Shown here: in pieces, positions 1-64,000 of the stretch | How positions within the stretch are numbered: position 1 is the first letter of the stretch | Layout: every line of letters begins with the position of its first letter | From: Pedobacter sp. Leaf41 | GTDB taxonomy: Bacteria; Bacteroidota; Bacteroidia; Sphingobacteriales; Sphingobacteriaceae | Direction of reading: 5' to 3' | Length of the DNA stretch: 64,000 bases | NCBI RefSeq assembly: GCF_001422545.1 | Contig: NZ_LMLE01000007.1 | Location: forward strand, 186,001 to 250,000 | Position numbers and translations under genes: made by a program | The notes under the pieces: model-generated | What the model was told of the DNA's origin: nothing | The model's database searches: none | Seen by the model: only the letters and a program-made list of their open reading frames with translations

Positions 1-267
1 GCTAAGCGCAGCATGTGCACTCATCATCATAATGGGAATATTCTTAGTTTCAGGATCTTTTTTAAGCATTTCGCACACATCAATTCCATTGCCATCCGGA
101 AGTTTTACATCTAACAAATATAAATCTTGAGAGCCTTTATCATCAAAGGCCATGAACTCTTTTACATTCGAAAATCCAAAAACTTCATAATTCTCTTCAG
201 TTAAAATCAATTCAATAATCTCCTTAATACCCTGATCATCCTCGAGCAGGCATATTTTCTTACCCAT
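1..267 (-). CDS. Response regulator receiver protein (3' end beyond the window)
   Basis: The first 89 codons of a CheY-like receiver domain are visible, starting at the ATG whose complement ends at 267. The N-terminus has the acidic pair of the phosphorylation pocket (LLEDDQGI). The phospho-acceptor aspartate lies in YLLDVKLPDG near residue 53, and the switch Ser/Thr region appears as MMSAHA near residue 85. The protein runs off the window edge, so any output domain is unseen. It probably receives phosphate from a histidine kinase; its partner cannot be told. It lies about 190 bp downstream of the LytTR regulator on the same strand, but the gap makes co-transcription uncertain. Confidence 0.85.
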   Translation of the reverse strand, partial: MGKKICLLEDDQGIKEIIELILTEENYEVFGFSNVKEFMAFDDKGSQDLYLLDVKLPDGNGIDVCEMLKKDPETKNIPIMMMSAHAALS

Positions 268-460
268 ATAATTCTAAGTCAAAAATAGTTTGCAATTGCG
301 TATTCACTGTGTGAAACCACCAATATGCAAAATTGTTTTAGTTATAGAGCAGAAAATTGACATATGTAAACAAAAATCGAAAGATACAAGGTGGTAAATC
401 TTATTCTGCTTAGAAGGTTTATATTGGGTTTGAAGTTTCTAACGATGCTGAAGATTAATC

Positions 461-1183
461 TTAAAAAAGTTTTTGCATCAACATTTCCTTTTTTTGTACT
501 GAGACCTCTATCTCTGTCCCATCTGATAATTCTAGTGTCCCTCCATCTCCTTTTCGATATTTTACCACGTAATCTAAATTAACAATCACCGAACGGTTTA
601 CCCTCATAAATTGGGCATCATCCAAAACAGGTTCATATTCTTTCAATGTTTTCGAGACCACAATTTTTTTGGTATCAGCAAGTATAAAAACACTATAATT
701 ACTCATGGCTTCAACCCGCACTATATTTACTTTATCAATTAAATAAATCCCTTCAGCAGTGGGCAAGGCCAGTTTATTCTTGGTTTTTTTTTCTGGTATA
801 ATAACTTTGCTATAAGCTTTTTCGAATACTCTTTTCTTAAGTCGGTTAATGGCCGTTTTCAACTCGTCCTCATCAACAGGCTTCATTAAATAATCAACAG
901 CGCTTAAACGAAGCGCCTCCAAAGTATAACTATCATAAGCAGTGGTAAAAATTACTTCAAAGCTGAATGTACCCAGACGTTCCAAAACCTGGAAGCCGTT
1001 CATTCCTGGCATTTCAACATCCAAAAAGAGCACATCTAAATCTAGTTTAGCAATAGCATCAATAGCTAATGTAGCATCATTAAATACGCCAACCACATGC
1101 AATTCACTTTCAAAAACATCAAGCTTGTGCGCAAGCAACTTGCTTCCTCTAATTTCATCGTCTAAAATTGCTGCTCTTAACAT
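461..1183 (-). CDS. LytTR-family response regulator
   Basis: This is a two-component response regulator of about 240 residues. The receiver domain covers roughly residues 1-120, with acidic pocket AAILDDE, phospho-acceptor Asp in LFLDVEMPGMNG, Thr in IFTTAYDS and Lys in YLMKPVDEDE. A LytTR DNA-binding domain follows from about 140 to 240 (IYLIDKVNIVRVEA, FMRVNRSVIVNLDYV). The reading frame is open upstream to 1231, but the ATG at 1183 gives the canonical receiver start. LytTR proteins bind two direct repeats about 21 bp apart as dimers. Repeats with exactly that spacing precede six operons at 12-34 kb, making this gene the best local candidate for their regulator (inference). A LytS-type kinase is encoded divergently at 2110-3939. 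Confidence 0.93.
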   Translation of the reverse strand: MLRAAILDDEIRGSKLLAHKLDVFESELHVVGVFNDATLAIDAIAKLDLDVLFLDVEMPGMNGFQVLERLGTFSFEVIFTTAYDSYTLEALRLSAVDYLMKPVDEDELKTAINRLKKRVFEKAYSKVIIPEKKTKNKLALPTAEGIYLIDKVNIVRVEAMSNYSVFILADTKKIVVSKTLKEYEPVLDDAQFMRVNRSVIVNLDYVVKYRKGDGGTLELSDGTEIEVSVQKKEMLMQKLF

Positions 1184-1806
1184 CGATTTATCATTTTTGC
1201 TAAATTTCGGGCATTTATTTTTTGTAAACAAAATTTAATAGAAAGGTAGTTAAACATATTCGGATAATCTGACCGAGATTGATACGCTAGATGCCTTTCT
1301 GTAAACCTATAACCCTTATTCTTCACATTTTCTGTTAATGATTGCAGGAGTAGTGTTGATGAGTGAATACAGGCTTAAAATGAGTAAAGAAAAAAATTGA
1401 ATAATAGAGTTAAGTATGCGAGAAGGAAAAGTGCAAAGTAAAAGGTATGGGATTTGAGATTTATATGAAAACCTGGGTAAAAACCCGTTTAATCCTAATT
1501 GCTACATTCATTAACCCAGTGGCAAACTAAATTCCACTTTTCACTTGGGCTATATCTCCTAGTCACAAATCATAGAAATAATATCCTACCACCGCATAAT
1601 TAGCTTCCTTATTGGAACATCAATACTAACCTACTGATAAAAGGGCATTTAAAATGATTGGAATACGAGAATTAATGATTGAACATTCATTCCTTTTTAC
1701 ATTTATTATTCTAATTTAGGTATAAATAAATCTGCACAGTTTTATACGTATAAAGTTGCAGAGATAAGAAACAATAATTTACTACAAAAATTTAACCTAA
1801 ATTCAG
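1184..1806. other. Intergenic region between the divergent LytTR regulator and kinase operons
   Basis: About 620 bases without a convincing gene on either strand. It must contain the divergent promoters for the response regulator and for the small-protein/kinase pair. A weak -7-like TAATTTAG is at 1712-1719 on the plus strand, but no matching -33 element is clear. No paired 21-bp-spaced CGAATT repeats were seen here, so there is no sign of autoregulation by the motif found in the island. Confidence 0.4.
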
Positions 1807-2103
1807 ATGAACGCACCTAAAAAAAACGCTAACATTGGCAAATCTTCAGTGGCTGGCAAAACTGCGAAACCAAAATTATTCGAGAAATTAAATCAGGCAA
1901 AAAAAATCCAGTTTGTAGTAGGAAAAGATGTAGATTTTAATGATTGTGAAATTAGAATCACCTTCAAGGGTAATCATATTGTCACTAAGTTTCTTTTGAA
2001 AGGTGTGCCTATAAGCGAGCAGGTAATTCTAGTGAAACCAAAACCAACTCCACCTCCTATCCCTACGATTGAATTTAAACAAGCTAATCAGATAAAACTT
2101 TAG
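1807..2103 (+). CDS. Small basic protein of unknown function upstream of the kinase
   Basis: A 98-residue protein I do not recognise. The first 30 residues are Lys/Ala/Asn-rich and probably disordered. The middle (FVVGKDVDFNDCEIRITFKG) looks like a small beta-rich fold, and a proline-rich stretch (KPKPTPPPIPT) precedes the C-terminus. No signal peptide or membrane segment is seen. The stop is only 6 bases before the kinase ATG at 2110, so the two are almost certainly co-transcribed. That placement would suit an accessory of the signalling system, but nothing in the sequence proves it. Confidence 0.7.
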   Translation: MNAPKKNANIGKSSVAGKTAKPKLFEKLNQAKKIQFVVGKDVDFNDCEIRITFKGNHIVTKFLLKGVPISEQVILVKPKPTPPPIPTIEFKQANQIKL

Positions 2104-2109
2104 CTATCG

Positions 2110-3939
2110 ATGCTTTCCCCGAGATATTATTTAGTTGCCAGTTTATTATTAATTCATTTCTTGGGGTTTTCTCAAAGTAAGTACAAGCTATTGGTAGATT
2201 CTGCAAGGTTCTATACTCAAAGTGGCAAATATCAAGATGCAATTAACCTCTTATTTAAAGCCAAAGCACTTAAAGGAATAGATAAAAACTACTCTGAAAG
2301 AATTAACATGCATTTGGGAAACAATTATGAATCGCTAAGCAAAATAGATTCGAGCGTATTCTATTATGGTGAAGCGATTAAATTTTGTGAAAGCAAAAAA
2401 GATTATCCTGCGTTATCATTTTTATCCAGTCGGCTAGGCAACATCGAATTAAGCTTTACAAAGCGTTATCCTACTGCAATTAGCTACTTTAAGAAACAGC
2501 TCTATTACGACAAAATCTTAAAAGATAGCACCTACTTATTTGATAACTTAAATAATATTGGGCTGTCATTCAAAAGCTTAAATAAACTCGATAGTGCACT
2601 TTTTTACTTTAACAAAGTGACGCAAGATCCGTCGAAATTTAATAATTCTAAAAATACGGCATTACTATTTACTGCTGATATTTATTCTTTAAAAAAGAAC
2701 TATAATAGTGCTTTAGCCAATTACAAGCAAGCCATTAAAGGCTTAGCATTGGCTAAAGATAGTATCGGCCTATATGCTGCCTACGCAAATATTGGCGATT
2801 GCCTAATGCAACAGAATAAATTTGATGAGAGTATTCAAAATTTAACAAAGGCAGAGAAATATCTATCACCTTACATTACCGACGCAAACAAAGCTGTTTT
2901 ATACCACAATTTTGCTTACGTCTATGGCAAACAACAACAATTCGATAAGGCATATTACTTCAAAAATTTAGAAAATATCACGAAGGATAAAATCAATACC
3001 AAAAGTATTGGTAACGCCATTGCTGAGATGGGTGCAAAATACGAGCTACGCCAGAAGCAAGACAGTTTATTTATCAATAAGCAAAAATTGGTGCTTGCGA
3101 ACGTAAAAACCAGCCAAAAAGAACGAAATTTTCTCATTTTATTAATTGCTTCAATTGCTATTATAATTTTTATTTTCAGCATCTACCGCATTAGGCAGTT
3201 GAGGTATAAAAACACCTTACAACAAAAACAAGCTGAACAAAATGCGCTCAATTTAATGCACCAATACCAACTTTCAGAGAGCGAACTTAAATCAATTCGT
3301 TCGCAAATGAACCCGCATTTTATTTTCAACGTATTAAATTCCATAGAGTCTTATATCATGGAAAATGATAAAAGAACAGCTTCCCGCCTAATTCAAAAAT
3401 TTGCTGCATTAAGCAGATTGATATTGGAAAACTCGACCAAAAGCTTAGTCACGGCAGATAAAGAATGGAAAGCCTTAATGTTATATACCGAATTGGAAGC
3501 CATGAGATATGCTGGTGCGTTTACTTATGCTTTTGAAGTTGATGAGAATATTCAGTTAAAAAGAACTTACCTCCCACCTATGCTTATTCAGCCTTTGATA
3601 GAGAATGCTATTTTACATGGGTTAATACAAGGTGATAAAAAAGATGGCCATTTATCTGTAAACATTAAAAAGATTGAAAACGGGATTTGTATTATGGTAG
3701 CAGATAATGGAGTAGGATTGAATTACAAAGAAAAACCTTCGAGATTTGCTGATATAAAAGAACAATCATTAGGACTGGCATCTATAAAAGAGAGAATCAA
3801 AATGATTAATAAACAGTATAATGATTGTGCAAGCTTTACGCTGCGATCTGGAGCAGATTTAACAGGTGCAACTGCCGTTGTATGCCTACCGGTTTTCAAA
3901 GAGCAAAAGTTGCGAGGCAGGTTCAGTTTAGATGGATAA
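2110..3939 (+). CDS. TPR-repeat sensor histidine kinase of the LytS/YehU type
   Basis: A 609-residue membrane kinase. An N-terminal hydrophobic signal (residues 1-22) is followed by several tetratricopeptide repeats to about residue 300, probably periplasmic sensors. One transmembrane helix lies near 339-359 with a short coiled linker. The His_kinase domain (PF06580 type) has its phospho-acceptor in SQMNPHFIFNVLNSIE near residue 400. The ATPase domain has an N box in IQPLIENAILHGL near 490 and a G box DNGVGL near 535. This kinase class partners LytTR regulators; the one at 461-1183 is the obvious candidate. It follows the small gene at 1807 by 6 bases. The TPR input suggests detection of a protein or peptide ligand, which is inference. 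Confidence 0.92.
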   Translation: MLSPRYYLVASLLLIHFLGFSQSKYKLLVDSARFYTQSGKYQDAINLLFKAKALKGIDKNYSERINMHLGNNYESLSKIDSSVFYYGEAIKFCESKKDYPALSFLSSRLGNIELSFTKRYPTAISYFKKQLYYDKILKDSTYLFDNLNNIGLSFKSLNKLDSALFYFNKVTQDPSKFNNSKNTALLFTADIYSLKKNYNSALANYKQAIKGLALAKDSIGLYAAYANIGDCLMQQNKFDESIQNLTKAEKYLSPYITDANKAVLYHNFAYVYGKQQQFDKAYYFKNLENITKDKINTKSIGNAIAEMGAKYELRQKQDSLFINKQKLVLANVKTSQKERNFLILLIASIAIIIFIFSIYRIRQLRYKNTLQQKQAEQNALNLMHQYQLSESELKSIRSQMNPHFIFNVLNSIESYIMENDKRTASRLIQKFAALSRLILENSTKSLVTADKEWKALMLYTELEAMRYAGAFTYAFEVDENIQLKRTYLPPMLIQPLIENAILHGLIQGDKKDGHLSVNIKKIENGICIMVADNGVGLNYKEKPSRFADIKEQSLGLASIKERIKMINKQYNDCASFTLRSGADLTGATAVVCLPVFKEQKLRGRFSLDG

Positions 3940-3980
3940 TGATTACAAATTGATAATAAGATTGTTGCGTTTCTACGCTC

Positions 3981-4008
3981 TTGCTGAGGGTGAGTTTATC
4001 TATCTTTG
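3981..4008 (+). promoter_or_regulatory. Bacteroidota-type promoter for the carboxylesterase
   Basis: A TTG at 3981-3983 is separated by 17 bases from a perfect -7 box TATCTTTG at 4001-4008, matching the Bacteroidota consensus TTTG-N17-21-TAnnTTTG. The ATG at 4017 is only 8 bases after the -7 box, so the mRNA would have an almost absent leader. This also excludes the upstream in-frame TTG at 3981 as translation start. Confidence 0.65.
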
Positions 4009-4016
4009 TGATACAA

Positions 4017-5675
4017 ATGAATAACCGCATCAAGCCCAATTATATACTTAAAGTAAGTATCGTCCTGCTCATTTTCGTCACTACGTTAAATAAATCTTTT
4101 GCTCAGTCTTCACCTTCATCTGTTGCTTATGTAACGGTTAATGAAGGAAAATTACAGGGCAGAATTGAGAACGGTGTATTTGTTTTTAAAGGTGTGCCTT
4201 ATGCTGCGCCACCGGTTGGGCCATTACGTTGGAAAGCACCTCAACGGCTAGCCCACTGGTCTGACATACGCAAAGCGAGAGATTTCAGTGCCCGTCCCGT
4301 TCAAAAATCTGGTATTTTATATGAGTTTCGATCAGAAACCATGAGTGAGGATTGTCTTTATCTTAATATCTGGTCGACTGCAAAACGTGACGATAAGCCG
4401 CATCCGGTTTATGTGTTTATCCATGGTGGCTCATTTATTCATGGAGATGGATCTCAACCCGCTTATGATGGCGAAAGCATGGCGAAAAAGGGTATCGTTT
4501 ATATTTCCATCAATTACCGATTAGGTGTTTTTGGGTTTTTAGCGCACCCTGATTTGGGTAAAGAAAATCAATTTGGTGCATCGGGCAATTATGGTTTGCT
4601 GGATCAGGTTGCTGCATTGAAGTGGATAAAAGAAAATATTAGTGCTTTTGGTGGAGATCCGAAACGCATCACTATAGGTGGCGAATCTGTTGGCGCTCAA
4701 TCCATAAGCGCTCATATGGCCTCGCCGTTATCTAAAGGATTATTTTCTGCGGCCATCGCACAAAGCAGTTCTCTACTCGATTCAAGAAGACTAATCAGAT
4801 CAAAACAAGCATCAGAAAAGCTGGGAACTGACTTTGCCACTTTCACCAAAAGTACCTCCATTGCCGAAATGCGATCCATCGACGAAAAAACTTTGCTGAA
4901 GCTTGCATCTAAAGGAGATCCACGGCGCTTTAAGCCAACGGTTGATGGTTACTTTCTACCTAAATTCCCAACGGAGGTTTTCGAAGCTGGTGAACAAGCC
5001 AAAGTTCCATTGCTTGTGGGCTGGAATGCAGATGAAGTACCCTCCCTGGCTTTTTATAGGTTAAAAAGGGCGACACCAGAAAACTTTTATAAGAGAGTGC
5101 GAAAAATTTATGGAGAAGATGCAGCCGAGGTATTAAAATATTATCCAGTAAAAACGAAGAAAGAGGCAAAAATAGCAGGCGCAAAAGTAGGTAGCGATTG
5201 GCTTATTAATTTTGGCACCTGGCGATTGGCAGAACTTCATGCAAAGAGCACAGCACCTGTTTATCGTTACTTATTTGATCAACCCCACCCTGGATTAACA
5301 CCAAAAACCATTAAAGATGGCAATGTTTTTCAGGTGCTGCTTAAAAAATTGATTAATAGAGCCATTACAGGTTCTGCTTTTCACGCAGCTGAAATTGAAT
5401 ATGCTTTAGGTAATTTAGAAGTGCAAAAAAATTATGCATGGAAGCCGGCAGACTATCAGGTCTCGGAACAAATGCAGGCTTATTTTTCAAATTTTATTCA
5501 TAATAGTAATCCAAATATAGGAAGCAAAGAGGTAACGCTTGTGAATTGGCCGCAACAAAAAGTGGGGGCAAAACAAGAATATCTTCGAATTGGTTTGCCA
5601 AGTAAAGTCGAAATAGAACGCGACACCACGAGAGATAGATTTTTGTTATTACAGCGAATCAAGTTCGCTGAGTAA
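4017..5675 (+). CDS. Type B carboxylesterase, secreted
   Basis: A 552-residue esterase/lipase of the carboxylesterase type B (COesterase) family, which hydrolyses carboxylic esters. A signal peptide covers about residues 1-30 and ends in SFAQ. The oxyanion-hole motif is YVFIHGGSFIHGDGS. The nucleophile Ser sits in IGGESVGAQS, the acid of the triad probably in GWNADEVPS, and the His in GSAFHAAEIEY. SEDCLYLNIW is the second family signature. Length is normal for the family. The start is chosen at the ATG 4017 because the frame upstream runs through the promoter. The gene stands alone and ends at a strong terminator. Substrate unknown. Confidence 0.92.
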   Translation: MNNRIKPNYILKVSIVLLIFVTTLNKSFAQSSPSSVAYVTVNEGKLQGRIENGVFVFKGVPYAAPPVGPLRWKAPQRLAHWSDIRKARDFSARPVQKSGILYEFRSETMSEDCLYLNIWSTAKRDDKPHPVYVFIHGGSFIHGDGSQPAYDGESMAKKGIVYISINYRLGVFGFLAHPDLGKENQFGASGNYGLLDQVAALKWIKENISAFGGDPKRITIGGESVGAQSISAHMASPLSKGLFSAAIAQSSSLLDSRRLIRSKQASEKLGTDFATFTKSTSIAEMRSIDEKTLLKLASKGDPRRFKPTVDGYFLPKFPTEVFEAGEQAKVPLLVGWNADEVPSLAFYRLKRATPENFYKRVRKIYGEDAAEVLKYYPVKTKKEAKIAGAKVGSDWLINFGTWRLAELHAKSTAPVYRYLFDQPHPGLTPKTIKDGNVFQVLLKKLINRAITGSAFHAAEIEYALGNLEVQKNYAWKPADYQVSEQMQAYFSNFIHNSNPNIGSKEVTLVNWPQQKVGAKQEYLRIGLPSKVEIERDTTRDRFLLLQRIKFAE

Positions 5676-5710
5676 ACTTAGAAACCCTCATCCAAAAAAG
5701 AGGACAAAAA

Positions 5711-5741
5711 AAAGCCCGCTGAAGATCTTTCAGCGGGCTTT
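5711..5741. terminator. Bidirectional intrinsic terminator
   Basis: A perfect 13-bp stem (AAAGCCCGCTGAA at 5711-5723 with its complement at 5729-5741) closes a 5-base loop. An A tract precedes it and a T-rich tract follows, so it can terminate both the esterase from the left and the PA2169-family gene from the right. Confidence 0.9.
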
Positions 5742-5752
5742 CAAATTAAATT

Positions 5753-6214
5753 TTATAATGCTTTATGTGCATCTCTTAATGCTTTAATTGCATCATGGCT
5801 AATATTAATCCCGTCTTGTTGTTTTAACAAAACAGTTCTTACATTTTCGCCCAACTCGTTTTCTTGAAGTGCATCTCTATAAGCTTTTTTGATTGCATCT
5901 TCACCTCTTTCGCATTCTGCTAAAATGCTATGGCGATCATCACCACCAAAGCTTGCTTTGATATCGATCCAAGCTCTGTGCAATGTACCTAAGATAGTGT
6001 TTCCAGTATCTGGATCTTCGTTATTCCTACCCACAAGACCTGCAAGTTCGGTCACGTTGTCTCTACTGTCTGAAGAAAGTTTATCAAAAGTCGCTTTTAA
6101 ATCGATGTTCTCATCGCTTAAATCTTTCGATGCTTTATCAAAACCATCTGCTCTGTCGTTGTTAATTTGAATAAGGTCATTTAATACCTCAACTGTTTTT
6201 TCTTGATTTTCCAT
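5753..6214 (-). CDS. PA2169 family four-helix-bundle protein (DUF2383)
   Basis: A 153-residue, wholly helical, charged protein with the DUF2383 pattern: an N-terminal helix EVLNDLIQINNDRADGFDKA, then the acidic NTILGTLHRAWIDIKASFGGDD segment, and a C-terminal helix ending in KALRDAHKAL. The family has a ferritin-like four-helix-bundle fold and is often stress-induced in Bacteroidota; the biochemical function is not established. There is no signal peptide, so it is probably cytoplasmic. It is a single-gene unit that converges on the esterase at a shared terminator. Confidence 0.9.
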   Translation of the reverse strand: MENQEKTVEVLNDLIQINNDRADGFDKASKDLSDENIDLKATFDKLSSDSRDNVTELAGLVGRNNEDPDTGNTILGTLHRAWIDIKASFGGDDRHSILAECERGEDAIKKAYRDALQENELGENVRTVLLKQQDGINISHDAIKALRDAHKAL

Positions 6215-6400
6215 AGTAAATTATGATTCTATAATTGGTAGATGGATTTACAACAACATCGTTCATTTAATGTTTTATTAATTGAAAAATACTTCTATAA
6301 TTTCAAGCTGAGGGATCTAGAATCTTAAATAATTCGATCATTTATCCATTAGATTTTATAAAACACTTTCTGCTGACAAACATAAAGTTTAGACAACCGT

Positions 6401-6408
6401 TATTTTTG
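6401..6408 (+). promoter_or_regulatory. -7 promoter box before the SDR gene
   Basis: TATTTTTG matches the Bacteroidota -7 consensus TAnnTTTG and lies 18 bases before the ATG at 6427. An in-frame TTG at 6406 falls inside the box and so cannot be the translation start. No clear -33 TTTG was found. Confidence 0.5.
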
Positions 6409-6426
6409 TATAATAATAAAAATAAG

Positions 6427-7179
6427 ATGGCAAGTCTAAAAAACAAGGTGGCTTTGGTATCAGGCGCCGGCTCAGGAATTGGCAGAGCAATAGCCATTTC
6501 ATATGCACAAGAGGGTGCGAAAGTGGTAGTGGCTGATATCAACGAGGAACATGCAGTTGAAACCGTCAAATTAATTACAGATACTGGCGGCGAAGCAATT
6601 GCAGTAAAAGCAGACTCTTCCAAAGCTGAAGAAAGCAAAAAGCTGATAGATGAGGTCGTTCAAAGGTTCGGTCGCCTGGATATTGCGTGTAACAACGCAG
6701 GCATGGGCGGACCAGCTAAACCAACAGCTGAATACGAGCCAGAGGAATGGGATCAGGTAATTGATCTTAATTTGAATGGTGTATTTTATGCCTGTAAATA
6801 TCAACTGGCTCAAATGGAAAAGAATGGAGGTGGTTCCATTGTTAATATCGCTTCCATTCACGGACAAGTAGCTGCACCAAATAGTCCAGCTTACACAGCT
6901 TCCAAACATGCTGTGGTAGGTTTAACTAAAAATATTGCAATAGAATATGCCCAGAAAAACATTCGGTGTAACGCTGTAGGCCCGGGCTATATAGAAACCC
7001 CTTTACTTACTGCAAATTTGAATGAAGAAGGCTTAAAAGCGATAGCTGCAAAAAGTGCCATCAATAGATTGGGAACCGTTCAGGAAGTTGCCGATTTAGT
7101 TGTGTTTTTAAGTTCTGATAAATCATCGTTTACAACAGGTGCATACATTATTACTGATGGTGGATACACCGCGGTATAA
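6427..7179 (+). CDS. SDR family oxidoreductase (classical, glucose 1-dehydrogenase-like)
   Basis: A 250-residue classical short-chain dehydrogenase/reductase. The Rossmann glycine motif is SGAGSGIG (residues 12-19, Ser replacing the usual Thr), the ADINEEH strand binds the adenosine ribose, and the structural NNAG motif is CNNAG. The catalytic Ser is in NIASIHGQ and the Tyr/Lys pair in YTASK. The C-terminus (TGAYIITDGGYTAV) matches the usual TG..l.VDGG signature. It reduces or oxidises an alcohol/carbonyl with NAD(P); the substrate cannot be read from sequence. It is a single-gene unit with its own -7 box and terminator. Confidence 0.92.
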   Translation: MASLKNKVALVSGAGSGIGRAIAISYAQEGAKVVVADINEEHAVETVKLITDTGGEAIAVKADSSKAEESKKLIDEVVQRFGRLDIACNNAGMGGPAKPTAEYEPEEWDQVIDLNLNGVFYACKYQLAQMEKNGGGSIVNIASIHGQVAAPNSPAYTASKHAVVGLTKNIAIEYAQKNIRCNAVGPGYIETPLLTANLNEEGLKAIAAKSAINRLGTVQEVADLVVFLSSDKSSFTTGAYIITDGGYTAV

Positions 7180-7198
7180 ATTGATATCAACCTACAGC

Positions 7199-7234
7199 AA
7201 AAGATCAGGACTCCCCAAGCCTGATCTTTTTTTT
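7199..7234 (+). terminator. Intrinsic terminator after the SDR gene
   Basis: A 10-bp stem AAAGATCAGG/CCTGATCTTT (7200-7209 and 7220-7229) with a 10-base loop is followed by a run of T to 7234. Confidence 0.88.
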
Positions 7235-7338
7235 GTGAAAATAGCTTTCTACATATACCAGTTAATGGAGTTTTTAAATATTTGCAAACCAATTAGTTAT
7301 TGCTCTGTTAATCATAACAGGAAACTAAATACAAACTT

Positions 7339-8571
7339 ATGAGATTCACAATTAACTCCATTTTTATAGGATTTTGCCTATTGATCTTATCTAGTTGCAC
7401 GAAGAATGAAGATTTCGAAGCAGTTGATCCTAATATTATCGATGGGCCGGGTGTTGAAACTGCTGCTCCAAACACCAGCTACTCTCCTGCTTTTGCAGGC
7501 CAAACCAGAGTAAAAGCTGTGCGGACAACAGTTGCATTTCAAGGCACGTCCATCAGCACAGGACTAAATGCCCCTTGGGGAATAGCAGCACTTCCTGACG
7601 GAAGATTATTAATCACTCAAAAAGCCGGAACGATGCGCATTGCAACCACAACTGGTACGCTCAGCGGACCCATCACTGTTATACCAGCAGTTAATCCAGC
7701 TGGGCAAGGTGGATTGCTTGGGGTATGTATCGATCCTCAATTTGCCAGCAACAGAATGGTATACTGGGTATTTTCAGAAAATGTTACCGGTGGCACACAA
7801 ACATCAGTTGCAAAAGGAAGACTTGCACAGAATGAACAGTCAATCGAAAACGCAACAGTAATTTATCGAGCTGGGCCAGCCTATAACGGAACTCTTCATT
7901 ATGGAGGCAGAGTCCTTTTCGATAGAACAGGGAATTTGATTGTAAGTACAGGTGAACGGTCAGACCTGGCAACAAGACCACTTGCACAGTCTGTAACTGC
8001 AGGACTTGGTAAAATTATCCGTATTAATACCAGTGGACAACCTGCATCTGGAAATCCAACGTTCTCGAACAGTGCAGCATTGCCAGAGCTGTACAGCATT
8101 GGACATAGAAATCCTCAAGGGTTGGCCCTTCATCCGACTACCGGAGAAATTTGGCAAAGTGAACATGGCCCGCGTGGTGGTGATGAAATCAATAGGTTGC
8201 AAGCCGGACGAAATTACGGCTGGCCAACAATTACTTATGGAATAGAATATAGTGGAGCCGCTATTGGCGGTGCCATACAACAGCAAAACGGCCTGGAACA
8301 ACCCATCTATTATTGGGATCCAGTTATTTCTCCAAGCGGTATGGTTTTTTACACTGGCAATAGAATTGCTGAATGGCAAAATAGTTTGTTTATTGCTGCC
8401 TTAAGCGGTACGCATATCGTCCGTCTGGTCATCGAAAATAATAGGGTAATTGGCGAAGAGCGATTGCTGGCGAGCGAGAATCAAAGGTTTAGGGATATTA
8501 CGCAAGGTAGCGATAATAGCTTATATGCAATAACTGACGGTGGAAGATTGTATCGCATAGATAAATCTTAA
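7339..8571 (+). CDS. PQQ-type soluble sugar dehydrogenase lipoprotein (GSDH family)
   Basis: A 410-residue lipoprotein. The signal peptide ends in a lipobox (LILSSC), so Cys19 or nearby should be lipidated. The mature part is the six-bladed propeller of the glucose/sorbosone dehydrogenase family: PWGIAALPDGRLLITQ, HYGGRVLFDRTGNLIVSTGE, and the family hallmark GHRNPQGLALHPTTGEIW followed by SEHGPRGGDEIN and NYGWP. Members oxidise aldoses with pyrroloquinoline quinone in the periplasm (YliI/Asd type); substrate range here is unknown. No PQQ biosynthesis genes are in the window, so the cofactor may come from elsewhere in the genome or from the environment. It ends at a terminator at 8601-8636. 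Confidence 0.9.
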   Translation: MRFTINSIFIGFCLLILSSCTKNEDFEAVDPNIIDGPGVETAAPNTSYSPAFAGQTRVKAVRTTVAFQGTSISTGLNAPWGIAALPDGRLLITQKAGTMRIATTTGTLSGPITVIPAVNPAGQGGLLGVCIDPQFASNRMVYWVFSENVTGGTQTSVAKGRLAQNEQSIENATVIYRAGPAYNGTLHYGGRVLFDRTGNLIVSTGERSDLATRPLAQSVTAGLGKIIRINTSGQPASGNPTFSNSAALPELYSIGHRNPQGLALHPTTGEIWQSEHGPRGGDEINRLQAGRNYGWPTITYGIEYSGAAIGGAIQQQNGLEQPIYYWDPVISPSGMVFYTGNRIAEWQNSLFIAALSGTHIVRLVIENNRVIGEERLLASENQRFRDITQGSDNSLYAITDGGRLYRIDKS

Positions 8572-8600
8572 TAACAAAAAATTCCAAAACTTATTTAGTC

Positions 8601-8636
8601 GGTGCAACAGAAAGTATTCTGGTGCACCTTTTTTTT
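8601..8636 (+). terminator. Intrinsic terminator after the sugar dehydrogenase
   Basis: Interrupted stem GGTGCA-A-CAG paired with CTG-G-TGCACC (8601-8610 with 8619-8628), 8-base loop, then eight T (8629-8636). Confidence 0.85.
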
Positions 8637-8748
8637 GCACTAAAGCTGTAGATATTAGATAAAATTAAAATACAACAGTGAAAATTCTCGAAATTAGCCT
8701 AAAATATAGCTAAATAATTAGTTCTTAATAAAATATATTATCAAATAT

Positions 8749-8779
8749 TTTGTAAAGAAAAGTCAATTTGCTATATTCA
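8749..8779 (+). promoter_or_regulatory. Candidate promoter for a small membrane protein
   Basis: TTTG at 8749-8752, 19-base spacer, then TATATTCA at 8772-8779 (6 of 8 match to TAnnTTTG). It lies about 31 bases upstream of the ATG at 8811. Confidence 0.5.
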
Positions 8780-8810
8780 CCATAATTAACGGCAACTAAA
8801 TCAGATCATT

Positions 8811-8984
8811 ATGAAAAATTTCCTATTTTTCTTATTTTCATCTCTGATATCTGCTGCTGCAGTATTCGTTTCACAAAAGATTTCAGATTTTGAATTGGGA
8901 ATTAGTACAGTAATTTGTATTTGGACTCTATTTGCCTGGAGCCTAATTAATAAAGCCAGCCAAGGCACTGACAGCCATAGCTAA
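8811..8984 (+). CDS. Small two-helix membrane protein, unknown
   Basis: A 57-codon frame with ATG at 8811 and TAA at 8982-8984. It encodes a hydrophobic helix at about residues 3-21 and a second at 30-46 separated by a short polar turn (SQKISDFELG), with a polar tail ending in GTDSHS. This is the layout of a small inner-membrane hairpin. A promoter-like TTTG-N19-TATATTCA precedes it, which supports it as a real gene. No family is recognised. Confidence 0.55.
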   Translation: MKNFLFFLFSSLISAAAVFVSQKISDFELGISTVICIWTLFAWSLINKASQGTDSHS

Positions 8985-9029
8985 CTTTATTCTCATATTA
9001 CTAACGTTGTAAATAATGGAAGATTAAAT

Positions 9030-9215
9030 TTAGTCTTCAGGATTTCCTGCTGCATTACCAGCTAAATCTCCAGCTACATCTTCATCCTCATCTGTCTCGC
9101 CTGTTAGCCCCTCCTGAACATCGTTGTCTTCATTCGTCTCTTGCTTATAGCCTGTTTCTTTATGCTGATCATCCTGATCACCACGCTGACTTTTGTCTTT
9201 TGGATCTGTATTCAT
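9030..9215 (-). CDS. Small acidic, disordered protein
   Basis: A 61-residue protein made almost entirely of Asp, Glu, Gln, Asn, Lys, Gly and Thr (for example DEDEDVAGDLAG), with no hydrophobic core, signal peptide or membrane segment. It should be intrinsically disordered. Small hydrophilic proteins like this occur as stress-associated orphans in Bacteroidota; function is not known. It stands alone between two plus-strand small genes. Confidence 0.6.
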   Translation of the reverse strand: MNTDPKDKSQRGDQDDQHKETGYKQETNEDNDVQEGLTGETDEDEDVAGDLAGNAAGNPED

Positions 9216-9412
9216 AACAATAGATTTTTAATAAAAAACAGTGTTCGGAAGAATAAGGTTTTCAAAAAATAAAATAGAAAAAATACAAATGAAGTAAATC
9301 ACAGGCAATCAAGCACATTCTTATCTAAATGTTAAAAACCCGATGATGTTGAAAAAATCAATCAAACAAATGTTAAGGTAAGTCCTTTAACTGTTATCTA
9401 AAAACGAATAAT

Positions 9413-9643
9413 ATGCAAAAGACAACTACTCCACCAAACGATCTTCAACAATTTATTGAAAAATTTCAACCAAGTAAGTTTAAGTTATTGAGCAGAGGGA
9501 TAGAAATAAGAGGCAATAACGATGTGCACAGAAGTATCACCGCAGCTAAAGAATTGATAGAAAAAATGAAACTAAGATTAACCGTTAAGCATTCTGCAGA
9601 GATGGCCATGTACGGTGGCTTCGAAGTAGTACATGCTGCATAG
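9413..9643 (+). CDS. Small hypothetical protein (76 aa)
   Basis: A 76-residue cytoplasmic-looking protein. It has a helix near residues 8-18 (NDLQQFIEKF), a short beta segment (KFKLLSRGIEIRG), a second helix (VHRSITAAKELIEKMKLRL) and a C-terminal strand. No family is recognised. The gene is followed after 5 bases by a strong terminator, so it is a monocistronic unit. Confidence 0.6.
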   Translation: MQKTTTPPNDLQQFIEKFQPSKFKLLSRGIEIRGNNDVHRSITAAKELIEKMKLRLTVKHSAEMAMYGGFEVVHAA

Positions 9644-9648
9644 ATTTT

Positions 9649-9685
9649 ATATCCCCAAATTCAAATATGTTTTTGGGGATATTTT
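9649..9685. terminator. Intrinsic terminator between convergent genes
   Basis: An 11-bp stem ATATCCCCAAA/TTTGGGGATAT (9649-9659 and 9672-9682), 12-base loop, followed by Ts. It serves the small gene at 9413; the opposite side is less T-rich, but the minus-strand operon ending at 9750 may also use it. Confidence 0.8.
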
Positions 9686-9749
9686 ATAATACAGGTTTAA
9701 AGAGACTAATTTGAAACTTAACTCATCCCAAACCTGCCCTAATATTCTC

Positions 9750-10460
9750 TTAATAATATGATATTTTTCGAATTTTAGTTTCAATAACTTCATTGTTTTT
9801 ATCGTAGGTAACACATTTAATCATGTCGCCATTTTTGTCATATTGATAAACTAGTCTGCCGTTCGGCACCTTTTCTTCAGGATAGTAGTAAACAAAGGTT
9901 TCGACATTGTCTTTTTTCGCGTCGTAGTTGTATTTTTTTCTCGAGTACCACTCACCGTTCTGCTGATATTCTACTTCCTCGGCTATCTTATGGAAACTAT
10001 TATACCTAAGTTTCTTTTTGACATTACTGACTTTATCAAATTCTTCAACGTTATTTCCTGAGGCATCATACTTAAAGTCAATTTCAGAAACAATCTTTCC
10101 AGAATTGTATTTAATCGTTTTTATTACGCGTTTTTTATCATCAAATTTCTCAATGAATTCCCACCCTTTGTCGTCGTTTTTTTTGCTCGCCCGCCAAGGT
10201 TCAGTGCTTTTCAATTTACCATTTTCGAACATGTTGGTTTCCTTTGGCGCTCCGTTTTTGTAAAACGTTGTAGTTGTAGTAAATTGTCTTTTACCCAGCG
10301 TTGTTAAGGCATCTATGCTAGTATTTACCTCCTTCACATTTTCTTTTACACCAAAAAAGTCCTGAAGTTCCTTTTTTTCGGCTGGAGTAAGTTTAGGCCC
10401 TTCCTGGGCATTGCAAAAGGTAGGTAGATGTAAGGCAATTATCAAAATATAGTTTTTCAT
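9750..10460 (-). CDS. Secreted protein with YD/MORN-like repeats, last gene of operon A
   Basis: A 236-residue protein with an N-terminal signal peptide ending in FCNAQ. The mature part has short beta-hairpin repeats of the kind YNYDAKKDN, YQYDKNGDMIKC and TYDKNNEVIET, resembling the YD/MORN-like repeats of YwqK-type and Rhs-related proteins. No catalytic motif is visible. It follows the PQQ-propeller lipoprotein by 38 bases and is probably transcribed with it and the 11614-12327 gene from the repeat-containing promoter at 12357-12445. Function unknown. Confidence 0.7.
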   Translation of the reverse strand: MKNYILIIALHLPTFCNAQEGPKLTPAEKKELQDFFGVKENVKEVNTSIDALTTLGKRQFTTTTTFYKNGAPKETNMFENGKLKSTEPWRASKKNDDKGWEFIEKFDDKKRVIKTIKYNSGKIVSEIDFKYDASGNNVEEFDKVSNVKKKLRYNSFHKIAEEVEYQQNGEWYSRKKYNYDAKKDNVETFVYYYPEEKVPNGRLVYQYDKNGDMIKCVTYDKNNEVIETKIRKISYY

Positions 10461-10498
10461 CTGTTATAATTGAATTAGGCTGTTAGAATTCCAGCATC

Positions 10499-11620
10499 CT
10501 ATTCTGCAAACATATAGGTATTATCCACCCTGTGTTCGGGATCTATATTAATGCCTTTGTAAAAAACCGCTTCATGCTGCAAGCCCGCATCAATGCTATA
10601 TATTACACCGTTTTGGCAAACATAATAATAGTTGTTATTGGCTAGATAAAGGATGCCATAAGCTTCGCTAGCCAGTTTTTTACGAGCTATAATTTTACCA
10701 TCGTCATCTAACTTTAATAACTCTTTTCGGGTGCTCACCATAACGCCGTCATCACATTTGGATACACTAAGCAATGCATTGTCATCTTTATACAATTCTG
10801 TTTTCCAAAGCAACTCCCCTTTTTCTTTATCTACGGCAAATAAAGTGGAGCCTCCAAAATACACTGCATCATCGGTAATTAAAATGTTGTGGGTAGAACT
10901 TTGCGAAGTGTTATCCGCTTTATAATCCCAAATAGAATTATACTCAGGTGTGAAGTATGATAACAAATTGTTCTGACTAAGCGTAAAAATATTGCCACCA
11001 TCGATCACCATTTCATTGGTAACAGGTTCGTTTTCGTCATAATTAACGGATGAAACCTTTTTGCCAGTTTTGATATCAATGGCAATCATACTCCCGTTTA
11101 AGCTGACTAATACTAAGTTTTTTACCACTTTAGGGCTCGAATAAATGATGTTGGGATTGTGATATACCCAATTCACTTTTTTAGTCGCCATACTGATCGA
11201 CTTTATTTCACCGTGGCTGTTGGCAAAAATAATATTGCCGTTAACCACTAAAGGGTATTGGTAAAACAATCGAAATGCTACCTCATTGAAATCAAAATTA
11301 TAGAGCTTTGCGTCTGGCCCATCAGTATCTTTTATTTCCCACACTTTCTTGCCCGTTTTTTTATCGTATTGTATAATTGAGCCGTCGATATAAGCTTTGG
11401 TCAAATGTTTTTCGTCAACGGTAAAAAAGTTAACCTCATCATTTTCTGCCTTATTAAACGCTTCAGCATGCCACAACAACTTCTTGTCTGCCAGGTTAAA
11501 TGCATATACATCATTTGCGCTGGTGGTTAAATACAGGGTTTTCTTGGCTTGATCCTGCTCTTTTTTAGTGCAAGAAAGCGATGACAAAATCAGCAAAGAA
11601 AGGATTGAAAATCTTACCAT
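10499..11620 (-). CDS. PQQ-like beta-propeller lipoprotein (BamB-like fold)
   Basis: A 373-residue lipoprotein; the lipobox is LSSLSC near residue 17. The mature protein is a beta-propeller of PQQ_2-type blades with the pattern A-x-D-x-x-T-G-K: IQYDKKTGKKVWEI, IKSISMATKKVNWVY, MIAIDIKTGKKVSSV and LFAVDKEKGELLWKT. The fold is shared by BamB and quinoprotein dehydrogenases, but no dehydrogenase active-site residues are apparent, so a scaffold or binding role is likelier. The start ATG overlaps the upstream stop by 7 bases (translational coupling). Second gene of operon A. Confidence 0.8.
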   Translation of the reverse strand: MVRFSILSLLILSSLSCTKKEQDQAKKTLYLTTSANDVYAFNLADKKLLWHAEAFNKAENDEVNFFTVDEKHLTKAYIDGSIIQYDKKTGKKVWEIKDTDGPDAKLYNFDFNEVAFRLFYQYPLVVNGNIIFANSHGEIKSISMATKKVNWVYHNPNIIYSSPKVVKNLVLVSLNGSMIAIDIKTGKKVSSVNYDENEPVTNEMVIDGGNIFTLSQNNLLSYFTPEYNSIWDYKADNTSQSSTHNILITDDAVYFGGSTLFAVDKEKGELLWKTELYKDDNALLSVSKCDDGVMVSTRKELLKLDDDGKIIARKKLASEAYGILYLANNNYYYVCQNGVIYSIDAGLQHEAVFYKGINIDPEHRVDNTYMFAE

Positions 11621-12327
11621 TTATCTTTATTTAATACATAATCATATGGAATGCTCTGGCTAAAATCGGCCAGGTGCCAGGTTGTAGGGTCTGACTGATA
11701 CTTTACAAAATCATAAATCACATTTAAAGGTGCCTGAATATTGCCCAGGTTTCCCTGCTCTTTATTAAATGCCGAAACCATTGCGGTAACCCTGGCTATT
11801 TCTGTATCTCCATCCAGTTTTTGTAAAGGAGCAGCATAACAAGCCCCAATTTTTATATGGGCTTTATATTTTGAGAGTAAGCTTGTCACTTCATTCTGAT
11901 AATTTCTAACAATTGCCTGTTGTGCGTCATCATCGCTTGGTTTATCTTCGGCAATTTTGAGCTTAGAGAAATCTCGCTTTTTGTACCTATTGATATCCTC
12001 CAATACACCCTCAGGAATAAAATCCTTATTTTTGATGGCATTCGTCCAAATCGTTGTATCTTCAGGACTTTGAGGTGCCTCTATCAACACATCTACCATA
12101 TCCGGCCTTGTGTTTGCTTCGGCCTGCATACGCTTCATATTTTCGTAATTAGCCCAATCTTCTTTACTGTAGGTTAAATATTGCTGTACCTTATACATCG
12201 GACTTTCTACACTGTCTTTGTACATAAATTCTATACCAATAATGATAATAACTAGACCTATGAAAGATAGGCCAACAATTTTTAGTGTTTTTTTTATTCT
12301 CGATTTTTTAACATGAGCTGATTGCAT
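11614..12327 (-). CDS. Membrane-anchored protein of unknown function, first gene of operon A
   Basis: About 237 residues. A Lys/Arg-rich N-terminus (MQSAHVKKSRIKKTLK) precedes one transmembrane helix (IVGLSFIGLVIIIIGIEF); the rest is a hydrophilic, probably periplasmic domain that I do not recognise. The frame is open to 12348, but that start is a TTG; the ATG at 12327 lies about 30 bases downstream of a -7-like box (12357-12364) and is preferred. It is the first gene after the three-repeat promoter module at 12398-12445 and overlaps the next gene by 7 bases. Confidence 0.65.
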   Translation of the reverse strand: MQSAHVKKSRIKKTLKIVGLSFIGLVIIIIGIEFMYKDSVESPMYKVQQYLTYSKEDWANYENMKRMQAEANTRPDMVDVLIEAPQSPEDTTIWTNAIKNKDFIPEGVLEDINRYKKRDFSKLKIAEDKPSDDDAQQAIVRNYQNEVTSLLSKYKAHIKIGACYAAPLQKLDGDTEIARVTAMVSAFNKEQGNLGNIQAPLNVIYDFVKYQSDPTTWHLADFSQSIPYDYVLNKDKW

Positions 12328-12356
12328 TCTTTTATTCGCTAATTTCAATTTAATTC

Positions 12357-12445
12357 TAAAAATAAAGTTTCAGCATTAAAGTATTTTAGCTGATGTGAAT
12401 TCGCTTAAGTTAAATGATAATTCGCTGGCTTTTGACTGTTATTCG
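12357..12445 (-). promoter_or_regulatory. Island promoter module A: three 21-bp-spaced repeats and -7 box
   Basis: On the plus strand the cores AATTCG (12398-12403), AATTCG (12419-12424) and TATTCG (12440-12445) are spaced exactly 21 bases, giving three in-phase direct repeats. On the minus strand they read CGAATT..., and a -7-like TATTTTTA lies at 12357-12364, with 33 bases between it and the nearest core. The layout fits an activator of LytTR type bound just upstream of RNA polymerase. This is the only module with three repeats. Confidence 0.65.
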
Positions 12446-12487
12446 GAAAGAAAATAATGCGTGAATACATTAAATGAAAAGGATTAA

Positions 12488-13240
12488 TTAAGGTTTGCTT
12501 TTCAATATCTCACAACCTTTGTAAACCTTTTTAGCAATCACTTTTCCATCATGATCCCAAGTACTTTCTGTGCCACAGGGAGAGGTTTCGCAATCATCGC
12601 ATGCCGCATTGTACGAATACTCTTTAACCAATGCCCCTTTGTCAGATTCTAAAGCATGCATAAAATATGGCGTAAAATCGCAAGTGCTATTTGATGATTG
12701 AAAATAACGCTTTGCCCAGCTGGAGAGCTTATTACCCCTATCATCGAATGCTTGATAACTTAATGGTTTCCAGCAAGAATTGATGGGTTTAAGGATGGTG
12801 ATAGACTGTAATTTATCAAATGAACTATATTCCTTTATTGTTTTTATCGTGTCTGACTCATCAGTTTTGGTGTAAGGCATTTTTATAGGGCGTGGCAAAA
12901 GCCAGGGATTTGATATGGTTGGAGCATCTTCGCCTATAAAATAGGCTTTATTGTCCTCCCACTGGATATCGGTTATGGTCCACATAATAGCTACAGATGC
13001 ACTGCTAATCACCTGTTGTTTTATCTCATCGTATAGGTAAACTTTCCCCGAAGCATCGCCAGAGCCGCCAGGCATTTTAAATAAAAAACGTTCGTAAAAG
13101 TATTTGGAGGCATAAACAGAATACTGCCTATCCGGACTGAAAGTTTGGTAATATCTACAGCTGGTAGAAAACATCAGAACAACGGCTAAAATAAAACAGA
13201 GCAGGGAAACCGCTAATATTGCAATGATCTTTTTATGCAT
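12488..13240 (-). CDS. Membrane-anchored protein of unknown function, last gene of operon B
   Basis: About 250 residues. An N-terminal hydrophobic helix (IIAILAVSLLCFILAVVLMF) is followed by an extracytoplasmic domain rich in aromatic residues and with several cysteines near the C-terminus (CDDCETSPCGTES), which could form disulfides. The preceding frame is open to 13309, but ATG at 13240 sits 10 bases after the stop of the upstream gene and begins a normal signal-anchor. No domain recognised. Seventh and last gene of the operon driven from the module at 17564-17631. Confidence 0.65.
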   Translation of the reverse strand: MHKKIIAILAVSLLCFILAVVLMFSTSCRYYQTFSPDRQYSVYASKYFYERFLFKMPGGSGDASGKVYLYDEIKQQVISSASVAIMWTITDIQWEDNKAYFIGEDAPTISNPWLLPRPIKMPYTKTDESDTIKTIKEYSSFDKLQSITILKPINSCWKPLSYQAFDDRGNKLSSWAKRYFQSSNSTCDFTPYFMHALESDKGALVKEYSYNAACDDCETSPCGTESTWDHDGKVIAKKVYKGCEILKSKP

Positions 13241-13250
13241 TGGATCCTGA

Positions 13251-13538
13251 TTAATCGTATTTATCTGCCAGCAATACAATATAACAAATAGTAAGCAGCA
13301 AAACCACAATAAAAGCCAGCGTTGCTGATATTAACCATATTGTCGATTTCTGCTTCGACTTATTGGCATAAATCAAAGCCATAATTAATATAGGTAGATT
13401 AACCAACGCCAAAATATTGAGCTCGATAAATGCTACCGGGAATTGACTGCTGCAGTACTTATAACTATAATATAAATGTGCCAAACTCAGCAGCTGTAAT
13501 ATTGCGATTGATACAGGTAAGACTTTAGAACTCCTCAT
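13251..13538 (-). CDS. Small three-helix membrane protein, unknown
   Basis: A 95-residue protein with three predicted membrane helices (about residues 6-24, 37-57 and 67-91). The loops are short and polar and no motif is recognised. It lies 32 bases after the 13571-14104 gene and 10 bases before the 12488-13240 gene on the same strand, so it is part of operon B. Confidence 0.65.
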   Translation of the reverse strand: MRSSKVLPVSIAILQLLSLAHLYYSYKYCSSQFPVAFIELNILALVNLPILIMALIYANKSKQKSTIWLISATLAFIVVLLLTICYIVLLADKYD

Positions 13539-13570
13539 ATCATTTAAATTTTTCTCTACGTTGGTCTTTC

Positions 13571-14104
13571 CTAATCATAATTATTAAAATAGAAGAAGAT
13601 AAATGTTTTACCCAGCCTTTTCACTTTTTGCGGGCGATGTATTTGTCTTAAATCTTCAAAATCATTGTTTTCAATACCAAAATCAATTCTACCGATATAA
13701 CTTTTAACTTCTGGGGCATCATCCCAATGGGGTTCTAACAAAGTGTAAGCAAGTAAAATTTCGCCCTTTTCATTAGTGCGTACATTTTCCATATAAAACA
13801 GGTTGATACTGAAATCTTCTTGATACTCTTTCGCATCCTCATAAAGGGTTTTGTATCGCTCAAAACTGTACAATTCGCCATCTTTGCCAATGCCAACCAG
13901 TTGTGGCCTTGCCGTATAATTTCTATATAACCCTGTTAACGAAAATCTTAACGACATTAAATAAAATTGAGCGACTTCCTTTTGTACTTTATTTAATTTG
14001 TAACAATTAGCCACCAATTTTATTTTTGTGCTATCTGTTTTTTGAGCAAAAACTTTTGCTGCACAAATAATTAAAAAGAAAGCTATGTAAATTAGTTTTT
14101 TCAT
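13571..14104 (-). CDS. Secreted protein of unknown function
   Basis: A 177-residue protein with a clear signal peptide ending in KVFAQ (about residue 21). The mature domain is mixed alpha/beta with no recognised motif or catalytic signature; aromatic residues cluster at the C-terminus (FIFFYFNNYD). The ATG overlaps the stop of the upstream membrane gene by 4 bases (ATGA), which is strong evidence for coupled translation within operon B. Confidence 0.7.
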   Translation of the reverse strand: MKKLIYIAFFLIICAAKVFAQKTDSTKIKLVANCYKLNKVQKEVAQFYLMSLRFSLTGLYRNYTARPQLVGIGKDGELYSFERYKTLYEDAKEYQEDFSINLFYMENVRTNEKGEILLAYTLLEPHWDDAPEVKSYIGRIDFGIENNDFEDLRQIHRPQKVKRLGKTFIFFYFNNYD

Positions 14105-14583
14105 CGCCCTGCTTTGTTTTTAAAATATTCTGAAATCTCGAAAATCCAGTCGCCACCTTTTGCAAATAGTACGGAAATGATAATTAGAAGAACCGAATAG
14201 GTTGAAAGTCGTTTAATAAAGCGTTTATATTTATTATCATCAGCTAAAAAATTAGCATCTGTAATTAGAAAAAGTAACCCAGCAACTATGCCTGATGGAA
14301 TGCCTCCATAAATAGCAGGTATTATCCCCCAAAAATCATTGTAAAAAACTATATACCAACTAATAAAACTGATGATTACGCTCATTAGAAGAATTAATAA
14401 TCCGCCGAGGATTTTTTTTCCCATTAAGCCGTACATGCCTAGAAGCATTGCAATACCTAATGTTATAAAGGTGTAAACCAGATCTGAAATAAACTCACTC
14501 TTTTTTTCTATTGGAAAAATAACGCAAAGGCTTACTAACAAGGTTATCCCAGAAGCAATTAAAAACCATTTTCTGTTTTCCAT
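14101..14583 (-). CDS. Multi-pass membrane protein, unknown
   Basis: A 160-residue protein with about five predicted membrane helices and very short loops; the C-terminal tail is polar and basic. No transporter or enzyme motif is seen. It starts 5 bases after the previous gene's stop and overlaps the next gene by 4 bases. Part of operon B. Confidence 0.7.
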   Translation of the reverse strand: MENRKWFLIASGITLLVSLCVIFPIEKKSEFISDLVYTFITLGIAMLLGMYGLMGKKILGGLLILLMSVIISFISWYIVFYNDFWGIIPAIYGGIPSGIVAGLLFLITDANFLADDNKYKRFIKRLSTYSVLLIIISVLFAKGGDWIFEISEYFKNKAGR

Positions 14584-14588
14584 TCTGG

Positions 14589-14894
14589 TTAAAAATTAAG
14601 GAACATTAATGATGAAATTGCGAATAACACCAAGATGAAGAAATTGCAAACTGCCAATGTTTTCTTGTTTTTCACGAAAAGCAAAACCATCTCTACTGCC
14701 AAATATAGAACATAAAAAAATGCCAATAAATTGAGTATTAGACTTGTATTGGAAGGCACAAGTTCATGTTTATGTCTGGGGCTTACATCGAACAGATTTG
14801 GATTTAAAATCAAAATAAAAACAAGCAAAATCCCGAAAGTTATGATCGGAATAAGAATGCGTTTTAGCAGGTGAAATATGCTGTTTCTATCCAT
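14589..14894 (-). CDS. Three-helix membrane protein, unknown
   Basis: A 101-residue protein with three hydrophobic helices, near residues 10-31, 44-66 and 76-97. The upstream frame extends to 14933 within the preceding gene, but the ATG at 14894 lies one base after that gene's stop codon (14896-14898) and gives a sensible N-terminus (MDRNSIFHLLKR). No family recognised. Part of operon B. Confidence 0.65.
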   Translation of the reverse strand: MDRNSIFHLLKRILIPIITFGILLVFILILNPNLFDVSPRHKHELVPSNTSLILNLLAFFYVLYLAVEMVLLFVKNKKTLAVCNFFILVLFAISSLMFLNF

Positions 14895-14895
14895 T

Positions 14896-16551
14896 CTAAT
14901 GAATATCTCTTCTTTTAAAGATATAAACTCCAATTCCTAACACTAACATCACGCAGGTAGCAATCAAATAATAGTTCAAAGGTTCGCTAACTTTTTTTTT
15001 AACCGAACCTTTCACATCCTTAATTTTATAAAGTGACTGGAGGGTTTCGTAGTCATCTATTTTTGTATTTTCTACATCGGCAGTCTGTATAATTTGCAAG
15101 TGATTTTTCTCATTGTCGAAATAATAAACATGATTGGCATCTTTAAAAAAATTATGGTAGTTAACCTTAACCGATGGTGAATTGGGCATACTGTCAGCGC
15201 ACTCATTTATCACTTCGACAAATGAACCTAAATAAGTTAAGGTTTCCTCATCAGCGGTAATTGGATACAATTTTTCTCCATCATATAGCGAGTGGTTAAA
15301 CAAATAAAACATTCCCAACTGCTTTACAATTTTACTGGTTAGCGCCTTTTTATTTTCCATGTGGATATTAAACCTATCGCCAATAAAATAAATGTATTTA
15401 TCATCAACTAAAGCTTTTGGCAAATAATTAAGATAGCTTCCAATGCTTGGAAAAAATTTTGCATCGGCTGAGATATTGGTACTGATGATTTTGAAATCGT
15501 CATCCCCTTCGATATAATAAAAGTCATCCCCTCTAAATAGTTTCCCTTCAATTAGGTTTAAGCTCTTTGCATTAGTTTTCACATCATAAGGCTGACTAAA
15601 ATGATCATCCCAAATAGGATAAATTTTACCACGAAAGAGCGAGTAATTACTGTTACCATAAAGTGGCTGCAAAATTTTGCCTGAAGAAAAACTGTAATCA
15701 ATATCGATTTCCTCATTTGCTACTGGATCTCTACCTGTGGTGGATGTACCCTCTCGTTTTTTTAGCAGTTGACCATTTAAATACCATGCTGGCAAATTAG
15801 CATCGATAATTGCAAGTATATTCATATCGGTTTTCAGTCCCAAGGCCAGCATTTGAGGCGTTAGGTTATCTGCAGATCCCTCTCTCCTAATCGAATAAAG
15901 ATGGCTCGCATCAGCAAGAAAATCTTCGTTATTTAATGGGTTAAAAGCATAATAAACTGCTGTTGCAGGGTTTAAATCAGGAACGATAGCCACCTTGTAT
16001 TTTGGAGACGAGGCTTGATCGACACTTACTACAAAAACATTTTTATCGCTTTTAACATAAAAACCATAGGCATAACTTTTAATGTTAGTGATGTTTTGCG
16101 GTAACTCGTTTAACACAATTTTAGTGATGCTCTTTTCCCATGCATCCAGGTAAGTCCATTTTCCATTTAATAAAAACAGCCTGCCATTTATATGTTTGTG
16201 ATTGGGGTTTGCACCAAGAATTTTAAAATAAACCGATGTGTTTTTATCGTATTGTTCTCTCTTCGGAAGAATATAAAAACCATTTTTATCGCCAAACATT
16301 AGCGTTTGTTCATCTTCGCCCGTAGCCTTGTATGTTAAGGCATCAATCCCTTTCAGCAGCACATTTTGCTGTTTTACATAGCTGAATCCATTTTGATCTT
16401 TTTCCGTAAACTGATAGTAAATACCATCACTTTTTTTCAAAATTTTAAAGGTGGGGCTGGTACCATTGTTATAACATTCGCTAGCCAAAGCCATTTTTGA
16501 AAGCGAGAGTAGCAACATTAATCCGCTGAAATATTTTAAGAGTAAGTTCAT
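14896..16551 (-). CDS. Secreted DKNYY-type repeat protein with C-terminal membrane anchor
   Basis: About 551 residues. A signal peptide (ending near KMALAS) is followed by many short repeats of the DKNYY type, in which an acidic-Lys/Asn-Asn turn leads into a Y-aromatic strand (DKNVFVV, DDKYIYFIGD, DANHVYYFD), as expected of a beta-propeller-like surface protein. One membrane helix (YYLIATCVMLVLGIGVYIF) and the basic tail KRRDIH anchor the C-terminus. The DKNYY family has no known biochemical role. The ATG at 16551 lies 10 bases after the upstream stop; an upstream alternative at 16587 would overlap that gene. Confidence 0.75.
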   Translation of the reverse strand: MNLLLKYFSGLMLLLSLSKMALASECYNNGTSPTFKILKKSDGIYYQFTEKDQNGFSYVKQQNVLLKGIDALTYKATGEDEQTLMFGDKNGFYILPKREQYDKNTSVYFKILGANPNHKHINGRLFLLNGKWTYLDAWEKSITKIVLNELPQNITNIKSYAYGFYVKSDKNVFVVSVDQASSPKYKVAIVPDLNPATAVYYAFNPLNNEDFLADASHLYSIRREGSADNLTPQMLALGLKTDMNILAIIDANLPAWYLNGQLLKKREGTSTTGRDPVANEEIDIDYSFSSGKILQPLYGNSNYSLFRGKIYPIWDDHFSQPYDVKTNAKSLNLIEGKLFRGDDFYYIEGDDDFKIISTNISADAKFFPSIGSYLNYLPKALVDDKYIYFIGDRFNIHMENKKALTSKIVKQLGMFYLFNHSLYDGEKLYPITADEETLTYLGSFVEVINECADSMPNSPSVKVNYHNFFKDANHVYYFDNEKNHLQIIQTADVENTKIDDYETLQSLYKIKDVKGSVKKKVSEPLNYYLIATCVMLVLGIGVYIFKRRDIH

Positions 16552-16561
16552 CACTAGTTTG

Positions 16562-17545
16562 TTAGTTTTTAGGAGCTGGAACAGCATATACTGGCGGATT
16601 ATTATCCACTTGTCTAGTCAGGTTAAAGCTGTTCCCTTTTCCCCACTTAACTTCATAATCAAAGGAACTAAGCCAATATCTAAAATAATTTGTTGTATTT
16701 TTTGGAGCAGTTTCAACCATGCCTACCAACTCAGGCACTTTATAACCAGGTTTGGTTGTTTTTTGAACTGCAGGTGCCATTTCAAACTGCACTTTGTTTT
16801 CATAAAGACCATGACCAATCGAGTTTCTATAAAAATGGTAAGTACCTAAAAGATACTGTCTTTTTTGAGGAGGCCCGTAGGTTAATTTCATATTAAAATC
16901 ATCCAGAAACTCGAGTTTAACATCTGTAGTTTTATTTTCTGTGAGTGAGATTACGTACTTAATTATATCTTCATTTTTATTCTTAACCTCAGTTTTTTTG
17001 GTATCTAAATACCATACGGTGTTCTGGAATGGGTAACTCTCAACATATTCAAACCTTTTTCTAGGCTCTTGATTTTTATCTAGATTTGCAGAATCTGACT
17101 CATTACGCTGTGTAAAACTGATTAAATTGTATGTTTTATTTTGGAAGGAGACTGCTCTTTTAATCTCAATTTTATAATAAATCCCTTTATAGGTTTTTTC
17201 GAATTTATCTACACCAGTCTTATCTAGGGCACTGTTTGCGGCACGTTTTACAAAGCGGTCCAAATTGTTGTTTGTGAGGTAATAATTCACCTGAACTTCT
17301 AAAGATTTATCGCTGTTTTTCGCTGTCACTTGTATCACTCCAGACAAATCTTTTTTTGCATATGTACTATCATTTAACCATAAAAAGCCTTTGTGGTTAA
17401 CGTAGTTATCATTGATCTTAATTACATTTTTTTCATCGGTATAAATGATAGCCGTCAGATTTGTTGGATAAAAATCTTGTGCATTAAGTTTGCTGATCAA
17501 ACCCGAAAACAATAAAACTGCCCACAGAAATATTTTTGTCTTCAT
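16562..17545 (-). CDS. Secreted protein of unknown function, first gene of operon B
   Basis: About 327 residues with a signal peptide ending in KLNAQ. The mature protein is beta-rich and polar; no domain is recognised. The frame extends upstream to 17575, but that would place translation upstream of the -7 box at 17564-17571, so the ATG at 17545 is chosen. It is the leading gene of a seven-gene unit (17545 to 12488) with gaps of at most 32 bases. Confidence 0.7.
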   Translation of the reverse strand: MKTKIFLWAVLLFSGLISKLNAQDFYPTNLTAIIYTDEKNVIKINDNYVNHKGFLWLNDSTYAKKDLSGVIQVTAKNSDKSLEVQVNYYLTNNNLDRFVKRAANSALDKTGVDKFEKTYKGIYYKIEIKRAVSFQNKTYNLISFTQRNESDSANLDKNQEPRKRFEYVESYPFQNTVWYLDTKKTEVKNKNEDIIKYVISLTENKTTDVKLEFLDDFNMKLTYGPPQKRQYLLGTYHFYRNSIGHGLYENKVQFEMAPAVQKTTKPGYKVPELVGMVETAPKNTTNYFRYWLSSFDYEVKWGKGNSFNLTRQVDNNPPVYAVPAPKN

Positions 17546-17563
17546 AAAATGCGATGTTTTATA

Positions 17564-17631
17564 TAAACATACCATTTAGTCGAAAAAAAATCTTCGCCAA
17601 TTATAATTCGCTGGGTTTGGATTATAATTCG
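17564..17631 (-). promoter_or_regulatory. Island promoter module B: paired 21-bp-spaced repeats and -7 box
   Basis: Plus-strand cores AATTCG at 17605-17610 and 17626-17631 are exactly 21 bases apart; each is preceded by TTATA, giving near-identical half-sites (minus strand CGAATTATAAT). The -7-like TATGTTTA is at 17564-17571, 33 bases from the proximal core, and the ATG at 17545 is 18 bases further. A small inverted repeat ATGTTT/AAACAT (17554-17570) overlaps the -7 box. Confidence 0.72.
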
Positions 17632-17764
17632 TTGAGAAATAGATTGAATTAACGTCGCCAGCTATTGGCACCGAAGCGATGTATGCGCAAACTTTGATAA
17701 GTTGAAGTTAAGTTTTTAGAGTATGTTCCGCAATCTGGAAGAAAAAATCTGAATAAGGTGTTTG

Positions 17765-18613
17765 TTACTCAAGAACCTGTGCATATTCAGCTATTTTAAA
17801 CTGATTTACAGCTTTGCCTAAGCTATTTGAGTAGGCAATTTGTGATTCGTAAATCGAATTATCACAAAATTTTCGATAATCATTGGTAATGATTGGTTGC
17901 CCACATGGTAACGGAAAATCAATTTTTCCAATCTTACTGAAACATCCGGAAAATTTTTCCAACTCTTTTCTTTCAGCTTGATTTATCCAAACGGATAGTT
18001 TGGTAGTCAATGCACCTAAATCATCTACTGTTGGTGTTCCTGATACATAAAATGTACTCTGCAAAAAATCTTGCATGGTTGGCTTATGTACTGTGGTATC
18101 ACAGGTTCGGCAAATGGAGTAAAGACTGAAGCCAGACATTTTAGAAATATCTACTATAAAAGCTGTTCCATAATTTCTATCAAGATGTTGAAATGATAGT
18201 ACGTCACCAATATTGAACAGATTGGGTTTCGGCTGCTTTTTTATCCTTTTAATTGGATTAAGATTGGGCTTACTTATTTTTTCAAGAAGCTCATCTAGTT
18301 CTTTTTGTCTTGCTTCCGCAGTTTCTTTTCCAACTTCTTTTTCCCAATAATTAACCGTATTTTTTTGGTTGATGACCGTTTCCACTTCTTGAAGAGTAAT
18401 TTCTGTTAAAGCGCCAATTTCCCAAAAAGCTAATCCATAAACGGTAACACAAATCTCATACTCTTTCGTGTTCTCAGAAAACTTAGCTTTGCTATACAAA
18501 AATTGATTGTTCAATTGGTTAACATTCCTGCCTTTTTGAAAACTATTCATAAAGTGAGCATATAGGTCTTCAGCCAAATCACTATTAATAATTCTTACTC
18601 CGTCTGTTGCCAT
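17765..18613 (-). CDS. Cytoplasmic protein of unknown function, possibly immunity-like
   Basis: A 282-residue soluble protein without a signal peptide. Residues about 20-90 form one domain, followed by a charged helical linker (about 95-130). A second domain begins with PNLFNIGDVLSFQHLDRNYGT, which resembles the opening of Imm26-type immunity proteins (G-D-V/F...G-x-Y/G); this likeness is weak and by eye only. A CRTC pair and further cysteines are present. It is the last gene of the operon that starts at 22099, 63 bases after the VanW-like gene. Confidence 0.6.
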   Translation of the reverse strand: MATDGVRIINSDLAEDLYAHFMNSFQKGRNVNQLNNQFLYSKAKFSENTKEYEICVTVYGLAFWEIGALTEITLQEVETVINQKNTVNYWEKEVGKETAEARQKELDELLEKISKPNLNPIKRIKKQPKPNLFNIGDVLSFQHLDRNYGTAFIVDISKMSGFSLYSICRTCDTTVHKPTMQDFLQSTFYVSGTPTVDDLGALTTKLSVWINQAERKELEKFSGCFSKIGKIDFPLPCGQPIITNDYRKFCDNSIYESQIAYSNSLGKAVNQFKIAEYAQVLE

Positions 18614-18676
18614 TTGTTTCTATTTTTGAGGTAATTAGATATTTTTTCACAAGCCCTTTCTTTTTTTAGCGCCAGT

Positions 18677-19819
18677 TCAATGCGGAATTTTCTCATCATT
18701 CTCATGCTCCTCATAGCTTTCTGGTTCATAAGTAACACGGGCAAAATTTTTCATTATCAATTCTGTTTCAACAATTTTACCGCCCTCAAACTTCATCAGT
18801 TTATCTCTCCAAATTTCATTTTTCCGATAGAATTGACCGTCGATTTTCAAAAATCGATGTTCTTTTTCCATGACATGATAAGCATAGTTTAATTCGGAAT
18901 TGATGCGTAATTCGCCCTCCAGACACTTATCGCTAAACCATAAATTAATTTGAAAAATCTGTTCTGTGTTGTTGATAAACTGGTAATCTAGATAATTGTA
19001 AAAAACTGTGGCTCCGCTGCCAAAAGGTAAAACTCTCCCATCATCTGGAAATGGGTCGAAAGAATGATGGCGTCGCTCTGTAACCGTAAGCGGACTATGG
19101 ATAACCAACCAGTGGATAAGGTTGGAAATCTGGCAAATTCCACCGCCAATACCTGCTTTTGCTTCTCCGAATGAAAGTTCCATTCCTGGCAAATACCCCT
19201 TACGTTTTGTAGGTAGCCCCACCAGCTTGCAAAAAGAGAATGTTTCGCCAGGCTTAATGACAATTCCGTTGATTTGCGCAGCAGCAATTTTGAGGTTGGT
19301 AATTTTGTTCAGTTGCAACTGCTCATTATTTTCACCAAGCTTTTTTAGCAATACCGATTGATGCTTTTTGATCCTGAATTGCAATTTATCTTCCGTTTTC
19401 GTTTTCGCATATTTTTTGTCATCGAAAGTCCATTCCAAACGGCGTTTTAATCGCCTTGTCCAAGTTGCCAAAAAATACAAATATGGGTGCCTTTGACTTA
19501 GTAATTTTCTTTGTTTTGTAGGAGAAGACTTGCTAATCAGCATTTTCTTTTTCCCCTTTGAATAGAAGTACCAACCAACAATTAGAAATAAAAACCCAAT
19601 AACCAAAACGAGCAACGATGCCTGAAAGATAGCTTCACCAAAAGCTTGATTTTCACCAGAGCAGTCAACCTTATCTCCAAAAATGGTTAACCCTTGCTCA
19701 CCTTCAAACATTGTTTTCTCGCATGCGAAATATTCTGGTGCAATTAGCCAACAAAACAATCCCAGCAAAAGAAACAGGAAGGCTGCATAAGATATGAGCA
19801 GAATTTTAAACGCTTTCAT
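18677..19819 (-). CDS. VanW-family protein with N-terminal membrane helices
   Basis: A 380-residue protein. Two membrane helices at about residues 6-27 and 66-86 flank a short extracytoplasmic loop with cysteines. A basic linker precedes the VanW domain: the hallmark IKPGETFSFCKLVGLPT, then KRKGYLPGMELSFGEAKAGIGGGICQISNLIHWL and SGATVFYNYLDYQF. VanW-family proteins occur beside vancomycin-resistance genes in Gram-positives but are widespread without them and of unknown activity. Here there are no van ligase or racemase genes, so no resistance is implied. It sits 8 bases from the upstream lipoprotein gene. Confidence 0.85.
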   Translation of the reverse strand: MKAFKILLISYAAFLFLLLGLFCWLIAPEYFACEKTMFEGEQGLTIFGDKVDCSGENQAFGEAIFQASLLVLVIGFLFLIVGWYFYSKGKKKMLISKSSPTKQRKLLSQRHPYLYFLATWTRRLKRRLEWTFDDKKYAKTKTEDKLQFRIKKHQSVLLKKLGENNEQLQLNKITNLKIAAAQINGIVIKPGETFSFCKLVGLPTKRKGYLPGMELSFGEAKAGIGGGICQISNLIHWLVIHSPLTVTERRHHSFDPFPDDGRVLPFGSGATVFYNYLDYQFINNTEQIFQINLWFSDKCLEGELRINSELNYAYHVMEKEHRFLKIDGQFYRKNEIWRDKLMKFEGGKIVETELIMKNFARVTYEPESYEEHENDEKIPH

Positions 19820-19827
19820 TACCAGTT

Positions 19828-20292
19828 TTATTTAATTAGTTCTGCCGCAAACTCTTTGAAAGTTTGTTGTGCACCACCAATTAAGTTATCCAAAACATTT
19901 TCATTTTCACCCTCACGGGTAATTTTTTCTATGTTATGTTCATTGTTATAGTCGAAAATGTAGGTTTCTACGAAATTTTCTGTCTGCTCCTCATCGATGT
20001 AGGTATCAACTTCAAATACCACCTTAATTGATGTTGCATTAAGTTGATAAACATCTTTTACATTATAAGTCATTGCACAACCAGAGCCACAACTAATCGC
20101 AAAAGATTGTTTTTTGATGCGGCTAAAATCTTTCTTCGAATTTGCAGCTCCCTTCTCCTTTACTCTCGGCCTATTTTCTAAAGTATCTACAACAGTTTTT
20201 TGCTCTGATTTCTTTCTTTCATTACACGAAATAATTACGACTGCCGGAACAATCAATAGATATAATTTCCAATTTATCACCCTTAATTTCAT
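19828..20292 (-). CDS. Lipoprotein of unknown function with CGSGC motif
   Basis: A 154-residue lipoprotein: the hydrophobic signal (LYLLIVPAVVIISC) ends in a lipobox Cys near residue 23. The mature domain contains ISCGSGCAMTY, where the two cysteines probably form a disulfide, followed by an acidic beta-rich region. A comparable GCGTSC segment occurs in the lipoprotein at 32025-32663. No function is known. Second gene of operon C, 22 bases after the gene at 20315-22099. Confidence 0.72.
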   Translation of the reverse strand: MKLRVINWKLYLLIVPAVVIISCNERKKSEQKTVVDTLENRPRVKEKGAANSKKDFSRIKKQSFAISCGSGCAMTYNVKDVYQLNATSIKVVFEVDTYIDEEQTENFVETYIFDYNNEHNIEKITREGENENVLDNLIGGAQQTFKEFAAELIK

Positions 20293-20314
20293 TTTTATTA
20301 GCTTTAAAACAATC

Positions 20315-22099
20315 TCAATTAATCTTTACATACTTCAAACTACTCTCCTGCCGAAACAGTAACCACCAATTATTATTCACCTTTGCTGCATATTGTAAGT
20401 GCATCATGTTGGTATATTCAGGTACTTCTAGCGGAAGAAATTGATAAACACACTGCTTATTTGTAATCTCCAAATCACTGCTTAAGGTTAGCAGTTCGAT
20501 ACCAGAATGTTGTTCGAGCTTCAATGGCGCAAACAATTTATAGTTCGAACCATCATAAACCACTAAACCATCTTCATCATAATACCAATTTTCTATCGAT
20601 TTATGTTGCTCGCTTAATTGATTTGTTAAACCTTTATCAAAGGATATCTTCAACAAATTATTGTGATCTGATTTCAATAAATCAATGGTTTTATCATGAA
20701 CAAATAAAGTAGAATGGCGCAAGGCTTTCGTCGTTTTAATGCATTTTACATTTTCCAGTTTTTCATCGGTTTTTACCAGATAATATTCATCGCCCTGCTT
20801 AATACCGAAAACAAAGTCATTACTGCTTTTTAACCCATATTTCAGATCAACCAGCTCAAAATTTTTCCTATAGTTAATGGCAGTATTGCCTAATATATCT
20901 TTCAAAGACCTCGTTATTAGGTTTTCTCCGGTTTGTGTTTTTAAAACAAGGGCATAAAATTCCTTTGTTTTGTCATTTTTTGTGATGGCATAAGTTAACT
21001 TCTCACTAGTTTGTAGCTGTTCGACATAACTATCGGCTCTTCTGCCTGCACTTTCTGGAATGGAGATTTCTTTTTTCGCTTTAAAAACATAATGATTTTC
21101 AACAGTATAGAACTCAAAAAAGCTCCAATTCCCATAATAGTCAAAAAAGTATAAGTTTTTATCTACGCTTTCAAATGCTCTGATGTTATAAACCTGCTTC
21201 TGTAGCCCTGTGTAATAATCATATTTAGCATCCTTTGAACTATCAATCACAACCATTTGTCTACCTTGATATCGATCTACATTATAGGATAACATTTGTG
21301 CCCCAATAATTTTACCACTACTATGATCTGTACCAAATATCATGGTATTACCATCATTATATTTATAAATTTGGCTGATACTGTGTTGGTTTGGGTTGCA
21401 GTCTTTAAGTGTTGGTTCTTGATAATTAATGGTTTTCTGAAACCAGACTTGCCATTGCTTTTTAGTCCACTCTCGTCTATCTCCGGTAAATAAATTATTA
21501 ACACGATGTAAGCGTTCTTTCGCTAATTCTTTCATCATTATTTTCGCGAATTGTACCGATGAACCGCTGCCCTTATCGGTATCGTAAAGGATATAACTTT
21601 TTAGCATTACCTGCTTCTCATTATCTAGATTATCAATCCATTGTTTGGTATATAGCAAATCAGCTTGGGTAATCTCATTCCAATCTACAGTATCTTTTAA
21701 CGAAGGATTTTCAAATATTTTAGTCCCGTAGGTTGCCTCGCTATCAGCCTTACTTTGTTTGGTATAAAAAACCGAGGGTTCATTTTCACTTAACTGCACC
21801 AAATCTAGCTTCACCAAATTTTTATCGCTTTGATAAATTTCTGATCTTAAAGGAATGACCAAAATATCATCGAAACCGACTCTAGCCGCATCTTCTTTGG
21901 TGAGATTAAGAAAATAACCGTTACCATATTCTGGAAGTTTTAAATGGCCTTTGGTTTTGATAAAGAGTAACCTATTTACTTCATTGCTAAGCCTAACTGC
22001 CCGATAATTTTCTTTAAAAACACCACTAACTGTGATGGTATTTTGAGCGAAAACCAATTTACTTAAAATCATGAATACGGTAAAAATTAGAACCTTCAT
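20315..22099 (-). CDS. Large secreted protein of unknown function, first gene of operon C
   Basis: A 594-residue protein with a signal peptide ending in LVFAQ (about residue 19). The mature protein is polar and beta-rich with many Lys-Asp-Asn turns, and could be a propeller, but no repeat family is certain. The only start giving a full signal peptide is the ATG at 22099, yet it lies just 3 bases after the predicted -7 box (22103-22110), which implies a leaderless mRNA or a mis-assigned box. It leads an operon with the CGSGC lipoprotein, VanW-like and 17765-18613 genes. Confidence 0.7.
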   Translation of the reverse strand: MKVLIFTVFMILSKLVFAQNTITVSGVFKENYRAVRLSNEVNRLLFIKTKGHLKLPEYGNGYFLNLTKEDAARVGFDDILVIPLRSEIYQSDKNLVKLDLVQLSENEPSVFYTKQSKADSEATYGTKIFENPSLKDTVDWNEITQADLLYTKQWIDNLDNEKQVMLKSYILYDTDKGSGSSVQFAKIMMKELAKERLHRVNNLFTGDRREWTKKQWQVWFQKTINYQEPTLKDCNPNQHSISQIYKYNDGNTMIFGTDHSSGKIIGAQMLSYNVDRYQGRQMVVIDSSKDAKYDYYTGLQKQVYNIRAFESVDKNLYFFDYYGNWSFFEFYTVENHYVFKAKKEISIPESAGRRADSYVEQLQTSEKLTYAITKNDKTKEFYALVLKTQTGENLITRSLKDILGNTAINYRKNFELVDLKYGLKSSNDFVFGIKQGDEYYLVKTDEKLENVKCIKTTKALRHSTLFVHDKTIDLLKSDHNNLLKISFDKGLTNQLSEQHKSIENWYYDEDGLVVYDGSNYKLFAPLKLEQHSGIELLTLSSDLEITNKQCVYQFLPLEVPEYTNMMHLQYAAKVNNNWWLLFRQESSLKYVKIN

Positions 22100-22102
22100 C
22101 CC

Positions 22103-22170
22103 TAAATATGAGTAAAAAGTAACATATAAATCGTTCCGATTGATATTCGCTGGAGATAAATTATAATTCG
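22103..22170 (-). promoter_or_regulatory. Island promoter module C: paired 21-bp-spaced repeats
   Basis: Plus-strand cores TATTCG (22144-22149) and AATTCG (22165-22170) are exactly 21 bases apart. The weak -7 candidate, minus-strand CATATTTA at 22103-22110, is 33 bases from the proximal core, the same distance as in modules A and B. The ATG at 22099 follows almost at once, so the transcript would be leaderless or nearly so. Confidence 0.6.
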
Positions 22171-22207
22171 TTTAAAACCACCTGATCAAATTAAAAAACA
22201 CGCATTT

Positions 22208-22496
22208 TCACCAACTAAAAAAGCCCATTGTAATTACAATTAATATGATTAGTAGATAGATAATGATTAGCGACGAAATCACTATTCCAATAATAGATAA
22301 CCGTTTGGCCGTTTTTAGATTTTGAAATTCTTGCGGCGTAAACTGCTCCACCTGCATTTTTTAACTCTTTGTTAGTTAGCACCAAAACAAGAATGGATAA
22401 GGTTAAACTGAAAGCTGAAAGCTCAGTAAAGTAAGAAAGCCATGATAAAATTACCGCGGCTATCGATAGTATGAGGTAAAGTTTAGGATTTTCCAT
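22208..22496 (-). pseudogene. Small membrane protein split by a +1 frameshift in an A6 run (DUF4190-like)
   Basis: The first frame starts at the ATG 22496, overlapping the previous gene by 14 bases, and encodes two hydrophobic helices ending in LVLTNKELK. It then meets six A (plus strand T6 at 22357-22362). Continuing in frame gives an unlikely polar tail to 22215. Shifting by one base gives MQVEQFTPQEFQNLKTAKRL followed by a strong membrane helix ending in MGFFSW with a TGA at 22208-22210. That second part resembles the C-terminal half of small DUF4190-type Bacteroidota membrane proteins. So the intact protein would have about 96 residues and three helices. It may be a mutation, a sequencing error in the homopolymer, or slippage. 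Confidence 0.55.
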
Positions 22497-23091
22497 TATT
22501 TCTAAACTTTTTTCTTTTTGCCCTAGCAAATCCAAATAATTCGCTACACTTATCTGCATAACTATAATATATGGCATCACTGAAGTCTTCCAGAAAAATT
22601 TTATTGTCACTCATTTTCGTTTTAATGGCTGGTAGTTTAATTAATGCACCACGTTTCTTATTAGCTAAGGGGTCAAAATAGTTCCACTCACCAATGTAAT
22701 CTCCAGTAAGCAGGTTTACACTGCTTTCGCCGCTCCCATCATTAGCAGCATTACCCAAAGCATATCGGCTCATGCCAATCAACTGTACCCTTTTTAGGCT
22801 TTTATTGTATCTAAATTGATTGGCATAACCGGCACGAATCCAATCGACCCGGTACTCAAAGCCATTTTTTGTAGGTTCAATAATAGAATTTTCTGTAGAT
22901 GTCTCGCTGCCTTTACTTGTAATTTTCTTGAATTTCAAAGTGGATAATCGACAAACGATTTTTGAAGTTTTCACATCCACATAAACCGTATCCTTAATGC
23001 CATCAAAATCGATGTGTTTAACCAATTTCTGCTGTGAAAAAGCTGAATTATAAGAAACTAGAATCGCGAATATGATGAGGTATTTTTTCAT
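22483..23091 (-). CDS. Secreted protein, tandem paralogue of 23097-23687
   Basis: A 202-residue protein with a signal peptide ending in AFSQQ. The mature part opens with KLVKHIDFDGIKDTVYVDV, an Asp-rich FG-GAP/VCBS-like turn, and later has GESSVNLLTGDYIGEWNYFD. It shares the start (KLV-DFDGIKDTVY-D), the middle (RLIGM/QLIGM) and the GE.SVNLL.G.YIG.W segment with its upstream neighbour, showing a tandem duplication followed by divergence. It ends in a basic tail (RAKRKKFRNN). Function unknown. It lies 5 bases after the neighbour and overlaps the frameshifted membrane gene by 14 bases. Confidence 0.72.
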   Translation of the reverse strand: MKKYLIIFAILVSYNSAFSQQKLVKHIDFDGIKDTVYVDVKTSKIVCRLSTLKFKKITSKGSETSTENSIIEPTKNGFEYRVDWIRAGYANQFRYNKSLKRVQLIGMSRYALGNAANDGSGESSVNLLTGDYIGEWNYFDPLANKKRGALIKLPAIKTKMSDNKIFLEDFSDAIYYSYADKCSELFGFARAKRKKFRNNGKS

Positions 23092-23096
23092 AAAAA

Positions 23097-23687
23097 CTAA
23101 TTTTGTTTACTGATCGCAATTTCCTTATGCTTAACAAAGAGGGCCGAAGATTTGCTCAAAAAGCTATCATAAATACGCTCGCTGAAATCGGTTAAATATA
23201 TTTTCTTAAAAGGCATTTTTGTCTTAAATGTTGGAATCTCGATCAGATAGTTTTCTTTTTTTACATCATTATATGCCCAGTTACCAATGTAATTTCCAAG
23301 AAGCAAATTTACACTCGCCTCTCCGTTGGCATCGTATTCTGTTAAACCGCTTTCGCGATGGCGCATACCGATAAGCCTAATTATGTTGGTCTTCTTTTCG
23401 AATTTAAACTGACTTACACTACCGTAGCGACTATAATTGATAAAAAACTCGAAGCCATTTCGATTGTTGCGAATGCCATAATCTGATGAATATTCAATAT
23501 TTATCGGCTTGCTTGATATAACTTTAAATTTTGTGGACGAAAGCTTCGCTATAATTACCTTTTTCTCCGTATCAAAATAAACGGTATCCTTAATGCCATC
23601 AAAATCTAAATCCTTGACTAATTTTTCTTGTGCATACGAAGCTGATGATGCAAGAAATAAAAAACACCTTACAATTAGTCTATTCAT
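23097..23687 (-). CDS. Secreted protein, tandem paralogue of 22483-23091
   Basis: A 196-residue protein with a short signal peptide ending in SYAQE. The mature N-terminus KLVKDLDFDGIKDTVYFDT and the later segment GEASVNLLLGNYIGNWAYND match the neighbouring gene closely. The Asp-rich turn could bind calcium, by analogy with FG-GAP-type loops; this is inference. It has no catalytic motif. Third gene of operon D, 70 bases after the membrane gene at 23758-24087. Confidence 0.72.
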   Translation of the reverse strand: MNRLIVRCFLFLASSASYAQEKLVKDLDFDGIKDTVYFDTEKKVIIAKLSSTKFKVISSKPINIEYSSDYGIRNNRNGFEFFINYSRYGSVSQFKFEKKTNIIRLIGMRHRESGLTEYDANGEASVNLLLGNYIGNWAYNDVKKENYLIEIPTFKTKMPFKKIYLTDFSERIYDSFLSKSSALFVKHKEIAISKQN

Positions 23688-23757
23688 TTTTCGATTTTAA
23701 TCTTTAAAACTATTTTTTTTGAGCCTTTTACTAAAAATTTGCTAAACTGAACATTTG

Positions 23758-24087
23758 TCAACCTACTACACCGCCAAGGATCATGTTCAATCCAATGAGT
23801 GATATCCCGGTAAAGACTAATAAACTTATGTACAAATAGTTGAAGAAATCGGTTCGTTCTCTTTTAAAAATAATGGTAAGCAAGACTGATAAAATCAGCT
23901 GGAAAGTTAAAATGTAAAGCCCAAAATAGTGCATCCAAATTGGATTTAAAATTTTGTAAACGGCATTTAACCAGTTAGTATCTAAACCTCCCAACTGCAA
24001 ACCAGTGCAAACCAAACTTAAAAATATATAAAAACTGATGGCATAGTTAATACGCCAAAACCATTTCCATTTATTTGCTTGCTTCAT
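23758..24087 (-). CDS. Three-helix membrane protein, unknown
   Basis: A 109-residue protein with three predicted membrane helices (about residues 12-32, 51-73 and 84-106) and short loops; the N-terminus is basic and Trp-rich (KQANKWKWFWRIN). No family is recognised. It is on the same strand as, and 113 bases after, the leading gene of operon D. Confidence 0.65.
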   Translation of the reverse strand: MKQANKWKWFWRINYAISFYIFLSLVCTGLQLGGLDTNWLNAVYKILNPIWMHYFGLYILTFQLILSVLLTIIFKRERTDFFNYLYISLLVFTGISLIGLNMILGGVVG

Positions 24088-24200
24088 CGTTTATCAATAA
24101 ACATCATGATATTCTATTGTCAATTTCCGAATTGAGGCTATCTCATTTCAATAATCAATACGGTACTTCTTTGAATCAAAAACTTGATGGGTTTTGAATT

Positions 24201-25076
24201 TTATCTTTGAGCTTTAGTCTTTACAGTTCCCACATCAACAATCGCCTTATAGCCTTCTAGTTCATTTTTGTTTAATTTAAAAATCATATATTCAGGCGCC
24301 ACTTCATCCCAAGGCATTCTTTCTTCAACTTTAATTTTGTTCCCAGCTTTGTCGTAGTCGGTCACAATTATTTTATCTAAATCATTACTATTTGGCTTAT
24401 CAACAAAATCAAAAGTTCGGCTCAATTTACCAGACCGATATTCTTCTGTTCTATTTTTAAGAAGTATTTTCTTGAAATAAACCTCGCCATTGCTTAGGTA
24501 TTTTTCTTCAACATCGCCGAAATGCTTTTCTTCCAGATTGCCATATTTATCATAAATGTTTACCGTTTCCTTTTTACGATCATTCCTTAAAATCAATGTT
24601 CCATCACTAAATTTTTCTTTAAGCAAAGGTTCTTCATTTAGGTAAACCATAATGGTACTGTCGTTTCGTTTCTCTCTTCTAAAAGTTTGGGTTATGGTAA
24701 TCAGGTAATCGTTTTTCTCCTTTTTTACATCAACCTTTTTGCTTTCTGTACGATAAGAATTAATCCCGATAGACGAAGTTAAGATGCCATTTTTATAAGT
24801 TTCTTTATAAGAGTTTCCATTTTTATAAACTCTCGAAGAAGGCCCATCAACATAAAAGTTTTTATTCAACGTGAAGCTAAAATCGCCATCCATAGTGCTT
24901 GCTTTGTAGTTACCTGCTTTTTTAAGTTGTACATTGTTTTGACTATACACAATTGCGTTACTAAAAGCAGTGGTAGACATTTTATAGAAATCCTTTTCGG
25001 CAAGTTTTACGGTATCTTGTGCGCTAACTTTGCCCACCATTGCCAATAGCAGTAAAATGCTGATGTATATTTTCAT
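24201..25076 (-). CDS. Secreted YwqK/MORN-like repeat protein, first gene of operon D
   Basis: A 291-residue protein with a signal peptide ending in KVSAQ. The mature domain has repeated beta-hairpins of the type YKNGNSYKETYKNGILTS, EEKYLSNGEVYFKK and TEEYRSGKLSRTFD, as in YwqK/MORN-variant proteins. A similar repeat style occurs in the 9750-10460 gene. YwqK relatives are sometimes annotated as antitoxins or immunity proteins, but that assignment cannot be made here. It is preceded at about 90-155 bases by promoter module D. Confidence 0.7.
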   Translation of the reverse strand: MKIYISILLLLAMVGKVSAQDTVKLAEKDFYKMSTTAFSNAIVYSQNNVQLKKAGNYKASTMDGDFSFTLNKNFYVDGPSSRVYKNGNSYKETYKNGILTSSIGINSYRTESKKVDVKKEKNDYLITITQTFRREKRNDSTIMVYLNEEPLLKEKFSDGTLILRNDRKKETVNIYDKYGNLEEKHFGDVEEKYLSNGEVYFKKILLKNRTEEYRSGKLSRTFDFVDKPNSNDLDKIIVTDYDKAGNKIKVEERMPWDEVAPEYMIFKLNKNELEGYKAIVDVGTVKTKAQR

Positions 25077-25163
25077 TTAGTTATATTTTGATTGATAATA
25101 AGCAATCCGAAAAACCCTTGAATTTTTTCTTAGATGAAATTTTCTGTTTAATTGTTTGATCTG

Positions 25164-25232
25164 CAATTATAGCGCTAGCGAATAACATTAAAGTGAACCA
25201 ATTATAATTCGCTGGGGATGAATTATAATTCG
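25164..25232 (-). promoter_or_regulatory. Island promoter module D: paired 21-bp-spaced repeats and -7 box
   Basis: Plus-strand AATTCG cores at 25206-25211 and 25227-25232 are 21 bases apart, each within TATAATTCG. The minus-strand -7 candidate TATAATTG is at 25164-25171, 34 bases from the proximal core. A short palindrome CGCTAGCG lies between them. The leader to the ATG at 25076 is about 80 bases. The remaining sequence to 25452 (about 220 bases) shows no gene. Confidence 0.7.
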
Positions 25233-25452
25233 TAGATGAAGAACCACTTTTTGCGATTTTGGAAGGAACAATATAATTGGTTTCGGCAGCTTTTGAGAAA
25301 GGTTTTCTTGAGATGCTTGTCTAGCCGGGCTAGATGAGGGACTCGTAATTGTAGATTCTATGATGATAAATTACGCAGGTAACGCAGATTGAAATGATTT
25401 CGAATACAAAAGCTAAGTCAAACTAACAAAAAATGAAAGGCAACTAGATTGA

Positions 25453-26475
25453 TTAATCTTTATCGAAAGCACCTTCTAACTTTCTGTAATTTAGTACCAT
25501 CGCCAAGCTAGTACAGATAAAAATACTTGCCCAAACTCGAATAATGGTAGATTGGTTAGTTTCGACCATGTATAAAAGGCAAAGCAAGGGGAAGCTTAAT
25601 AATGCAACAAAGAAGCAAATGCCACCAAGGCAAGAGAAAAAATCTTTGCCAAAACCTGAAAGTTTGGCGCCAATAACGCCAAACAAAACGCCTAAAATAG
25701 GGATACCAAAAAAGCTCAAAAGTGCAAATGCTGTATTTTGTTCTTCATGTGGCCTCGCGGGTGCTAAAAACAAAAAATAATTTACAGACAGATACATCAG
25801 AACCAAATAAGGCATCAAATATTTAAAAACTCGGAAGGATTTAATGGTTTTATCTTCGAAATCTGGAGTGGCAATAACTAAGGGTTGATTGGCTTGCGCT
25901 GTAAGTTCGTAAGCGTAGTTACCATTTTTTACTGCGTAGCCCAAAACACTTATCAAATCGCCGTTTTTTAAGGTTCTCTCCGTATAGCGAATATCATCAA
26001 CAGCATACTTGATGCTATGTTTTGTATCCGATTTGGCTTCTAAAAGCGTTAAATTTAAGTCTTTTATTATGATTTTGATTTTACCAGTCCCGTTGCTTAA
26101 ATGGAAATCCTGAAATTCTTTTCTTGACGAAGTTTTGGTAACATGCTCCGAGCCACTTTCACTGTCGTAACTTATATTTCCTTCTTCATAAGTGTAAGCG
26201 ATACATTCTTGTTTAAAATATGGGGTTACGAAAGTTTTGGTTGCGCTCACGTTGCCTTGTATTTTAACCCAACCTTCGGCAATCTGATAAATAGGTGTTG
26301 TTTCCGTTCGTACTAATTTGCGTTGCGTTTTGGTAACGTACCATATAAAAATACTTATAAGTGGGGGCAATAACGGAATGAGAATGCGACTAAAAGTTAA
26401 ACCTAAAAATAACACCAAACCAATGCCTAAGATAAACAGACAGCCAATTTTTAATCCTATTTCTTTAATTTGCAT
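25453..26475 (-). CDS. Membrane protein with a GIDE-like domain
   Basis: A 340-residue protein. Two N-terminal helices (about residues 8-45) are followed by a beta-rich domain of about 150 residues with the pattern seen in GIDE/MULAN-type proteins: AEGWVKIQGNV, FVTPYFKQECIAYTYEE, NGTGKIKI, then LKNGDLISVLGYAVKNG. Three or four more helices occupy the C-terminal third. In eukaryotes the GIDE domain belongs to mitochondrial E3 ligases; bacterial versions lack the RING and have no assigned function, and no RING is seen here. It is 328 bases after the 26804-27940 gene and may have its own promoter. Confidence 0.65.
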   Translation of the reverse strand: MQIKEIGLKIGCLFILGIGLVLFLGLTFSRILIPLLPPLISIFIWYVTKTQRKLVRTETTPIYQIAEGWVKIQGNVSATKTFVTPYFKQECIAYTYEEGNISYDSESGSEHVTKTSSRKEFQDFHLSNGTGKIKIIIKDLNLTLLEAKSDTKHSIKYAVDDIRYTERTLKNGDLISVLGYAVKNGNYAYELTAQANQPLVIATPDFEDKTIKSFRVFKYLMPYLVLMYLSVNYFLFLAPARPHEEQNTAFALLSFFGIPILGVLFGVIGAKLSGFGKDFFSCLGGICFFVALLSFPLLCLLYMVETNQSTIIRVWASIFICTSLAMVLNYRKLEGAFDKD

Positions 26476-26803
26476 GTTATTTTAGGTGTAATTGCAAGCT
26501 TTCATCGGCTTCGTCTTAAATCGCAAAAAATTTCTTTCACTTTACAATTTTTGTTAGCTTTTATTTCGTAATCAGGTTCAATTTCTCTTCTTAACTCCAT
26601 TGTTTTATAAGCTTAATGAATGTAAAGCTATTTAGCCCAGATTCATTTATTTCCCAACTTAATTATTAACCTTTCCATAACGAAATTGATCAGCCATAAA
26701 TCACCAAGCTATTCATAACAAGTCAAAATGCCAATTCGCCATTCTGTTTTATGATTTGGATGAGGTTGAAATAGTATCATTCTCAAGTTTCATGGCTTCT
26801 TAT
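26476..26803. other. Intergenic region without visible gene
   Basis: 328 bases between two minus-strand genes. No convincing frame, repeat, or 21-bp-spaced CGAATT pair was seen, so whether the 25453-26475 gene is transcribed from here or by read-through is unclear. Confidence 0.4.
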
Positions 26804-27940
26804 CTATTTATTCGATTGCTTTTTCTTTTTCAACTTTGGCTTTTCAACTTTTGCAGGTGCTACTATTGTGGGTTGCTGTCCTTGAACTTCTGTAGTTTGC
26901 ATCAGTTTAGGCGCTGAAACGTTTTCATCCAATCCATTTTCATCTGTTTGTTTGTTCTGATCAGCAACTTTAAAAAGTGCTTGCGTACCTACTTTTACTT
27001 TACCAAAATCGGTTAATGTTTGTTCATCTACATCGATATTGTCATATTTCAAGATGTAACTTTCGTCATGATAATCGCTAACCAAAGCATTGCTGTAATC
27101 CGTTCCTTTTTTATAAATATCCTTACGGATAAATTTATTCGAAGCCTCATCTAAAACATAATTATTAATATCGAAGATGGAAAATTCTTCTGAGAGGTGA
27201 TTGAAACCTTTAGCTGTTTTTAGCTGATCGTTAAAGTAAAACACTTTAACATCCTTATCTTTAAGGGCTTGCTTTTTATAATTATTTAAAAACGTTTCGA
27301 ACTCTGTATCCTTACCCGATTCATATTTTCTAAATTCACCCCAATGAGATTCAAGTACAGTTTTACCCTTTTCGGTTTTAATGGTTGCCGAAAAAGGCCT
27401 TTGCTCGCTAATCGTTCGGTGGTAAAAAAGCAGAAAATCGTTGTGGGCGCTATCCAGCTTGAAGCTATTGGTGTTGTATCTGTATAAGTGGTTTACCGTG
27501 TTTTGTGCTAAGCTTATCGTCTTCGGATGGTAAGGTAAGTTGCTTACATAATCTGAGGCTCCACCATCATAATTTTCCTCAAAAGTATTCATCAAACTAT
27601 CATTATCGAGTTTGAGGTAAGTTGGGCCATCATCTAAAAACGCTCGGGTAAAAGTAAACTTTACACCCTTTTTGATATTTGGATTTTTTCTACCCAAAAC
27701 GGTGAATGCTTGTTTTGGAATATCGGGAATGAAGTTGATGTGGTTATCAGTTAGCGTATATTTTCCCATTACGAGCGTGGCATAACCGAATAGCGCAAAA
27801 GTACCATCATCGTAAACGTAAATGCCCCCTTGACTCCCTTGTCCGTACATGCCGGAAGTATTTTTTTTCATATTATTTTCGATTTGTGCGAATGCTGGTG
27901 TTGCAGTTAAAAAGATTAAAATCAATAGATAATTTTTCAT
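26804..27940 (-). CDS. Secreted protein of unknown function, gene of unit E
   Basis: A 378-residue protein with a signal peptide ending in PAFAQ. The N-terminal mature part is a small beta domain (GGIYVYDDGTFALFGYATLVMGKY) that reads a feature of the gene's own surface; a longer polar region follows. The C-terminus is a low-complexity basic tail (VEKPKLKKKKQSNK), which could contact envelope polyanions. No domain recognised. The degenerate promoter module E lies 70-135 bases upstream. Confidence 0.7.
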   Translation of the reverse strand: MKNYLLILIFLTATPAFAQIENNMKKNTSGMYGQGSQGGIYVYDDGTFALFGYATLVMGKYTLTDNHINFIPDIPKQAFTVLGRKNPNIKKGVKFTFTRAFLDDGPTYLKLDNDSLMNTFEENYDGGASDYVSNLPYHPKTISLAQNTVNHLYRYNTNSFKLDSAHNDFLLFYHRTISEQRPFSATIKTEKGKTVLESHWGEFRKYESGKDTEFETFLNNYKKQALKDKDVKVFYFNDQLKTAKGFNHLSEEFSIFDINNYVLDEASNKFIRKDIYKKGTDYSNALVSDYHDESYILKYDNIDVDEQTLTDFGKVKVGTQALFKVADQNKQTDENGLDENVSAPKLMQTTEVQGQQPTIVAPAKVEKPKLKKKKQSNK

Positions 27941-28009
27941 TGTGTATGGTTCTTTCTCTGTGATATTTGAATTTGCAACGACTGATTTTACAATATTTTT
28001 TATTGATAC

Positions 28010-28075
28010 TGAAAGTACTTTTGTTAAATTAAACGCTATAAAAGAATTTGCAAGTCGCTGGGTTTGAGTGATCGT
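28010..28075 (-). promoter_or_regulatory. Island promoter module E (degenerate)
   Basis: The proximal half-site is recognisable as plus-strand AAGTCGCTGGGTTTGA from 28052; modules B and F share its CGCTGGGTTT. The distal half (ATCGT at 28071-28075) is 17 rather than 21 bases away, as if four bases were lost. A -7 candidate TACTTTCA is at 28010-28017 on the minus strand, 34 bases from the proximal core, as in modules D and F. Confidence 0.45.
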
Positions 28076-28105
28076 TTATTTATACCAATAAGCACAGTTA
28101 CGCCG

Positions 28106-28738
28106 CTAAAAATTCCAACTGTTGTAGGAATTGGTGGCTATTCTTGGATTTGCCAAACAAGCCTCTTCAATCAAACTTCTTGTTAACATTAAATCGCCAA
28201 ACCTGTAATTGAGCTTCCCAGATACCGTTTCAATGGCAATTACATAACTGATTCCTTTATAACTTACTCGGGTGATATTTATCCGGTTGATATCAAAAAA
28301 AGAAACTGTGTGTGTTTTAAAGAGCGTGAAAAAAGTAACTGTATTTTTTCTAAAAATACAAGAGGGATTATATTTTTCCATCATACCAACATTAGCCGTT
28401 AGTTTTTTGAGCCTATCAACATCTTTAGCCTCAAGTGAGTTTAAAATGATCAGATATCGATTAAAAAACTGATGTAGCAAAAGTGCAAATGGAAAAATCA
28501 CAACCAAAAGAGCAATGAACATTACTGCAGCATATAAATAGCTATCTGTCATGCGGTCGTTATATCTTTCAGCACCCAATAATTCTTTTCCGAAGCCATT
28601 GGTTTCGTTAACGCTATAAATAAAAAAAACCAATGGAACAATTATGCAAATTGCCAAGCAGCAAATTAATATGAGCTTTTTAACAAATTGGTTCTTCCTC
28701 ATAAAATGCGCTAAAAAAGCATGTTGTTCTGTATTCAT
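28106..28738 (-). CDS. Two-helix membrane protein with PH-like C-terminal domain, unknown
   Basis: A 210-residue protein. Two hydrophobic helices near residues 19-41 and 70-90 are followed by a cytoplasmic-looking domain (SCIFRKNTVTFFTLFKTHTV then FFDINRINITRVSYKG) resembling the beta-sheet of PH-like membrane-associated domains. That likeness is by eye only. It is the last gene of the minus-strand run from 33848, 99 bases after the 28838-29596 gene. Confidence 0.6.
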   Translation of the reverse strand: MNTEQHAFLAHFMRKNQFVKKLILICCLAICIIVPLVFFIYSVNETNGFGKELLGAERYNDRMTDSYLYAAVMFIALLVVIFPFALLLHQFFNRYLIILNSLEAKDVDRLKKLTANVGMMEKYNPSCIFRKNTVTFFTLFKTHTVSFFDINRINITRVSYKGISYVIAIETVSGKLNYRFGDLMLTRSLIEEACLANPRIATNSYNSWNF

Positions 28739-28837
28739 CTGCCGCAGATTTTTAAAACTGATCGAATCATTGATAGATCATAAGTTCTAAATTTTTCAAG
28801 AATAATCTGACCAATTATTAAGCTATGCATTAAAAAA

Positions 28838-29596
28838 CTACTTGCCATTATCCTGAAAAGCTTTTATTATAATTTCCCTTGGATCGCTGTCGGCAAACAA
28901 AACTTTACCTAACTTATATTTTTGTGTGGTTGTTTTGCTGGGCATATCCTCTTTCATGGTATTGATATCGGTTTGTTCAAAAATACCCTTCAGCAAATCT
29001 AATTTGAGTGCTGTTTGCCCGCCAGCACCCATGGCAAAACTGCTTACCTCGGTTAAAACCAGCTCGTTATTGATGTACTTAAACGTGCTATTTAAAGTTC
29101 CGTTAGGTCCTGTTGCTTGCTGGGAGAAAAGAATATCTCCGTTTTTATCAATGGTTACGTCTTCAAAATCGTAATTCTGATAACCATCTTCCCGATACTT
29201 TGGCTCTATCACCGCAAAAGATTTCGCATCAACACTGTAAGCGTCACCTACTTTTAACACCACCAGAGTTGGCCGAAGTGCGGTAGTATCCCTCGTATTA
29301 ATTAAGACAAGAACCATATCTTCCAATCCATCATGATTTAAATCGCCACTTGCTTCCATATCGATGTCGAAATATTGGGGAATTAACTCTTCGATTTTAT
29401 TCCCACTTGTAGGAAAATCGGGTTCCGGATATGTTAGCTTATTATCAGGTTTCGTATTTACGCTTACGGTGTCAACCTTAGTCTTAACGATCGAAATGGT
29501 ATCGATAGTCTGCTGTTTCTTTTCGTTTCGGCAAGCGCAAATTGAACACAAAGCCAAAGCCAAAACTCCGGTTATCGTTAGTGCTTTATTTATCAT
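28838..29596 (-). CDS. Lipoprotein with FG-GAP-like Asp-rich motif
   Basis: A 252-residue lipoprotein; the lipobox is LCSICAC, with lipidation likely at Cys20 or Cys22. The mature domain has DIDMEASGDLNHDGLEDMVLVL, an Asp-x-Asn-x-Asp-Gly-x-x-Asp calcium-loop pattern like those of FG-GAP/VCBS repeats. A GAGGQTALKLD segment follows near the C-terminus. No enzymatic motif. The ATG overlaps the upstream gene's stop by 11 bases. Confidence 0.72.
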   Translation of the reverse strand: MINKALTITGVLALALCSICACRNEKKQQTIDTISIVKTKVDTVSVNTKPDNKLTYPEPDFPTSGNKIEELIPQYFDIDMEASGDLNHDGLEDMVLVLINTRDTTALRPTLVVLKVGDAYSVDAKSFAVIEPKYREDGYQNYDFEDVTIDKNGDILFSQQATGPNGTLNSTFKYINNELVLTEVSSFAMGAGGQTALKLDLLKGIFEQTDINTMKEDMPSKTTTQKYKLGKVLFADSDPREIIIKAFQDNGK

Positions 29597-29921
29597 GGTT
29601 AAATTGTTTAATCAGTCCTGAGGTTAAAAAATATAATGAGCCTAATATTAAGATCCCACACACACTTATCTCTAGAAATTTATTGACGCTCCAATGTTTT
29701 TCATTTATAAATTCATCGTAAAGAGCTTCTTTTATTGCTAATTCTTTAGGGTAGTTTTCAGGCATATCTTGCATACCCAAACGCGATTCGAAATAATACT
29801 GAAAAGTTGGCCGATACTTTAAAAACACGCTGTATTCATAAAACTCATCATCACATTTTATGCCCGTAAATAACCAGGCAGTTACTAAAAAACAAATGCC
29901 TAATTTCAATTTATTGTTCAT
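29586..29921 (-). CDS. Two-helix membrane protein, unknown
   Basis: A 111-residue protein with an N-terminal signal-anchor or signal peptide (KLGICFLVTAWLFTG), a polar central region and a C-terminal helix (SVCGILILGSLYFLTSG). The start is the ATG at 29921; a GTG two codons upstream is possible. It overlaps both neighbours by 11 bases. No family recognised. Confidence 0.6.
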   Translation of the reverse strand: MNNKLKLGICFLVTAWLFTGIKCDDEFYEYSVFLKYRPTFQYYFESRLGMQDMPENYPKELAIKEALYDEFINEKHWSVNKFLEISVCGILILGSLYFLTSGLIKQFNHDK

Positions 29922-30459
29922 CCCCACCCTTTTTAAAGCTAATCAGATTTGAGCGCCAGGGTGTTCGTACATCAAATGTTAAACTATCTGATGTTTCGCT
30001 AACAAACTTAACTTCACTAATCGTTTCATAACCAACTTTGAGCCGATCATTTCTTTGAAATTCAATATCATTTTTTGCGATAACTTTTTCAAGTAATCCA
30101 TTGTTTTCTATTATTTCTAAGGCAGGTCTCGTCATAACGGTTCTAACCACCTGTAGCCTATATTTGCCATCAGCAGAAATTGCCACATCACTTCTACTAA
30201 TGGCCCAAAATGGCAACATCATTGCTATTATGCTTATAATGAATCCTAAAACAATCAAGCCGAAGTAAATCTTCGTGAATATATTTTTCCAAAAAACAAC
30301 TAAAAAAGCCACGGTGCTTATTGCCCAAAACCAAAATAAAACCCTGTCGCTCCAATAGCCCGCAAGACTTATTTTAAATTTCTGCACCATCATTACATCT
30401 ACCAATAATGATAGAGTAATTAGGATATAAAAAATTAAAAAAGGCTTTCTAGTCTTCAT
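29911..30459 (-). CDS. Membrane protein of unknown function
   Basis: About 182 residues with three or four membrane helices in the first 105 residues and an 80-residue polar C-terminal domain (ISADGKYRLQVVR ... ISEVKFVSETSDSLTFDV). The ATG at 30459 is preferred over a TTG at 30468. It overlaps the next gene by 11 bases, so translation is probably coupled. No domain recognised. Confidence 0.6.
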   Translation of the reverse strand: MKTRKPFLIFYILITLSLLVDVMMVQKFKISLAGYWSDRVLFWFWAISTVAFLVVFWKNIFTKIYFGLIVLGFIISIIAMMLPFWAISRSDVAISADGKYRLQVVRTVMTRPALEIIENNGLLEKVIAKNDIEFQRNDRLKVGYETISEVKFVSETSDSLTFDVRTPWRSNLISFKKGGDEQ

Positions 30460-30536
30460 TGTTTTCAAATCCCCCCTATTGCATCTTCATTTTAATCATA
30501 AATATTTCCCAAAAGCTTCTCTGCTGAAACCATTCA

Positions 30537-31085
30537 TTATTTTGTTGGAAGCGGATCATTCAGTAAACCTTGTTCCTTTGTCAGCATAGCAGAATTATCC
30601 TTTTTGCCATTGATGAATTCGAAATTCCCCATCCCACAATCGCAGCTGCCAACCGGACCAAACATTCCGTAATTGTAGGATGCATAGTACCTAATTCCAG
30701 ATAAGACAAAATATCTATCACTTACTTTTACGATCACGCGGTCTTTTTTATCAAAATATTTAAAAGGAAGGAGTACATCTTGTGCAGCATATTTCGGATT
30801 AAAATCTACCTTCATTATGGTATCTTTTTTTAATAACTTTCCCTGCTGTAAATAAAAATGAACCTTTTTTAATTCCTTTTCTTTAAAGCCAAATATCTTC
30901 AACTGAAGTGTTTCGTTTACAGTCGTAATGGTATCGCAAACCTCTTTTTGATAACGAATTTTTTCCTTTGCTTTTGCATATCTATTCCATTCCATCGAAG
31001 CCCAGATCATCCCGAACAATAACAGACAGATTGCTATCACAATCCCGACGAGAATAAGTACAACTTTAAGAATCTTCTTAACCAT
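30537..31085 (-). CDS. Membrane-anchored protein of unknown function
   Basis: A 182-residue protein with one N-terminal helix (VVLILVGIVIAICLLLFGMIW) and a hydrophilic remainder containing SCDCGMG, a possible redox or metal-binding cluster. No family recognised. It lies 16 bases after the TonB-like gene on the same strand. Confidence 0.62.
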   Translation of the reverse strand: MVKKILKVVLILVGIVIAICLLLFGMIWASMEWNRYAKAKEKIRYQKEVCDTITTVNETLQLKIFGFKEKELKKVHFYLQQGKLLKKDTIMKVDFNPKYAAQDVLLPFKYFDKKDRVIVKVSDRYFVLSGIRYYASYNYGMFGPVGSCDCGMGNFEFINGKKDNSAMLTKEQGLLNDPLPTK

Positions 31086-31101
31086 AGTATTCGGGTTGAT
31101 G

Positions 31102-31866
31102 TTACTGCAAAGAGAATGTTACCGGTATCCTGAAGCGATAATTTACAGGTTTGCCATGTAACTTGGCAGGTGTCCATTTTGGCATTCTCTTCAAAACCCT
31201 AATCACTTCTTCATCACAACCATGACCTAATTTTCTATCGATTTGAATATTGGTAACTACCCCGTCTTTAGCCACAACAAATGAGGCAAATACCTTTCCC
31301 TCAATTTCCTCTTCTCTTGCATCGTCGGGATACTGCAAATTGTTGGCAATATAAGCCCGTAAGGCATTTATCCCCCCAGGAAATTCTGCAGGAAAATCAA
31401 CATTATCAGGCTTATCAGAGCCGTCTGTAATAGGGCCAGACACAGGTGAAGGTAAGGCAGCTGGCAGAAATCGCTTTTCCCTAATTGTTTTTATAAAATT
31501 ATTTTTAAAGGTTAGTGAACCACTTTTTTGCTGGGTATAAATTCTATGATAAAATGCATTTGATGCCGATTGATAAAAAACAATAGAATTTGGATTGATT
31601 TTAAAGCTTGCTGATGCGATGGTATCACCACTGCTTTTATCATAAACCGTCTTGATTTCTTTAGCTATTGGCTTCAATTTTCCAACCCTAAAAAGCTGGT
31701 AAAATGTAGTGTCTTTTTGATGCTTCGCCGCCACCTTCTGTTCAAACAACTGATAACTTACCTTATCAAGCTTAAAACGCTTAACCAGCTTTCTCGTTTG
31801 TCCAAACGAAATATTAAAAACGAGAACGAGAAATAGGATGAGGCCTGTTTTTAATTTGATGTGCAT
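31102..31866 (-). CDS. Secreted TonB C-terminal-domain protein
   Basis: A 254-residue protein with an N-terminal signal segment ending in NISFGQ. The C-terminal 90 residues form a TonB_C domain: FPGGINALRAYIANNLQYPDDAREEEIEGKV, then SFVVAKDGVVTNIQIDRKLG and a final RFRIPVTFSL. The central region (about 25-150) is polar. It lacks the long Pro-rich linker of energy-transducing TonB, and no ExbB/ExbD or receptor genes are near. It is 158 bases after the previous gene, so a separate promoter is possible. Confidence 0.8.
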   Translation of the reverse strand: MHIKLKTGLILFLVLVFNISFGQTRKLVKRFKLDKVSYQLFEQKVAAKHQKDTTFYQLFRVGKLKPIAKEIKTVYDKSSGDTIASASFKINPNSIVFYQSASNAFYHRIYTQQKSGSLTFKNNFIKTIREKRFLPAALPSPVSGPITDGSDKPDNVDFPAEFPGGINALRAYIANNLQYPDDAREEEIEGKVFASFVVAKDGVVTNIQIDRKLGHGCDEEVIRVLKRMPKWTPAKLHGKPVNYRFRIPVTFSLQ

Positions 31867-32024
31867 GTTTTATGATTTATTTAAAATAAATATTCATTTT
31901 CTAACGATTTCTATAACGCTTCTCCAGTCGCACTCCTTCGAAACCGTTCGCTTAACTCGGTAAATCTAATTTGGGTTAGCTGCTTTCAGGTTTATTGAGC
32001 CTTAAACAGAACCGTAGAACTTAC

Positions 32025-32663
32025 TTAGGGCTTCTTTAAAAACTCTTTTGCGTCGATGGTTTTGAATTCCTTTTCTTCTTCATCCCATAAATACGATTTG
32101 TAATAAACAGCCTCGTCATCCATTTTCTCCTTACAAATACCAGCAACAAATAGCCGGCTGGTAGATTTGCAAACTACACGATCTTCGGCAAAAAGGCATG
32201 AGTTTTCTTCGCCCAAAGGCAAATCGTAAATTTTCCCATCCCGTACATCCATCATAAAACCCATAATACAACTGGTGCCACAACCAAAAGTTGCTAAAAT
32301 ATAATGCCCTGCGAAATCAACTTCATCTCGCTCATAGGCTTCGGTAATTCTCGTTTTAAAATCTTTCGCTTCTGGGTAATCTGCCCAATTTAAGGGAGCT
32401 TTTGTAAAGTTTTTATCTGCTCCTAAAGCATATTTTTCAAAATTTATAGCATCCCAATAGTTTGGCTTAGCTTCAACTGTTTCGTTATCCGTTACTGGCG
32501 TAGCCGTAGTAGTTGTATCTACCATTTGCTTTGGTTCATCAACATGCGCCACAATTGATTTTAGCGTATCAGCTTTTAACTGTTCGGTATCTTGTGTTTT
32601 AGGTTTATTTTTACAACCAAATGCGATAAATACTATTGCCATTAAGGCTATCAATCGTGTCAT
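32025..32663 (-). CDS. Lipoprotein with GCGTSC motif, unknown
   Basis: A 212-residue lipoprotein; the lipobox is VFIAFGC (Cys17). A Thr-rich linker leads to a globular domain with VDFAGHYILATFGCGTSCIMGFMMDVRDGKIYDLP. That pattern (FAGHY..a.wGCG..C....iiD...Gkvy.lP) is found in many secreted bacterial proteins of unknown function. Further cysteines probably form disulfides. It lies 15 bases after the 32679-33200 gene. Confidence 0.72.
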   Translation of the reverse strand: MTRLIALMAIVFIAFGCKNKPKTQDTEQLKADTLKSIVAHVDEPKQMVDTTTTATPVTDNETVEAKPNYWDAINFEKYALGADKNFTKAPLNWADYPEAKDFKTRITEAYERDEVDFAGHYILATFGCGTSCIMGFMMDVRDGKIYDLPLGEENSCLFAEDRVVCKSTSRLFVAGICKEKMDDEAVYYKSYLWDEEEKEFKTIDAKEFLKKP

Positions 32664-32678
32664 ATTGCTTGCCTACAA

Positions 32679-33200
32679 TTAGTTGGTTTTATATTTATTT
32701 ACCGTTGCCTTATTATAAAAAGTAATACCGAATTTTGTTTCTCCTTTTATAGGGTCGTCTTCCAAAACTTTTTCTTTGGTAATCACAAAATTCTGACCGT
32801 TCTTTTCCAATTCCACCCGTTCTGGAGTATCATCAATAACTTTTGCACCCTTCTTATAAAAGGAATAAACTTTACTGATATCATCAGCTGTAAAGGAATA
32901 GATATCTCCTTCCAATTCATTGTTCTTATCGGTTGATACATTTATATAAGTAGCCTGGCTACCTGGATACATTTGTAATAGTTTGGCCACCGGTTCGGGA
33001 TATTTATCGGCCCCCGAACCTTCGCGGTAATAATAATTCATACCACCTTTATCATTGGCTTCCCCTTTTTCTGCTTCTTTATCCTCAAATGAATTTATAG
33101 CCCAGGCTGATAACAATAATATCGGCATACCAATAGCAATGCATTTAAGCAAGAATTTTAATCGCTCCTTATTGGCAAAAAAGAATGTTACGTTTGACAT
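32679..33200 (-). CDS. Membrane-anchored protein of unknown function
   Basis: A 173-residue protein with one N-terminal helix (FLLKCIAIGMPILLLSAWAI) and a periplasmic domain of about 140 residues (ADKYPEPVAKLLQMYPGSQATYINVS ... GDIYSFTADDISKVYSFYKKGAK). The Y-P-G-S and phenylalanine-tyrosine rich helix resemble small uncharacterised envelope domains; no certain family. It is 36 bases after the zinc-ribbon gene. Confidence 0.65.
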   Translation of the reverse strand: MSNVTFFFANKERLKFLLKCIAIGMPILLLSAWAINSFEDKEAEKGEANDKGGMNYYYREGSGADKYPEPVAKLLQMYPGSQATYINVSTDKNNELEGDIYSFTADDISKVYSFYKKGAKVIDDTPERVELEKNGQNFVITKEKVLEDDPIKGETKFGITFYNKATVNKYKTN

Positions 33201-33236
33201 CGTTCTTGATTTTTATTTATAAAATGATTTCAAAAA

Positions 33237-33848
33237 TTATTTTTCAGCTTTTTCAACATCGATCAGTTTTCGATCGCTAATCATCTGCTCTAATTCACTC
33301 TTTGTAAATTTGGTTTCATTCTTCGAATAATTATCAGCTTCATTCTTCATTAATTGATCAAGCTGACTTGCCTTACGTGCAACCTCATTGTGCTTTACAA
33401 CAGTAACCGTATCACCGTTTACGGCAATTACTTTATACAAAGCATAGTTTCTATTTCCGTCTTTTACTTGATAAACATCATTAACAATGGGTGTTTCAAT
33501 ATCAGCTTTGCTAGCCCCACCAAAAACAACAACGCCAATAACGAATGCCATAAACAAACCAATTAAAATTAAGCCGGTGCGGTATACCCATGGTGTTTTT
33601 GCTCGGGACTTTTCCTGCTCGTAAACCGTTTTCAATCCATCAGGCATTTCGTTATTATATAAAACCTGTTTGCAATGGCTGCACTGGCTCGCCCCAACTT
33701 TGCTATATGGAAACATGGGAATCCAAAAGATGTGAAAATATTTAACCGCAAAAACTAAGCTCACAGTTTGCGTAGATCCACAATTGTGGCAATTCGCCTT
33801 GGTACTACTACCTGTTAAAGTTTTTGATCTTGTTCCGAAGATTATCAT
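33237..33848 (-). CDS. Zinc-ribbon membrane protein, first gene of operon F
   Basis: A 203-residue protein. A zinc ribbon with CHNCG and CSHC pairs lies in the first 60 residues (SSTKANCHNCGSTQTV ... SQCSHCKQVLYNN) with the usual IFWIPMFPYSK segment between the knuckles. A membrane helix follows at about 93-112 (GLILIGLFMAFVIGVVVFGG), then a 90-residue polar tail ending in a helix (KSELEQMISDRKLIDVEKAEK). Zinc ribbon with transmembrane helix is common in Bacteroidota; role unknown. It leads the longest unit of the island, nine genes to 28106. Confidence 0.78.
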   Translation of the reverse strand: MIIFGTRSKTLTGSSTKANCHNCGSTQTVSLVFAVKYFHIFWIPMFPYSKVGASQCSHCKQVLYNNEMPDGLKTVYEQEKSRAKTPWVYRTGLILIGLFMAFVIGVVVFGGASKADIETPIVNDVYQVKDGNRNYALYKVIAVNGDTVTVVKHNEVARKASQLDQLMKNEADNYSKNETKFTKSELEQMISDRKLIDVEKAEK

Positions 33849-33887
33849 ATTGCTATTCTGTGTAAAATGATGGAATAGATTATGGAT

Positions 33888-33956
33888 TAAACATATCCAT
33901 AATCTGCTGTTTTAACTAGCACCAATTATAATTCGCTGGGTTTCGATTACAATTCG
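33888..33956 (-). promoter_or_regulatory. Island promoter module F: paired 21-bp-spaced repeats, -7 box and palindrome
   Basis: Plus-strand AATTCG cores at 33930-33935 and 33951-33956 are 21 bases apart; the proximal half shares CCAATTATAATTCGCTGGG with modules B and D in whole or part. The minus-strand -7 box TATGTTTA is at 33888-33895, 34 bases away. A perfect 10-bp inverted repeat GATTATGGAT/ATCCATAATC (33878-33887 and 33895-33904) flanks this -7 box, suggesting an extra operator. The region is also upstream of the divergent gene at 34104. Confidence 0.72.
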
Positions 33957-34103
33957 TAGTCATTTGATTGTTTTTTAAAATCCATTGGTCAACATTAACG
34001 CTTTCAAGTGATCTATTTTCCGGATAATTAATCTTTATGCATCAAATTTGATTTTCTGATTTGCTTTGCATAAATTGAGAACAGTGTTAAAGTATTATAA
34101 CCT

Positions 34104-34880
34104 ATGAAAAGATTTCTGCTAATCATTTTTTTAGCCAGCACATTATCCTTGCAGGCACAAACCCTCATGAATAATTGTAAATATATCATTGTGCCTGAAA
34201 GGTTTAGCTTCTTAAAAAAGGTTAATCAATACAATTTAAATGCACTTACGAAAAGCTTGTTCGAAGAACGAGGTTTCACCGTTTATTACGATAATTTAGA
34301 GTTACCAACTGAAATTGCCAGCGATAAATGCAAGGCTTTAACTATTGATATTGAAGAGAATAACAGCATGTTCTCTACCAACCTCACCCTTTTACTAAAA
34401 GATTGTAAAGGCGCTTTAGTTTTAAAAAGCAAGCAAGGGAAAAGCAGAGAAAAAGATTACCAGGTTTCTTACACTGAGGCGCTGAACGCAGCTTTTGCAT
34501 CGCTCCCTGATTTTAGCAAAATGCCAATAACTGAGGCCCAACCTATTGCCGCTGCACCTCCAGCCGAACCTGTAAAAGCAGTGGTGATAACGGAACCTGT
34601 AAAGGCAGTAAAAGAGGAAGCCTCGCCAGCTATAGCCAAAGAAAACAAACCGTCGGCGGCCACGCTAATTCCTCAAGCCAATGCGCTTGGCTTCGATTTA
34701 TTAGATGCCACATCAAAAAAGATATTTACCCTGTTAAAAACTTCTTTAACAGATGTTTTTATTGCCAATACAGTTAACACAACGGGTATCATTTTCAAGA
34801 AAAGAGGAAATTGGTTTTACGAATGTTATAAAGATGGGGCCGTAGCTACAGAACAGCTTTCTATTAACTTCGATAAATAA
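34104..34880 (+). CDS. Secreted protein of unknown function
   Basis: A 258-residue protein with a signal peptide ending in LSLQAQ. The N-terminal domain (about 25-135: YIIVPERFSFLKKVNQYNLN ... TLLLKDCKGALVLKS) resembles small LPS-assembly-like or DUF4440-free envelope domains by eye, but I cannot assign it. An Ala/Pro/Val/Glu-rich linker with repeats of PVKAV follows (about 145-185), then a C-terminal domain ending SINFDK. It diverges from operon F across 256 bases that include module F. Confidence 0.68.
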   Translation: MKRFLLIIFLASTLSLQAQTLMNNCKYIIVPERFSFLKKVNQYNLNALTKSLFEERGFTVYYDNLELPTEIASDKCKALTIDIEENNSMFSTNLTLLLKDCKGALVLKSKQGKSREKDYQVSYTEALNAAFASLPDFSKMPITEAQPIAAAPPAEPVKAVVITEPVKAVKEEASPAIAKENKPSAATLIPQANALGFDLLDATSKKIFTLLKTSLTDVFIANTVNTTGIIFKKRGNWFYECYKDGAVATEQLSINFDK

Positions 34881-34976
34881 GGCGGAAAGATCTGAGCAAC
34901 AAAAATACGATGTTGAGGTTTTAAAGAGAGGATCCAATGGATTTGAAAAATTTAACCCATTGAATCAAACTTATGT

Positions 34977-36611
34977 CTAGCGTTGCTCAATTTCTTTCAA
35001 GCTGCTCATCTTTTTATTAGCTAAAAATCCTTTGATATCTTCGAAATGCTCTCTTACCCGCTTATTTCCGAATTCGAAAACTTTTGTCGCCAATCCATCT
35101 AAGAAATCACGATCATGGGAAACTAAGATTAAAGTGCCATCAAAATCTTTCAAAGCATCTTTAATAATGTCTTTTGTTTTCATATCCAAATGATTGGTAG
35201 GCTCATCAAGAATTAACACATTTACAGGCTCGAGCAATAACTTAATCATGGCTAAACGTGTTTTTTCCCCACCACTAAGCACTTTTACTTTTTTAGTGGT
35301 ATCATCGCCACTGAACATAAATGCGCCCAATAAATCTTTAATTTTAATGGTTCCATCCGTTAGCGGAATCTGATCAATGGTTTCAAAAACAGTTAAGCTT
35401 TCATCAAGCAAAGCGGCCTGGTTTTGAGCGAAGTAACCGATTTTGGCATTGTGCCCAACTTTTAAAGAACCTTCAAAATCAATTTCGCCCATAATTGCTT
35501 TAATCATGGTTGATTTACCTTCGCCGTTCTTTCCTACAAAAGCTACCTTTTCGCCTCTTTCAATCACCATCGATGCTTTTTCAAATACCACATGGTCACC
35601 ATATTTTTTGGTCAGCTCTTCTACCATTACAGGGTATTGGCCTGAACGCGGTGAAGGTGGAAACTTCAATCGCAAAGCTGATGTATCTACCTCATCAATT
35701 TCAATAACATCCAGTTTCTCGAGCATTTTAACCCTTGATTGTACTTGGAGCGTTTTTGAATAGGTGCCTCTAAACCGATCAATAAATTCCTGATTATCTG
35801 CAATAAAACGCTGCTGTTCTTCATAAGCTTTCAACTGATGAATCCTTCTATCAGCCCTTAGCTGGAGGTAGTGACTATATTTAGCTTTATAATCATAAAT
35901 CCTGCCCATGGTTACTTCAATGGTCCGATTGGCAATGTTATCTACAAAGGCCCTATCGTGCGAAATAACCATTACCGCTTTGGCCGAATTGATTAAAAAA
36001 TCTTCCAACCATTGAATACTTTCTATATCCATGTGATTGGTAGGCTCATCAAGCAAAATCAAATCCGGCTTCTTCAACAGTATTTTTGCCAGTTCGATCC
36101 GCATGCGCCAACCTCCAGAAAATTCGGAAGTTTGCCGCGTAAAATCCTTACGCTCAAAGCCCAATCCTTTTAAAACTTTCTCTACTTCCGCATCATAATT
36201 AACCTCTTCAATGGAATAGAATTTTTCGCTTAATTCTGATACCCTTTCAATAAGCTTCATGTAATCATCGCTCTCATAATCGGTGCGAATAGTGAGTTGC
36301 TCATTTAGCTCGTCCAATTCTTTTTGCATCTGATTTACCTCTTGAAAGGCTTTCATTGTTTCTTCAAAAACAGTTACCTTATCTTGTGTAAGCAAATGTT
36401 GTGGTAAGTAGGCGATTACCGCTTCTTTCGGGCCAGTCACATTGCCAGTAGTAGGTTTAGAAACATCGGCAATGATTTTTAAAATGGTCGATTTACCTGC
36501 ACCATTTTTACCCATTAGGGCAATTTTATCGTTTTCGTTGATAGAAAAAGTAACGTCGCTAAAAAGAGTTGTTCCGCCAAAGGAAACGGAAATGTTATTT
36601 ACATTAATCAC
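34977..36611 (-). CDS. ABC-F family ATP-binding protein
   Basis: A 544-residue soluble tandem ABC ATPase. Domain 1 has Walker A GKNGAGKST, signature SGGWRMRIELAKIL and Walker B LILLDEPTNHMD. An interdomain linker of about 80 residues is rich in charged helices (YSHYLQLRADRRIHQLKAYEEQ). Domain 2 has GKNGEGKST, LSGGEKTRLAMIKLL and VLILDEPTNHLD. ABC-F proteins act on the ribosome as translation factors or antibiotic-resistance factors rather than as transporters; no membrane domain is present. The start is a GTG at 36611, supported by a -7 box 24 bases upstream and the family N-terminus INVNNISVSFGG. Which subfamily is not resolved. Confidence 0.92.
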   Translation of the reverse strand: MINVNNISVSFGGTTLFSDVTFSINENDKIALMGKNGAGKSTILKIIADVSKPTTGNVTGPKEAVIAYLPQHLLTQDKVTVFEETMKAFQEVNQMQKELDELNEQLTIRTDYESDDYMKLIERVSELSEKFYSIEEVNYDAEVEKVLKGLGFERKDFTRQTSEFSGGWRMRIELAKILLKKPDLILLDEPTNHMDIESIQWLEDFLINSAKAVMVISHDRAFVDNIANRTIEVTMGRIYDYKAKYSHYLQLRADRRIHQLKAYEEQQRFIADNQEFIDRFRGTYSKTLQVQSRVKMLEKLDVIEIDEVDTSALRLKFPPSPRSGQYPVMVEELTKKYGDHVVFEKASMVIERGEKVAFVGKNGEGKSTMIKAIMGEIDFEGSLKVGHNAKIGYFAQNQAALLDESLTVFETIDQIPLTDGTIKIKDLLGAFMFSGDDTTKKVKVLSGGEKTRLAMIKLLLEPVNVLILDEPTNHLDMKTKDIIKDALKDFDGTLILVSHDRDFLDGLATKVFEFGNKRVREHFEDIKGFLANKKMSSLKEIEQR

Positions 36612-36634
36612 AATTATAATTTTAAATGATTTTG

Positions 36635-36663
36635 CAAAGATAAACGAAAGCAGATAAATGCAA
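36635..36663 (-). promoter_or_regulatory. Promoter of the ABC-F gene
   Basis: On the minus strand TTG (36663-36661) is separated by 18 bases from a perfect -7 box TATCTTTG (36642-36635). The GTG start at 36611 follows after 23 bases, which supports this unusual initiation codon. Confidence 0.7.
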
Positions 36664-36768
36664 CCTTTTTATTGAAAGATCACTTTTTACATTTTCGATC
36701 CTATGCAATCGACCAACAGCCTAGAATGAGCTTTGGCTATGAATAGAATTGACCCAGGGATCAATTCC

Positions 36769-38490
36769 CTATCGTTCTATCTTCAACCACAGCTGAGCAT
36801 AGGGAGCGAATTGAATTTTGTCTTTGCTGACCACCTTAAAATTACCAATCAATGCCTTTTCATTGCCTTTTAGTGGAAAAGAAGCGGTTAGAGCTTTGTT
36901 GCTGAAATTATGTAAAACAATGATTTCTCTTTCAGGAGTAACATATTTTATGCCCAGCACCGAATTATTTTTTACTTCCAACAGTTCCCAATCGGCGGTG
37001 CCAATTTCGGGTAGTGAACGCCTTAACGAAATGAGATTCCTAATGAAGTTTAAAAGCGAGTTTGGGTCTTTAGATTGATCTTCAACATTTACCTTTTGAT
37101 AGGCATAATCTCCATAGGAAATTACCGGTCTTATTGTCTTAGAAGCGGTGCTAAATCCTGAATTCTTCAATGCGTTCCATTGCATAGGTGTCCTTACTGA
37201 AAGGCGCTCGGCAAGGGTAAGATCATCGCCCATGCCTATCTCTTCTCCCGAGCGGATAACTGGCGCCCCCGGAAGCGAGTACAATACACTATATGCCATT
37301 TTTATTTGTTCTGGCTTACCTAGCATTGGCGCCAGTCGTCGCCGAATGCCTCTGTTATAAAGCTGCATGTTGGGTTCGGGCCCGAATTTTTCATATACTT
37401 TGTTCCGTTCCGCTTTACTTAATCTGCCCAAGTCAATTTCATCATGATTACGAAGAAAATAAGCCCATTGTGAAGGCTCGGGCTTTATTCGGGTTTCATG
37501 TAAGGCATCTTTAAACGTCGAAACATTTTCATCGGCCATTGCATAAAACAAATGTTGGTTGGCATAAAAATGAAACATCATTTGTAAACGGTCGCCTTTC
37601 TCACCGAAATATTCAATGTTTTCTTTAGGTGAAACATTTGCCTCACCTAACAATACCGTTTCCTTGTCTATAGATTTTGCTGCTGTTACAATCGAATCTA
37701 ATACACCAAACATTTTTGCTGGCTTTGCTGCCCCAGATTCAGGTACGTCGATGATAAAGGGTACGGCATCTAACCTAAAACCCTTTATGCCTTTTGCCGA
37801 CCAATAGCGAAGAATTTTAATTGCTTCTTGTTGAACCTGCTTATTTTGATAGTTTAAATCTGGTTGAAAATCATAAAAACGATGGAAGTAGTACTTTTTT
37901 GCGATTTCGTCATAAGTCCAGGTTTGAGATTGAAAACCTTCGAACACCATACCCTTATCAAAATCTTTGGGCTTAGTTGCAGACCATACATATCTGGATC
38001 GAAAATTGCCTGTGCTATCGGTGCGGGCTTTGATATACCAGGGATGTTCAATTGAAGTATGATTCAATACCATATCCATCACGATTTTGATATTGCGTTG
38101 CCTGGCGGCGACCATAAAAGCTTCAAAATCGGCCATGTTACCAAGTCTTGGGTCAATTCCATAATAATCTGTAACGTCGTAGCCATCATCATGATCCGGA
38201 GTAGGCTGAAATGGCGAAAGCCAAATGACTTCTACTCCTAAAGAATCGAGGTAAGGCAACTTTTGTGTGAGGCCTTTGAAATCTCCAATACCATTTCCAT
38301 CACTATCTTTAAAAATATCTATATCCAAGTTGTAAATAATACTGTTTCTGTACCATGTTGGTGCTACTTCAGCTGAGATTTTTTTGTGATCTTGCTTACA
38401 GGCGCCAAAGAGCAAAATAATAGCCCAGACCAACGACGTGAATTTTAGTAAGACAAAGTGTTTAAGATGTTTTCCTCCACTCATCAGCAT
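36769..38490 (-). CDS. GH13 alpha-amylase-family lipoprotein (trehalose-synthase-like)
   Basis: A 573-residue glycoside hydrolase family 13 protein with an N-terminal lipobox (LLFGAC). The TIM barrel opens with WYRNSIIYNLDIDIFKDSDG. Region I is DMVLNHTS, the nucleophile Asp is in GFRLDAVPF, the acid/base Glu in LLGEANVSP, and the stabilising Asp in FLRNHDEIDL. The sequence most resembles the trehalose synthase/amylase branch (subfamily 16-like). It probably acts on alpha-glucans or malto-oligosaccharides at the cell surface; the product is not certain. It overlaps the small upstream gene as TAATG. Confidence 0.9.
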   Translation of the reverse strand: MLMSGGKHLKHFVLLKFTSLVWAIILLFGACKQDHKKISAEVAPTWYRNSIIYNLDIDIFKDSDGNGIGDFKGLTQKLPYLDSLGVEVIWLSPFQPTPDHDDGYDVTDYYGIDPRLGNMADFEAFMVAARQRNIKIVMDMVLNHTSIEHPWYIKARTDSTGNFRSRYVWSATKPKDFDKGMVFEGFQSQTWTYDEIAKKYYFHRFYDFQPDLNYQNKQVQQEAIKILRYWSAKGIKGFRLDAVPFIIDVPESGAAKPAKMFGVLDSIVTAAKSIDKETVLLGEANVSPKENIEYFGEKGDRLQMMFHFYANQHLFYAMADENVSTFKDALHETRIKPEPSQWAYFLRNHDEIDLGRLSKAERNKVYEKFGPEPNMQLYNRGIRRRLAPMLGKPEQIKMAYSVLYSLPGAPVIRSGEEIGMGDDLTLAERLSVRTPMQWNALKNSGFSTASKTIRPVISYGDYAYQKVNVEDQSKDPNSLLNFIRNLISLRRSLPEIGTADWELLEVKNNSVLGIKYVTPEREIIVLHNFSNKALTASFPLKGNEKALIGNFKVVSKDKIQFAPYAQLWLKIER

Positions 38491-38750
38491 TAATTTTTAA
38501 TAGGACGTATTTTAGTTGAATCTTTTCTGGCCACTTTACGTTTCAAAGAGTCCTGCCGTTTATCTATTGCTTTTAAGCTGTCGCGTTTTGGCCACTTCGT
38601 CGCTTTGGGATTATACTTACCTGCTTTAGGCACAGGTTTCTTTATCAAAGTATCATTCGTGCTTCGTTGCCTGGTTCCTGTAGGTACCTGCGCTAGTAAA
38701 GTGAAATTTACCGATGTGATTAATGTAAAAACGAGTATGACTTGTTTCAT
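38490..38750 (-). CDS. Small secreted basic protein upstream of the amylase gene
   Basis: An 86-residue protein with a signal peptide (MKQVILVFTLITSVNFTLLAQ) and a mature part rich in Lys, Arg and Pro (KKPVPKAGKYNPKATKWPKRD ... RQDSLKRKVARKDSTK). It looks disordered and cationic. The stop codon shares a base with the amylase ATG (TAATG at 38490), so translation is coupled. Function unknown. Confidence 0.65.
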   Translation of the reverse strand: MKQVILVFTLITSVNFTLLAQVPTGTRQRSTNDTLIKKPVPKAGKYNPKATKWPKRDSLKAIDKRQDSLKRKVARKDSTKIRPIKN

Positions 38751-38968
38751 AAAATGATCTTCTTTAGCTGAGGTGTTTCATCAATCCTACTCAAAAACAA
38801 CCCTCCTATTTTAGAGAATGTTTTAGTTAATTCATTTTTGCGATAGCAGATATGATGTCATCCTATGAAAAAAACCGCTAAAGTTTGAGTGCCAAAAAAT
38901 CCAATAATTTTAAAAAAACAAAACAAAGTTTTAACCAATGGGATTTTATAAAGACAACTTATACGACT

Positions 38969-39121
38969 ATGAAAACGAAAATAAAATCGACAGTAGCTTT
39001 GTGTTTAGTAGCAATATTAACAGCCTGCACGAACTACAAGCCTGAGAAAGGAAATCACTATAAAGATACAGAGGATACGCTTAAGAAAGATTCGGTTCAA
39101 AAAACCTACCAATTTAGATAA
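38969..39121 (+). CDS. Small lipoprotein
   Basis: A 50-residue lipoprotein starting at the ATG 38969; the lipobox is LVAILTAC (Cys20). The mature chain is about 30 polar residues (KDTEDTLKKDSVQKTYQFR). The frame is open to 38885, but the inner ATG gives a correct signal peptide. Small Bacteroidota lipoproteins like this are common and unassigned. Confidence 0.6.
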   Translation: MKTKIKSTVALCLVAILTACTNYKPEKGNHYKDTEDTLKKDSVQKTYQFR

Positions 39122-39180
39122 TCGCGATTCTGTTAAGAAATACTAATTTTTAATTTGAAAGAATATTTTCAGACTTAAAA

Positions 39181-39675
39181 ATGGACAATAAAAATTTATA
39201 CGAGAAGATTGGCGAACTGTTAATAGCGCATGATTTTACCATTGCATTTGCTGAAAGCGCCACTGCCGGAAGATTATCAGCTGATTTTTCTCTAATTGAA
39301 GATGCTGGAAAATTTTTAAAAGGTGGTGTAGTTTGTTACGATGCCTGCATCAAAGAAGACATGCTTCATGTTGATCACGAACTTATTCAAAAATTTACAC
39401 CAGAAAGTATGGAGGTTACGAAAGCGATAACCTATGGCTTAAGTAAAATTATCAAAGCCGACATTCATATTGGGGTAACAGGCCTAACTTGTCCTGGTGG
39501 GAGCGAAAGTGAAAGTAAACCGGTAGGCACCATGTTTATCTATGGTAGTTTTCAGGGGGAGCGCATTTTTGCAGATCGAATAAAATTCGACGGCAATAAA
39601 TCAGAAATCATCTCTGCAACAGTGAGCCATTGCGCCACGCTTCTCTATCGGTACTTACAATCGATTAGTCGGTAA
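39181..39675 (+). CDS. CinA-family nicotinamide-nucleotide amidohydrolase
   Basis: A 164-residue stand-alone CinA C-terminal domain. Such enzymes (PncC type) deamidate nicotinamide mononucleotide to nicotinic acid mononucleotide in NAD recycling. The catalytic Ser lies in AESATAGRLSADF, conserved Tyr/Gly in LKGGVVCYDACIK and the GVTGLTCPGG loop corresponds to G.tG.aGPgG. KPVGTMFIYG ends the fold. The gene converges on the GT39 gene, overlapping its 3' end by 11 bases (39665-39675), so the two transcripts share antisense sequence. Confidence 0.88.
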   Translation: MDNKNLYEKIGELLIAHDFTIAFAESATAGRLSADFSLIEDAGKFLKGGVVCYDACIKEDMLHVDHELIQKFTPESMEVTKAITYGLSKIIKADIHIGVTGLTCPGGSESESKPVGTMFIYGSFQGERIFADRIKFDGNKSEIISATVSHCATLLYRYLQSISR

Positions 39676-41377
39676 ACCAATTGTTAACCGTAAACCAAAA
39701 GCCAAGGTTGGGCTTATAGAGGCTTGTACTTTTTCCAGCTGCATAAGGATAAAATTGATTTCTTTTCAGCTGGTAAACTTCATTAAAATTTTCGTTTACA
39801 CGAGTTAGAACGTAAATATTAATCCCTTTCAAATGTGAATTCTCCACATCCAATGCTTCTATAAAACTAACCCTCTGGGCCATTTTCTTTACTTTTGAAA
39901 TGGGTTCTTTAGAAAGGTAAATCAACGAAGTGCCAACCAACTCGGGTGGAGATTCTAAAATGAAACTATTGCTGGCCGAAATAATCTGCAAGTTATTGAT
40001 CTTTACATATCGTTTCAAGGCGCCTGCAATAGCGTAATCATCAGTTAGGATATATTTTGCAGGTTGATTTTCGATTTCATTTACGGCTAAACCTACTTTA
40101 TTTGCAGCGATTTCCCAGCCAGACATGTCAGCAAAAAATTGTGGTATCGAGCCCTGAGAACCATCTTCCCAAGTCATAGGCCGAGAAAAACTGGTTAATG
40201 CCACCATTTGCCTAATATATGTTCGGCAATTCCCCATCGATAAGATCGGAATGACCAAAGGCAAACTTAATATTCCAAATAATGAGATCATCAACAAAAA
40301 GATGGTCTTCTTCACTCGGCTCAACTTGGTTAGCATGATTTCCCAGCAATATCCACCCGCAGCAAATAGAAAAGGAAACATGCCTAAGCCATAATACAGT
40401 TTGCCTTTTAACAAGGCCAAAGCCAGTACAAGAAGCAATGTTGATATAGGCCAGATTAACAAATACCGCCCACCCTTTTTGGATAGCAGCAGGTATAGAA
40501 AACCCGCCATCCACACAGAGACACCGGCACCATGAAAAAATACGAGCTGAAATAAATAATCAGGGATGTTTAAAGCAAAAGCCTGTTGACCAACTAAGCC
40601 TAAAAAATTAAAAACAGGAAAACCATGTTGTGCCTGCCATAAAATATTGGGCATCATCATTACCAGGAAAAGGATTGCCGCACCAATCAGAGCAGGAAAT
40701 CCCACCTTTAAACGCCCTTTAAAAACCATCAGTGAGGCTAAGCCAAGCGTTACCAAATACATGAAGATGGTGTACTTATTTAACATCCCAATGCCAATTA
40801 CCGCACCAGAGAGTAATAAGTAAGTCGGTTTTTGGGTTTGGAAATAACGTAAAAGCACAAACGCAAAAAGCGTCCACAAAAATTCATCAAAAACTACGGG
40901 TTGTAACAGATAAGAGGTTGCTAAAAAAGACGGCGACCAGATTATTGCCAAACAAGCGACAATAATCCCTAGCCTTTTAGCACCTAAGTAATGTGCTATT
41001 AAACCAGTGAGCACTACCGTTAAACTAGAAAACAACGTGGGAAAAATGCGCCATGCCGCAACACTATCGCCAAATAATTTTGCCGATAGGCCCGCTACCC
41101 AGGTAACCAATGGCGAAATATCTGGGAATCCCCATTGAAAATCTTTCCCTAAATGGATGTAGTACAACTCATCGGCATGTAATCCGTACCGCGGAAGAAA
41201 GAATACATGAAGCGTAAATTTTAGTAAGCCAAAAAAAACCAATAATCCAACCGTGGCTTTGGGGAGTTTAGGATTATTGGTGCTCGATTTTAGAGCAGTA
41301 TTGACGGTGCTTTCCCAATTTGGATTCCAATCTGCTTTCTCCAACTGATAAATAGGCGAATCAATTAACATGCGCAT
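39665..41377 (-). CDS. GT39-type membrane glycosyltransferase
   Basis: A 570-residue multi-pass membrane protein of the PMT/ArnT (GT39-like) family, which transfers a sugar from a polyprenyl-phosphate donor in the periplasm. The signature is in the first loop: YGLHADELYYIHLG, with Asp/Glu as the catalytic acids, followed by GFPDISPLVTWVAGLSAKLFGDS. About 11 helices cover residues 45-380; a soluble periplasmic domain follows. It is 9 bases after the 41387-41722 gene. The target is unknown; the neighbouring cluster suggests surface glycan or glycolipid modification. Confidence 0.88.
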   Translation of the reverse strand: MRMLIDSPIYQLEKADWNPNWESTVNTALKSSTNNPKLPKATVGLLVFFGLLKFTLHVFFLPRYGLHADELYYIHLGKDFQWGFPDISPLVTWVAGLSAKLFGDSVAAWRIFPTLFSSLTVVLTGLIAHYLGAKRLGIIVACLAIIWSPSFLATSYLLQPVVFDEFLWTLFAFVLLRYFQTQKPTYLLLSGAVIGIGMLNKYTIFMYLVTLGLASLMVFKGRLKVGFPALIGAAILFLVMMMPNILWQAQHGFPVFNFLGLVGQQAFALNIPDYLFQLVFFHGAGVSVWMAGFLYLLLSKKGGRYLLIWPISTLLLVLALALLKGKLYYGLGMFPFLFAAGGYCWEIMLTKLSRVKKTIFLLMISLFGILSLPLVIPILSMGNCRTYIRQMVALTSFSRPMTWEDGSQGSIPQFFADMSGWEIAANKVGLAVNEIENQPAKYILTDDYAIAGALKRYVKINNLQIISASNSFILESPPELVGTSLIYLSKEPISKVKKMAQRVSFIEALDVENSHLKGINIYVLTRVNENFNEVYQLKRNQFYPYAAGKSTSLYKPNLGFWFTVNNWFTD

Positions 41378-41386
41378 TCTTCTCCC

Positions 41387-41722
41387 CTAAAAATAAGTTG
41401 TTTTGGGAAGATAAGTATCGAAATCATAAACCGAATCACCAAAATTATTAATTGAAAACTGAAAACGAAAAACCTCCGCCTGGTAAATAGCGAAAGTAAA
41501 GTTATTTGTTGCTTTCAACTGCATGTCGAAGACAATTTTTTTTATGTGCTCATCAACTCCGTGTGCTATCAGGAATCTGAAATGAAGCGAAATAAGGTTA
41601 GGCGATTGAAACCGGATGGAACTGATTTCACCTCCGTAATGATAAAAAAGCGCTTCAAGTATAGCTAAGCCTGGTTGAAATTGCAAATTGCGTTTATTTT
41701 GCGAAATCATCGGGTTCATCAT
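41387..41722 (-). CDS. Hypothetical protein upstream of the GT39 gene
   Basis: A 111-residue soluble protein with aromatic-rich beta segments (LISLHFRFLIAHGVDEHI, AIYQAEVFRFQFSI) and no signal peptide. No family is recognised. The 9-base gap to the membrane glycosyltransferase indicates co-transcription. Confidence 0.55.
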   Translation of the reverse strand: MMNPMISQNKRNLQFQPGLAILEALFYHYGGEISSIRFQSPNLISLHFRFLIAHGVDEHIKKIVFDMQLKATNNFTFAIYQAEVFRFQFSINNFGDSVYDFDTYLPKTTYF

Positions 41723-41905
41723 AGCGATATAACATCGTTTATGGCAAAATTGATTTGCAGTTAGTAAAATACACGATACTTATACCAAACAAACAGTTTC
41801 AATATATTCCTCAAATGTTTGTATCTAAGATATTGTGCCAAATGGAAAACTTTCTTTCTTTATTCATGTAGTCTTTATACAAAACATTAACTGTGTCCTG
41901 TATTT

Positions 41906-42997
41906 ATGAAAATTGGAATCATTGCGCATCTCAAGCATCCTATTGTTGCGCCCTTTGCTGGCGGCCTTGAAGTTTTCACCCATCAAGTTACCAAAAGCCT
42001 GCAAGCCCTGGGGCATGAAGTTATACTCTTTGCCAGCGATGCATCAGATCAAACCTTGCCTTTAGAACCCATCTATTCTGATGAACATTACGATAAAAAA
42101 ACTAAAGTTAGAAAAAAGCAAAAGGATCTTCCATCAGAATATATAGCAGAACACCACGCTTATTTTAACCTGATGATGCATATCGATGATTATGAACTCG
42201 ACGTTATTTTTAACAATAGCCTCCACTACATTCCCATCACCATGGCTGCTACGCTGGAAACGCCGATGATAACGGTATTACACACGCCACCTTTTTACGA
42301 ACTGAAAATGGCAATCGAAGCAGAGCGCCGCCAACCAGTAATTGATTACATCACCGTATCGCAGCAAAATGCCCGAAATTGGAGTGATGTAGTATCAGAC
42401 TGTGCCGTAATATTAAATGGAATTAAGTTAACTGAGTGGCCTTTTAATCCGAGCACCACCATAGCAAAACATGCACTTTGGTTCGGAAGAATCCATCCTG
42501 ATAAGGGATTGCATCTGGCTATTGCCTCAGCGAGAAATGCCGGAATGCCACTACATGTTGCAGGCGGCATCGCCGATCAAAAATACTTCGACAAAGAAAT
42601 TAAGCCGCTTCTAGGTGATGATATTAAATTGCTTGGACTATTGAATCATGAGCAATTAAGTAAAGAAATTTGTCAGGCCAGCGCTTGCCTGATTACGCCA
42701 TGTTGGGAAGAACCCTTTGGTTTTGTAGTTGCAGAAGCTATGGCCTGTGGTACTCCTATTGCCGGTTTTAAAATGGGCGCATTGCCTGAGTTGGTTGCTC
42801 CAGAAACGGGCATTTTAGTTGATTTTGGCGATACTGAGGCATTAGCTGAAGCGCTAAAAAATGTGACGAAGCTAGATAGAAAGTACATTCATGAGTATGC
42901 CAATGAAAAATTTAGTTTCGATAAAATGATAGCAAATTATGTGCGCTTTATGGAAAAAGTAGCCGATAAAAAGAAAAACCTAAAATACGCCGGATGA
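41906..42997 (+). CDS. Glycosyltransferase family 4 protein
   Basis: A 363-residue GT-B fold glycosyltransferase. The N-terminal acceptor domain has FAGGLEVFTHQVTKSLQALGHEVILFA; the donor domain has WFGRIHPDKGLHLAIASARNAGMPLHVAGG and the nucleotide-binding EEPFGFVVAEAMACGTPIAGFKMGALPELV typical of GT4. It likely transfers a hexose from an NDP-sugar in the cytoplasm. It starts a tightly coupled operon: its stop overlaps the next start by 4 bases (ATGA). Confidence 0.92.
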   Translation: MKIGIIAHLKHPIVAPFAGGLEVFTHQVTKSLQALGHEVILFASDASDQTLPLEPIYSDEHYDKKTKVRKKQKDLPSEYIAEHHAYFNLMMHIDDYELDVIFNNSLHYIPITMAATLETPMITVLHTPPFYELKMAIEAERRQPVIDYITVSQQNARNWSDVVSDCAVILNGIKLTEWPFNPSTTIAKHALWFGRIHPDKGLHLAIASARNAGMPLHVAGGIADQKYFDKEIKPLLGDDIKLLGLLNHEQLSKEICQASACLITPCWEEPFGFVVAEAMACGTPIAGFKMGALPELVAPETGILVDFGDTEALAEALKNVTKLDRKYIHEYANEKFSFDKMIANYVRFMEKVADKKKNLKYAG

Positions 42998-44139
42998 AAT
43001 TTGAGAATGATACCCTAGCAGAACATAAAACTTTTGATTGGTTACGGTTTAGACAAGTTCTCATCGAAATTGAAGCCATGGCGGCTGAAACTGAAAATGA
43101 CCCCAACGGCCCTGTAAAAGAATTTCAGTTGTTACATCACTGCGGTGCACTGAAGCTGGTTTTACCAGATCATGCCCTGGATTTTAATCGTACAAATACG
43201 CCAGCCTTATTGCAATTGCTAAATGATATTGGCAAAGCAAACCTGTCCGTAGGTCGAATTTTTGAAGGTCATATCAATACTTTGTACCTTATTCACTTAT
43301 ATGCAACTCCTAAGCAGCGCCATAAATGGTTTAACGGAGTAATAGAAAACGGCGATATTTTTGGCATTTGGAATACGCAAAATCAGAATGGAATCCAGTA
43401 CGCTGAAACAAATAGCCAGCTGGAAATAGCAGGCAGTAAGACATTTTGCTCAGGTGCAATGCTGGTTAATAAAGCACTTATTACCGGCAACATCAAGACT
43501 GTTGAAAGAGATGGTTGGCAGATGGCTATTATTGATATGGATCGAATTTCCAAGGATCAAATAGATAAAGAGAGTTGGAAACCCCTTGGAATGAAAGCTT
43601 CGGGGAGTTATACCGTAGATTTTAGTGGATACCAGTTAGATGATTCGGAACTATTGGGCGAACCCGGTGTTTATTTAAAACAGCCTTATTTTAATGGAGG
43701 AGCTATTCGTTTTGCCGCCGTACAACTGGGCGGAGCCGAAGCCATCGCGGAATACACCACTAACTACCTCAAAGAGTTAAATCGAACCGACGATCCTTTC
43801 CAGCAATTACGACTTTCATGCATCATGTCAGCGGTAATGTCGGGTCGTTTGTGGCTGCAGCAAGCTGGTAAATATTTCGATAGCTGGGTAAACGAAGGTA
43901 ATCATGATGAAGACCTGATCGCCTTTGCGAACATGACAAGGGTAAATATGGAGGAAATTTGCCTCACCGTGATGGATAACAGCAACAGATGTGTTGGGGC
44001 AAGGGGTTTGATGGAAACTGGAAATCTAGGTCGGATTTTCCGCGACCTAACCTTTTATTTAAGGCAGCCAGCACCAGATGCGACCCGACTTAATGTTGCA
44101 AAATTTTTCATCAATAATCCATCAGCTTTTCATGAATAA
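42994..44139 (+). CDS. Acyl-CoA dehydrogenase-family protein
   Basis: A 381-residue protein with the acyl-CoA dehydrogenase fold. Residues about 100-230 form the beta-domain (FGIWNTQNQNGIQYAETNSQLEIAGSKTFCSGA), and the C-terminal helical domain contains CVGARGLMETGNLGRIFRDLTFYLRQPAPDATR. The flavin-binding pattern is recognisable but the family's catalytic Glu is not evident by eye. In the setting of glycosyltransferase and deacetylase genes it probably acts on a carrier- or sugar-linked substrate rather than in beta-oxidation; this is inference. Confidence 0.82.
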   Translation: MKFENDTLAEHKTFDWLRFRQVLIEIEAMAAETENDPNGPVKEFQLLHHCGALKLVLPDHALDFNRTNTPALLQLLNDIGKANLSVGRIFEGHINTLYLIHLYATPKQRHKWFNGVIENGDIFGIWNTQNQNGIQYAETNSQLEIAGSKTFCSGAMLVNKALITGNIKTVERDGWQMAIIDMDRISKDQIDKESWKPLGMKASGSYTVDFSGYQLDDSELLGEPGVYLKQPYFNGGAIRFAAVQLGGAEAIAEYTTNYLKELNRTDDPFQQLRLSCIMSAVMSGRLWLQQAGKYFDSWVNEGNHDEDLIAFANMTRVNMEEICLTVMDNSNRCVGARGLMETGNLGRIFRDLTFYLRQPAPDATRLNVAKFFINNPSAFHE

Positions 44140-45463
44140 ACCGTTCGATAAACAAAAATTTTGGAAAACTGCCATTTCCATAGCCCCACAAGATTTAAAA
44201 AACTATACCACTTGCCTGGTCATGGTTCCCCATCCCGATGATGAATCTTTAGCTTGCGCCGGACTCATTGCTACCTTGATTAACCTCAATGTTGAAGTTT
44301 TTGTTATACTCACCACAGATGGAAGCAAGTCGCATCCAAATTCACAAAAATATCCAGCAGAAAAACTGGCTGAACTTAGGCTATCAGAGCTTAAAAATGC
44401 CTTAAATTTATTAGGTACAAAAGAAGAAAACTGGCGGTTCTATGGTGCTGAAGATGCATCAATGCCCGGAAAAGGAATGCCCGGATTTGTAGACTTAGTT
44501 GATCGGTTAGGAGCAGATTTAATACAAATTAAACCCGACCTGATCCTGGTTCCTTATGAGTTGGATCCACACTGTGACCATAGAGCAACGCATCAACTGC
44601 TTATTTCTGCGCTTGAACAATCGAAAATCGGTCGCCCCAGAATTTGGGAATATCCCATTTGGCTTTATGAACATGCCATTGCGGAAGACATACCGAAGCT
44701 CGATAAAGGGGAATTATTAGCCCTTGAAGTGAGCAATTATTTACCGCTTAAAGTGAAATGTATCAATGCGCACCAATCGCAGGTAAGCCACTTAATCGAT
44801 GACGATCCAAATGGTTTTATCCTATTACCAGAAGTGATAGACAATTTTTTAACGGAGCGAGAGTATTTCATGGAGCGTAAAAAGATCAATCCGGAAGCCA
44901 CCTTATCCGAAAATTATTTTGAAGAGCTGTATTCGAAAAATCGGGATCCATGGAATTTTGAAACAAGTAAATATGAAGAATATAAATATAATGCTACCAT
45001 TGCAGCTATTCCAGTTGGCAATTATAATCAAGCATTAGAAATCGGCTGCTCTATTGGTGTTTTAACCGGAAAAATTGCAACATTCTGCAACCATCTTGTG
45101 GCAATTGATATCAGCAATACGGCTTTAACTCAAGCAAAAGAACGCCTTAAATCTGCTTCTAATGTCGAATTTCGATTGGGCGGCATCCCTACAGCTTTTC
45201 CACAAGGGAATTTCGATCTGATCTTAATGAGTGAGGTAGGTTATTATCTCTCTATGGAAGATCTTCTCCTTACCCGAGCAAAAATATCAAATGCCCTAAA
45301 TCAGAATGGCATCCTGGTTTTGGTCCACTGGACCCATTTTGTGGCCGATTATCCGTTAACTGGAGATGAAGTACACAATTGCTTTATAGACCAGGGATTT
45401 TCTCGCTTACACCACAGCGCCACAAAAGATTATCGATTAGACGTGTTAAAAAAATTAAACTAA
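44132..45463 (+). CDS. Fusion of PIG-L deacetylase and SAM methyltransferase
   Basis: A 443-residue bifunctional protein. The N-terminal half (about 1-240) is a PIG-L/LmbE domain with the zinc motif VPHPDDESLACAG and downstream ELDPHCDHRATHQLL; these enzymes remove N-acetyl groups from amino sugars. The C-terminal half (about 260-443) is a class I methyltransferase: GCSIGVLTGKIA is the SAM motif, followed by VAIDISNTALTQAKERL and DLILMSEVGYYLSMEDL, similar to NodS-type enzymes. The ATG at 44132 overlaps the previous stop by 8 bases; the next gene starts in its stop codon. This suggests deacetylation and then N-methylation of a sugar. Confidence 0.9.
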   Translation: MNKPFDKQKFWKTAISIAPQDLKNYTTCLVMVPHPDDESLACAGLIATLINLNVEVFVILTTDGSKSHPNSQKYPAEKLAELRLSELKNALNLLGTKEENWRFYGAEDASMPGKGMPGFVDLVDRLGADLIQIKPDLILVPYELDPHCDHRATHQLLISALEQSKIGRPRIWEYPIWLYEHAIAEDIPKLDKGELLALEVSNYLPLKVKCINAHQSQVSHLIDDDPNGFILLPEVIDNFLTEREYFMERKKINPEATLSENYFEELYSKNRDPWNFETSKYEEYKYNATIAAIPVGNYNQALEIGCSIGVLTGKIATFCNHLVAIDISNTALTQAKERLKSASNVEFRLGGIPTAFPQGNFDLILMSEVGYYLSMEDLLLTRAKISNALNQNGILVLVHWTHFVADYPLTGDEVHNCFIDQGFSRLHHSATKDYRLDVLKKLN

Positions 45464-46512
45464 TGCCTTTCACCATCGCATTTTATGTTCACCATCATGG
45501 CTCGGGCCACTTGATGCGGACCCTACAAATTGTAAAAGCACTTCCTAATTATAAAATCATTTTGTTTGGAAGCGCTCTACAAACGGTAGATCTTGCTAGT
45601 TTACCAAACGTAACGCTCATTCATTTACCGCTAGATTTTAATGATGTAAATATTGACGAAGGGCTTGAAGATACGATCCCCGACACCTTTCACTATGCGC
45701 CACTGAATGTACCAGGTATAAAAACTAGGATGGCCATAATGGCTAACATTTTTGAAAGAGAATCACCGATGCTACTCGTGGTGGATGTTTCCGTAGAAAT
45801 TACTTTATTGGCCCGTTTGTGCGGCATCCCTACTATCGTAATGGCGCAGCATGGAAACCGAAATGATTTGCCACACTTAATGGCATTTCAAAGTGCTGCG
45901 TTGATCCTCGCACCTTTTTCTGAATCACTTTATGTTGGTGAGCGGAATTGGGTATACGATAAAACATTTTTCACTGGTGGATTTTCCAGGTTTATTCCTG
46001 ATGGAAGACATGAATTGAAGGAAAATGAAATCGCCATTCTCATCGGGGCTGGCGGCACTTCTATAAATGCCAATTTCATTAAACACATTGCTCAACAATC
46101 TCCGACTCTTATTTTCCATGTTATTGGGGACGAGATACATAATGATGAAAACGCCAACATTTTCTGGCATGGCAGAGTTGATCATCCACAAACGTTATTG
46201 GAATCTGTCAGTATTATTATTGGCAATACCGGTCACAACACTGTGATGGAAGTGGCTACCTTAAATAAACGCTTTATCGGCATTCCTGAATCGAGGCCTT
46301 TTGCAGAACAAGAACGAAAAGCAGAAGCAGTAGCCGGGCGACGAGGAATTTATATTGTTTGTAGAGATGACTTGTGGCGCACAAAATGGCAGGATATTTT
46401 TGAACAAATTATTCGAGAGGAACCAGATTGGAGCGATCTAATTTTACCAAACGCCATCGATAATATGGCCAAAGCCATTGTGAACACCGGGAACAAATTC
46501 TTTAAATCTTAA
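45463..46512 (+). CDS. GT28-like glycosyltransferase
   Basis: A 349-residue GT-B protein resembling UDP-sugar transferases of the MurG/MGT branch. The N-terminus has YVHHHGSGHLMRTLQIVKAL; the donor-binding end has SVSIIIGNTGHNTVMEVATLNKRFIGIPESRPFAEQERKAEAV. It starts in the stop codon of the fusion gene (TAATG at 45463), so it is the last gene of the operon. Its end overlaps the convergent GT2 gene by 4 bases. Confidence 0.85.
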   Translation: MPFTIAFYVHHHGSGHLMRTLQIVKALPNYKIILFGSALQTVDLASLPNVTLIHLPLDFNDVNIDEGLEDTIPDTFHYAPLNVPGIKTRMAIMANIFERESPMLLVVDVSVEITLLARLCGIPTIVMAQHGNRNDLPHLMAFQSAALILAPFSESLYVGERNWVYDKTFFTGGFSRFIPDGRHELKENEIAILIGAGGTSINANFIKHIAQQSPTLIFHVIGDEIHNDENANIFWHGRVDHPQTLLESVSIIIGNTGHNTVMEVATLNKRFIGIPESRPFAEQERKAEAVAGRRGIYIVCRDDLWRTKWQDIFEQIIREEPDWSDLILPNAIDNMAKAIVNTGNKFFKS

Positions 46513-47324
46513 ACTTTTCTAGCGTTTAATATTTCTTTTTGATTAGGCTTTCTGAGGATGTGAAGTTCATCGTTATCCCAAGTGATGAGTCCCAAATCAA
46601 CAAAGCTTCGCAGCCACCCTTCCATGGGCCATTTTTTCCATTTTTCGAAAAATACTTTTGCGTTGCGAGCGATATCATCAAAATGATTAAGCGGTGGTTT
46701 GTACTGCTCATGATATTGGTGATACGCTACTGCAGCTATTAATTTCATACCAATTGTCTGTTCCCGGGCGGTAAAGGCGAAGTCAGTATCTTCTGCTCCA
46801 TAACCTGCAAACCTTTCATCAAAACCCCCAATTTTCCAGTAATCTGCTGCAAAACATCCAAAATTAAGCGACCAAAATAGTTCGTGTGGTAGTATTGCCA
46901 TTTCAAACCTTATGGGGTCTGGTTCACTGCTTGCCTCAAGCTCCGAAAACCAATCTGTATGCTTATCAAAGCCATTTTGTAAATAACGAACTTCACCATT
47001 TACTAAAAATTCCGATTCAAAGTTTTTGAGATACGTTTCTACGAGGAACGATGAAGGAATACAATCCACATCCAAAAAAATCAACCTATCTCCTACTGCA
47101 TTTTTAGCCGCAAAATTTCTGGCCGCGGCCAAAGGCAAATCCTCACAATGTGAAAAAGAAAACTGCTTAATAATAAACGGCGCATCTGGAAGGTTACGCT
47201 CAGGCTCATTCATAAATACAACAACAAGCTCGTCAGGAAAAATGGTATTCGCAGCCAATCCTTTAATCAAATTGTTCAACGCACCGGCTCGGCCCTTTAC
47301 TATGGTTAAAACAGATATACTCAT
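46509..47324 (-). CDS. Glycosyltransferase family 2 protein
   Basis: A 271-residue GT-A glycosyltransferase. The nucleotide-binding core includes LAAARNFAAKNAVGDRLIFLDVDCIP with the DxD motif in DVD, and the C-terminal galactosyltransferase-type motif FDERFAGYGAEDTDFAF. It has no membrane segments. It is 1 base before the neighbouring GT2 gene in the same transcript and faces the plus-strand operon, with 3' ends overlapping at 46509-46512. Confidence 0.88.
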   Translation of the reverse strand: MSISVLTIVKGRAGALNNLIKGLAANTIFPDELVVVFMNEPERNLPDAPFIIKQFSFSHCEDLPLAAARNFAAKNAVGDRLIFLDVDCIPSSFLVETYLKNFESEFLVNGEVRYLQNGFDKHTDWFSELEASSEPDPIRFEMAILPHELFWSLNFGCFAADYWKIGGFDERFAGYGAEDTDFAFTAREQTIGMKLIAAVAYHQYHEQYKPPLNHFDDIARNAKVFFEKWKKWPMEGWLRSFVDLGLITWDNDELHILRKPNQKEILNARKV

Positions 47325-47325
47325 T

Positions 47326-48516
47326 TTAAACTGCCATGGCTATATCATTCAGTTCAGTTTCCTCACCATCAACAGTGCTTTGTGCTGCAAAATAATTTCT
47401 GCAATCTGCTATTGCTTCTGATACCGGGATCAACACTAATAAATCGGGAAAATTTTCGGTTAAATGCTGTTCCATTAGCTCCCAGAGTGATTCGAAGTAT
47501 TGATGTTCATTAATCAATGCCAGTAATGCGTCGCTATCGAAATGAAGTTTAAAAGCGATTAAATTAATATCACGGATAACCTGCCTATCCGCTTTGGCAC
47601 TTTCCCACAATTGCCTTAATTCCTTTTTGAAGGAGAACTTAGTCATAACCGTTTCCAACGATTCTACCATTTGTTCTTCTCTCTTTAAACTCATATTTTC
47701 CCATTGCTGAAGCTGAACGGAAAACCCAAAATCTACTCTGCCCTGCAAGCGTGAAGAAGTATAAACGCGAACTTTTGGCGAATGGCGCATAATGGCATCT
47801 ACATTTTTAAGTGCCTTTCTAAACTCTTCATCTTCCAAAAAGGGAATAGCCGGAATTCTGCCAGCCCTTTCATAAATATCGCAAGTAACGGCAAGGCTCG
47901 GACCATAACATTGGAAGTGCCTTGGCCAGGGATTTTTAACACAAGGATCAATTTCTGCCTCCAGCCTCGTTTTCAAAAACCGATAGGTTACATCTCTCAA
48001 GTGATGAATTTTTGATAAGCTGGGTGTATCGCTTGGAATAATTCGTCCTCCTACAACATCTACTCCTTGCTCCATTTCAGTCAGGATATGATGTATCCAA
48101 CAGCCGTCAACTTCACTATCGGCATCAGTTGACACGATGATGCCTTTTTTTCCGACAACCTGATTCAAACGAGAAAATGCAGCATCCATCAGAAGCCGCC
48201 TTGCCGTACCAATATGAGCAATATCCTTATCCAAATTTAAGCATTGAACATATAAATTAAACCCTGGAAAATCCTGCTGATACCTTTTGCAAATCTCGAA
48301 TGTTTCGTCACTGCAGTTGTTAGCCAACACCAAAACTTCATAAAGCTGATGCGAAACAGGATTTCCAAAATCGTCGAATTGTTTTCGAAGCGCATGAAGC
48401 GTAGAAGTAATGAATTGTGCTTCGTTTTTTGCCGGAACGATTACAGATAATCGCAAGGACGGGTTTGGAGATTCGGGAAAGCAGAGTTCGGACTTTAGAT
48501 GAAGTATGGAATCCAT
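47326..48516 (-). CDS. Glycosyltransferase family 2 protein
   Basis: A 396-residue GT2 enzyme. The N-terminal catalytic domain starts with RLSVIVPAKNEAQFITSTLHAL and carries STDADSEVD as the DxD-type metal site, then VVGGRIIP. A long C-terminal region of about 170 residues, helical and of unknown role, follows. It leads a two-gene minus-strand unit with the gene at 46509-47324. Length is longer than a minimal GT2 because of this extension. Confidence 0.88.
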   Translation of the reverse strand: MDSILHLKSELCFPESPNPSLRLSVIVPAKNEAQFITSTLHALRKQFDDFGNPVSHQLYEVLVLANNCSDETFEICKRYQQDFPGFNLYVQCLNLDKDIAHIGTARRLLMDAAFSRLNQVVGKKGIIVSTDADSEVDGCWIHHILTEMEQGVDVVGGRIIPSDTPSLSKIHHLRDVTYRFLKTRLEAEIDPCVKNPWPRHFQCYGPSLAVTCDIYERAGRIPAIPFLEDEEFRKALKNVDAIMRHSPKVRVYTSSRLQGRVDFGFSVQLQQWENMSLKREEQMVESLETVMTKFSFKKELRQLWESAKADRQVIRDINLIAFKLHFDSDALLALINEHQYFESLWELMEQHLTENFPDLLVLIPVSEAIADCRNYFAAQSTVDGEETELNDIAMAV

Positions 48517-48638
48517 AAAGGGTGTAAATTCTTAGTGTCAGATTTACAACATGATGGAAACGATAAAGTTCTGCGTATTTCTATCCTGATTAATACGGAT
48601 CCCTACTCTAAATGAATATAATGCATTTACAGCAACAA

Positions 48639-49715
48639 CTAAGGAACAATGGTATAAAATAAATAGGAAGCAAAGATCACCAAAAGCACTACACCCTGCT
48701 GGGCATTGGTTTTGCCGGTAGCCAACGAAAACATAATGGTAATCATGGCCAGTAAAAGTAAAACCGTCGAACTCATGTCGATACCGAGGGTAATGGGCAT
48801 TCCGAATACAATAGAAACGGTAGCTACTGCAGGGATGGTCAAGCCAATACTCGCCAAGGCAGATCCCAAAGCCAGGTTTAAACTGGTTTGCAAACGATCA
48901 GATTTTACTGCCCGATAAGCAGCCATTCCTTCTGGCAAAAGCACAATTGCCGCAATAATTACGCCGACAACAGATTGAGGAGCGCCTAAACTAATGACCA
49001 TCACTTCTATATCTTTCGATAAATATTTAGCCAGCAAAACCACGGCGACCAGACTTATCACCAGTAAAACCATACTGCTACCTGCGGTGATCCCATTTGG
49101 CGCTTCCACATGCTCATCTTCCGAGCTGGTATTTTTGGGTAAAAAATAATCCCGATGTCTCACGGTTTGCATAAAAATAAAACCACCGTATAAAACGAGC
49201 GAAACAATGGAAACAAACACCAGCTGACTTACCGTATACTCTCCTACTGCACCACTAATGGTATAATTTGGAAGAATTAAGGTGAGCACTAAAATAGCCG
49301 CCAGCGTAATTAAAGCGGCATTTACACCCTGTAATTTGTAAAGTTGCTCTTTGAATTTGATTCCTCCTCGCAGTAAGCAAATGCCCACGATAGCGGTAAG
49401 GATAATCATTACGGCGGCAAAAACGGTATCTCTCGCTAAAGAGCGGGTTTGTTCGCCACCGGCAAGCATTAAAGAAACAATTAAGCCAACCTCAATGGTA
49501 GTAATGGCCAGGGCAAGTATGATGGTACCAAAGGGCTCGCCAACTTTATGAGCGATTACTTCTGCATGATGAACTGATGCTAGAACACTACCTATTAACA
49601 ATGCGGCCAAAGCGACTTTTAGATAGACACTTGAATCGTTACCGCTAAATAAATATACGATGACACTAATTATTGGGAGCGCAATTGTCCATTTGGGTAG
49701 GTCGATTTTCTTCAT
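48639..49715 (-). CDS. chaA: Calcium/proton antiporter, ChaA-like (CaCA family)
   Basis: A 358-residue membrane protein with about 11 helices and two inverted alpha-repeats: VHHAEVIAHKVGEPFGTIILALAITTIEVGLI and, in the second half, VLLPEGMAAYRAVKSDRLQTSLNLALGSALASIGLTIP. These are the ion-binding motifs, with conserved glutamates, of CaCA-family antiporters of the ChaA type, which exchange Ca2+, Na+ or K+ for protons. The ATG at 49715 is chosen over a TTG at 49733. It is a single gene between the glycosylation cluster and the Mo region. Confidence 0.88.
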   Translation of the reverse strand: MKKIDLPKWTIALPIISVIVYLFSGNDSSVYLKVALAALLIGSVLASVHHAEVIAHKVGEPFGTIILALAITTIEVGLIVSLMLAGGEQTRSLARDTVFAAVMIILTAIVGICLLRGGIKFKEQLYKLQGVNAALITLAAILVLTLILPNYTISGAVGEYTVSQLVFVSIVSLVLYGGFIFMQTVRHRDYFLPKNTSSEDEHVEAPNGITAGSSMVLLVISLVAVVLLAKYLSKDIEVMVISLGAPQSVVGVIIAAIVLLPEGMAAYRAVKSDRLQTSLNLALGSALASIGLTIPAVATVSIVFGMPITLGIDMSSTVLLLLAMITIMFSLATGKTNAQQGVVLLVIFASYLFYTIVP

Positions 49716-49999
49716 AGGTAATTTTGGTAACAAACAAATAAAGCCTCCTATGGTTTGCGTAAAAATTACCTTTACCTTTTAATTAGGCTTTCCCAACACT
49801 GCAATAATCAACGCTAATCTGAATCTGCAAATAGCTAAAAGCTCCTTACACTCCAACCAGGAATGAATTACAGCTTCATTTATAAAACCTTTTTCAATTA
49901 GTCGGTGTCATTAATATAAAATCCAATGCAATGAAATTTTAGAAATTAAGTGTACAGAAATCTATTTGAAAACATAAACATCTACCTAAAACATATCAC

Positions 50000-51001
50000 A
50001 TGAAAAACGAATTAATAACAAGGCGCCAGGCGGTAACCGGTCTTGGCGTTGGCTTAGCCGGACTGGCCGTTTCGCCAGTCTTTGGTGCCGACGGAGTTCC
50101 TTTAACTGGCGCTGCAGCAGCTGCACTTCAAGATCCGACGACAAAGTATCCACGTCCGCCTTTTAAACCACAACAGCAACCTTTTCCAGGTTTAGCCAGC
50201 AAAATGGATCCAAGGCCAGATCATGGCGAGGAATCATACAAAGGTTCAGGACGTTTAGCAGGAAGAAAAGCACTCATTACCGGTGGCGATTCGGGGATGG
50301 GTAGAGCCGCAGCCATTGCTTTTGCCCGCGAAGGTGCAGATGTAGTGATTAATTATTTGCCCGCAGAGGAAGAAGATGCCAAAGAAGTAATCGATCTAAT
50401 TACTAAAGCTGGCAGGAAAGGATTTGCCATTCCTGGCGATTTAAGAGAAGAATCTTTCTGTAAAAAGTTAGTGGATGACAGTGTAAAACGCTTAGGCGGA
50501 TTAGACATTGTAGTGAGCAATGCCGCCCGCCAACAAACAAAACCATCGATCCTGGATATTAGTACCGAAGATTTTGATGCTACAATGAAGACAAATATCT
50601 ATGGTCCTTTCTGGCTGCTTAAAGCTTCAATTCCACATCTTAAACCCGGATCAAGTATCATCGTAACTACCTCCGAACAGGCAAATGATCCATCACCAGA
50701 ATTATTTGACTATGCTCAAACCAAAGCAGCCAACACCAGTACGGTACGTTCATTAGCAAAATTTTTAACTCCAAAAGGCGTGCGGGTAAATGGTGTAGCA
50801 CCCGGACCAATATGGACACCATTACAGGTTGGAGGCGGCGCCACCAACGAAAAATTAAAGGAATTTGGAAAAGCAACCCCAATGGGCAGACCTGGGCAAC
50901 CAGCGGAGCTTGCTTCAATTTATGTTCAGCTGGCTGATAATAGCGCAAGTTACTCGACTGGCCAAATTTACGGCGCTATGGGCGGCGGAGGGCAACCTTA
51001 A
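50000..51001 (+). CDS. SDR oxidoreductase with a twin-arginine-like signal
   Basis: A 333-residue short-chain dehydrogenase of the general-stress-protein (YhdF/YdaD-like) type. Residues 8-33 form a Tat-like leader: TRRQAVTGLGVGLAGLAVSPVFGA. After a Pro-rich linker come the glycine motif TGGDSGMGRA, NYLPAEEEDA, SNAARQQ, catalytic Ser in TTSEQANDP and Tyr/Lys in YAQTK. The C-terminus has GQIYGAMGGGGQP. An exported NAD(P)-dependent enzyme is unusual because these cofactors are not expected in the periplasm, so it could be a folded export or a leader that is not used. It is single and ends at a good terminator. Confidence 0.9.
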   Translation: MKNELITRRQAVTGLGVGLAGLAVSPVFGADGVPLTGAAAAALQDPTTKYPRPPFKPQQQPFPGLASKMDPRPDHGEESYKGSGRLAGRKALITGGDSGMGRAAAIAFAREGADVVINYLPAEEEDAKEVIDLITKAGRKGFAIPGDLREESFCKKLVDDSVKRLGGLDIVVSNAARQQTKPSILDISTEDFDATMKTNIYGPFWLLKASIPHLKPGSSIIVTTSEQANDPSPELFDYAQTKAANTSTVRSLAKFLTPKGVRVNGVAPGPIWTPLQVGGGATNEKLKEFGKATPMGRPGQPAELASIYVQLADNSASYSTGQIYGAMGGGGQP

Positions 51002-51027
51002 AGCCAGTTAAACTTTTCAAGTTTCGA

Positions 51028-51077
51028 ACCTCTTCTTGCAACCGTTAAATTCCAGGTTGTGAGAAGAGTTTTTTTTT
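51028..51077 (+). terminator. Intrinsic terminator after the Tat SDR
   Basis: A 14-bp imperfect stem (CTCTTCTTGCAACC at 51030-51043 with GGTTGTGAGAAGAG at 51055-51068, 12 of 14 paired), 11-base loop and nine T to 51077. The remaining sequence to 51343 (about 265 bases) shows no gene; it should contain the promoter of the first Mo operon, but no clear box was found. Confidence 0.85.
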
Positions 51078-51343
51078 GAACTGTTATAACATAATCCAAA
51101 AAGAATAAAACCTAACTTCATTCCGTTATGGCATGATATTATTCCATTACATTGCTTGCTTATTATCAGCATTTTGCACCACAGCTAATTTCTTCACAGA
51201 GTTAGGCATCAACATTACTTCAGCCTTAAGAGTACTGAACATTTTTTATCGGAAGTAAAACCATAATCCAACACTGCTGTTTAAACTTCAATGGGGTTGT
51301 CTTATCAACGCTATATCAACTGTTTTAACCTGAAAACAGCAAC

Positions 51344-52126
51344 ATGAAAAACAACAAAACAAAGCTAACCCCCGAAGAGCACCGACTTTTTGGCGACCTT
51401 ATGCCCGAAGAGTTAGAAGATGTACTTCACTCCGGATTTAACCGCCGTCATTTTGTAAAACTAATGGGCATGGCCACAGCTGGTTTATTGGCAAGTTATG
51501 CCCTTGGAGCCGAACAACTTTTTGCCAGGGCTGTAGAAATGGAAGATATTCCTGACTTGATACCCGAAGCAATTGAAAATGGCGTTACGGTAAACTTCAA
51601 AGTTAATTCAACTGCCCGCAATGTGCTTGTCGATTCGCGAATGACCTTGCTGGATACACTTCGGGAACGAATAGGTTTAACCGGCTCAAAAAAAGGCTGC
51701 GATCATGGCCAGTGTGGTGCATGTACGGTAATTGTAGATGGCCAACGCGTTCTGTCATGCCTCACTTTAGCTGCAACCTGCCAGGGAAAATCCGTAATTA
51801 CCATTGAAGGCCTTGCAAAAGATAACGAACTCAACCCCATGCAAGCTGCCTTTCTTAAACACGATGGTTTTCAATGTGGCTTTTGTACACCGGGACAAAT
51901 TTGCTCTGCCGTAGCATTGATGAAAGAAGCTAAAGAAGGACAGGCAAGCTTTGCAACAAAAAATATAAGTACCGATCCAAAATCAATTATACTCTCCGAC
52001 GAGGAAATTGCAGAGCGTATGTCGGGGAATATTTGCCGATGTGGTGCGTATCCAAACATTGTTGCCGCAATAAAGGAAGCACAAACTGGCGAAAATGTTC
52101 CGCAAAACTGGCTATTTACCGATTAA
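51344..52126 (+). CDS. [2Fe-2S] subunit of molybdenum hydroxylase, set 1 (PaoA-like, Tat-exported)
   Basis: A 260-residue iron-sulfur subunit. An N-terminal Tat-type leader (NRRHFVKLMGMATAGLLASYALGA, about residues 28-52) precedes the ferredoxin domain with GCDHGQCGACTV and SCLTLA, and the C-terminal domain with FQCGFCTPGQI and GNICRCGAYPNI. These eight cysteines bind two [2Fe-2S] clusters. It carries electrons from the Mo centre to FAD. In the PaoABC family the leader on this subunit exports the whole complex, so set 1 is probably periplasmic (inference). A 25-residue insertion lies between the two C-terminal cysteine motifs. Confidence 0.92.
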   Translation: MKNNKTKLTPEEHRLFGDLMPEELEDVLHSGFNRRHFVKLMGMATAGLLASYALGAEQLFARAVEMEDIPDLIPEAIENGVTVNFKVNSTARNVLVDSRMTLLDTLRERIGLTGSKKGCDHGQCGACTVIVDGQRVLSCLTLAATCQGKSVITIEGLAKDNELNPMQAAFLKHDGFQCGFCTPGQICSAVALMKEAKEGQASFATKNISTDPKSIILSDEEIAERMSGNICRCGAYPNIVAAIKEAQTGENVPQNWLFTD

Positions 52127-52138
52127 TCCGACGCAGTT

Positions 52139-53125
52139 ATGAAATCATTTAAATTTAGTGCAGTTAATAATCCCGCTGAGGCAATTACCTTAATCAACAA
52201 AAATACCGATGCTGCTTTTTTGGGCGGAGGAACCAATCTGCTCGATTTAATGAAAGAGCATGTTGCCCTCCCAAATGAAATTATTGATATTGGAAACCTC
52301 TCGCTAAAAGAAATTAAAGCAACCGCTTCAGGGATTTCTTTGGGTGCTTTAGCCAAAAATACCGCGACGGCAAACCATCCGCTTATCCGTAAAAACTTTC
52401 CCATGCTCAGCAAGGCGATACTCGCTGGTGCTTCTGCGCAAATTAGAAATATGGCTACGAATGGCGGGAATCTATTACAAAGAACCCGCTGCAGCTATTT
52501 TTATGATATCGCTACGCCGTGTAACAAAAGGAATCCAGGAAGCGGCTGTGCTGCGCTTGAAGGATTTAACAGGATGCATGCCATTTTTGGTTGGACACGA
52601 GAATGTGTAGCAGTCTATCCCTCAGATATGTCCATTGCCCTTTCTGCTTTAAACGCCAATGTTAAAGTGCTAAGCAGTGAAAGGGAACGCATTATTCCTT
52701 TTCAAGATTTTCATATCCTTCCAGGGGCCCACCCCGAAAAAGACAATAGCCTCCAACATGGTGAACTTATTACAGCTATTGAATTACCGAAAAATGATTT
52801 CGCAGAACACTCAGCCTACATTAAAATACGCGATCGAAATTCATATGCTTTTGCTTTGGTTTCCGTTGCTGCAGGTTTAACATTAAATGGGAATACGATC
52901 CAGGCCGCCAGTATTGCAATGGGTGGCGTAGCACATAAACCCTGGAGAGCACTAAATGCGGAAGCCTATTTAAAAGACAAAGCAGCAACTGCTGCCAACT
53001 TTGCCAAAGCTGCCGAAGCCGAAATGGCATTGGCACAGCCTTTAGCACACAACAAGTTTAAAATAGAAATGGGTAAAAAAGCTTTAATCAATGCGCTGGA
53101 AACAGCTTTCAAAGGAAATATTTAA
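52139..53125 (+). CDS. FAD-binding subunit of molybdenum hydroxylase, set 1 (PaoB-like)
   Basis: A 328-residue subunit M of the xanthine dehydrogenase family. The FAD-binding start FLGGGTNLLDLMKEHVALP is followed by the segment RNMATNGGNLLQRTRC, then PCNKRNPGSGCAA; these cysteines match the extra [4Fe-4S] site of PaoB. The C-terminal domain has KIRDRNSYAFALVSVAAGL and MGGVAHKPWRA. It starts 12 bases after the small subunit and ends 9 bases before the Mo subunit, so the three are one operon. Confidence 0.92.
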   Translation: MKSFKFSAVNNPAEAITLINKNTDAAFLGGGTNLLDLMKEHVALPNEIIDIGNLSLKEIKATASGISLGALAKNTATANHPLIRKNFPMLSKAILAGASAQIRNMATNGGNLLQRTRCSYFYDIATPCNKRNPGSGCAALEGFNRMHAIFGWTRECVAVYPSDMSIALSALNANVKVLSSERERIIPFQDFHILPGAHPEKDNSLQHGELITAIELPKNDFAEHSAYIKIRDRNSYAFALVSVAAGLTLNGNTIQAASIAMGGVAHKPWRALNAEAYLKDKAATAANFAKAAEAEMALAQPLAHNKFKIEMGKKALINALETAFKGNI

Positions 53126-53134
53126 TTGTAAAAT

Positions 53135-55261
53135 ATGGAAGACAGCAACAAATCCATTGGCAAAGGGATAAACCGCATAGACGGGATTTTGAAAATTACA
53201 GGTAAAGCCACTTATGCCACAGATTATCCCAAGAAGAATATGGCCTACGCGGTATTGTTTAAAAGTACCATTGCTGCAGGTAAAATAAAAAGTATCGGGA
53301 GTACAAAAGCGCAGAAATATCCTGGTGTGATCAAAATAATTACCCATGAGAATATTCTGCCCTTAAATACCAAAGGAGGGTTGCGGGGTGGTGCGCTGTT
53401 GCAAAGTCCAGAAATTACTTTTCATGGCCAGCATATCGGAATAGTAGTAGCCGAAACTTTTGAACAGGCTACTGCAGCTGCTCATTTAATTACAGTAGAA
53501 TACAATCAGAAGGAAGATAAAATCGACTTTGATAACCTTGCCAAAAAACCTGAAATGCCTAAGGGGAAGGAATTGGCCGATTTAGTACGGGGGGCAGGAA
53601 AATCAGCACTTGCAGATGCCGAAGTTAAAATAGAGGCGAGCTACGAAACGCCAATTGAACACCACCATCCGATGGAGCCACATGCTACAGTGGCGGTATG
53701 GGACGTCGACCAAGTAACGTTATACAATGGATCGCAAATTATAAACGGTGCCCAAACCGCTGCGGCAGCCACATTAAATATCAAACCAGAACAGGTAAGA
53801 ATCATTTCGCCATTTATTGGTGGCGGCTTTGGTTCGAAAGGCGGACAATGGGCAAACTTAGTGCTGACAGCTGTAGCCGCTAAAATGGTTGGCCGGCCAG
53901 TAAAACTGGCGCTTACCAGGCAACAAATGTTCAACTCTGTAGGTTTACGCCAAAGAAACATACAACAACTAAGCATAGGTGCAACCAAAGAAGGCAAGCT
54001 GCTCACGCTCGCACACGAAACAATTTCACACACTGCGGTAGATAGTGAATATATCGAGCCCTGCGGAGATTGTACAAAAGTGATGTATGAAGTTCCGAAC
54101 AGCTTAATCAGTTACCGCGTGGTTCCCATGAACCTCATCTTGCCCACTTATACCCGTGGCCCGGGAAAATCGACAGGAAGCTTTGCGCTCGAATCGGCAA
54201 TAGACGAATTGGCGTACACGTTAAAGATGGATCCCATTGAATTGAGAATAAAAAATGAACCCGCAAAAGACCCTTCCAACGGAAAACCGTGGTCATCCAG
54301 AACAACCGTAAAATGTTTGCAGGAAGGTGCAAAAGCCTTTGGATGGGCGAAAAGAAAATCTGAACCCGGTACAAATAAAATTGGTGATGATTTGATCGGT
54401 TATGGCGTAGCCTGCGGTACCTATCCGGCCAGGCAAAGGGATAGCTCAGCCGTAATCAAACTCAGTTTAAAAAATAAATTAGTGTATGCAACTATAGAAA
54501 TTGCCGCCTCAGATTTAGGAACAGGAACCAATACCATATTGGCACAAACCGCGGCCGATGGATTGGGTTTGCCGGTAAAGCAAATCAGTGTGAAACTTGG
54601 TGATTCTGATTTGCCGCCCGCAGCAGGATCGGTAGGTTCTGTAGGAGCATCGAGTTTTGCAAACGCTGTTAACGATGCCTGCACTAAAATTACCGATGAA
54701 TTATTGGCGAAATCTGGCAAACAGTTTTTTGTAAGACCGACAGCAGCAGCGCTGATGATTTCAGAAAATATAGCCGATTTTCAAACCCGGTCAGACTCAA
54801 AAGCACCAGCCGAAGCAGAAAAGTATTCTGCCCATAGCTTTAATGCCAACTTCGCCGAGGTAAGGGTAAATAGCGTGACTGGGATGGTGAAGGTTACGCG
54901 TTTCTTAGCCGTTACAGGTGCTGGAAAAATTTTGAACCCTAAAACTGCCCGATCGCAGATTATTGGCGGTATTGTTTGGGGGATTGGTATGGCATTAACC
55001 GAAGAATCCATCATCGATCCACGATATGGAAATTTTGCAACCCGTTCTTTTGCCGATTACCACGTGCCTACTAACCTTGATATTGGTGATCTCGACGCTA
55101 TGTTTATCAATGAGAAGGATTTCATTCCAAATAAAATGGGCGTAAAAGGAATTGGTGAAGTGGGCATTGTTGGGGTAGCCGCTGCTGTAGCAAATGCTGT
55201 TTTTAATGCCACTGCCAAACGGGTTCGTTCACTTCCGATTACTCCAGATAAATTGCTTTAA
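53135..55261 (+). CDS. Molybdopterin-binding subunit of molybdenum hydroxylase, set 1 (PaoC-like)
   Basis: A 708-residue catalytic subunit of the xanthine dehydrogenase/aldehyde oxidase family. Motifs include TGKATYATDYP at the N-terminus, HHHPMEPHATVA, the pterin-contacting FIGGGFGSKGGQWANLV, and TRGPGKSTGSFALESAIDEL. The catalytic Glu is in MGVKGIGEVGIVG near the C-terminus. It hydroxylates aldehydes or heterocycles using water; substrate is unknown. The complex needs molybdopterin cytosine dinucleotide insertion by an XdhC-type chaperone, none of which is in the window. Confidence 0.92.
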   Translation: MEDSNKSIGKGINRIDGILKITGKATYATDYPKKNMAYAVLFKSTIAAGKIKSIGSTKAQKYPGVIKIITHENILPLNTKGGLRGGALLQSPEITFHGQHIGIVVAETFEQATAAAHLITVEYNQKEDKIDFDNLAKKPEMPKGKELADLVRGAGKSALADAEVKIEASYETPIEHHHPMEPHATVAVWDVDQVTLYNGSQIINGAQTAAAATLNIKPEQVRIISPFIGGGFGSKGGQWANLVLTAVAAKMVGRPVKLALTRQQMFNSVGLRQRNIQQLSIGATKEGKLLTLAHETISHTAVDSEYIEPCGDCTKVMYEVPNSLISYRVVPMNLILPTYTRGPGKSTGSFALESAIDELAYTLKMDPIELRIKNEPAKDPSNGKPWSSRTTVKCLQEGAKAFGWAKRKSEPGTNKIGDDLIGYGVACGTYPARQRDSSAVIKLSLKNKLVYATIEIAASDLGTGTNTILAQTAADGLGLPVKQISVKLGDSDLPPAAGSVGSVGASSFANAVNDACTKITDELLAKSGKQFFVRPTAAALMISENIADFQTRSDSKAPAEAEKYSAHSFNANFAEVRVNSVTGMVKVTRFLAVTGAGKILNPKTARSQIIGGIVWGIGMALTEESIIDPRYGNFATRSFADYHVPTNLDIGDLDAMFINEKDFIPNKMGVKGIGEVGIVGVAAAVANAVFNATAKRVRSLPITPDKLL

Positions 55262-55383
55262 AAAATTTTTTCATACGAAGAATTTACCTGGGAAGGATAC
55301 AATTGTTAAAGAAACTTAAAAAGCTCAAACTTATCCGCGTTTTTGAATGTTAGCAAATGAGTACCTACCACTAACAATTCAGC

Positions 55384-55899
55384 ATGATGCGAAGCGAAAC
55401 GCAAAACCTCAACCATTTAAAGCAAGGCGACTGTACGGTAAACCTGACCGTTAACGGTGAACAAAAAATTCTTCAGGTGCAACCTTGGGTAAGCCTTTTG
55501 GATGGTTTGAGAGACCATTTAAATTTAACAGGGACCAAAAAAGGTTGTGATCACGGCCAATGCGGGGCATGTACAATTATATGCGATGATAAGCGAATCT
55601 TAAGCTGTCTTACCCTTGCTGTAATGAAAAACGGCTCCGAGATTACTACTGTGGAAGGGATCGCCCATGGCGATGATTTGCATCCGATACAACAGGCATT
55701 TATCGATCATGATGCTTTTCAATGTGGTTACTGTACTCCCGGCCAACTTTGCAGCGCTATTGGACTGATTAAAGAAGGAAAAGCACAAACCAGAGAGGAA
55801 GTAAAAGAGCTGATGAGCGGAAATCTCTGTCGCTGTGGTGCTAACGTTGGGATCATTGATGCCATTATGGAGGTAAAAGCAGGAGGCGGCCATGAATAA
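55384..55899 (+). CDS. [2Fe-2S] subunit of molybdenum hydroxylase, set 2 (no Tat leader)
   Basis: A 171-residue iron-sulfur subunit with cluster motifs GCDHGQCGACTII and SCLTLA, then FQCGYCTPGQLCSA and GNLCRCGANVGI. It is shorter than its set-1 paralogue because it lacks the Tat leader and the inter-cluster insertion; it should therefore be cytoplasmic. Two ATGs (55384, 55387) are possible. It ends overlapping the FAD subunit start by 8 bases. A strong Shine-Dalgarno-like AGGAGG is present just before the next ATG, unusual in this phylum. Confidence 0.92.
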   Translation: MMRSETQNLNHLKQGDCTVNLTVNGEQKILQVQPWVSLLDGLRDHLNLTGTKKGCDHGQCGACTIICDDKRILSCLTLAVMKNGSEITTVEGIAHGDDLHPIQQAFIDHDAFQCGYCTPGQLCSAIGLIKEGKAQTREEVKELMSGNLCRCGANVGIIDAIMEVKAGGGHE

Positions 55900-56911
55900 C
55901 TTCGAATACAAGCAAGCAGAAGATGTTGCTACAGCCGTCAACCTTATCAATAAACAGGATAATACAAAGTTTTTAGCTGGTGGCACCAATTTACTCGACC
56001 TCTGGAAATATAACATCACCAACCCAAGCGGACTGGTAGACATCAACCGCATTCACGGTCTCGCAGAGATTGAAGAACTGCCGAATGGAGGAGTTAGACT
56101 TGGCGCCAATTTCAAAAATGCAGATACCGCCTATCATCCCATTATTGAGAACAAATATCCCCTACTCTCTAAAGCTATTCTCGCCGGCGCATCTGCTCAA
56201 ATCAGAAATATGGCAAGTAATGGTGGTAACTTATTGCAACGCACCCGTTGTTACTATTTTTACGATCCTGATGTGCCTTGTAACAAAAGAAATCCCGGTT
56301 CGGGCTGCCCTGCGAAAGAGGGATACAACAGAATCCATGCAATATTAGGAACGAGTGATCATTGTATTGCGGTTTTCCCATCGGATATGTGCGTAGCGCT
56401 CGCCGCCTTAGATGCGTTGGTTAATGTAGAAGGACCCGAAGGAAAAAGAACCATTGCTTTCGCAAATTTCCATCGCCTGCCAGCTGATCGGCCGGATTTG
56501 GATAATAACCTCGAACCTGGCGAACTCATCACATCAATAGATCTTCCTGATAAAGGTTTTGCTCAAAACTATTCTTACCTCAAACTTCGCGACAGACATT
56601 CTTATGCCTTTGCTCTCGTTTCAGTTGCTACCGCATTAGAATTGGATGGAGATAGGATAAAAGACGCAAGAATCGCACTTGGTGGTGTAGCACATAAACC
56701 CTGGCGTTCAACAGAAGCAGAAAATTTCCTGATGGGTAAAAGCGCAAATGAATTCAATTTTGCCGCCGCGGCTGATATTATTTTACGAGATGCAAAAGGT
56801 TATGGCCATAACGACTTTAAAATCGCCCTCGCTAAAAAAGCGATTATTCGCAATGGCCTCATGGCGTTAAACCCTCAATCGCAGCTTCCAGGAGCAAAAC
56901 CATCTGCTTAA
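55892..56911 (+). CDS. FAD-binding subunit of molybdenum hydroxylase, set 2
   Basis: A 339-residue subunit M paralogous to 52139-53125. It has FLAGGTNLLDLWKYNIT, RNMASNGGNLLQRTRC and PCNKRNPGSGCPA, again with the extra [4Fe-4S] cysteines, and KLRDRHSYAFALVSVATAL. It overlaps the small subunit gene by 8 bases, and an AGGAGG at 55881-55886 precedes its ATG. The following Mo subunit starts 17 bases later. It is clearly a duplicate, but divergent in sequence, so the duplication is old or the sets were acquired separately. Confidence 0.92.
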   Translation: MNNFEYKQAEDVATAVNLINKQDNTKFLAGGTNLLDLWKYNITNPSGLVDINRIHGLAEIEELPNGGVRLGANFKNADTAYHPIIENKYPLLSKAILAGASAQIRNMASNGGNLLQRTRCYYFYDPDVPCNKRNPGSGCPAKEGYNRIHAILGTSDHCIAVFPSDMCVALAALDALVNVEGPEGKRTIAFANFHRLPADRPDLDNNLEPGELITSIDLPDKGFAQNYSYLKLRDRHSYAFALVSVATALELDGDRIKDARIALGGVAHKPWRSTEAENFLMGKSANEFNFAAAADIILRDAKGYGHNDFKIALAKKAIIRNGLMALNPQSQLPGAKPSA

Positions 56912-56928
56912 ACTACAAATGAACAAAA

Positions 56929-59166
56929 ATGGATTTTAACAAAAATGTTGGTCAGCCCGTTAGCCGTTTAGAAGGAAAGCTAAAAGTGACGGGCCAGGCA
57001 AAATATGCCGCAGAATATGAAGCAGATAACTTGCTTCATGGTTATGTAGTGAGCAGCCCGATAACCAAAGGGAAGATTATCAATATCGATATCACTCAAG
57101 CAATGGCTATCCCCGGTGTGGTAGATGTGCTTTCACATAAAAACCGTACAAAACTGGCCTGGTTTGATTTGCAATATACCGATATGGATGCGCCGCCAGG
57201 AACTGTTTTTAAGCCACTTGCCGATGAAAATATTCTTTACAACGGACAACCTATTGCCTTGGTAGTGGCCGAGAGCTACGAAACGGCTAGATACGCCTCC
57301 ACGCAAGTTATTTTTGAGTATGAGCAGGAAACTTTCCAAACCGATCTGGAAAGCAATATTCCAAATGGCCGTTCTGCAAAAAAAGGATTTGCCACAGCTT
57401 TGAAACCGCCTCCACCACCACCAACAGGCGATTTCCAGACTGCTTTTGAACAGGCACCTGTAAAAGTTGCTGCAACTTTTCAGCATGGTACAGAGCACCA
57501 CAACCCCATCGAACTGTTTGCCACAACAACGATATACGAAGGAAAAGGGAAATTAACGATCTACGATAAAACACAGGGCACTATCAATAACCAACTTTAT
57601 GTGGCCAACATTTTCGGTTTACACTATAAAGATGTAAGGGTATTGGCTCCGTTCGTTGGTGGTGGTTTTGGTTCAGGCCTTCGTCCACAATACCAGCTTT
57701 TCCTTTGTGTAATGGCTGCCCTTCACCTTAAAAGAAATGTGCGTGTGGTATTAGAGCGTAAACAAATGTTCTTTTTTAGCCATCGCCCCCCGGTAAAACA
57801 AAACCTGCGCTTCGCCAGTGATGTAGAAGGTAACGTTACCGCCCTGGGCCATAGCGTTTTTTCTGAAACCTCCAATTTTGAAGACTATACAGAAGCGATT
57901 GCCAACTGGAGCCATAAACTTTACCCTGCTCCAAATACGCTTTTCGATCATAAAGTAGTTCCCCTTGATGTGTATACGCCGCTTGACATGCGGGCACCGG
58001 GTGGAAGCACAGGCATGCATGCCATCGAATGCACTATGGACGAACTGGCCCACAAGCTTAAAATTGATCCTTTAGAACTTCGCTTAATTAATTATTCAGA
58101 GATCGATCCATCAAGCAACAAACCTTACACCAGCAAAGCCCTTCGCGACTGCTATCTTCAGGCCGCAGAGAAATTTGGATGGAGCAACCGAAATCCCGAA
58201 CCTCGATCTACGAAGCGTGGAAATAAATTGGTAGGTTATGGGATGGCTACAGGAATCTGGGATGCCTTTCAGTTTCCTGCCCGGGTGGAAGCCATGATTA
58301 CCAAAGAGGGAAGAATGGTGCTAAACAATGCCACAACCGATATTGGTACAGGTACACTAACAGTGATGACTCAAATTGCAGCAGATGAGCTTGGTCTTTC
58401 GCTGGAAGAAGTAGATTTCAACTATGGCGACAGCCAAAAGCCATTCTCGATGTTCCAGGGTGGTTCGTCCATTACCTCATCTACGGGAGTAGCCATCGTG
58501 GTAGCGGCAAAAGCACTGCGTAAAAAATTGTTGAAAAAAGCGGCAAAAATGCCAGATTCTCGGTTTAAAAATTTGGAAGATACGGAGGTATTTTTTAGTG
58601 CAGGAAACATGCATTTAAAAGATCATCCCAATGTGTTCGTGTCCCTAAAAAACATTATTGCCTTTAACAATAGCAAACCCATTAAAACTACCAACATGGG
58701 CAAACCGCACATGTTAAAACTTCGGAAATACAGTTTGGCTACCCATAGCGCTTCTTTTGTTGAGGTAGAGGTAGATCAGGATCTTGGCACCGTAATGGTA
58801 ACCAGAGCGGTAACCGCGGTAGCCGCCGGAAAGATAATTAACCCAAAAACTGCTGCCAGTCAAATTTCTGGATCAATGGTTTGGGGCATCAGTAAAGCAC
58901 TGCACGAAGAGACCTTTATGGACCATAATCTCGGCAAGTATATGAACACTAATCTCGGCGAATACCATATTCCTGTACATGCCGATATCGGCCAATTGGA
59001 GGTGATTTTTGTAGAAGAAAAAGATGAATTAATTAACGAAATCGGTACCAAGGGTGTGGGTGAGATTGGTCTGGTGGGAATGCCTGCAGCCATTTCAAAT
59101 GCAATTTTTAATGCGACTGGCAAAAGAATTTATAAGTTACCTATTCACTTTGATGAATTAATGTAA
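56929..59166 (+). CDS. Molybdopterin-binding subunit of molybdenum hydroxylase, set 2
   Basis: A 745-residue catalytic subunit. Motifs are TGQAKYAAEYEAD, TEHHNPIELFATTTIYEG, the pterin-binding FVGGGFGSGLRPQYQLF, MRAPGGSTGMHAIECTMDEL, and the catalytic Glu in IGTKGVGEIGLVG. A proline run (LKPPPPPPTGDF) in the N-terminal domain is absent from set 1. It resembles PaoC/aldehyde-oxidoreductase large subunits. With no leader on the partner small subunit, set 2 is probably cytoplasmic. Physiological substrate unknown. Confidence 0.92.
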   Translation: MDFNKNVGQPVSRLEGKLKVTGQAKYAAEYEADNLLHGYVVSSPITKGKIINIDITQAMAIPGVVDVLSHKNRTKLAWFDLQYTDMDAPPGTVFKPLADENILYNGQPIALVVAESYETARYASTQVIFEYEQETFQTDLESNIPNGRSAKKGFATALKPPPPPPTGDFQTAFEQAPVKVAATFQHGTEHHNPIELFATTTIYEGKGKLTIYDKTQGTINNQLYVANIFGLHYKDVRVLAPFVGGGFGSGLRPQYQLFLCVMAALHLKRNVRVVLERKQMFFFSHRPPVKQNLRFASDVEGNVTALGHSVFSETSNFEDYTEAIANWSHKLYPAPNTLFDHKVVPLDVYTPLDMRAPGGSTGMHAIECTMDELAHKLKIDPLELRLINYSEIDPSSNKPYTSKALRDCYLQAAEKFGWSNRNPEPRSTKRGNKLVGYGMATGIWDAFQFPARVEAMITKEGRMVLNNATTDIGTGTLTVMTQIAADELGLSLEEVDFNYGDSQKPFSMFQGGSSITSSTGVAIVVAAKALRKKLLKKAAKMPDSRFKNLEDTEVFFSAGNMHLKDHPNVFVSLKNIIAFNNSKPIKTTNMGKPHMLKLRKYSLATHSASFVEVEVDQDLGTVMVTRAVTAVAAGKIINPKTAASQISGSMVWGISKALHEETFMDHNLGKYMNTNLGEYHIPVHADIGQLEVIFVEEKDELINEIGTKGVGEIGLVGMPAAISNAIFNATGKRIYKLPIHFDELM

Positions 59167-59210
59167 TAGGTTTTAATTAAAAAACCGATTACTATAGTTT
59201 TTCAACCATT

Positions 59211-59247
59211 AAAGGCTTCTCCGAAAGGACGAAGCTTTTGCTTTTTG
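59211..59247 (+). terminator. Candidate terminator after the second Mo operon
   Basis: AAAGGCTTC (59211-59219) can pair with GAAGCTTT (59231-59238) with one bulged base and an 11-base loop; the following T tract is interrupted by GC. Weak but well placed, and it may also serve the convergent DUF3253 gene. Confidence 0.4.
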
Positions 59248-59270
59248 CAGAGAATAATCGCGAACAAACA

Positions 59271-59537
59271 TTAGTCGCTTCTATTTTCGTTCTGGCTAAT
59301 TTTGATGCGTACAGGCCCTTTGATATGGTCCACATCGATAGGTACTCCTTTCTGTGTGATCACTACCTTACCTTCCCGATGCAAACCAATGGCCACTTCC
59401 CGCACCTTTCCCATCTCCTTTCGCCAGTCATCACCAAAAAGCATCCGGGAAATTTCCGAAGGGCAGGTACTTTTATCTGGTCCACGTTTATCCGCCTCAG
59501 CTAAGATGGTTTTCGATATTTCTGATAGCATCACCAT
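59271..59537 (-). CDS. DUF3253 domain protein
   Basis: An 88-residue protein that matches the DUF3253 pattern: KTILAEADKRGPDKSTCPSEISRML, then DDWRKEMGKVREVAIGLHREGKVVITQKGVPIDVDHIKGPVRIK. This looks like a small winged-helix fold (R-x-x-A..L...G.i.it..G). The family is widespread and uncharacterised; DNA binding is plausible but unproven. It is a single gene on the minus strand between plus-strand units. Confidence 0.8.
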   Translation of the reverse strand: MVMLSEISKTILAEADKRGPDKSTCPSEISRMLFGDDWRKEMGKVREVAIGLHREGKVVITQKGVPIDVDHIKGPVRIKISQNENRSD

Positions 59538-59717
59538 AAATGGACAACAAATGTATGGGGCTATTGCTTTAAAATGCCAATAATATTTCTCGCACTATAG
59601 ATGGATTAAGCTAATCTCCCCTCATCAAAAGCTTTCAATCAAACAAAGTATTCTTGCTTTTTGATGCCGTAGCAGCCATTTTCTAAACAATTTATATTGG
59701 CCACTGGTTGTAATAAT

Positions 59718-60686
59718 ATGACTGATAAAAAAAGAACTGTTGTCATTACCGGCGCATCAATTGGTGCGGGGAGAGCTATTGCCCTTGCTTTCGCGGCGAA
59801 TAGCGATCAACTCATCCTGGCTTCAAGAAATATGGCTGCCTTACAAGAGCTTGCGGAAGAATGTGAAACCCTTGGGGCCGAAGTTAAATGTATCCAAACC
59901 GATACCGCTCAATATCATGATGTGATTAATCTGGCAGCGGCAGCGGCCGATTTTGGAGATACGATTGACGTCTGGATTAACAACGCAGGCGTGCTTGCCG
60001 TGGGCGAATTTGATAAAACTCCAATGGAAGTAACCGAGCAGGTGATAAAAACAAACTTGTTGGGCTACATGAATGGTGCACATGCCATCCTCCCTTACTT
60101 CAAAAAACAAGGTTACGGCATCTTGATCAATAATATTTCAATAGGTGGATTTTTACCTGTTCCTTATGGGGTGGGTTACGCTGCCAGTAAATTCGGCCTG
60201 CGTGGATTTAGCGCCGCACTGAAAGCGGAACTTTCTGCTTTCAAAAACATTCATATATGTGATGCCTTCCCTGCCTTTCTTGATACTCCAGGCATCCAGC
60301 ATGCCGCAAATTATACAGGCAGACAGCTAAAACCTGCACCACCAGTGTACGATCCCAACCGGATTGCTGCAGACATTTTGAAAATTTCACGCCACCCGAA
60401 ACCTTCAACGATGATGGGCAGTACAGCCATTCTTTTGCGTTATGCCTATGCACTCGCCCCAGGATTAACAAGGGGAATAGCCGGTTATGTAATATCAAGA
60501 TATTTAAAAAATGCGGCTGAGCTGCCAGCTACTAGTGGAAATATTTTTAATACGGTAAAATATGGCAACGCTGTACATGGCGGCTGGGGAATACCTGGTA
60601 AACCACGAGCCCATCATAAATATCTCTCTCTCGGTGTACTGGCCCTTACTGCTGGAATTATGCTACTGAATAAATCTAAACGTTAA
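59718..60686 (+). CDS. SDR oxidoreductase with C-terminal membrane helix
   Basis: A 322-residue short-chain dehydrogenase. The glycine motif is ITGASIGAGRA (the usual GIG is GAG), with INNAGVLAVG, catalytic Ser region NNISIGG and Tyr/Lys in YAASK. A 60-residue extension follows the catalytic fold and ends in a hydrophobic helix (YLSLGVLALTAGIMLL) with a basic tail NKSKR, so the enzyme is probably tethered to the membrane. The start is the ATG at 59718, not the in-frame TTG at 59697. It is 3 bases upstream of the GDSL esterase gene. Confidence 0.88.
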   Translation: MTDKKRTVVITGASIGAGRAIALAFAANSDQLILASRNMAALQELAEECETLGAEVKCIQTDTAQYHDVINLAAAAADFGDTIDVWINNAGVLAVGEFDKTPMEVTEQVIKTNLLGYMNGAHAILPYFKKQGYGILINNISIGGFLPVPYGVGYAASKFGLRGFSAALKAELSAFKNIHICDAFPAFLDTPGIQHAANYTGRQLKPAPPVYDPNRIAADILKISRHPKPSTMMGSTAILLRYAYALAPGLTRGIAGYVISRYLKNAAELPATSGNIFNTVKYGNAVHGGWGIPGKPRAHHKYLSLGVLALTAGIMLLNKSKR

Positions 60687-60689
60687 ACA

Positions 60690-61271
60690 ATGCCTGTAAT
60701 TTTATTTTTTGGCGATAGCTTAACCGCTGGATACGGCTTAAAAGATCCGCTGCGGGAATCTTTACCCGCACGGATCAGCGAGAAAATTGCCGCAGAAAAC
60801 TGGAATTTCCAGGTTATCAATGCCGGACTAAGTGGCGATACCTCCACCACCGGTTTAAACCGGATTAACGCCGTATTGAATCAACAAATCGACATTTTGA
60901 TATTAGAGCTTGGTGCCAACGATTTACTCAGAGGTCACCAAGCCAATATACTGAAAGGCAATATGCAGCAAATCCTAACGAAAGTAAAAACTAACTCCCC
61001 CAATACAGACATTTTAATTTTAGGGATGAGGCTTCCAGCATGGATTCCGGAGGACCGTGCTCCAGGCTACCGCACCATTTATCAGGAACTTGCAACGGAA
61101 AATAATTGCGAATTGGTCCCATTTTTATTGGAAGGTGTAGAAGGGAAAAAATACCTCAATATGTTTGACGGGGTTCATCCCCTGGCAGCAGGTTATCAAA
61201 TCATAGCCGATAACATTTGGCCAAAAATAAAATCAATGATTGCCAGACACCGTGTGGTTAAAGCATTATAG
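60690..61271 (+). CDS. GDSL/SGNH-family esterase (arylesterase, TesA-like)
   Basis: A 193-residue SGNH hydrolase. Block I is FFGDSLTAGYGL with the Ser nucleophile, block II has NAGLSGDTSTTGLNR with Gly, block III GANDLLRG with Asn, and block V DGVHPLAAGYQI with the Asp/His pair. It is like TesA arylesterases and thioesterases but lacks their signal peptide, so it should be cytoplasmic. It forms an operon with the membrane-bound SDR. Confidence 0.9.
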   Translation: MPVILFFGDSLTAGYGLKDPLRESLPARISEKIAAENWNFQVINAGLSGDTSTTGLNRINAVLNQQIDILILELGANDLLRGHQANILKGNMQQILTKVKTNSPNTDILILGMRLPAWIPEDRAPGYRTIYQELATENNCELVPFLLEGVEGKKYLNMFDGVHPLAAGYQIIADNIWPKIKSMIARHRVVKAL

Positions 61272-61433
61272 TTTTATTGCAGCTTTCTCCCTAATTGCGG
61301 GTTTAAATGCATTTTGAATCAAATGTCAAGTTCAAGGATTACCGCTGGATGCTACCGACATTGATCTCCTCAAAAAAATCCGATAAAACTTTTTTTTATT
61401 TCACCATGTTGAATTAATATCAACAATCGAGAC

Positions 61434-62237
61434 ATGGAATACACAAAACTTTTCACACTAATTACCGGAGCCAGTAGCGGCATCGGTTTAGAGTTGGCAA
61501 AGCTATTTGCCAAAGATGGCCAAAATTTAATTATTGTAGGAAGAGAAGAAGAGAAATTAGCCGCAGCTGAAAGCTTCCTAAAACAAAATGGTATCGAAGT
61601 CTGGAGTATTAGTAAAGATCTTTTTCATCCAGATGCAGCGACTGATTTATACAAAGAAATTAAACAAAAAGGATATGAGGTGGATGTATTAGTCAATGAT
61701 GCCGGCCAGGGAGTTTATGGAAAGTTCATTGAGAATGATCTGGAACGCGAATTAGACATTGTACAACTCAACATTTCATCGCTGGTTACCCTTACCAAAT
61801 ATTATGCAACAGACATGGTTGCCCGTGGAACTGGCAAAATCTTGAACGTAGCCTCAATTGCGAGTAAGGCGCCAGGGCCATATCAGGCGGTTTATCATGG
61901 TACAAAAGCATTTGTACATTCTTTCAGTGAATCGATAAGAAGAGAATTAAAAGATACCGGCGTAACTGTTACTTCATTGCTACCTGGCCCAACTGATACA
62001 GATTTCTTCAACAAAGCCGACATGCTTGAATCCAAAATTGTGCAAGAGGGTAATCTAGATGATGCTGCAAAAGTGGCAAAAGATGGTTACGAAGCCCTGC
62101 TCGCTGGCCAGGATATGGTGGTTTCAGGTTTCAAAAACAAAATGACGGTAGCCATGGGTAACATCACGCCTGACAGTATGCAGGCAGCGCAAATGGAAAA
62201 AATGCAGGAACCTGTAGCGGAGAAGAATAAGGAGTAA
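61434..62237 (+). CDS. SDR family oxidoreductase
   Basis: A 267-residue classical short-chain dehydrogenase of the YdfG/DltE-like group. It has ITGASSGIGLELAKLF, VNDAGQGVYG (Asp for the second Asn of NNAG), catalytic Ser in VASIASKAPGP and Tyr/Lys in YHGTK, followed by LLPGPTDTDFF. The last 25 residues are charged and helical (MQAAQMEKMQEP). It is separate from the upstream operon by 162 bases. Substrate unknown; fourth SDR in the window. Confidence 0.9.
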   Translation: MEYTKLFTLITGASSGIGLELAKLFAKDGQNLIIVGREEEKLAAAESFLKQNGIEVWSISKDLFHPDAATDLYKEIKQKGYEVDVLVNDAGQGVYGKFIENDLERELDIVQLNISSLVTLTKYYATDMVARGTGKILNVASIASKAPGPYQAVYHGTKAFVHSFSESIRRELKDTGVTVTSLLPGPTDTDFFNKADMLESKIVQEGNLDDAAKVAKDGYEALLAGQDMVVSGFKNKMTVAMGNITPDSMQAAQMEKMQEPVAEKNKE

Positions 62238-62372
62238 ATGTGGCAGGGCAACGTAAAGACGCGGAAGAAAGAAAGGGTTTAGGCGGTTTATTTGATGCGA
62301 AAGTGCATTATAGTGATAAACGGGTAATATTCTATAAAATCAGAATAATAAGTAATGCATCTTTTTAATGTA

Positions 62373-62738
62373 TTATTCGCAATAGGAAACGCTACATGTG
62401 CTGTCATTGTAATTTTGTGTAGCATCAAACATCATCTCCACAATACCGTCAACATTTCGATCAGATGGTCTTAAGCCACCTATCTCAATTCCCAACCATC
62501 TGGCAATAGAGGATCTCACTTGGTCATTATCTAGCTTTTCCCCTTCAATCTCACTAGTTTTGACTACATCCTTGGTTAGTGTTTGCAACACGGCTTCATT
62601 TTGCAGATCGAAACCTAACTGTTCCATTTAACCCAACAACTTACCTTGCTTAAGGTGTACTTCGCTAAGCAACAATGCTAAAGTCGACGTATCCCAAGCA
62701 AAGTTAGGCCACTGGTTAAGTTGATGGATATAAATAAA
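62373..62738 (-). pseudogene. Decayed Fic-family gene (N-terminal domain only)
   Basis: The minus strand encodes the N-terminal (DUF4172-type) part of a Fic-family protein. The part before the break reads YIHQLNQWPNFAWD and LLLSEVHLKQGKLLG; an in-frame TAA (62628-62630) replaces the expected Lys of GKMEQLGF. The next part continues MEQLGFDLQNEAVLQTLT, KTSEIEGEKLD and RSSIARWLG up to MMFDATQNY, then ends after a dozen unrelated residues at 62373. The catalytic HPFxxGNGR domain and the C-terminal winged helix are missing, and no initiator ATG precedes the first part. So it has a lost start, a stop and a 3' deletion. A separate 84-codon frame from 62627 is probably not a gene in its own right. 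Confidence 0.8.
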
Positions 62739-62751
62739 TCAAATTTAAGCT

Positions 62752-62818
62752 ATTCTCCGCATAAAATAATTTAGTGTTCTACGCATAATTTGCGGAGAAT
62801 ACTAAATTAATCTCCGCA
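62752..62818. repeat. Palindromic element with repeated TTCTCCGCA upstream of the Fic remnant
   Basis: A 39-base imperfect inverted repeat at 62769-62807 has 17-base arms (15 of 17 paired) around a TAATT centre; the arms contain TTCTACGCA and TGCGGAGAA. Additional direct copies are TTCTCCGCA at 62753-62761 and ATCTCCGCA at 62810-62818. Its position just upstream of the remnant's lost start suggests an autoregulatory operator for the former Fic protein (inference). Confidence 0.7.
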
Positions 62819-62886
62819 AAACGATTCAAGTAAAGGATAAGAAGAAATGAAGGTAGGCTTGAAAATGAAGGAAGTAATTAAAATGG

Positions 62887-64000
62887 TTACTTTCCGATAC
62901 AAAACTTAGTAAAAATATTCTCCAGCAAATCATCCGTAGTAACCGTACCCGTAATTTCTCCTAAATAATGTAAAGCCTGTTTAATATCCATAGCCAAGAA
63001 GTCAGAGGTAACCGGATTATCTACATTGTTCAGCACACGTTGCAAAGCATTTTCAGTTTGTTTTAAAGCTTCTACATGGCGGATATTAGTCACTAAAGTT
63101 TCACTCGTGTTGATATGATGCAGATTAACCTGCTCCAACAAAGTGTTTTTCAACTCGTCTATCCCTTGCTTTTCTTTAGCTGAGATAAAAACAACATTCA
63201 TATCCCCATAGCCTTTTCGCTGATCGTCGCTGATTAAATCGGCCTTGTTAACCAGAACCAGATAGGGAATCTCCAATTGGATAAGTCCCCTCACCTGCTC
63301 TTCAATTTCTGCAATGCTTTGGGCAGCGTCGGCCATATATATAATCAGCTTCGCCTGCTTCATTTTCTCCAGCGTCCTTTCTACGCCCAAAGCCTCAATA
63401 ATGTCGGCAGTATCCCGGATGCCGGCAGTATCGATAAAGCGGAAAACAATGCCACCTATTGTCAATTCATCTTCAATAGTATCTCGGGTAGTACCTGCAA
63501 TGTCCGAAACGATGGCCCGCTCTTCATTCAATAAGGCATTCAAAAGGGTCGATTTGCCTACATTAGGCTTACCGGCAATCACAATCGGAACACCGTTTTT
63601 GATTACATTCCCCATCTCGAACGAAGAAATCAAACGCCTCAGAACATGGTTGATTTTATTGACCAATGTGGTAAGCTGTTCCCGGTTGGCAAATTCTACA
63701 TCTTCTTCAGCAAAATCCAGCTCAAGCTCAATCATCGAAGCAAAATGAATCAATTGTTCCCGCAAAGCTTTCAACTCATTGGCAAAACCACCACGCATCT
63801 GTTGCATGGCCACATCATGTGAAGCTTTCGAATTCGAGGCAATCAAATCGGCTACGGCTTCTGCCTGACTTAGATCAAAAGCGCCGTTCAAAAAGGCCCG
63901 CAAAGTGAATTCGCCCGGTTTAGCTGCTCTTGCGCCTTTGGCAATCAAGAGGTTGATAATTTGCTGAATAATATAATTGGAACCATGGCAGGATATTTCG
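62887..64000 (-). CDS. mnmE: tRNA modification GTPase MnmE, C-terminal part (5' end beyond the window)
   Basis: The visible 370 residues cover the end of the N-terminal tetrahydrofolate domain (ISCHGSNYIIQQI, RAAKPGEFTLRAFLNGAFDLSQAEAV), the helical domain and the inserted G domain. G1 is GKPNVGKST, G2 GTTRDT, G3 DTAG, G4 NKAD. The C-terminal signature CIGK, with the conserved catalytic Cys, closes the protein. With MnmG it makes the 5-carboxymethylaminomethyl (or taurinomethyl-like) modification at wobble uridine 34. The gene continues beyond 64000. Confidence 0.97.
   Translation of the reverse strand, partial: EISCHGSNYIIQQIINLLIAKGARAAKPGEFTLRAFLNGAFDLSQAEAVADLIASNSKASHDVAMQQMRGGFANELKALREQLIHFASMIELELDFAEEDVEFANREQLTTLVNKINHVLRRLISSFEMGNVIKNGVPIVIAGKPNVGKSTLLNALLNEERAIVSDIAGTTRDTIEDELTIGGIVFRFIDTAGIRDTADIIEALGVERTLEKMKQAKLIIYMADAAQSIAEIEEQVRGLIQLEIPYLVLVNKADLISDDQRKGYGDMNVVFISAKEKQGIDELKNTLLEQVNLHHINTSETLVTNIRHVEALKQTENALQRVLNNVDNPVTSDFLAMDIKQALHYLGEITGTVTTDDLLENIFTKFCIGK

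Follow-up and report, generated by a model that had tools for sequence, protein, structure and literature searches.

A recurrent flavoprotein–deacetylase–methyltransferase–glycosyltransferase cassette and a putative route to a modified aminosugar glycan in Pedobacter sp. Leaf41

The locus described here, from a 64,000-nucleotide stretch of Pedobacter sp. Leaf41 DNA (the window), is two separable units joined together. Unit 1 comprises an acyl-CoA-dehydrogenase-like flavoprotein, a PIG-L deacetylase, a NodS-like methyltransferase and the glycosyltransferase GT2b, with the deacetylase and methyltransferase fused in the window, while unit 2 comprises a GT4, a GT28-like and a second GT2 glycosyltransferase (GT2a). 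On balance, we think that the locus encodes an intracellular pathway building a modified aminosugar-containing glycan, probably soluble. Its features are:

41906–42997, forward strand: GT4 glycosyltransferase, unit 2 (Pfam Glycos_transf_1, 74.8 bits)
42994–44139, forward strand: flavin-monooxygenase-like member of the acyl-CoA dehydrogenase superfamily, unit 1 (best PDB relatives DszC, TdsC and MsuC)
44132–45463, forward strand: PIG-L N-deacetylase/NodS-like SAM methyltransferase fusion, unit 1 (Pfam PIG-L and NodS)
about 44216–44611, forward strand: PIG-L domain of the fusion
about 44900–45460, forward strand: NodS-like methyltransferase domain of the fusion
45463–46512, forward strand: GT28/MJ1255-like glycosyltransferase, unit 2, family label weak (PF04101, 21.2 bits, below the cut-off of 22; MJ1255 family, 22.8 bits against a cut-off of 195.9)
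46509–47324, reverse strand: GT2a, galactosyltransferase-related GT2, unit 2 (Pfam Glyco_tranf_2_2, Glyco_transf_7C)
47326–48516, reverse strand: GT2b, GT-A glycosyltransferase of unit 1 (Pfam Glycos_transf_2, 57 bits)

The six-gene arrangement of the original prediction is present as described: successive forward-strand genes between 41906 and 46512 overlap by 4, 8 and 1 bases, and the two GT2 genes converge on them, the GT28-like gene and GT2a sharing 4 bases and GT2a and GT2b lying 1 base apart. Pfam bears out the family labels as well, except for the fourth glycosyltransferase, whose GT28 match is marginal.

Among 80 related loci on contigs of named genomes, mostly Bacteroidota and cyanobacteria, unit 1 is complete (all four genes together) in 65, GT2b is present in 69, and the PIG-L and methyltransferase genes are fused in 18. 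Of 395 Bacteroidota genomes drawn evenly, eight carry the flavoprotein, our own included, and in all eight it lies 785–853 bases from the methyltransferase, a gap that leaves room for PIG-L, although the count covers these two genes only. Given complete unit 1 in 65 of 80 loci and this adjacency in eight of eight genomes, the linkage is not due to chance. Co-divergence is also seen (Mantel 0.60–0.86 across 70 loci, null maximum 0.21), which in part reflects shared phylogeny. The cassette occurs on 69 plasmid records, with the flavoprotein at 22 of 22 plasmid loci selected with the PIG-L/methyltransferase query, and unit 1 is found in Bacteroidota, Cyanobacteriota, Deinococcota, Acidobacteriota, Verrucomicrobiota, Actinomycetota and Pseudomonadota. 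Sequence comparison thus presents unit 1 as a conserved cassette, and its recurrence across seven phyla and on plasmids implies a useful molecule.

There are exceptions. The flavoprotein stands alone in two Dyadobacter loci (L042 and L054, about 10 kb covered on each side) and is accompanied by GT2b only in L052; three cyanobacterial loci (L066, L074 and L094) have no GT2b across 8–10 kb downstream; L049 lacks PIG-L and L086 the methyltransferase. In Rubrobacter, a polysaccharide deacetylase (PF01522) accompanies unit 1, and no PIG-L gene was found within the 16.6 kb covered. Two other Pedobacter loci (L039 and L040) hold the same seven functions in rearranged order, with PIG-L and the methyltransferase unfused. 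Apparent fusions of the flavoprotein or GT2b to a large N-terminal domain (L081, L086) were rejected as Rosetta-stone evidence, as the added stretches have no relatives among the loci and look like read-through frames. The N-terminal domain seen in Deinococcus is real, with relatives in other genera; no Pfam family was found for it or for its free-standing relative in L060, and on reading of the sequence it has a glycosidase-like look. A search of the window's genome at E 1e-10, run without a positive control, found no homologues of the glycosidase-like gene or of glf.

Unit 2 has a separate distribution. In Rhodococcus, Sulfitobacter and Sphingomonas, homologues of its GT4 adjoin genes of the GT28-like and GT2a types, and three plasmids that were examined carry unit 2 but not unit 1. 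Plasmid copies of unit 2 include homologues of the GT28-like gene. The GT4 is present in 16 of the 80 loci, so that most unit-1 loci are without it, and GT2a homologues in L100–L102 carry the annotation "galactosyltransferase-related". GT2b residues D131, D133, E228 and D229 are present in 43 of 43 sequences, and its predicted model (pLDDT 92) matches many folds unspecifically. The original prediction, which took the cluster as one pathway, proposed looking for the same gene order in other phyla, with unlinked distribution counting against it. For the flavoprotein–deacetylase–methyltransferase–GT2 set, the gene order recurs in seven phyla and the genes are linked; the six genes do not hold together as one unit, since units 1 and 2 occur apart elsewhere.

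The fused enzyme predicts specific, testable chemistry. Its PIG-L domain scores 86.9 bits against PF02585 (cut-off 28.2), and H34, D36, D37 and H150, which we take to be the metal and base residues, are invariant in 30 of 30 sequences. Its top PDB profile match is diacetylchitobiose deacetylase. The methyltransferase domain belongs to the broad NodS family (PF05401, 63.7 bits, gathering score 24) and, at 71.4 bits, lies well below the NCBIfam NodS equivalog cut-off of 300; its PDB profile matches include 4isc (4.6e-51) and NodS (1.3e-29), and it falls near NodS and the phosphoethanolamine N-methyltransferases, sharing a DPW motif with the former. NodS methylates the nitrogen of an amino sugar that has just been deacetylated. 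Because of the resemblance to NodS, the natural reading of the fusion would be N-methylation straight after deacetylation, although methylation could be on oxygen instead. The glycosylation, N-deacetylation and methylation originally proposed stand as predicted steps, the methylation now with a probable target.

A different picture emerges for the flavoprotein, which was originally proposed to act on an acyl or carrier-bound group as an acyl-CoA dehydrogenase homologue. Pfam matches to Acyl-CoA_dh_1/2 (PF00441, PF08028) are above cut-off and weak, at 26–32 bits, while the nearest sequence relatives in the PDB are the flavin monooxygenases DszC, TdsC and MsuC (DszC profile match 8.9e-26), which are also the best Foldseek matches of the predicted model (pLDDT 93); in both respects the protein is closest to group D flavin monooxygenases. 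Matches to DnmZ, KijD3 and nitrososynthase range from 2.6e-9 to 3.3e-7. The catalytic Glu of the C-terminal EGT motif, present in five true acyl-CoA dehydrogenases of the same genome, aligns with Q358, or with an Arg if a one-residue gap is placed otherwise (alignment with 10 of the 48 family rows); Q358 is kept in 48 of 48 rows and R357 in 46. Some dehydrogenases carry the catalytic base elsewhere, and the missing Glu alone does not exclude dehydrogenase activity.

We take the DszC active-site residues to be His92, Ser163 and the C-terminal His391. H93, aligned with a DszC His, is present in 48 of 48 rows, and S153, counted as the DszC-like active-site Ser, in 44 (Thr in the other four). The C-terminal His is missing, YLRQP replacing the LHDP of DszC and MsuC, and the C-terminal part as a lone query gave only a weak match to p-hydroxyphenylacetate hydroxylase (E 0.58). 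At best, to judge from sequence and predicted fold, the flavoprotein may work like the DszC-type monooxygenases, and we do not file it as a member. This family, annotated as acyl-CoA dehydrogenase, would appear to be misnamed.

Taking these assignments together, GT2b would transfer an N-acetylhexosamine to an acceptor, PIG-L would then strip the acetyl group, and the fused NodS-like domain would methylate the freed amine from SAM. The flavoprotein, with reduced flavin and O2, would oxygenate the amine or a neighboring position, with GT4, the GT28-like enzyme and GT2a making or extending the acceptor. We favor a soluble product over a glycolipid, and it may help the bacteria to withstand stress. 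Because some hosts have trehalose genes or sucrose-phosphate-synthase/phosphatase-like genes adjoining the units, a non-reducing disaccharide could serve as the base of this stress-linked product or accompany it. A bolder version, which we regard as a long shot, is a new class of stress molecule in at least seven phyla, an N-methylated, N- or C-oxygenated amino-oligosaccharide on or beside trehalose or sucrose, the oxidized N-methylamine possibly serving as a radical scavenger. A literature search, with subscription journals mostly outside its scope, recognized no published description of the cassette, though one may exist.

The gene neighborhoods bear on this proposed role unevenly. Comamonas has otsA and otsB flanking unit 1, Acinetobacter has both beside it, and Legionella has otsB nearby; several proteobacterial and Deinococcus copies neighbor catalase, Dps, Ku/LigD or trehalose genes. 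A search of 22 hand-picked plasmid loci, which covered manganese catalase too, found catalase at 5 of 22. As a background, 21 Bacteroidota genomes, a group other than the plasmid hosts, carry 15 heme catalase genes between them, so that one would be expected in under 1% of 20 kb stretches. Across the 80 genome-contig loci, the stress linkage is weak: heme catalase lies near two and, by the markers used, otsA or otsB near none, so that the case draws on the hand-picked plasmid loci and one transcriptome. SDR genes lie near 18 of the 80; this large family, for which we have no background rate, was set aside as evidence. In the transcriptome, Table 2 of PMC5660220 lists Acinetobacter ACICU_02432–02435 as down 31- to 62-fold together with otsA, otsB and a catalase, in colistin-dependent mutants rather than stressed wild type, and with many other genes also falling.

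Of the alternatives, a secreted specialized metabolite or signal, of Nod-factor or aminoglycoside type rather than a stress protectant, is unlikely but survives best. The NodS-like methyltransferase and the antibiotic sugar oxidases among the flavoprotein's relatives fit it, as do the glycopeptide-antibiotic enzymes among the PIG-L profile matches in the PDB (Dbv21 and teicoplanin deacetylase), plasmid carriage and a distribution that is patchy within the genus (22 of 145 genomes). Against this, genes for polyketide, peptide or acyl assembly are missing from the unit, the MFS genes near three copies, rejected as a common exporter, have no relatives in other loci, and the stress-gene neighbors described above point elsewhere.

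Slightly less likely still is a membrane glycolipid, in which a lipid (or a lipid carrier) would receive an aminosugar that is then deacetylated, methylated and extended, with the acyl-CoA-dehydrogenase homologue altering an acyl chain. Lipids are common acceptors for GT4, GT28 and GT2 enzymes, the flavoprotein does match both dehydrogenase families, and hydropathy peaks in the fusion protein (2.03, residue 42) and the GT28-like protein (1.88, residue 104) exceed the usual guide value of 1.6 for membrane segments. These peaks, however, fall inside the PIG-L domain (residues 29–160) and mid-protein, respectively, below the 2.54 of a neighboring membrane protein; the other four proteins reach at most 1.32, and the flavoprotein is closest to DszC/MsuC and lacks the EGT Glu. 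With no clear membrane anchor in the hydropathy profiles of the six proteins, we do not favor the glycolipid half of the originally guessed "deacetylated, methylated glycolipid or glycosylated small molecule", while its deacetylation and methylation stand.

Exopolysaccharide or capsule modification is improbable: four glycosyltransferases, weak matches of GT4 and GT2a to exopolysaccharide glycosyltransferase models, and an exporter-type ABC transporter that recurs chiefly in Lewinella-type and cyanobacterial loci (11 of 92 loci in all) speak for it, but most loci lack the transporter, and neither the six genes nor the ten recurring neighbor families scanned include a flippase or polymerase. 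A low-molecular-weight thiol pathway like that of bacillithiol or mycothiol, with GT4 acting before PIG-L, is very improbable, as the weak matches to BshA/MshA and BshB/MshB models fall far under the curated cut-offs (BshA 48.1 against 273.7, BshB1 46.9 against 182.5 and BshB2 61.3 against 195.25 bits) and unit 1 mostly occurs without this GT4.

The soluble modified glycan that we prefer can be set against several known systems. By annotation, ACICU_02432–02435 (glycosyltransferase, SAM methyltransferase, LmbE, acyl-CoA-dehydrogenase-related; PMC5660220) and the genes next to blsA in Acinetobacter (PMC6240043) match the unit-1 set; where these papers list the genes, they give them without function and name no unit 2. 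A homologous unit-1 set is present on an A. johnsonii plasmid. The GT4 and PIG-L logic of BshA/BshB and MshA/MshB is shared, although those systems have no counterpart to the methyltransferase or flavoprotein. DszC, TdsC, MsuC and SfnB are the best relatives of the flavoprotein by sequence and fold, and an FCSG motif is shared, yet identity is about 20%, the context here is sugar enzymes rather than sulfur, and the conserved YLRQ sets it apart from DszC and MsuC. DnmZ, KijD3 and nitrososynthase, which oxidize amino groups on sugars in antibiotic-sugar pathways, belong to the same superfamily but are more distant than DszC. In rhizobial Nod-factor synthesis, the deacetylase NodB acts before the NodS methyltransferase, and the same pairing is seen here, with a PF01522 deacetylase (presumably NodB's domain family) even adjoining unit 1 in Rubrobacter; NodA and NodC are not annotated in the cluster, and the deacetylase in the window is instead of the PIG-L type, fused to its methyltransferase.

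The original prediction placed six genes in this cluster, and the gene calls of the window have all of them at those positions. Reading the junctions confirmed that the plus-strand genes overlap by 4, 8 and 1 bases, and that the two GT2 genes, spaced 1 base apart, converge on them. We divide the genes into two units, as follows:

41906–42997, GT4 glycosyltransferase (unit 2)
42994–44139, acyl-CoA-dehydrogenase-like flavoprotein (unit 1)
44132–45463, PIG-L/NodS-like methyltransferase fusion (unit 1)
45463–46512, GT28-like glycosyltransferase (unit 2)
46509–47324, GT2a glycosyltransferase (unit 2)
47326–48516, GT2b glycosyltransferase (unit 1)

Pfam and NCBIfam assign the GT4, the PIG-L/NodS-like fusion and the two GT2 proteins, with a weak acyl-CoA dehydrogenase match for the flavoprotein and a marginal GT28/MJ1255-like match for the fourth glycosyltransferase. 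Immediately upstream lie a stand-alone CinA domain (39181–39675) and a PMT_2 family membrane glycosyltransferase (39665–41377), followed by a 111-residue reading frame (41387–41722) with no Pfam match; in Rhodococcus, a CinA-family gene is likewise close to unit 2. Elsewhere in the window, 51344–59166 holds two successive three-gene sets that by eye resemble molybdenum hydroxylases (ferredoxin-like, FAD and large subunits), matching in content and order, and 9750–33848 is a long stretch of mainly minus-strand genes for unnamed proteins, with GC below that of the cluster and, by eye, many signal-like or membrane-like N-terminal starts.

The cluster is a real, conserved pathway, of which we found no description in the literature searched. 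Among the best 80 flavoprotein relatives of at least 532 confirmed stretches, PIG-L accompanies the flavoprotein in 74, the methyltransferase in 74 and GT2b in 69, with the four-part unit 1 complete in 65 and PIG-L and methyltransferase forming a single gene in 18. The unit is incomplete in 15 of these 80 loci: in seven (L030, L060, L062, L076, L084, L085 and L091) a contig end is close on at least one side, while L042, L054, L052 (Dyadobacter), L049 (Chitinophagaceae), L066, L074, L094 (cyanobacteria) and L086 are incomplete despite at least 8 kb flanking the flavoprotein. As a linkage test independent of cluster selection, we used 395 evenly drawn Bacteroidota genomes (E up to 1e-50 for the flavoprotein and 1e-30 for the methyltransferase), in which the flavoprotein occurs in 8, counting the genome of the window (4.78 Mb), and the methyltransferase in 11. 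All 8 flavoprotein-bearing genomes carry the methyltransferase on the same strand at a spacing of 785–853 bases, a size that suits PIG-L (the search covered the flavoprotein and methyltransferase), and the remaining 3 methyltransferase matches are far weaker (2.2e-36 to 5.8e-32 vs 5e-69 or better). Few genomes of the phylum therefore carry the cassette, but every one found in the draw has it linked.

Within the genus, the flavoprotein (E up to 1e-30) is present in 22 of 145 genomes, own genome counted, and one Pedobacter sp. locus encodes a 95% identical flavoprotein. The genome loci belong to Bacteroidota, Cyanobacteriota, Acidobacteriota (Pyrinomonadaceae) and Verrucomicrobiota. Plasmid loci extend the range to Deinococcota, Pseudomonadota and Actinomycetota, the fusion protein matching 69 of 72,556 plasmid records. 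In a non-random core set of 22 plasmid loci covering 21 genera (roughly one each, leaving out L099, a 23rd match), the flavoprotein is found in 22, PIG-L in 21 and GT2b over threshold in 19; in Rubrobacter, the sole PIG-L exception, a polysaccharide deacetylase gene adjoins the flavoprotein.

Unit 2 follows a different distribution. Across 92 loci (the best 80 of at least 532 genome loci plus 12 plasmid loci), 15 have its full trio of glycosyltransferases, 75 have none of the three and 2 have part of the set. The GT28-like gene occurs in 38 plasmid records, and the 3 examined, from Rhodococcus, Sulfitobacter and Sphingomonas, have the GT4, GT28-like and GT2a genes grouped, with no unit 1 genes found in the 15 kb around them; in Sulfitobacter and Sphingomonas, the neighbor of unit 2 is a fusion of a GT4 with a sucrose-phosphate-phosphatase domain (S6PP, 2.2e-45 and 5.8e-45). 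Novosphingobium and Sphingobium carry the two units side by side, relatives of the GT28-like and GT2a genes lie about 6–9 kb from unit 1 in Jiella, and two Pedobacter loci (L039 and L040) hold all seven functions of the cluster in altered order with deacetylase and methyltransferase unfused, GT2b being split over two frames in L039.

Stress genes adjoin some plasmid loci. Catalase is found in 5 of the 22 non-random plasmid loci (heme catalase in Novosphingobium, Acinetobacter, Sphingomonas and Sulfitobacter, manganese catalase in Roseivivax), Dps in the Deinococcus L007 and Sphingomonas loci, and Ku, LigD and RpoH at the Bradyrhizobium locus. The trehalose genes otsA and otsB stand on either side of unit 1 in Comamonas and both near it in Acinetobacter, and otsB adjoins it in Legionella. 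Among the best 80 of at least 532 genome loci, heme catalase is close to only 2 and otsA/otsB to none, so the stress context is not general. We note separately that the Bradyrhizobium locus has a gene for a BLUF photoreceptor roughly 6 kb away from unit 1 (L008, 633–1064). In section 8 of PMC5660220, ACICU_02432 to 02435 (operon e; annotated as glycosyltransferase, SAM methyltransferase, LmbE and acyl-CoA-dehydrogenase-related) are 31- to 62-fold down in two colistin-dependent mutants, where otsA, otsB, a catalase and numerous genes of unrelated annotation are down too; that section draws no conclusion on the four. The same annotated gene set flanks the BLUF gene blsA in Acinetobacter baumannii according to PMC6240043 (blsA being A1S_2225 in PMC3554667). 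Portions of PMC6181384 and PMC10325922 handle the trehalose genes as stress-regulated, and the words LmbE, PIG-L and acyl-CoA dehydrogenase are absent from the main texts of both.

The predicted chemistry of two steps, deacetylation and methylation, is well supported at the sequence level. PIG-L, whose nearest match is diacetylchitobiose deacetylase, has invariant H34, D36, D37 and H150 (30/30), and D131 and D133 of GT2b are likewise invariant (43/43). The methyltransferase is nearest to 4isc (a solved structure named only "methyltransferase") and NodS, then to phosphoethanolamine N-methyltransferases. The fusion protein would couple deacetylation to methylation, and because of the relationship to NodS, the freed amine is the likely methylation target. 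Domain variants offer a hint of sugar or sugar-phosphate intermediates: Deinococcus flavoproteins (L007, 5614–7977; L013, 2190–4529) bear an additional N-terminal domain (about 400 residues, no Pfam match) that by eye resembles a glycosidase and whose relatives are encoded by stand-alone genes close to unit 1 in Dyadobacter, Spirosoma, Pedobacter, Mucilaginibacter and Pyrinomonadaceae, and the cyanobacterium Iningainema has a HAD hydrolase domain within its methyltransferase frame (L094, 11867–13180). The methyltransferase frame of Rhizonema (L095) is of comparable length. Against the usual hydropathy guide value of 1.6, the fusion and GT28-like proteins peak at 2.03 and 1.88, both internally and below the 2.54 of a neighboring membrane protein. 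The cluster proteins thus appear to have no clear membrane anchor, which favors a soluble product, although the enzymes may be membrane-associated.

The third step, oxygenation, is plausible. Since the superfamily of the flavoprotein includes enzymes that oxidize amino groups on sugars, oxygenation could plausibly occur at the amine or close by; it may instead be S- or C-oxygenation. In an alignment of 10 family rows with five dehydrogenases encoded by the same genome, every dehydrogenase carries the EGT motif, whereas the family has Gln in place of its Glu (Arg under an alternative one-residue gap placement), the Gln being present in 48/48 flavoprotein rows. A profile from the 48-row alignment ranks DszC (8.9e-26), TdsC and MsuC as the best solved relatives, followed by many dehydrogenases and, further down, DnmZ, KijD3 and nitrososynthase, and the structure model (pLDDT 93) likewise has MsuC, TdsC and DszC as its nearest folds. 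H93, aligned to a DszC His, is invariant, whereas the last active-site motif, LHDP in DszC and MsuC, is YLRQP in the flavoprotein.
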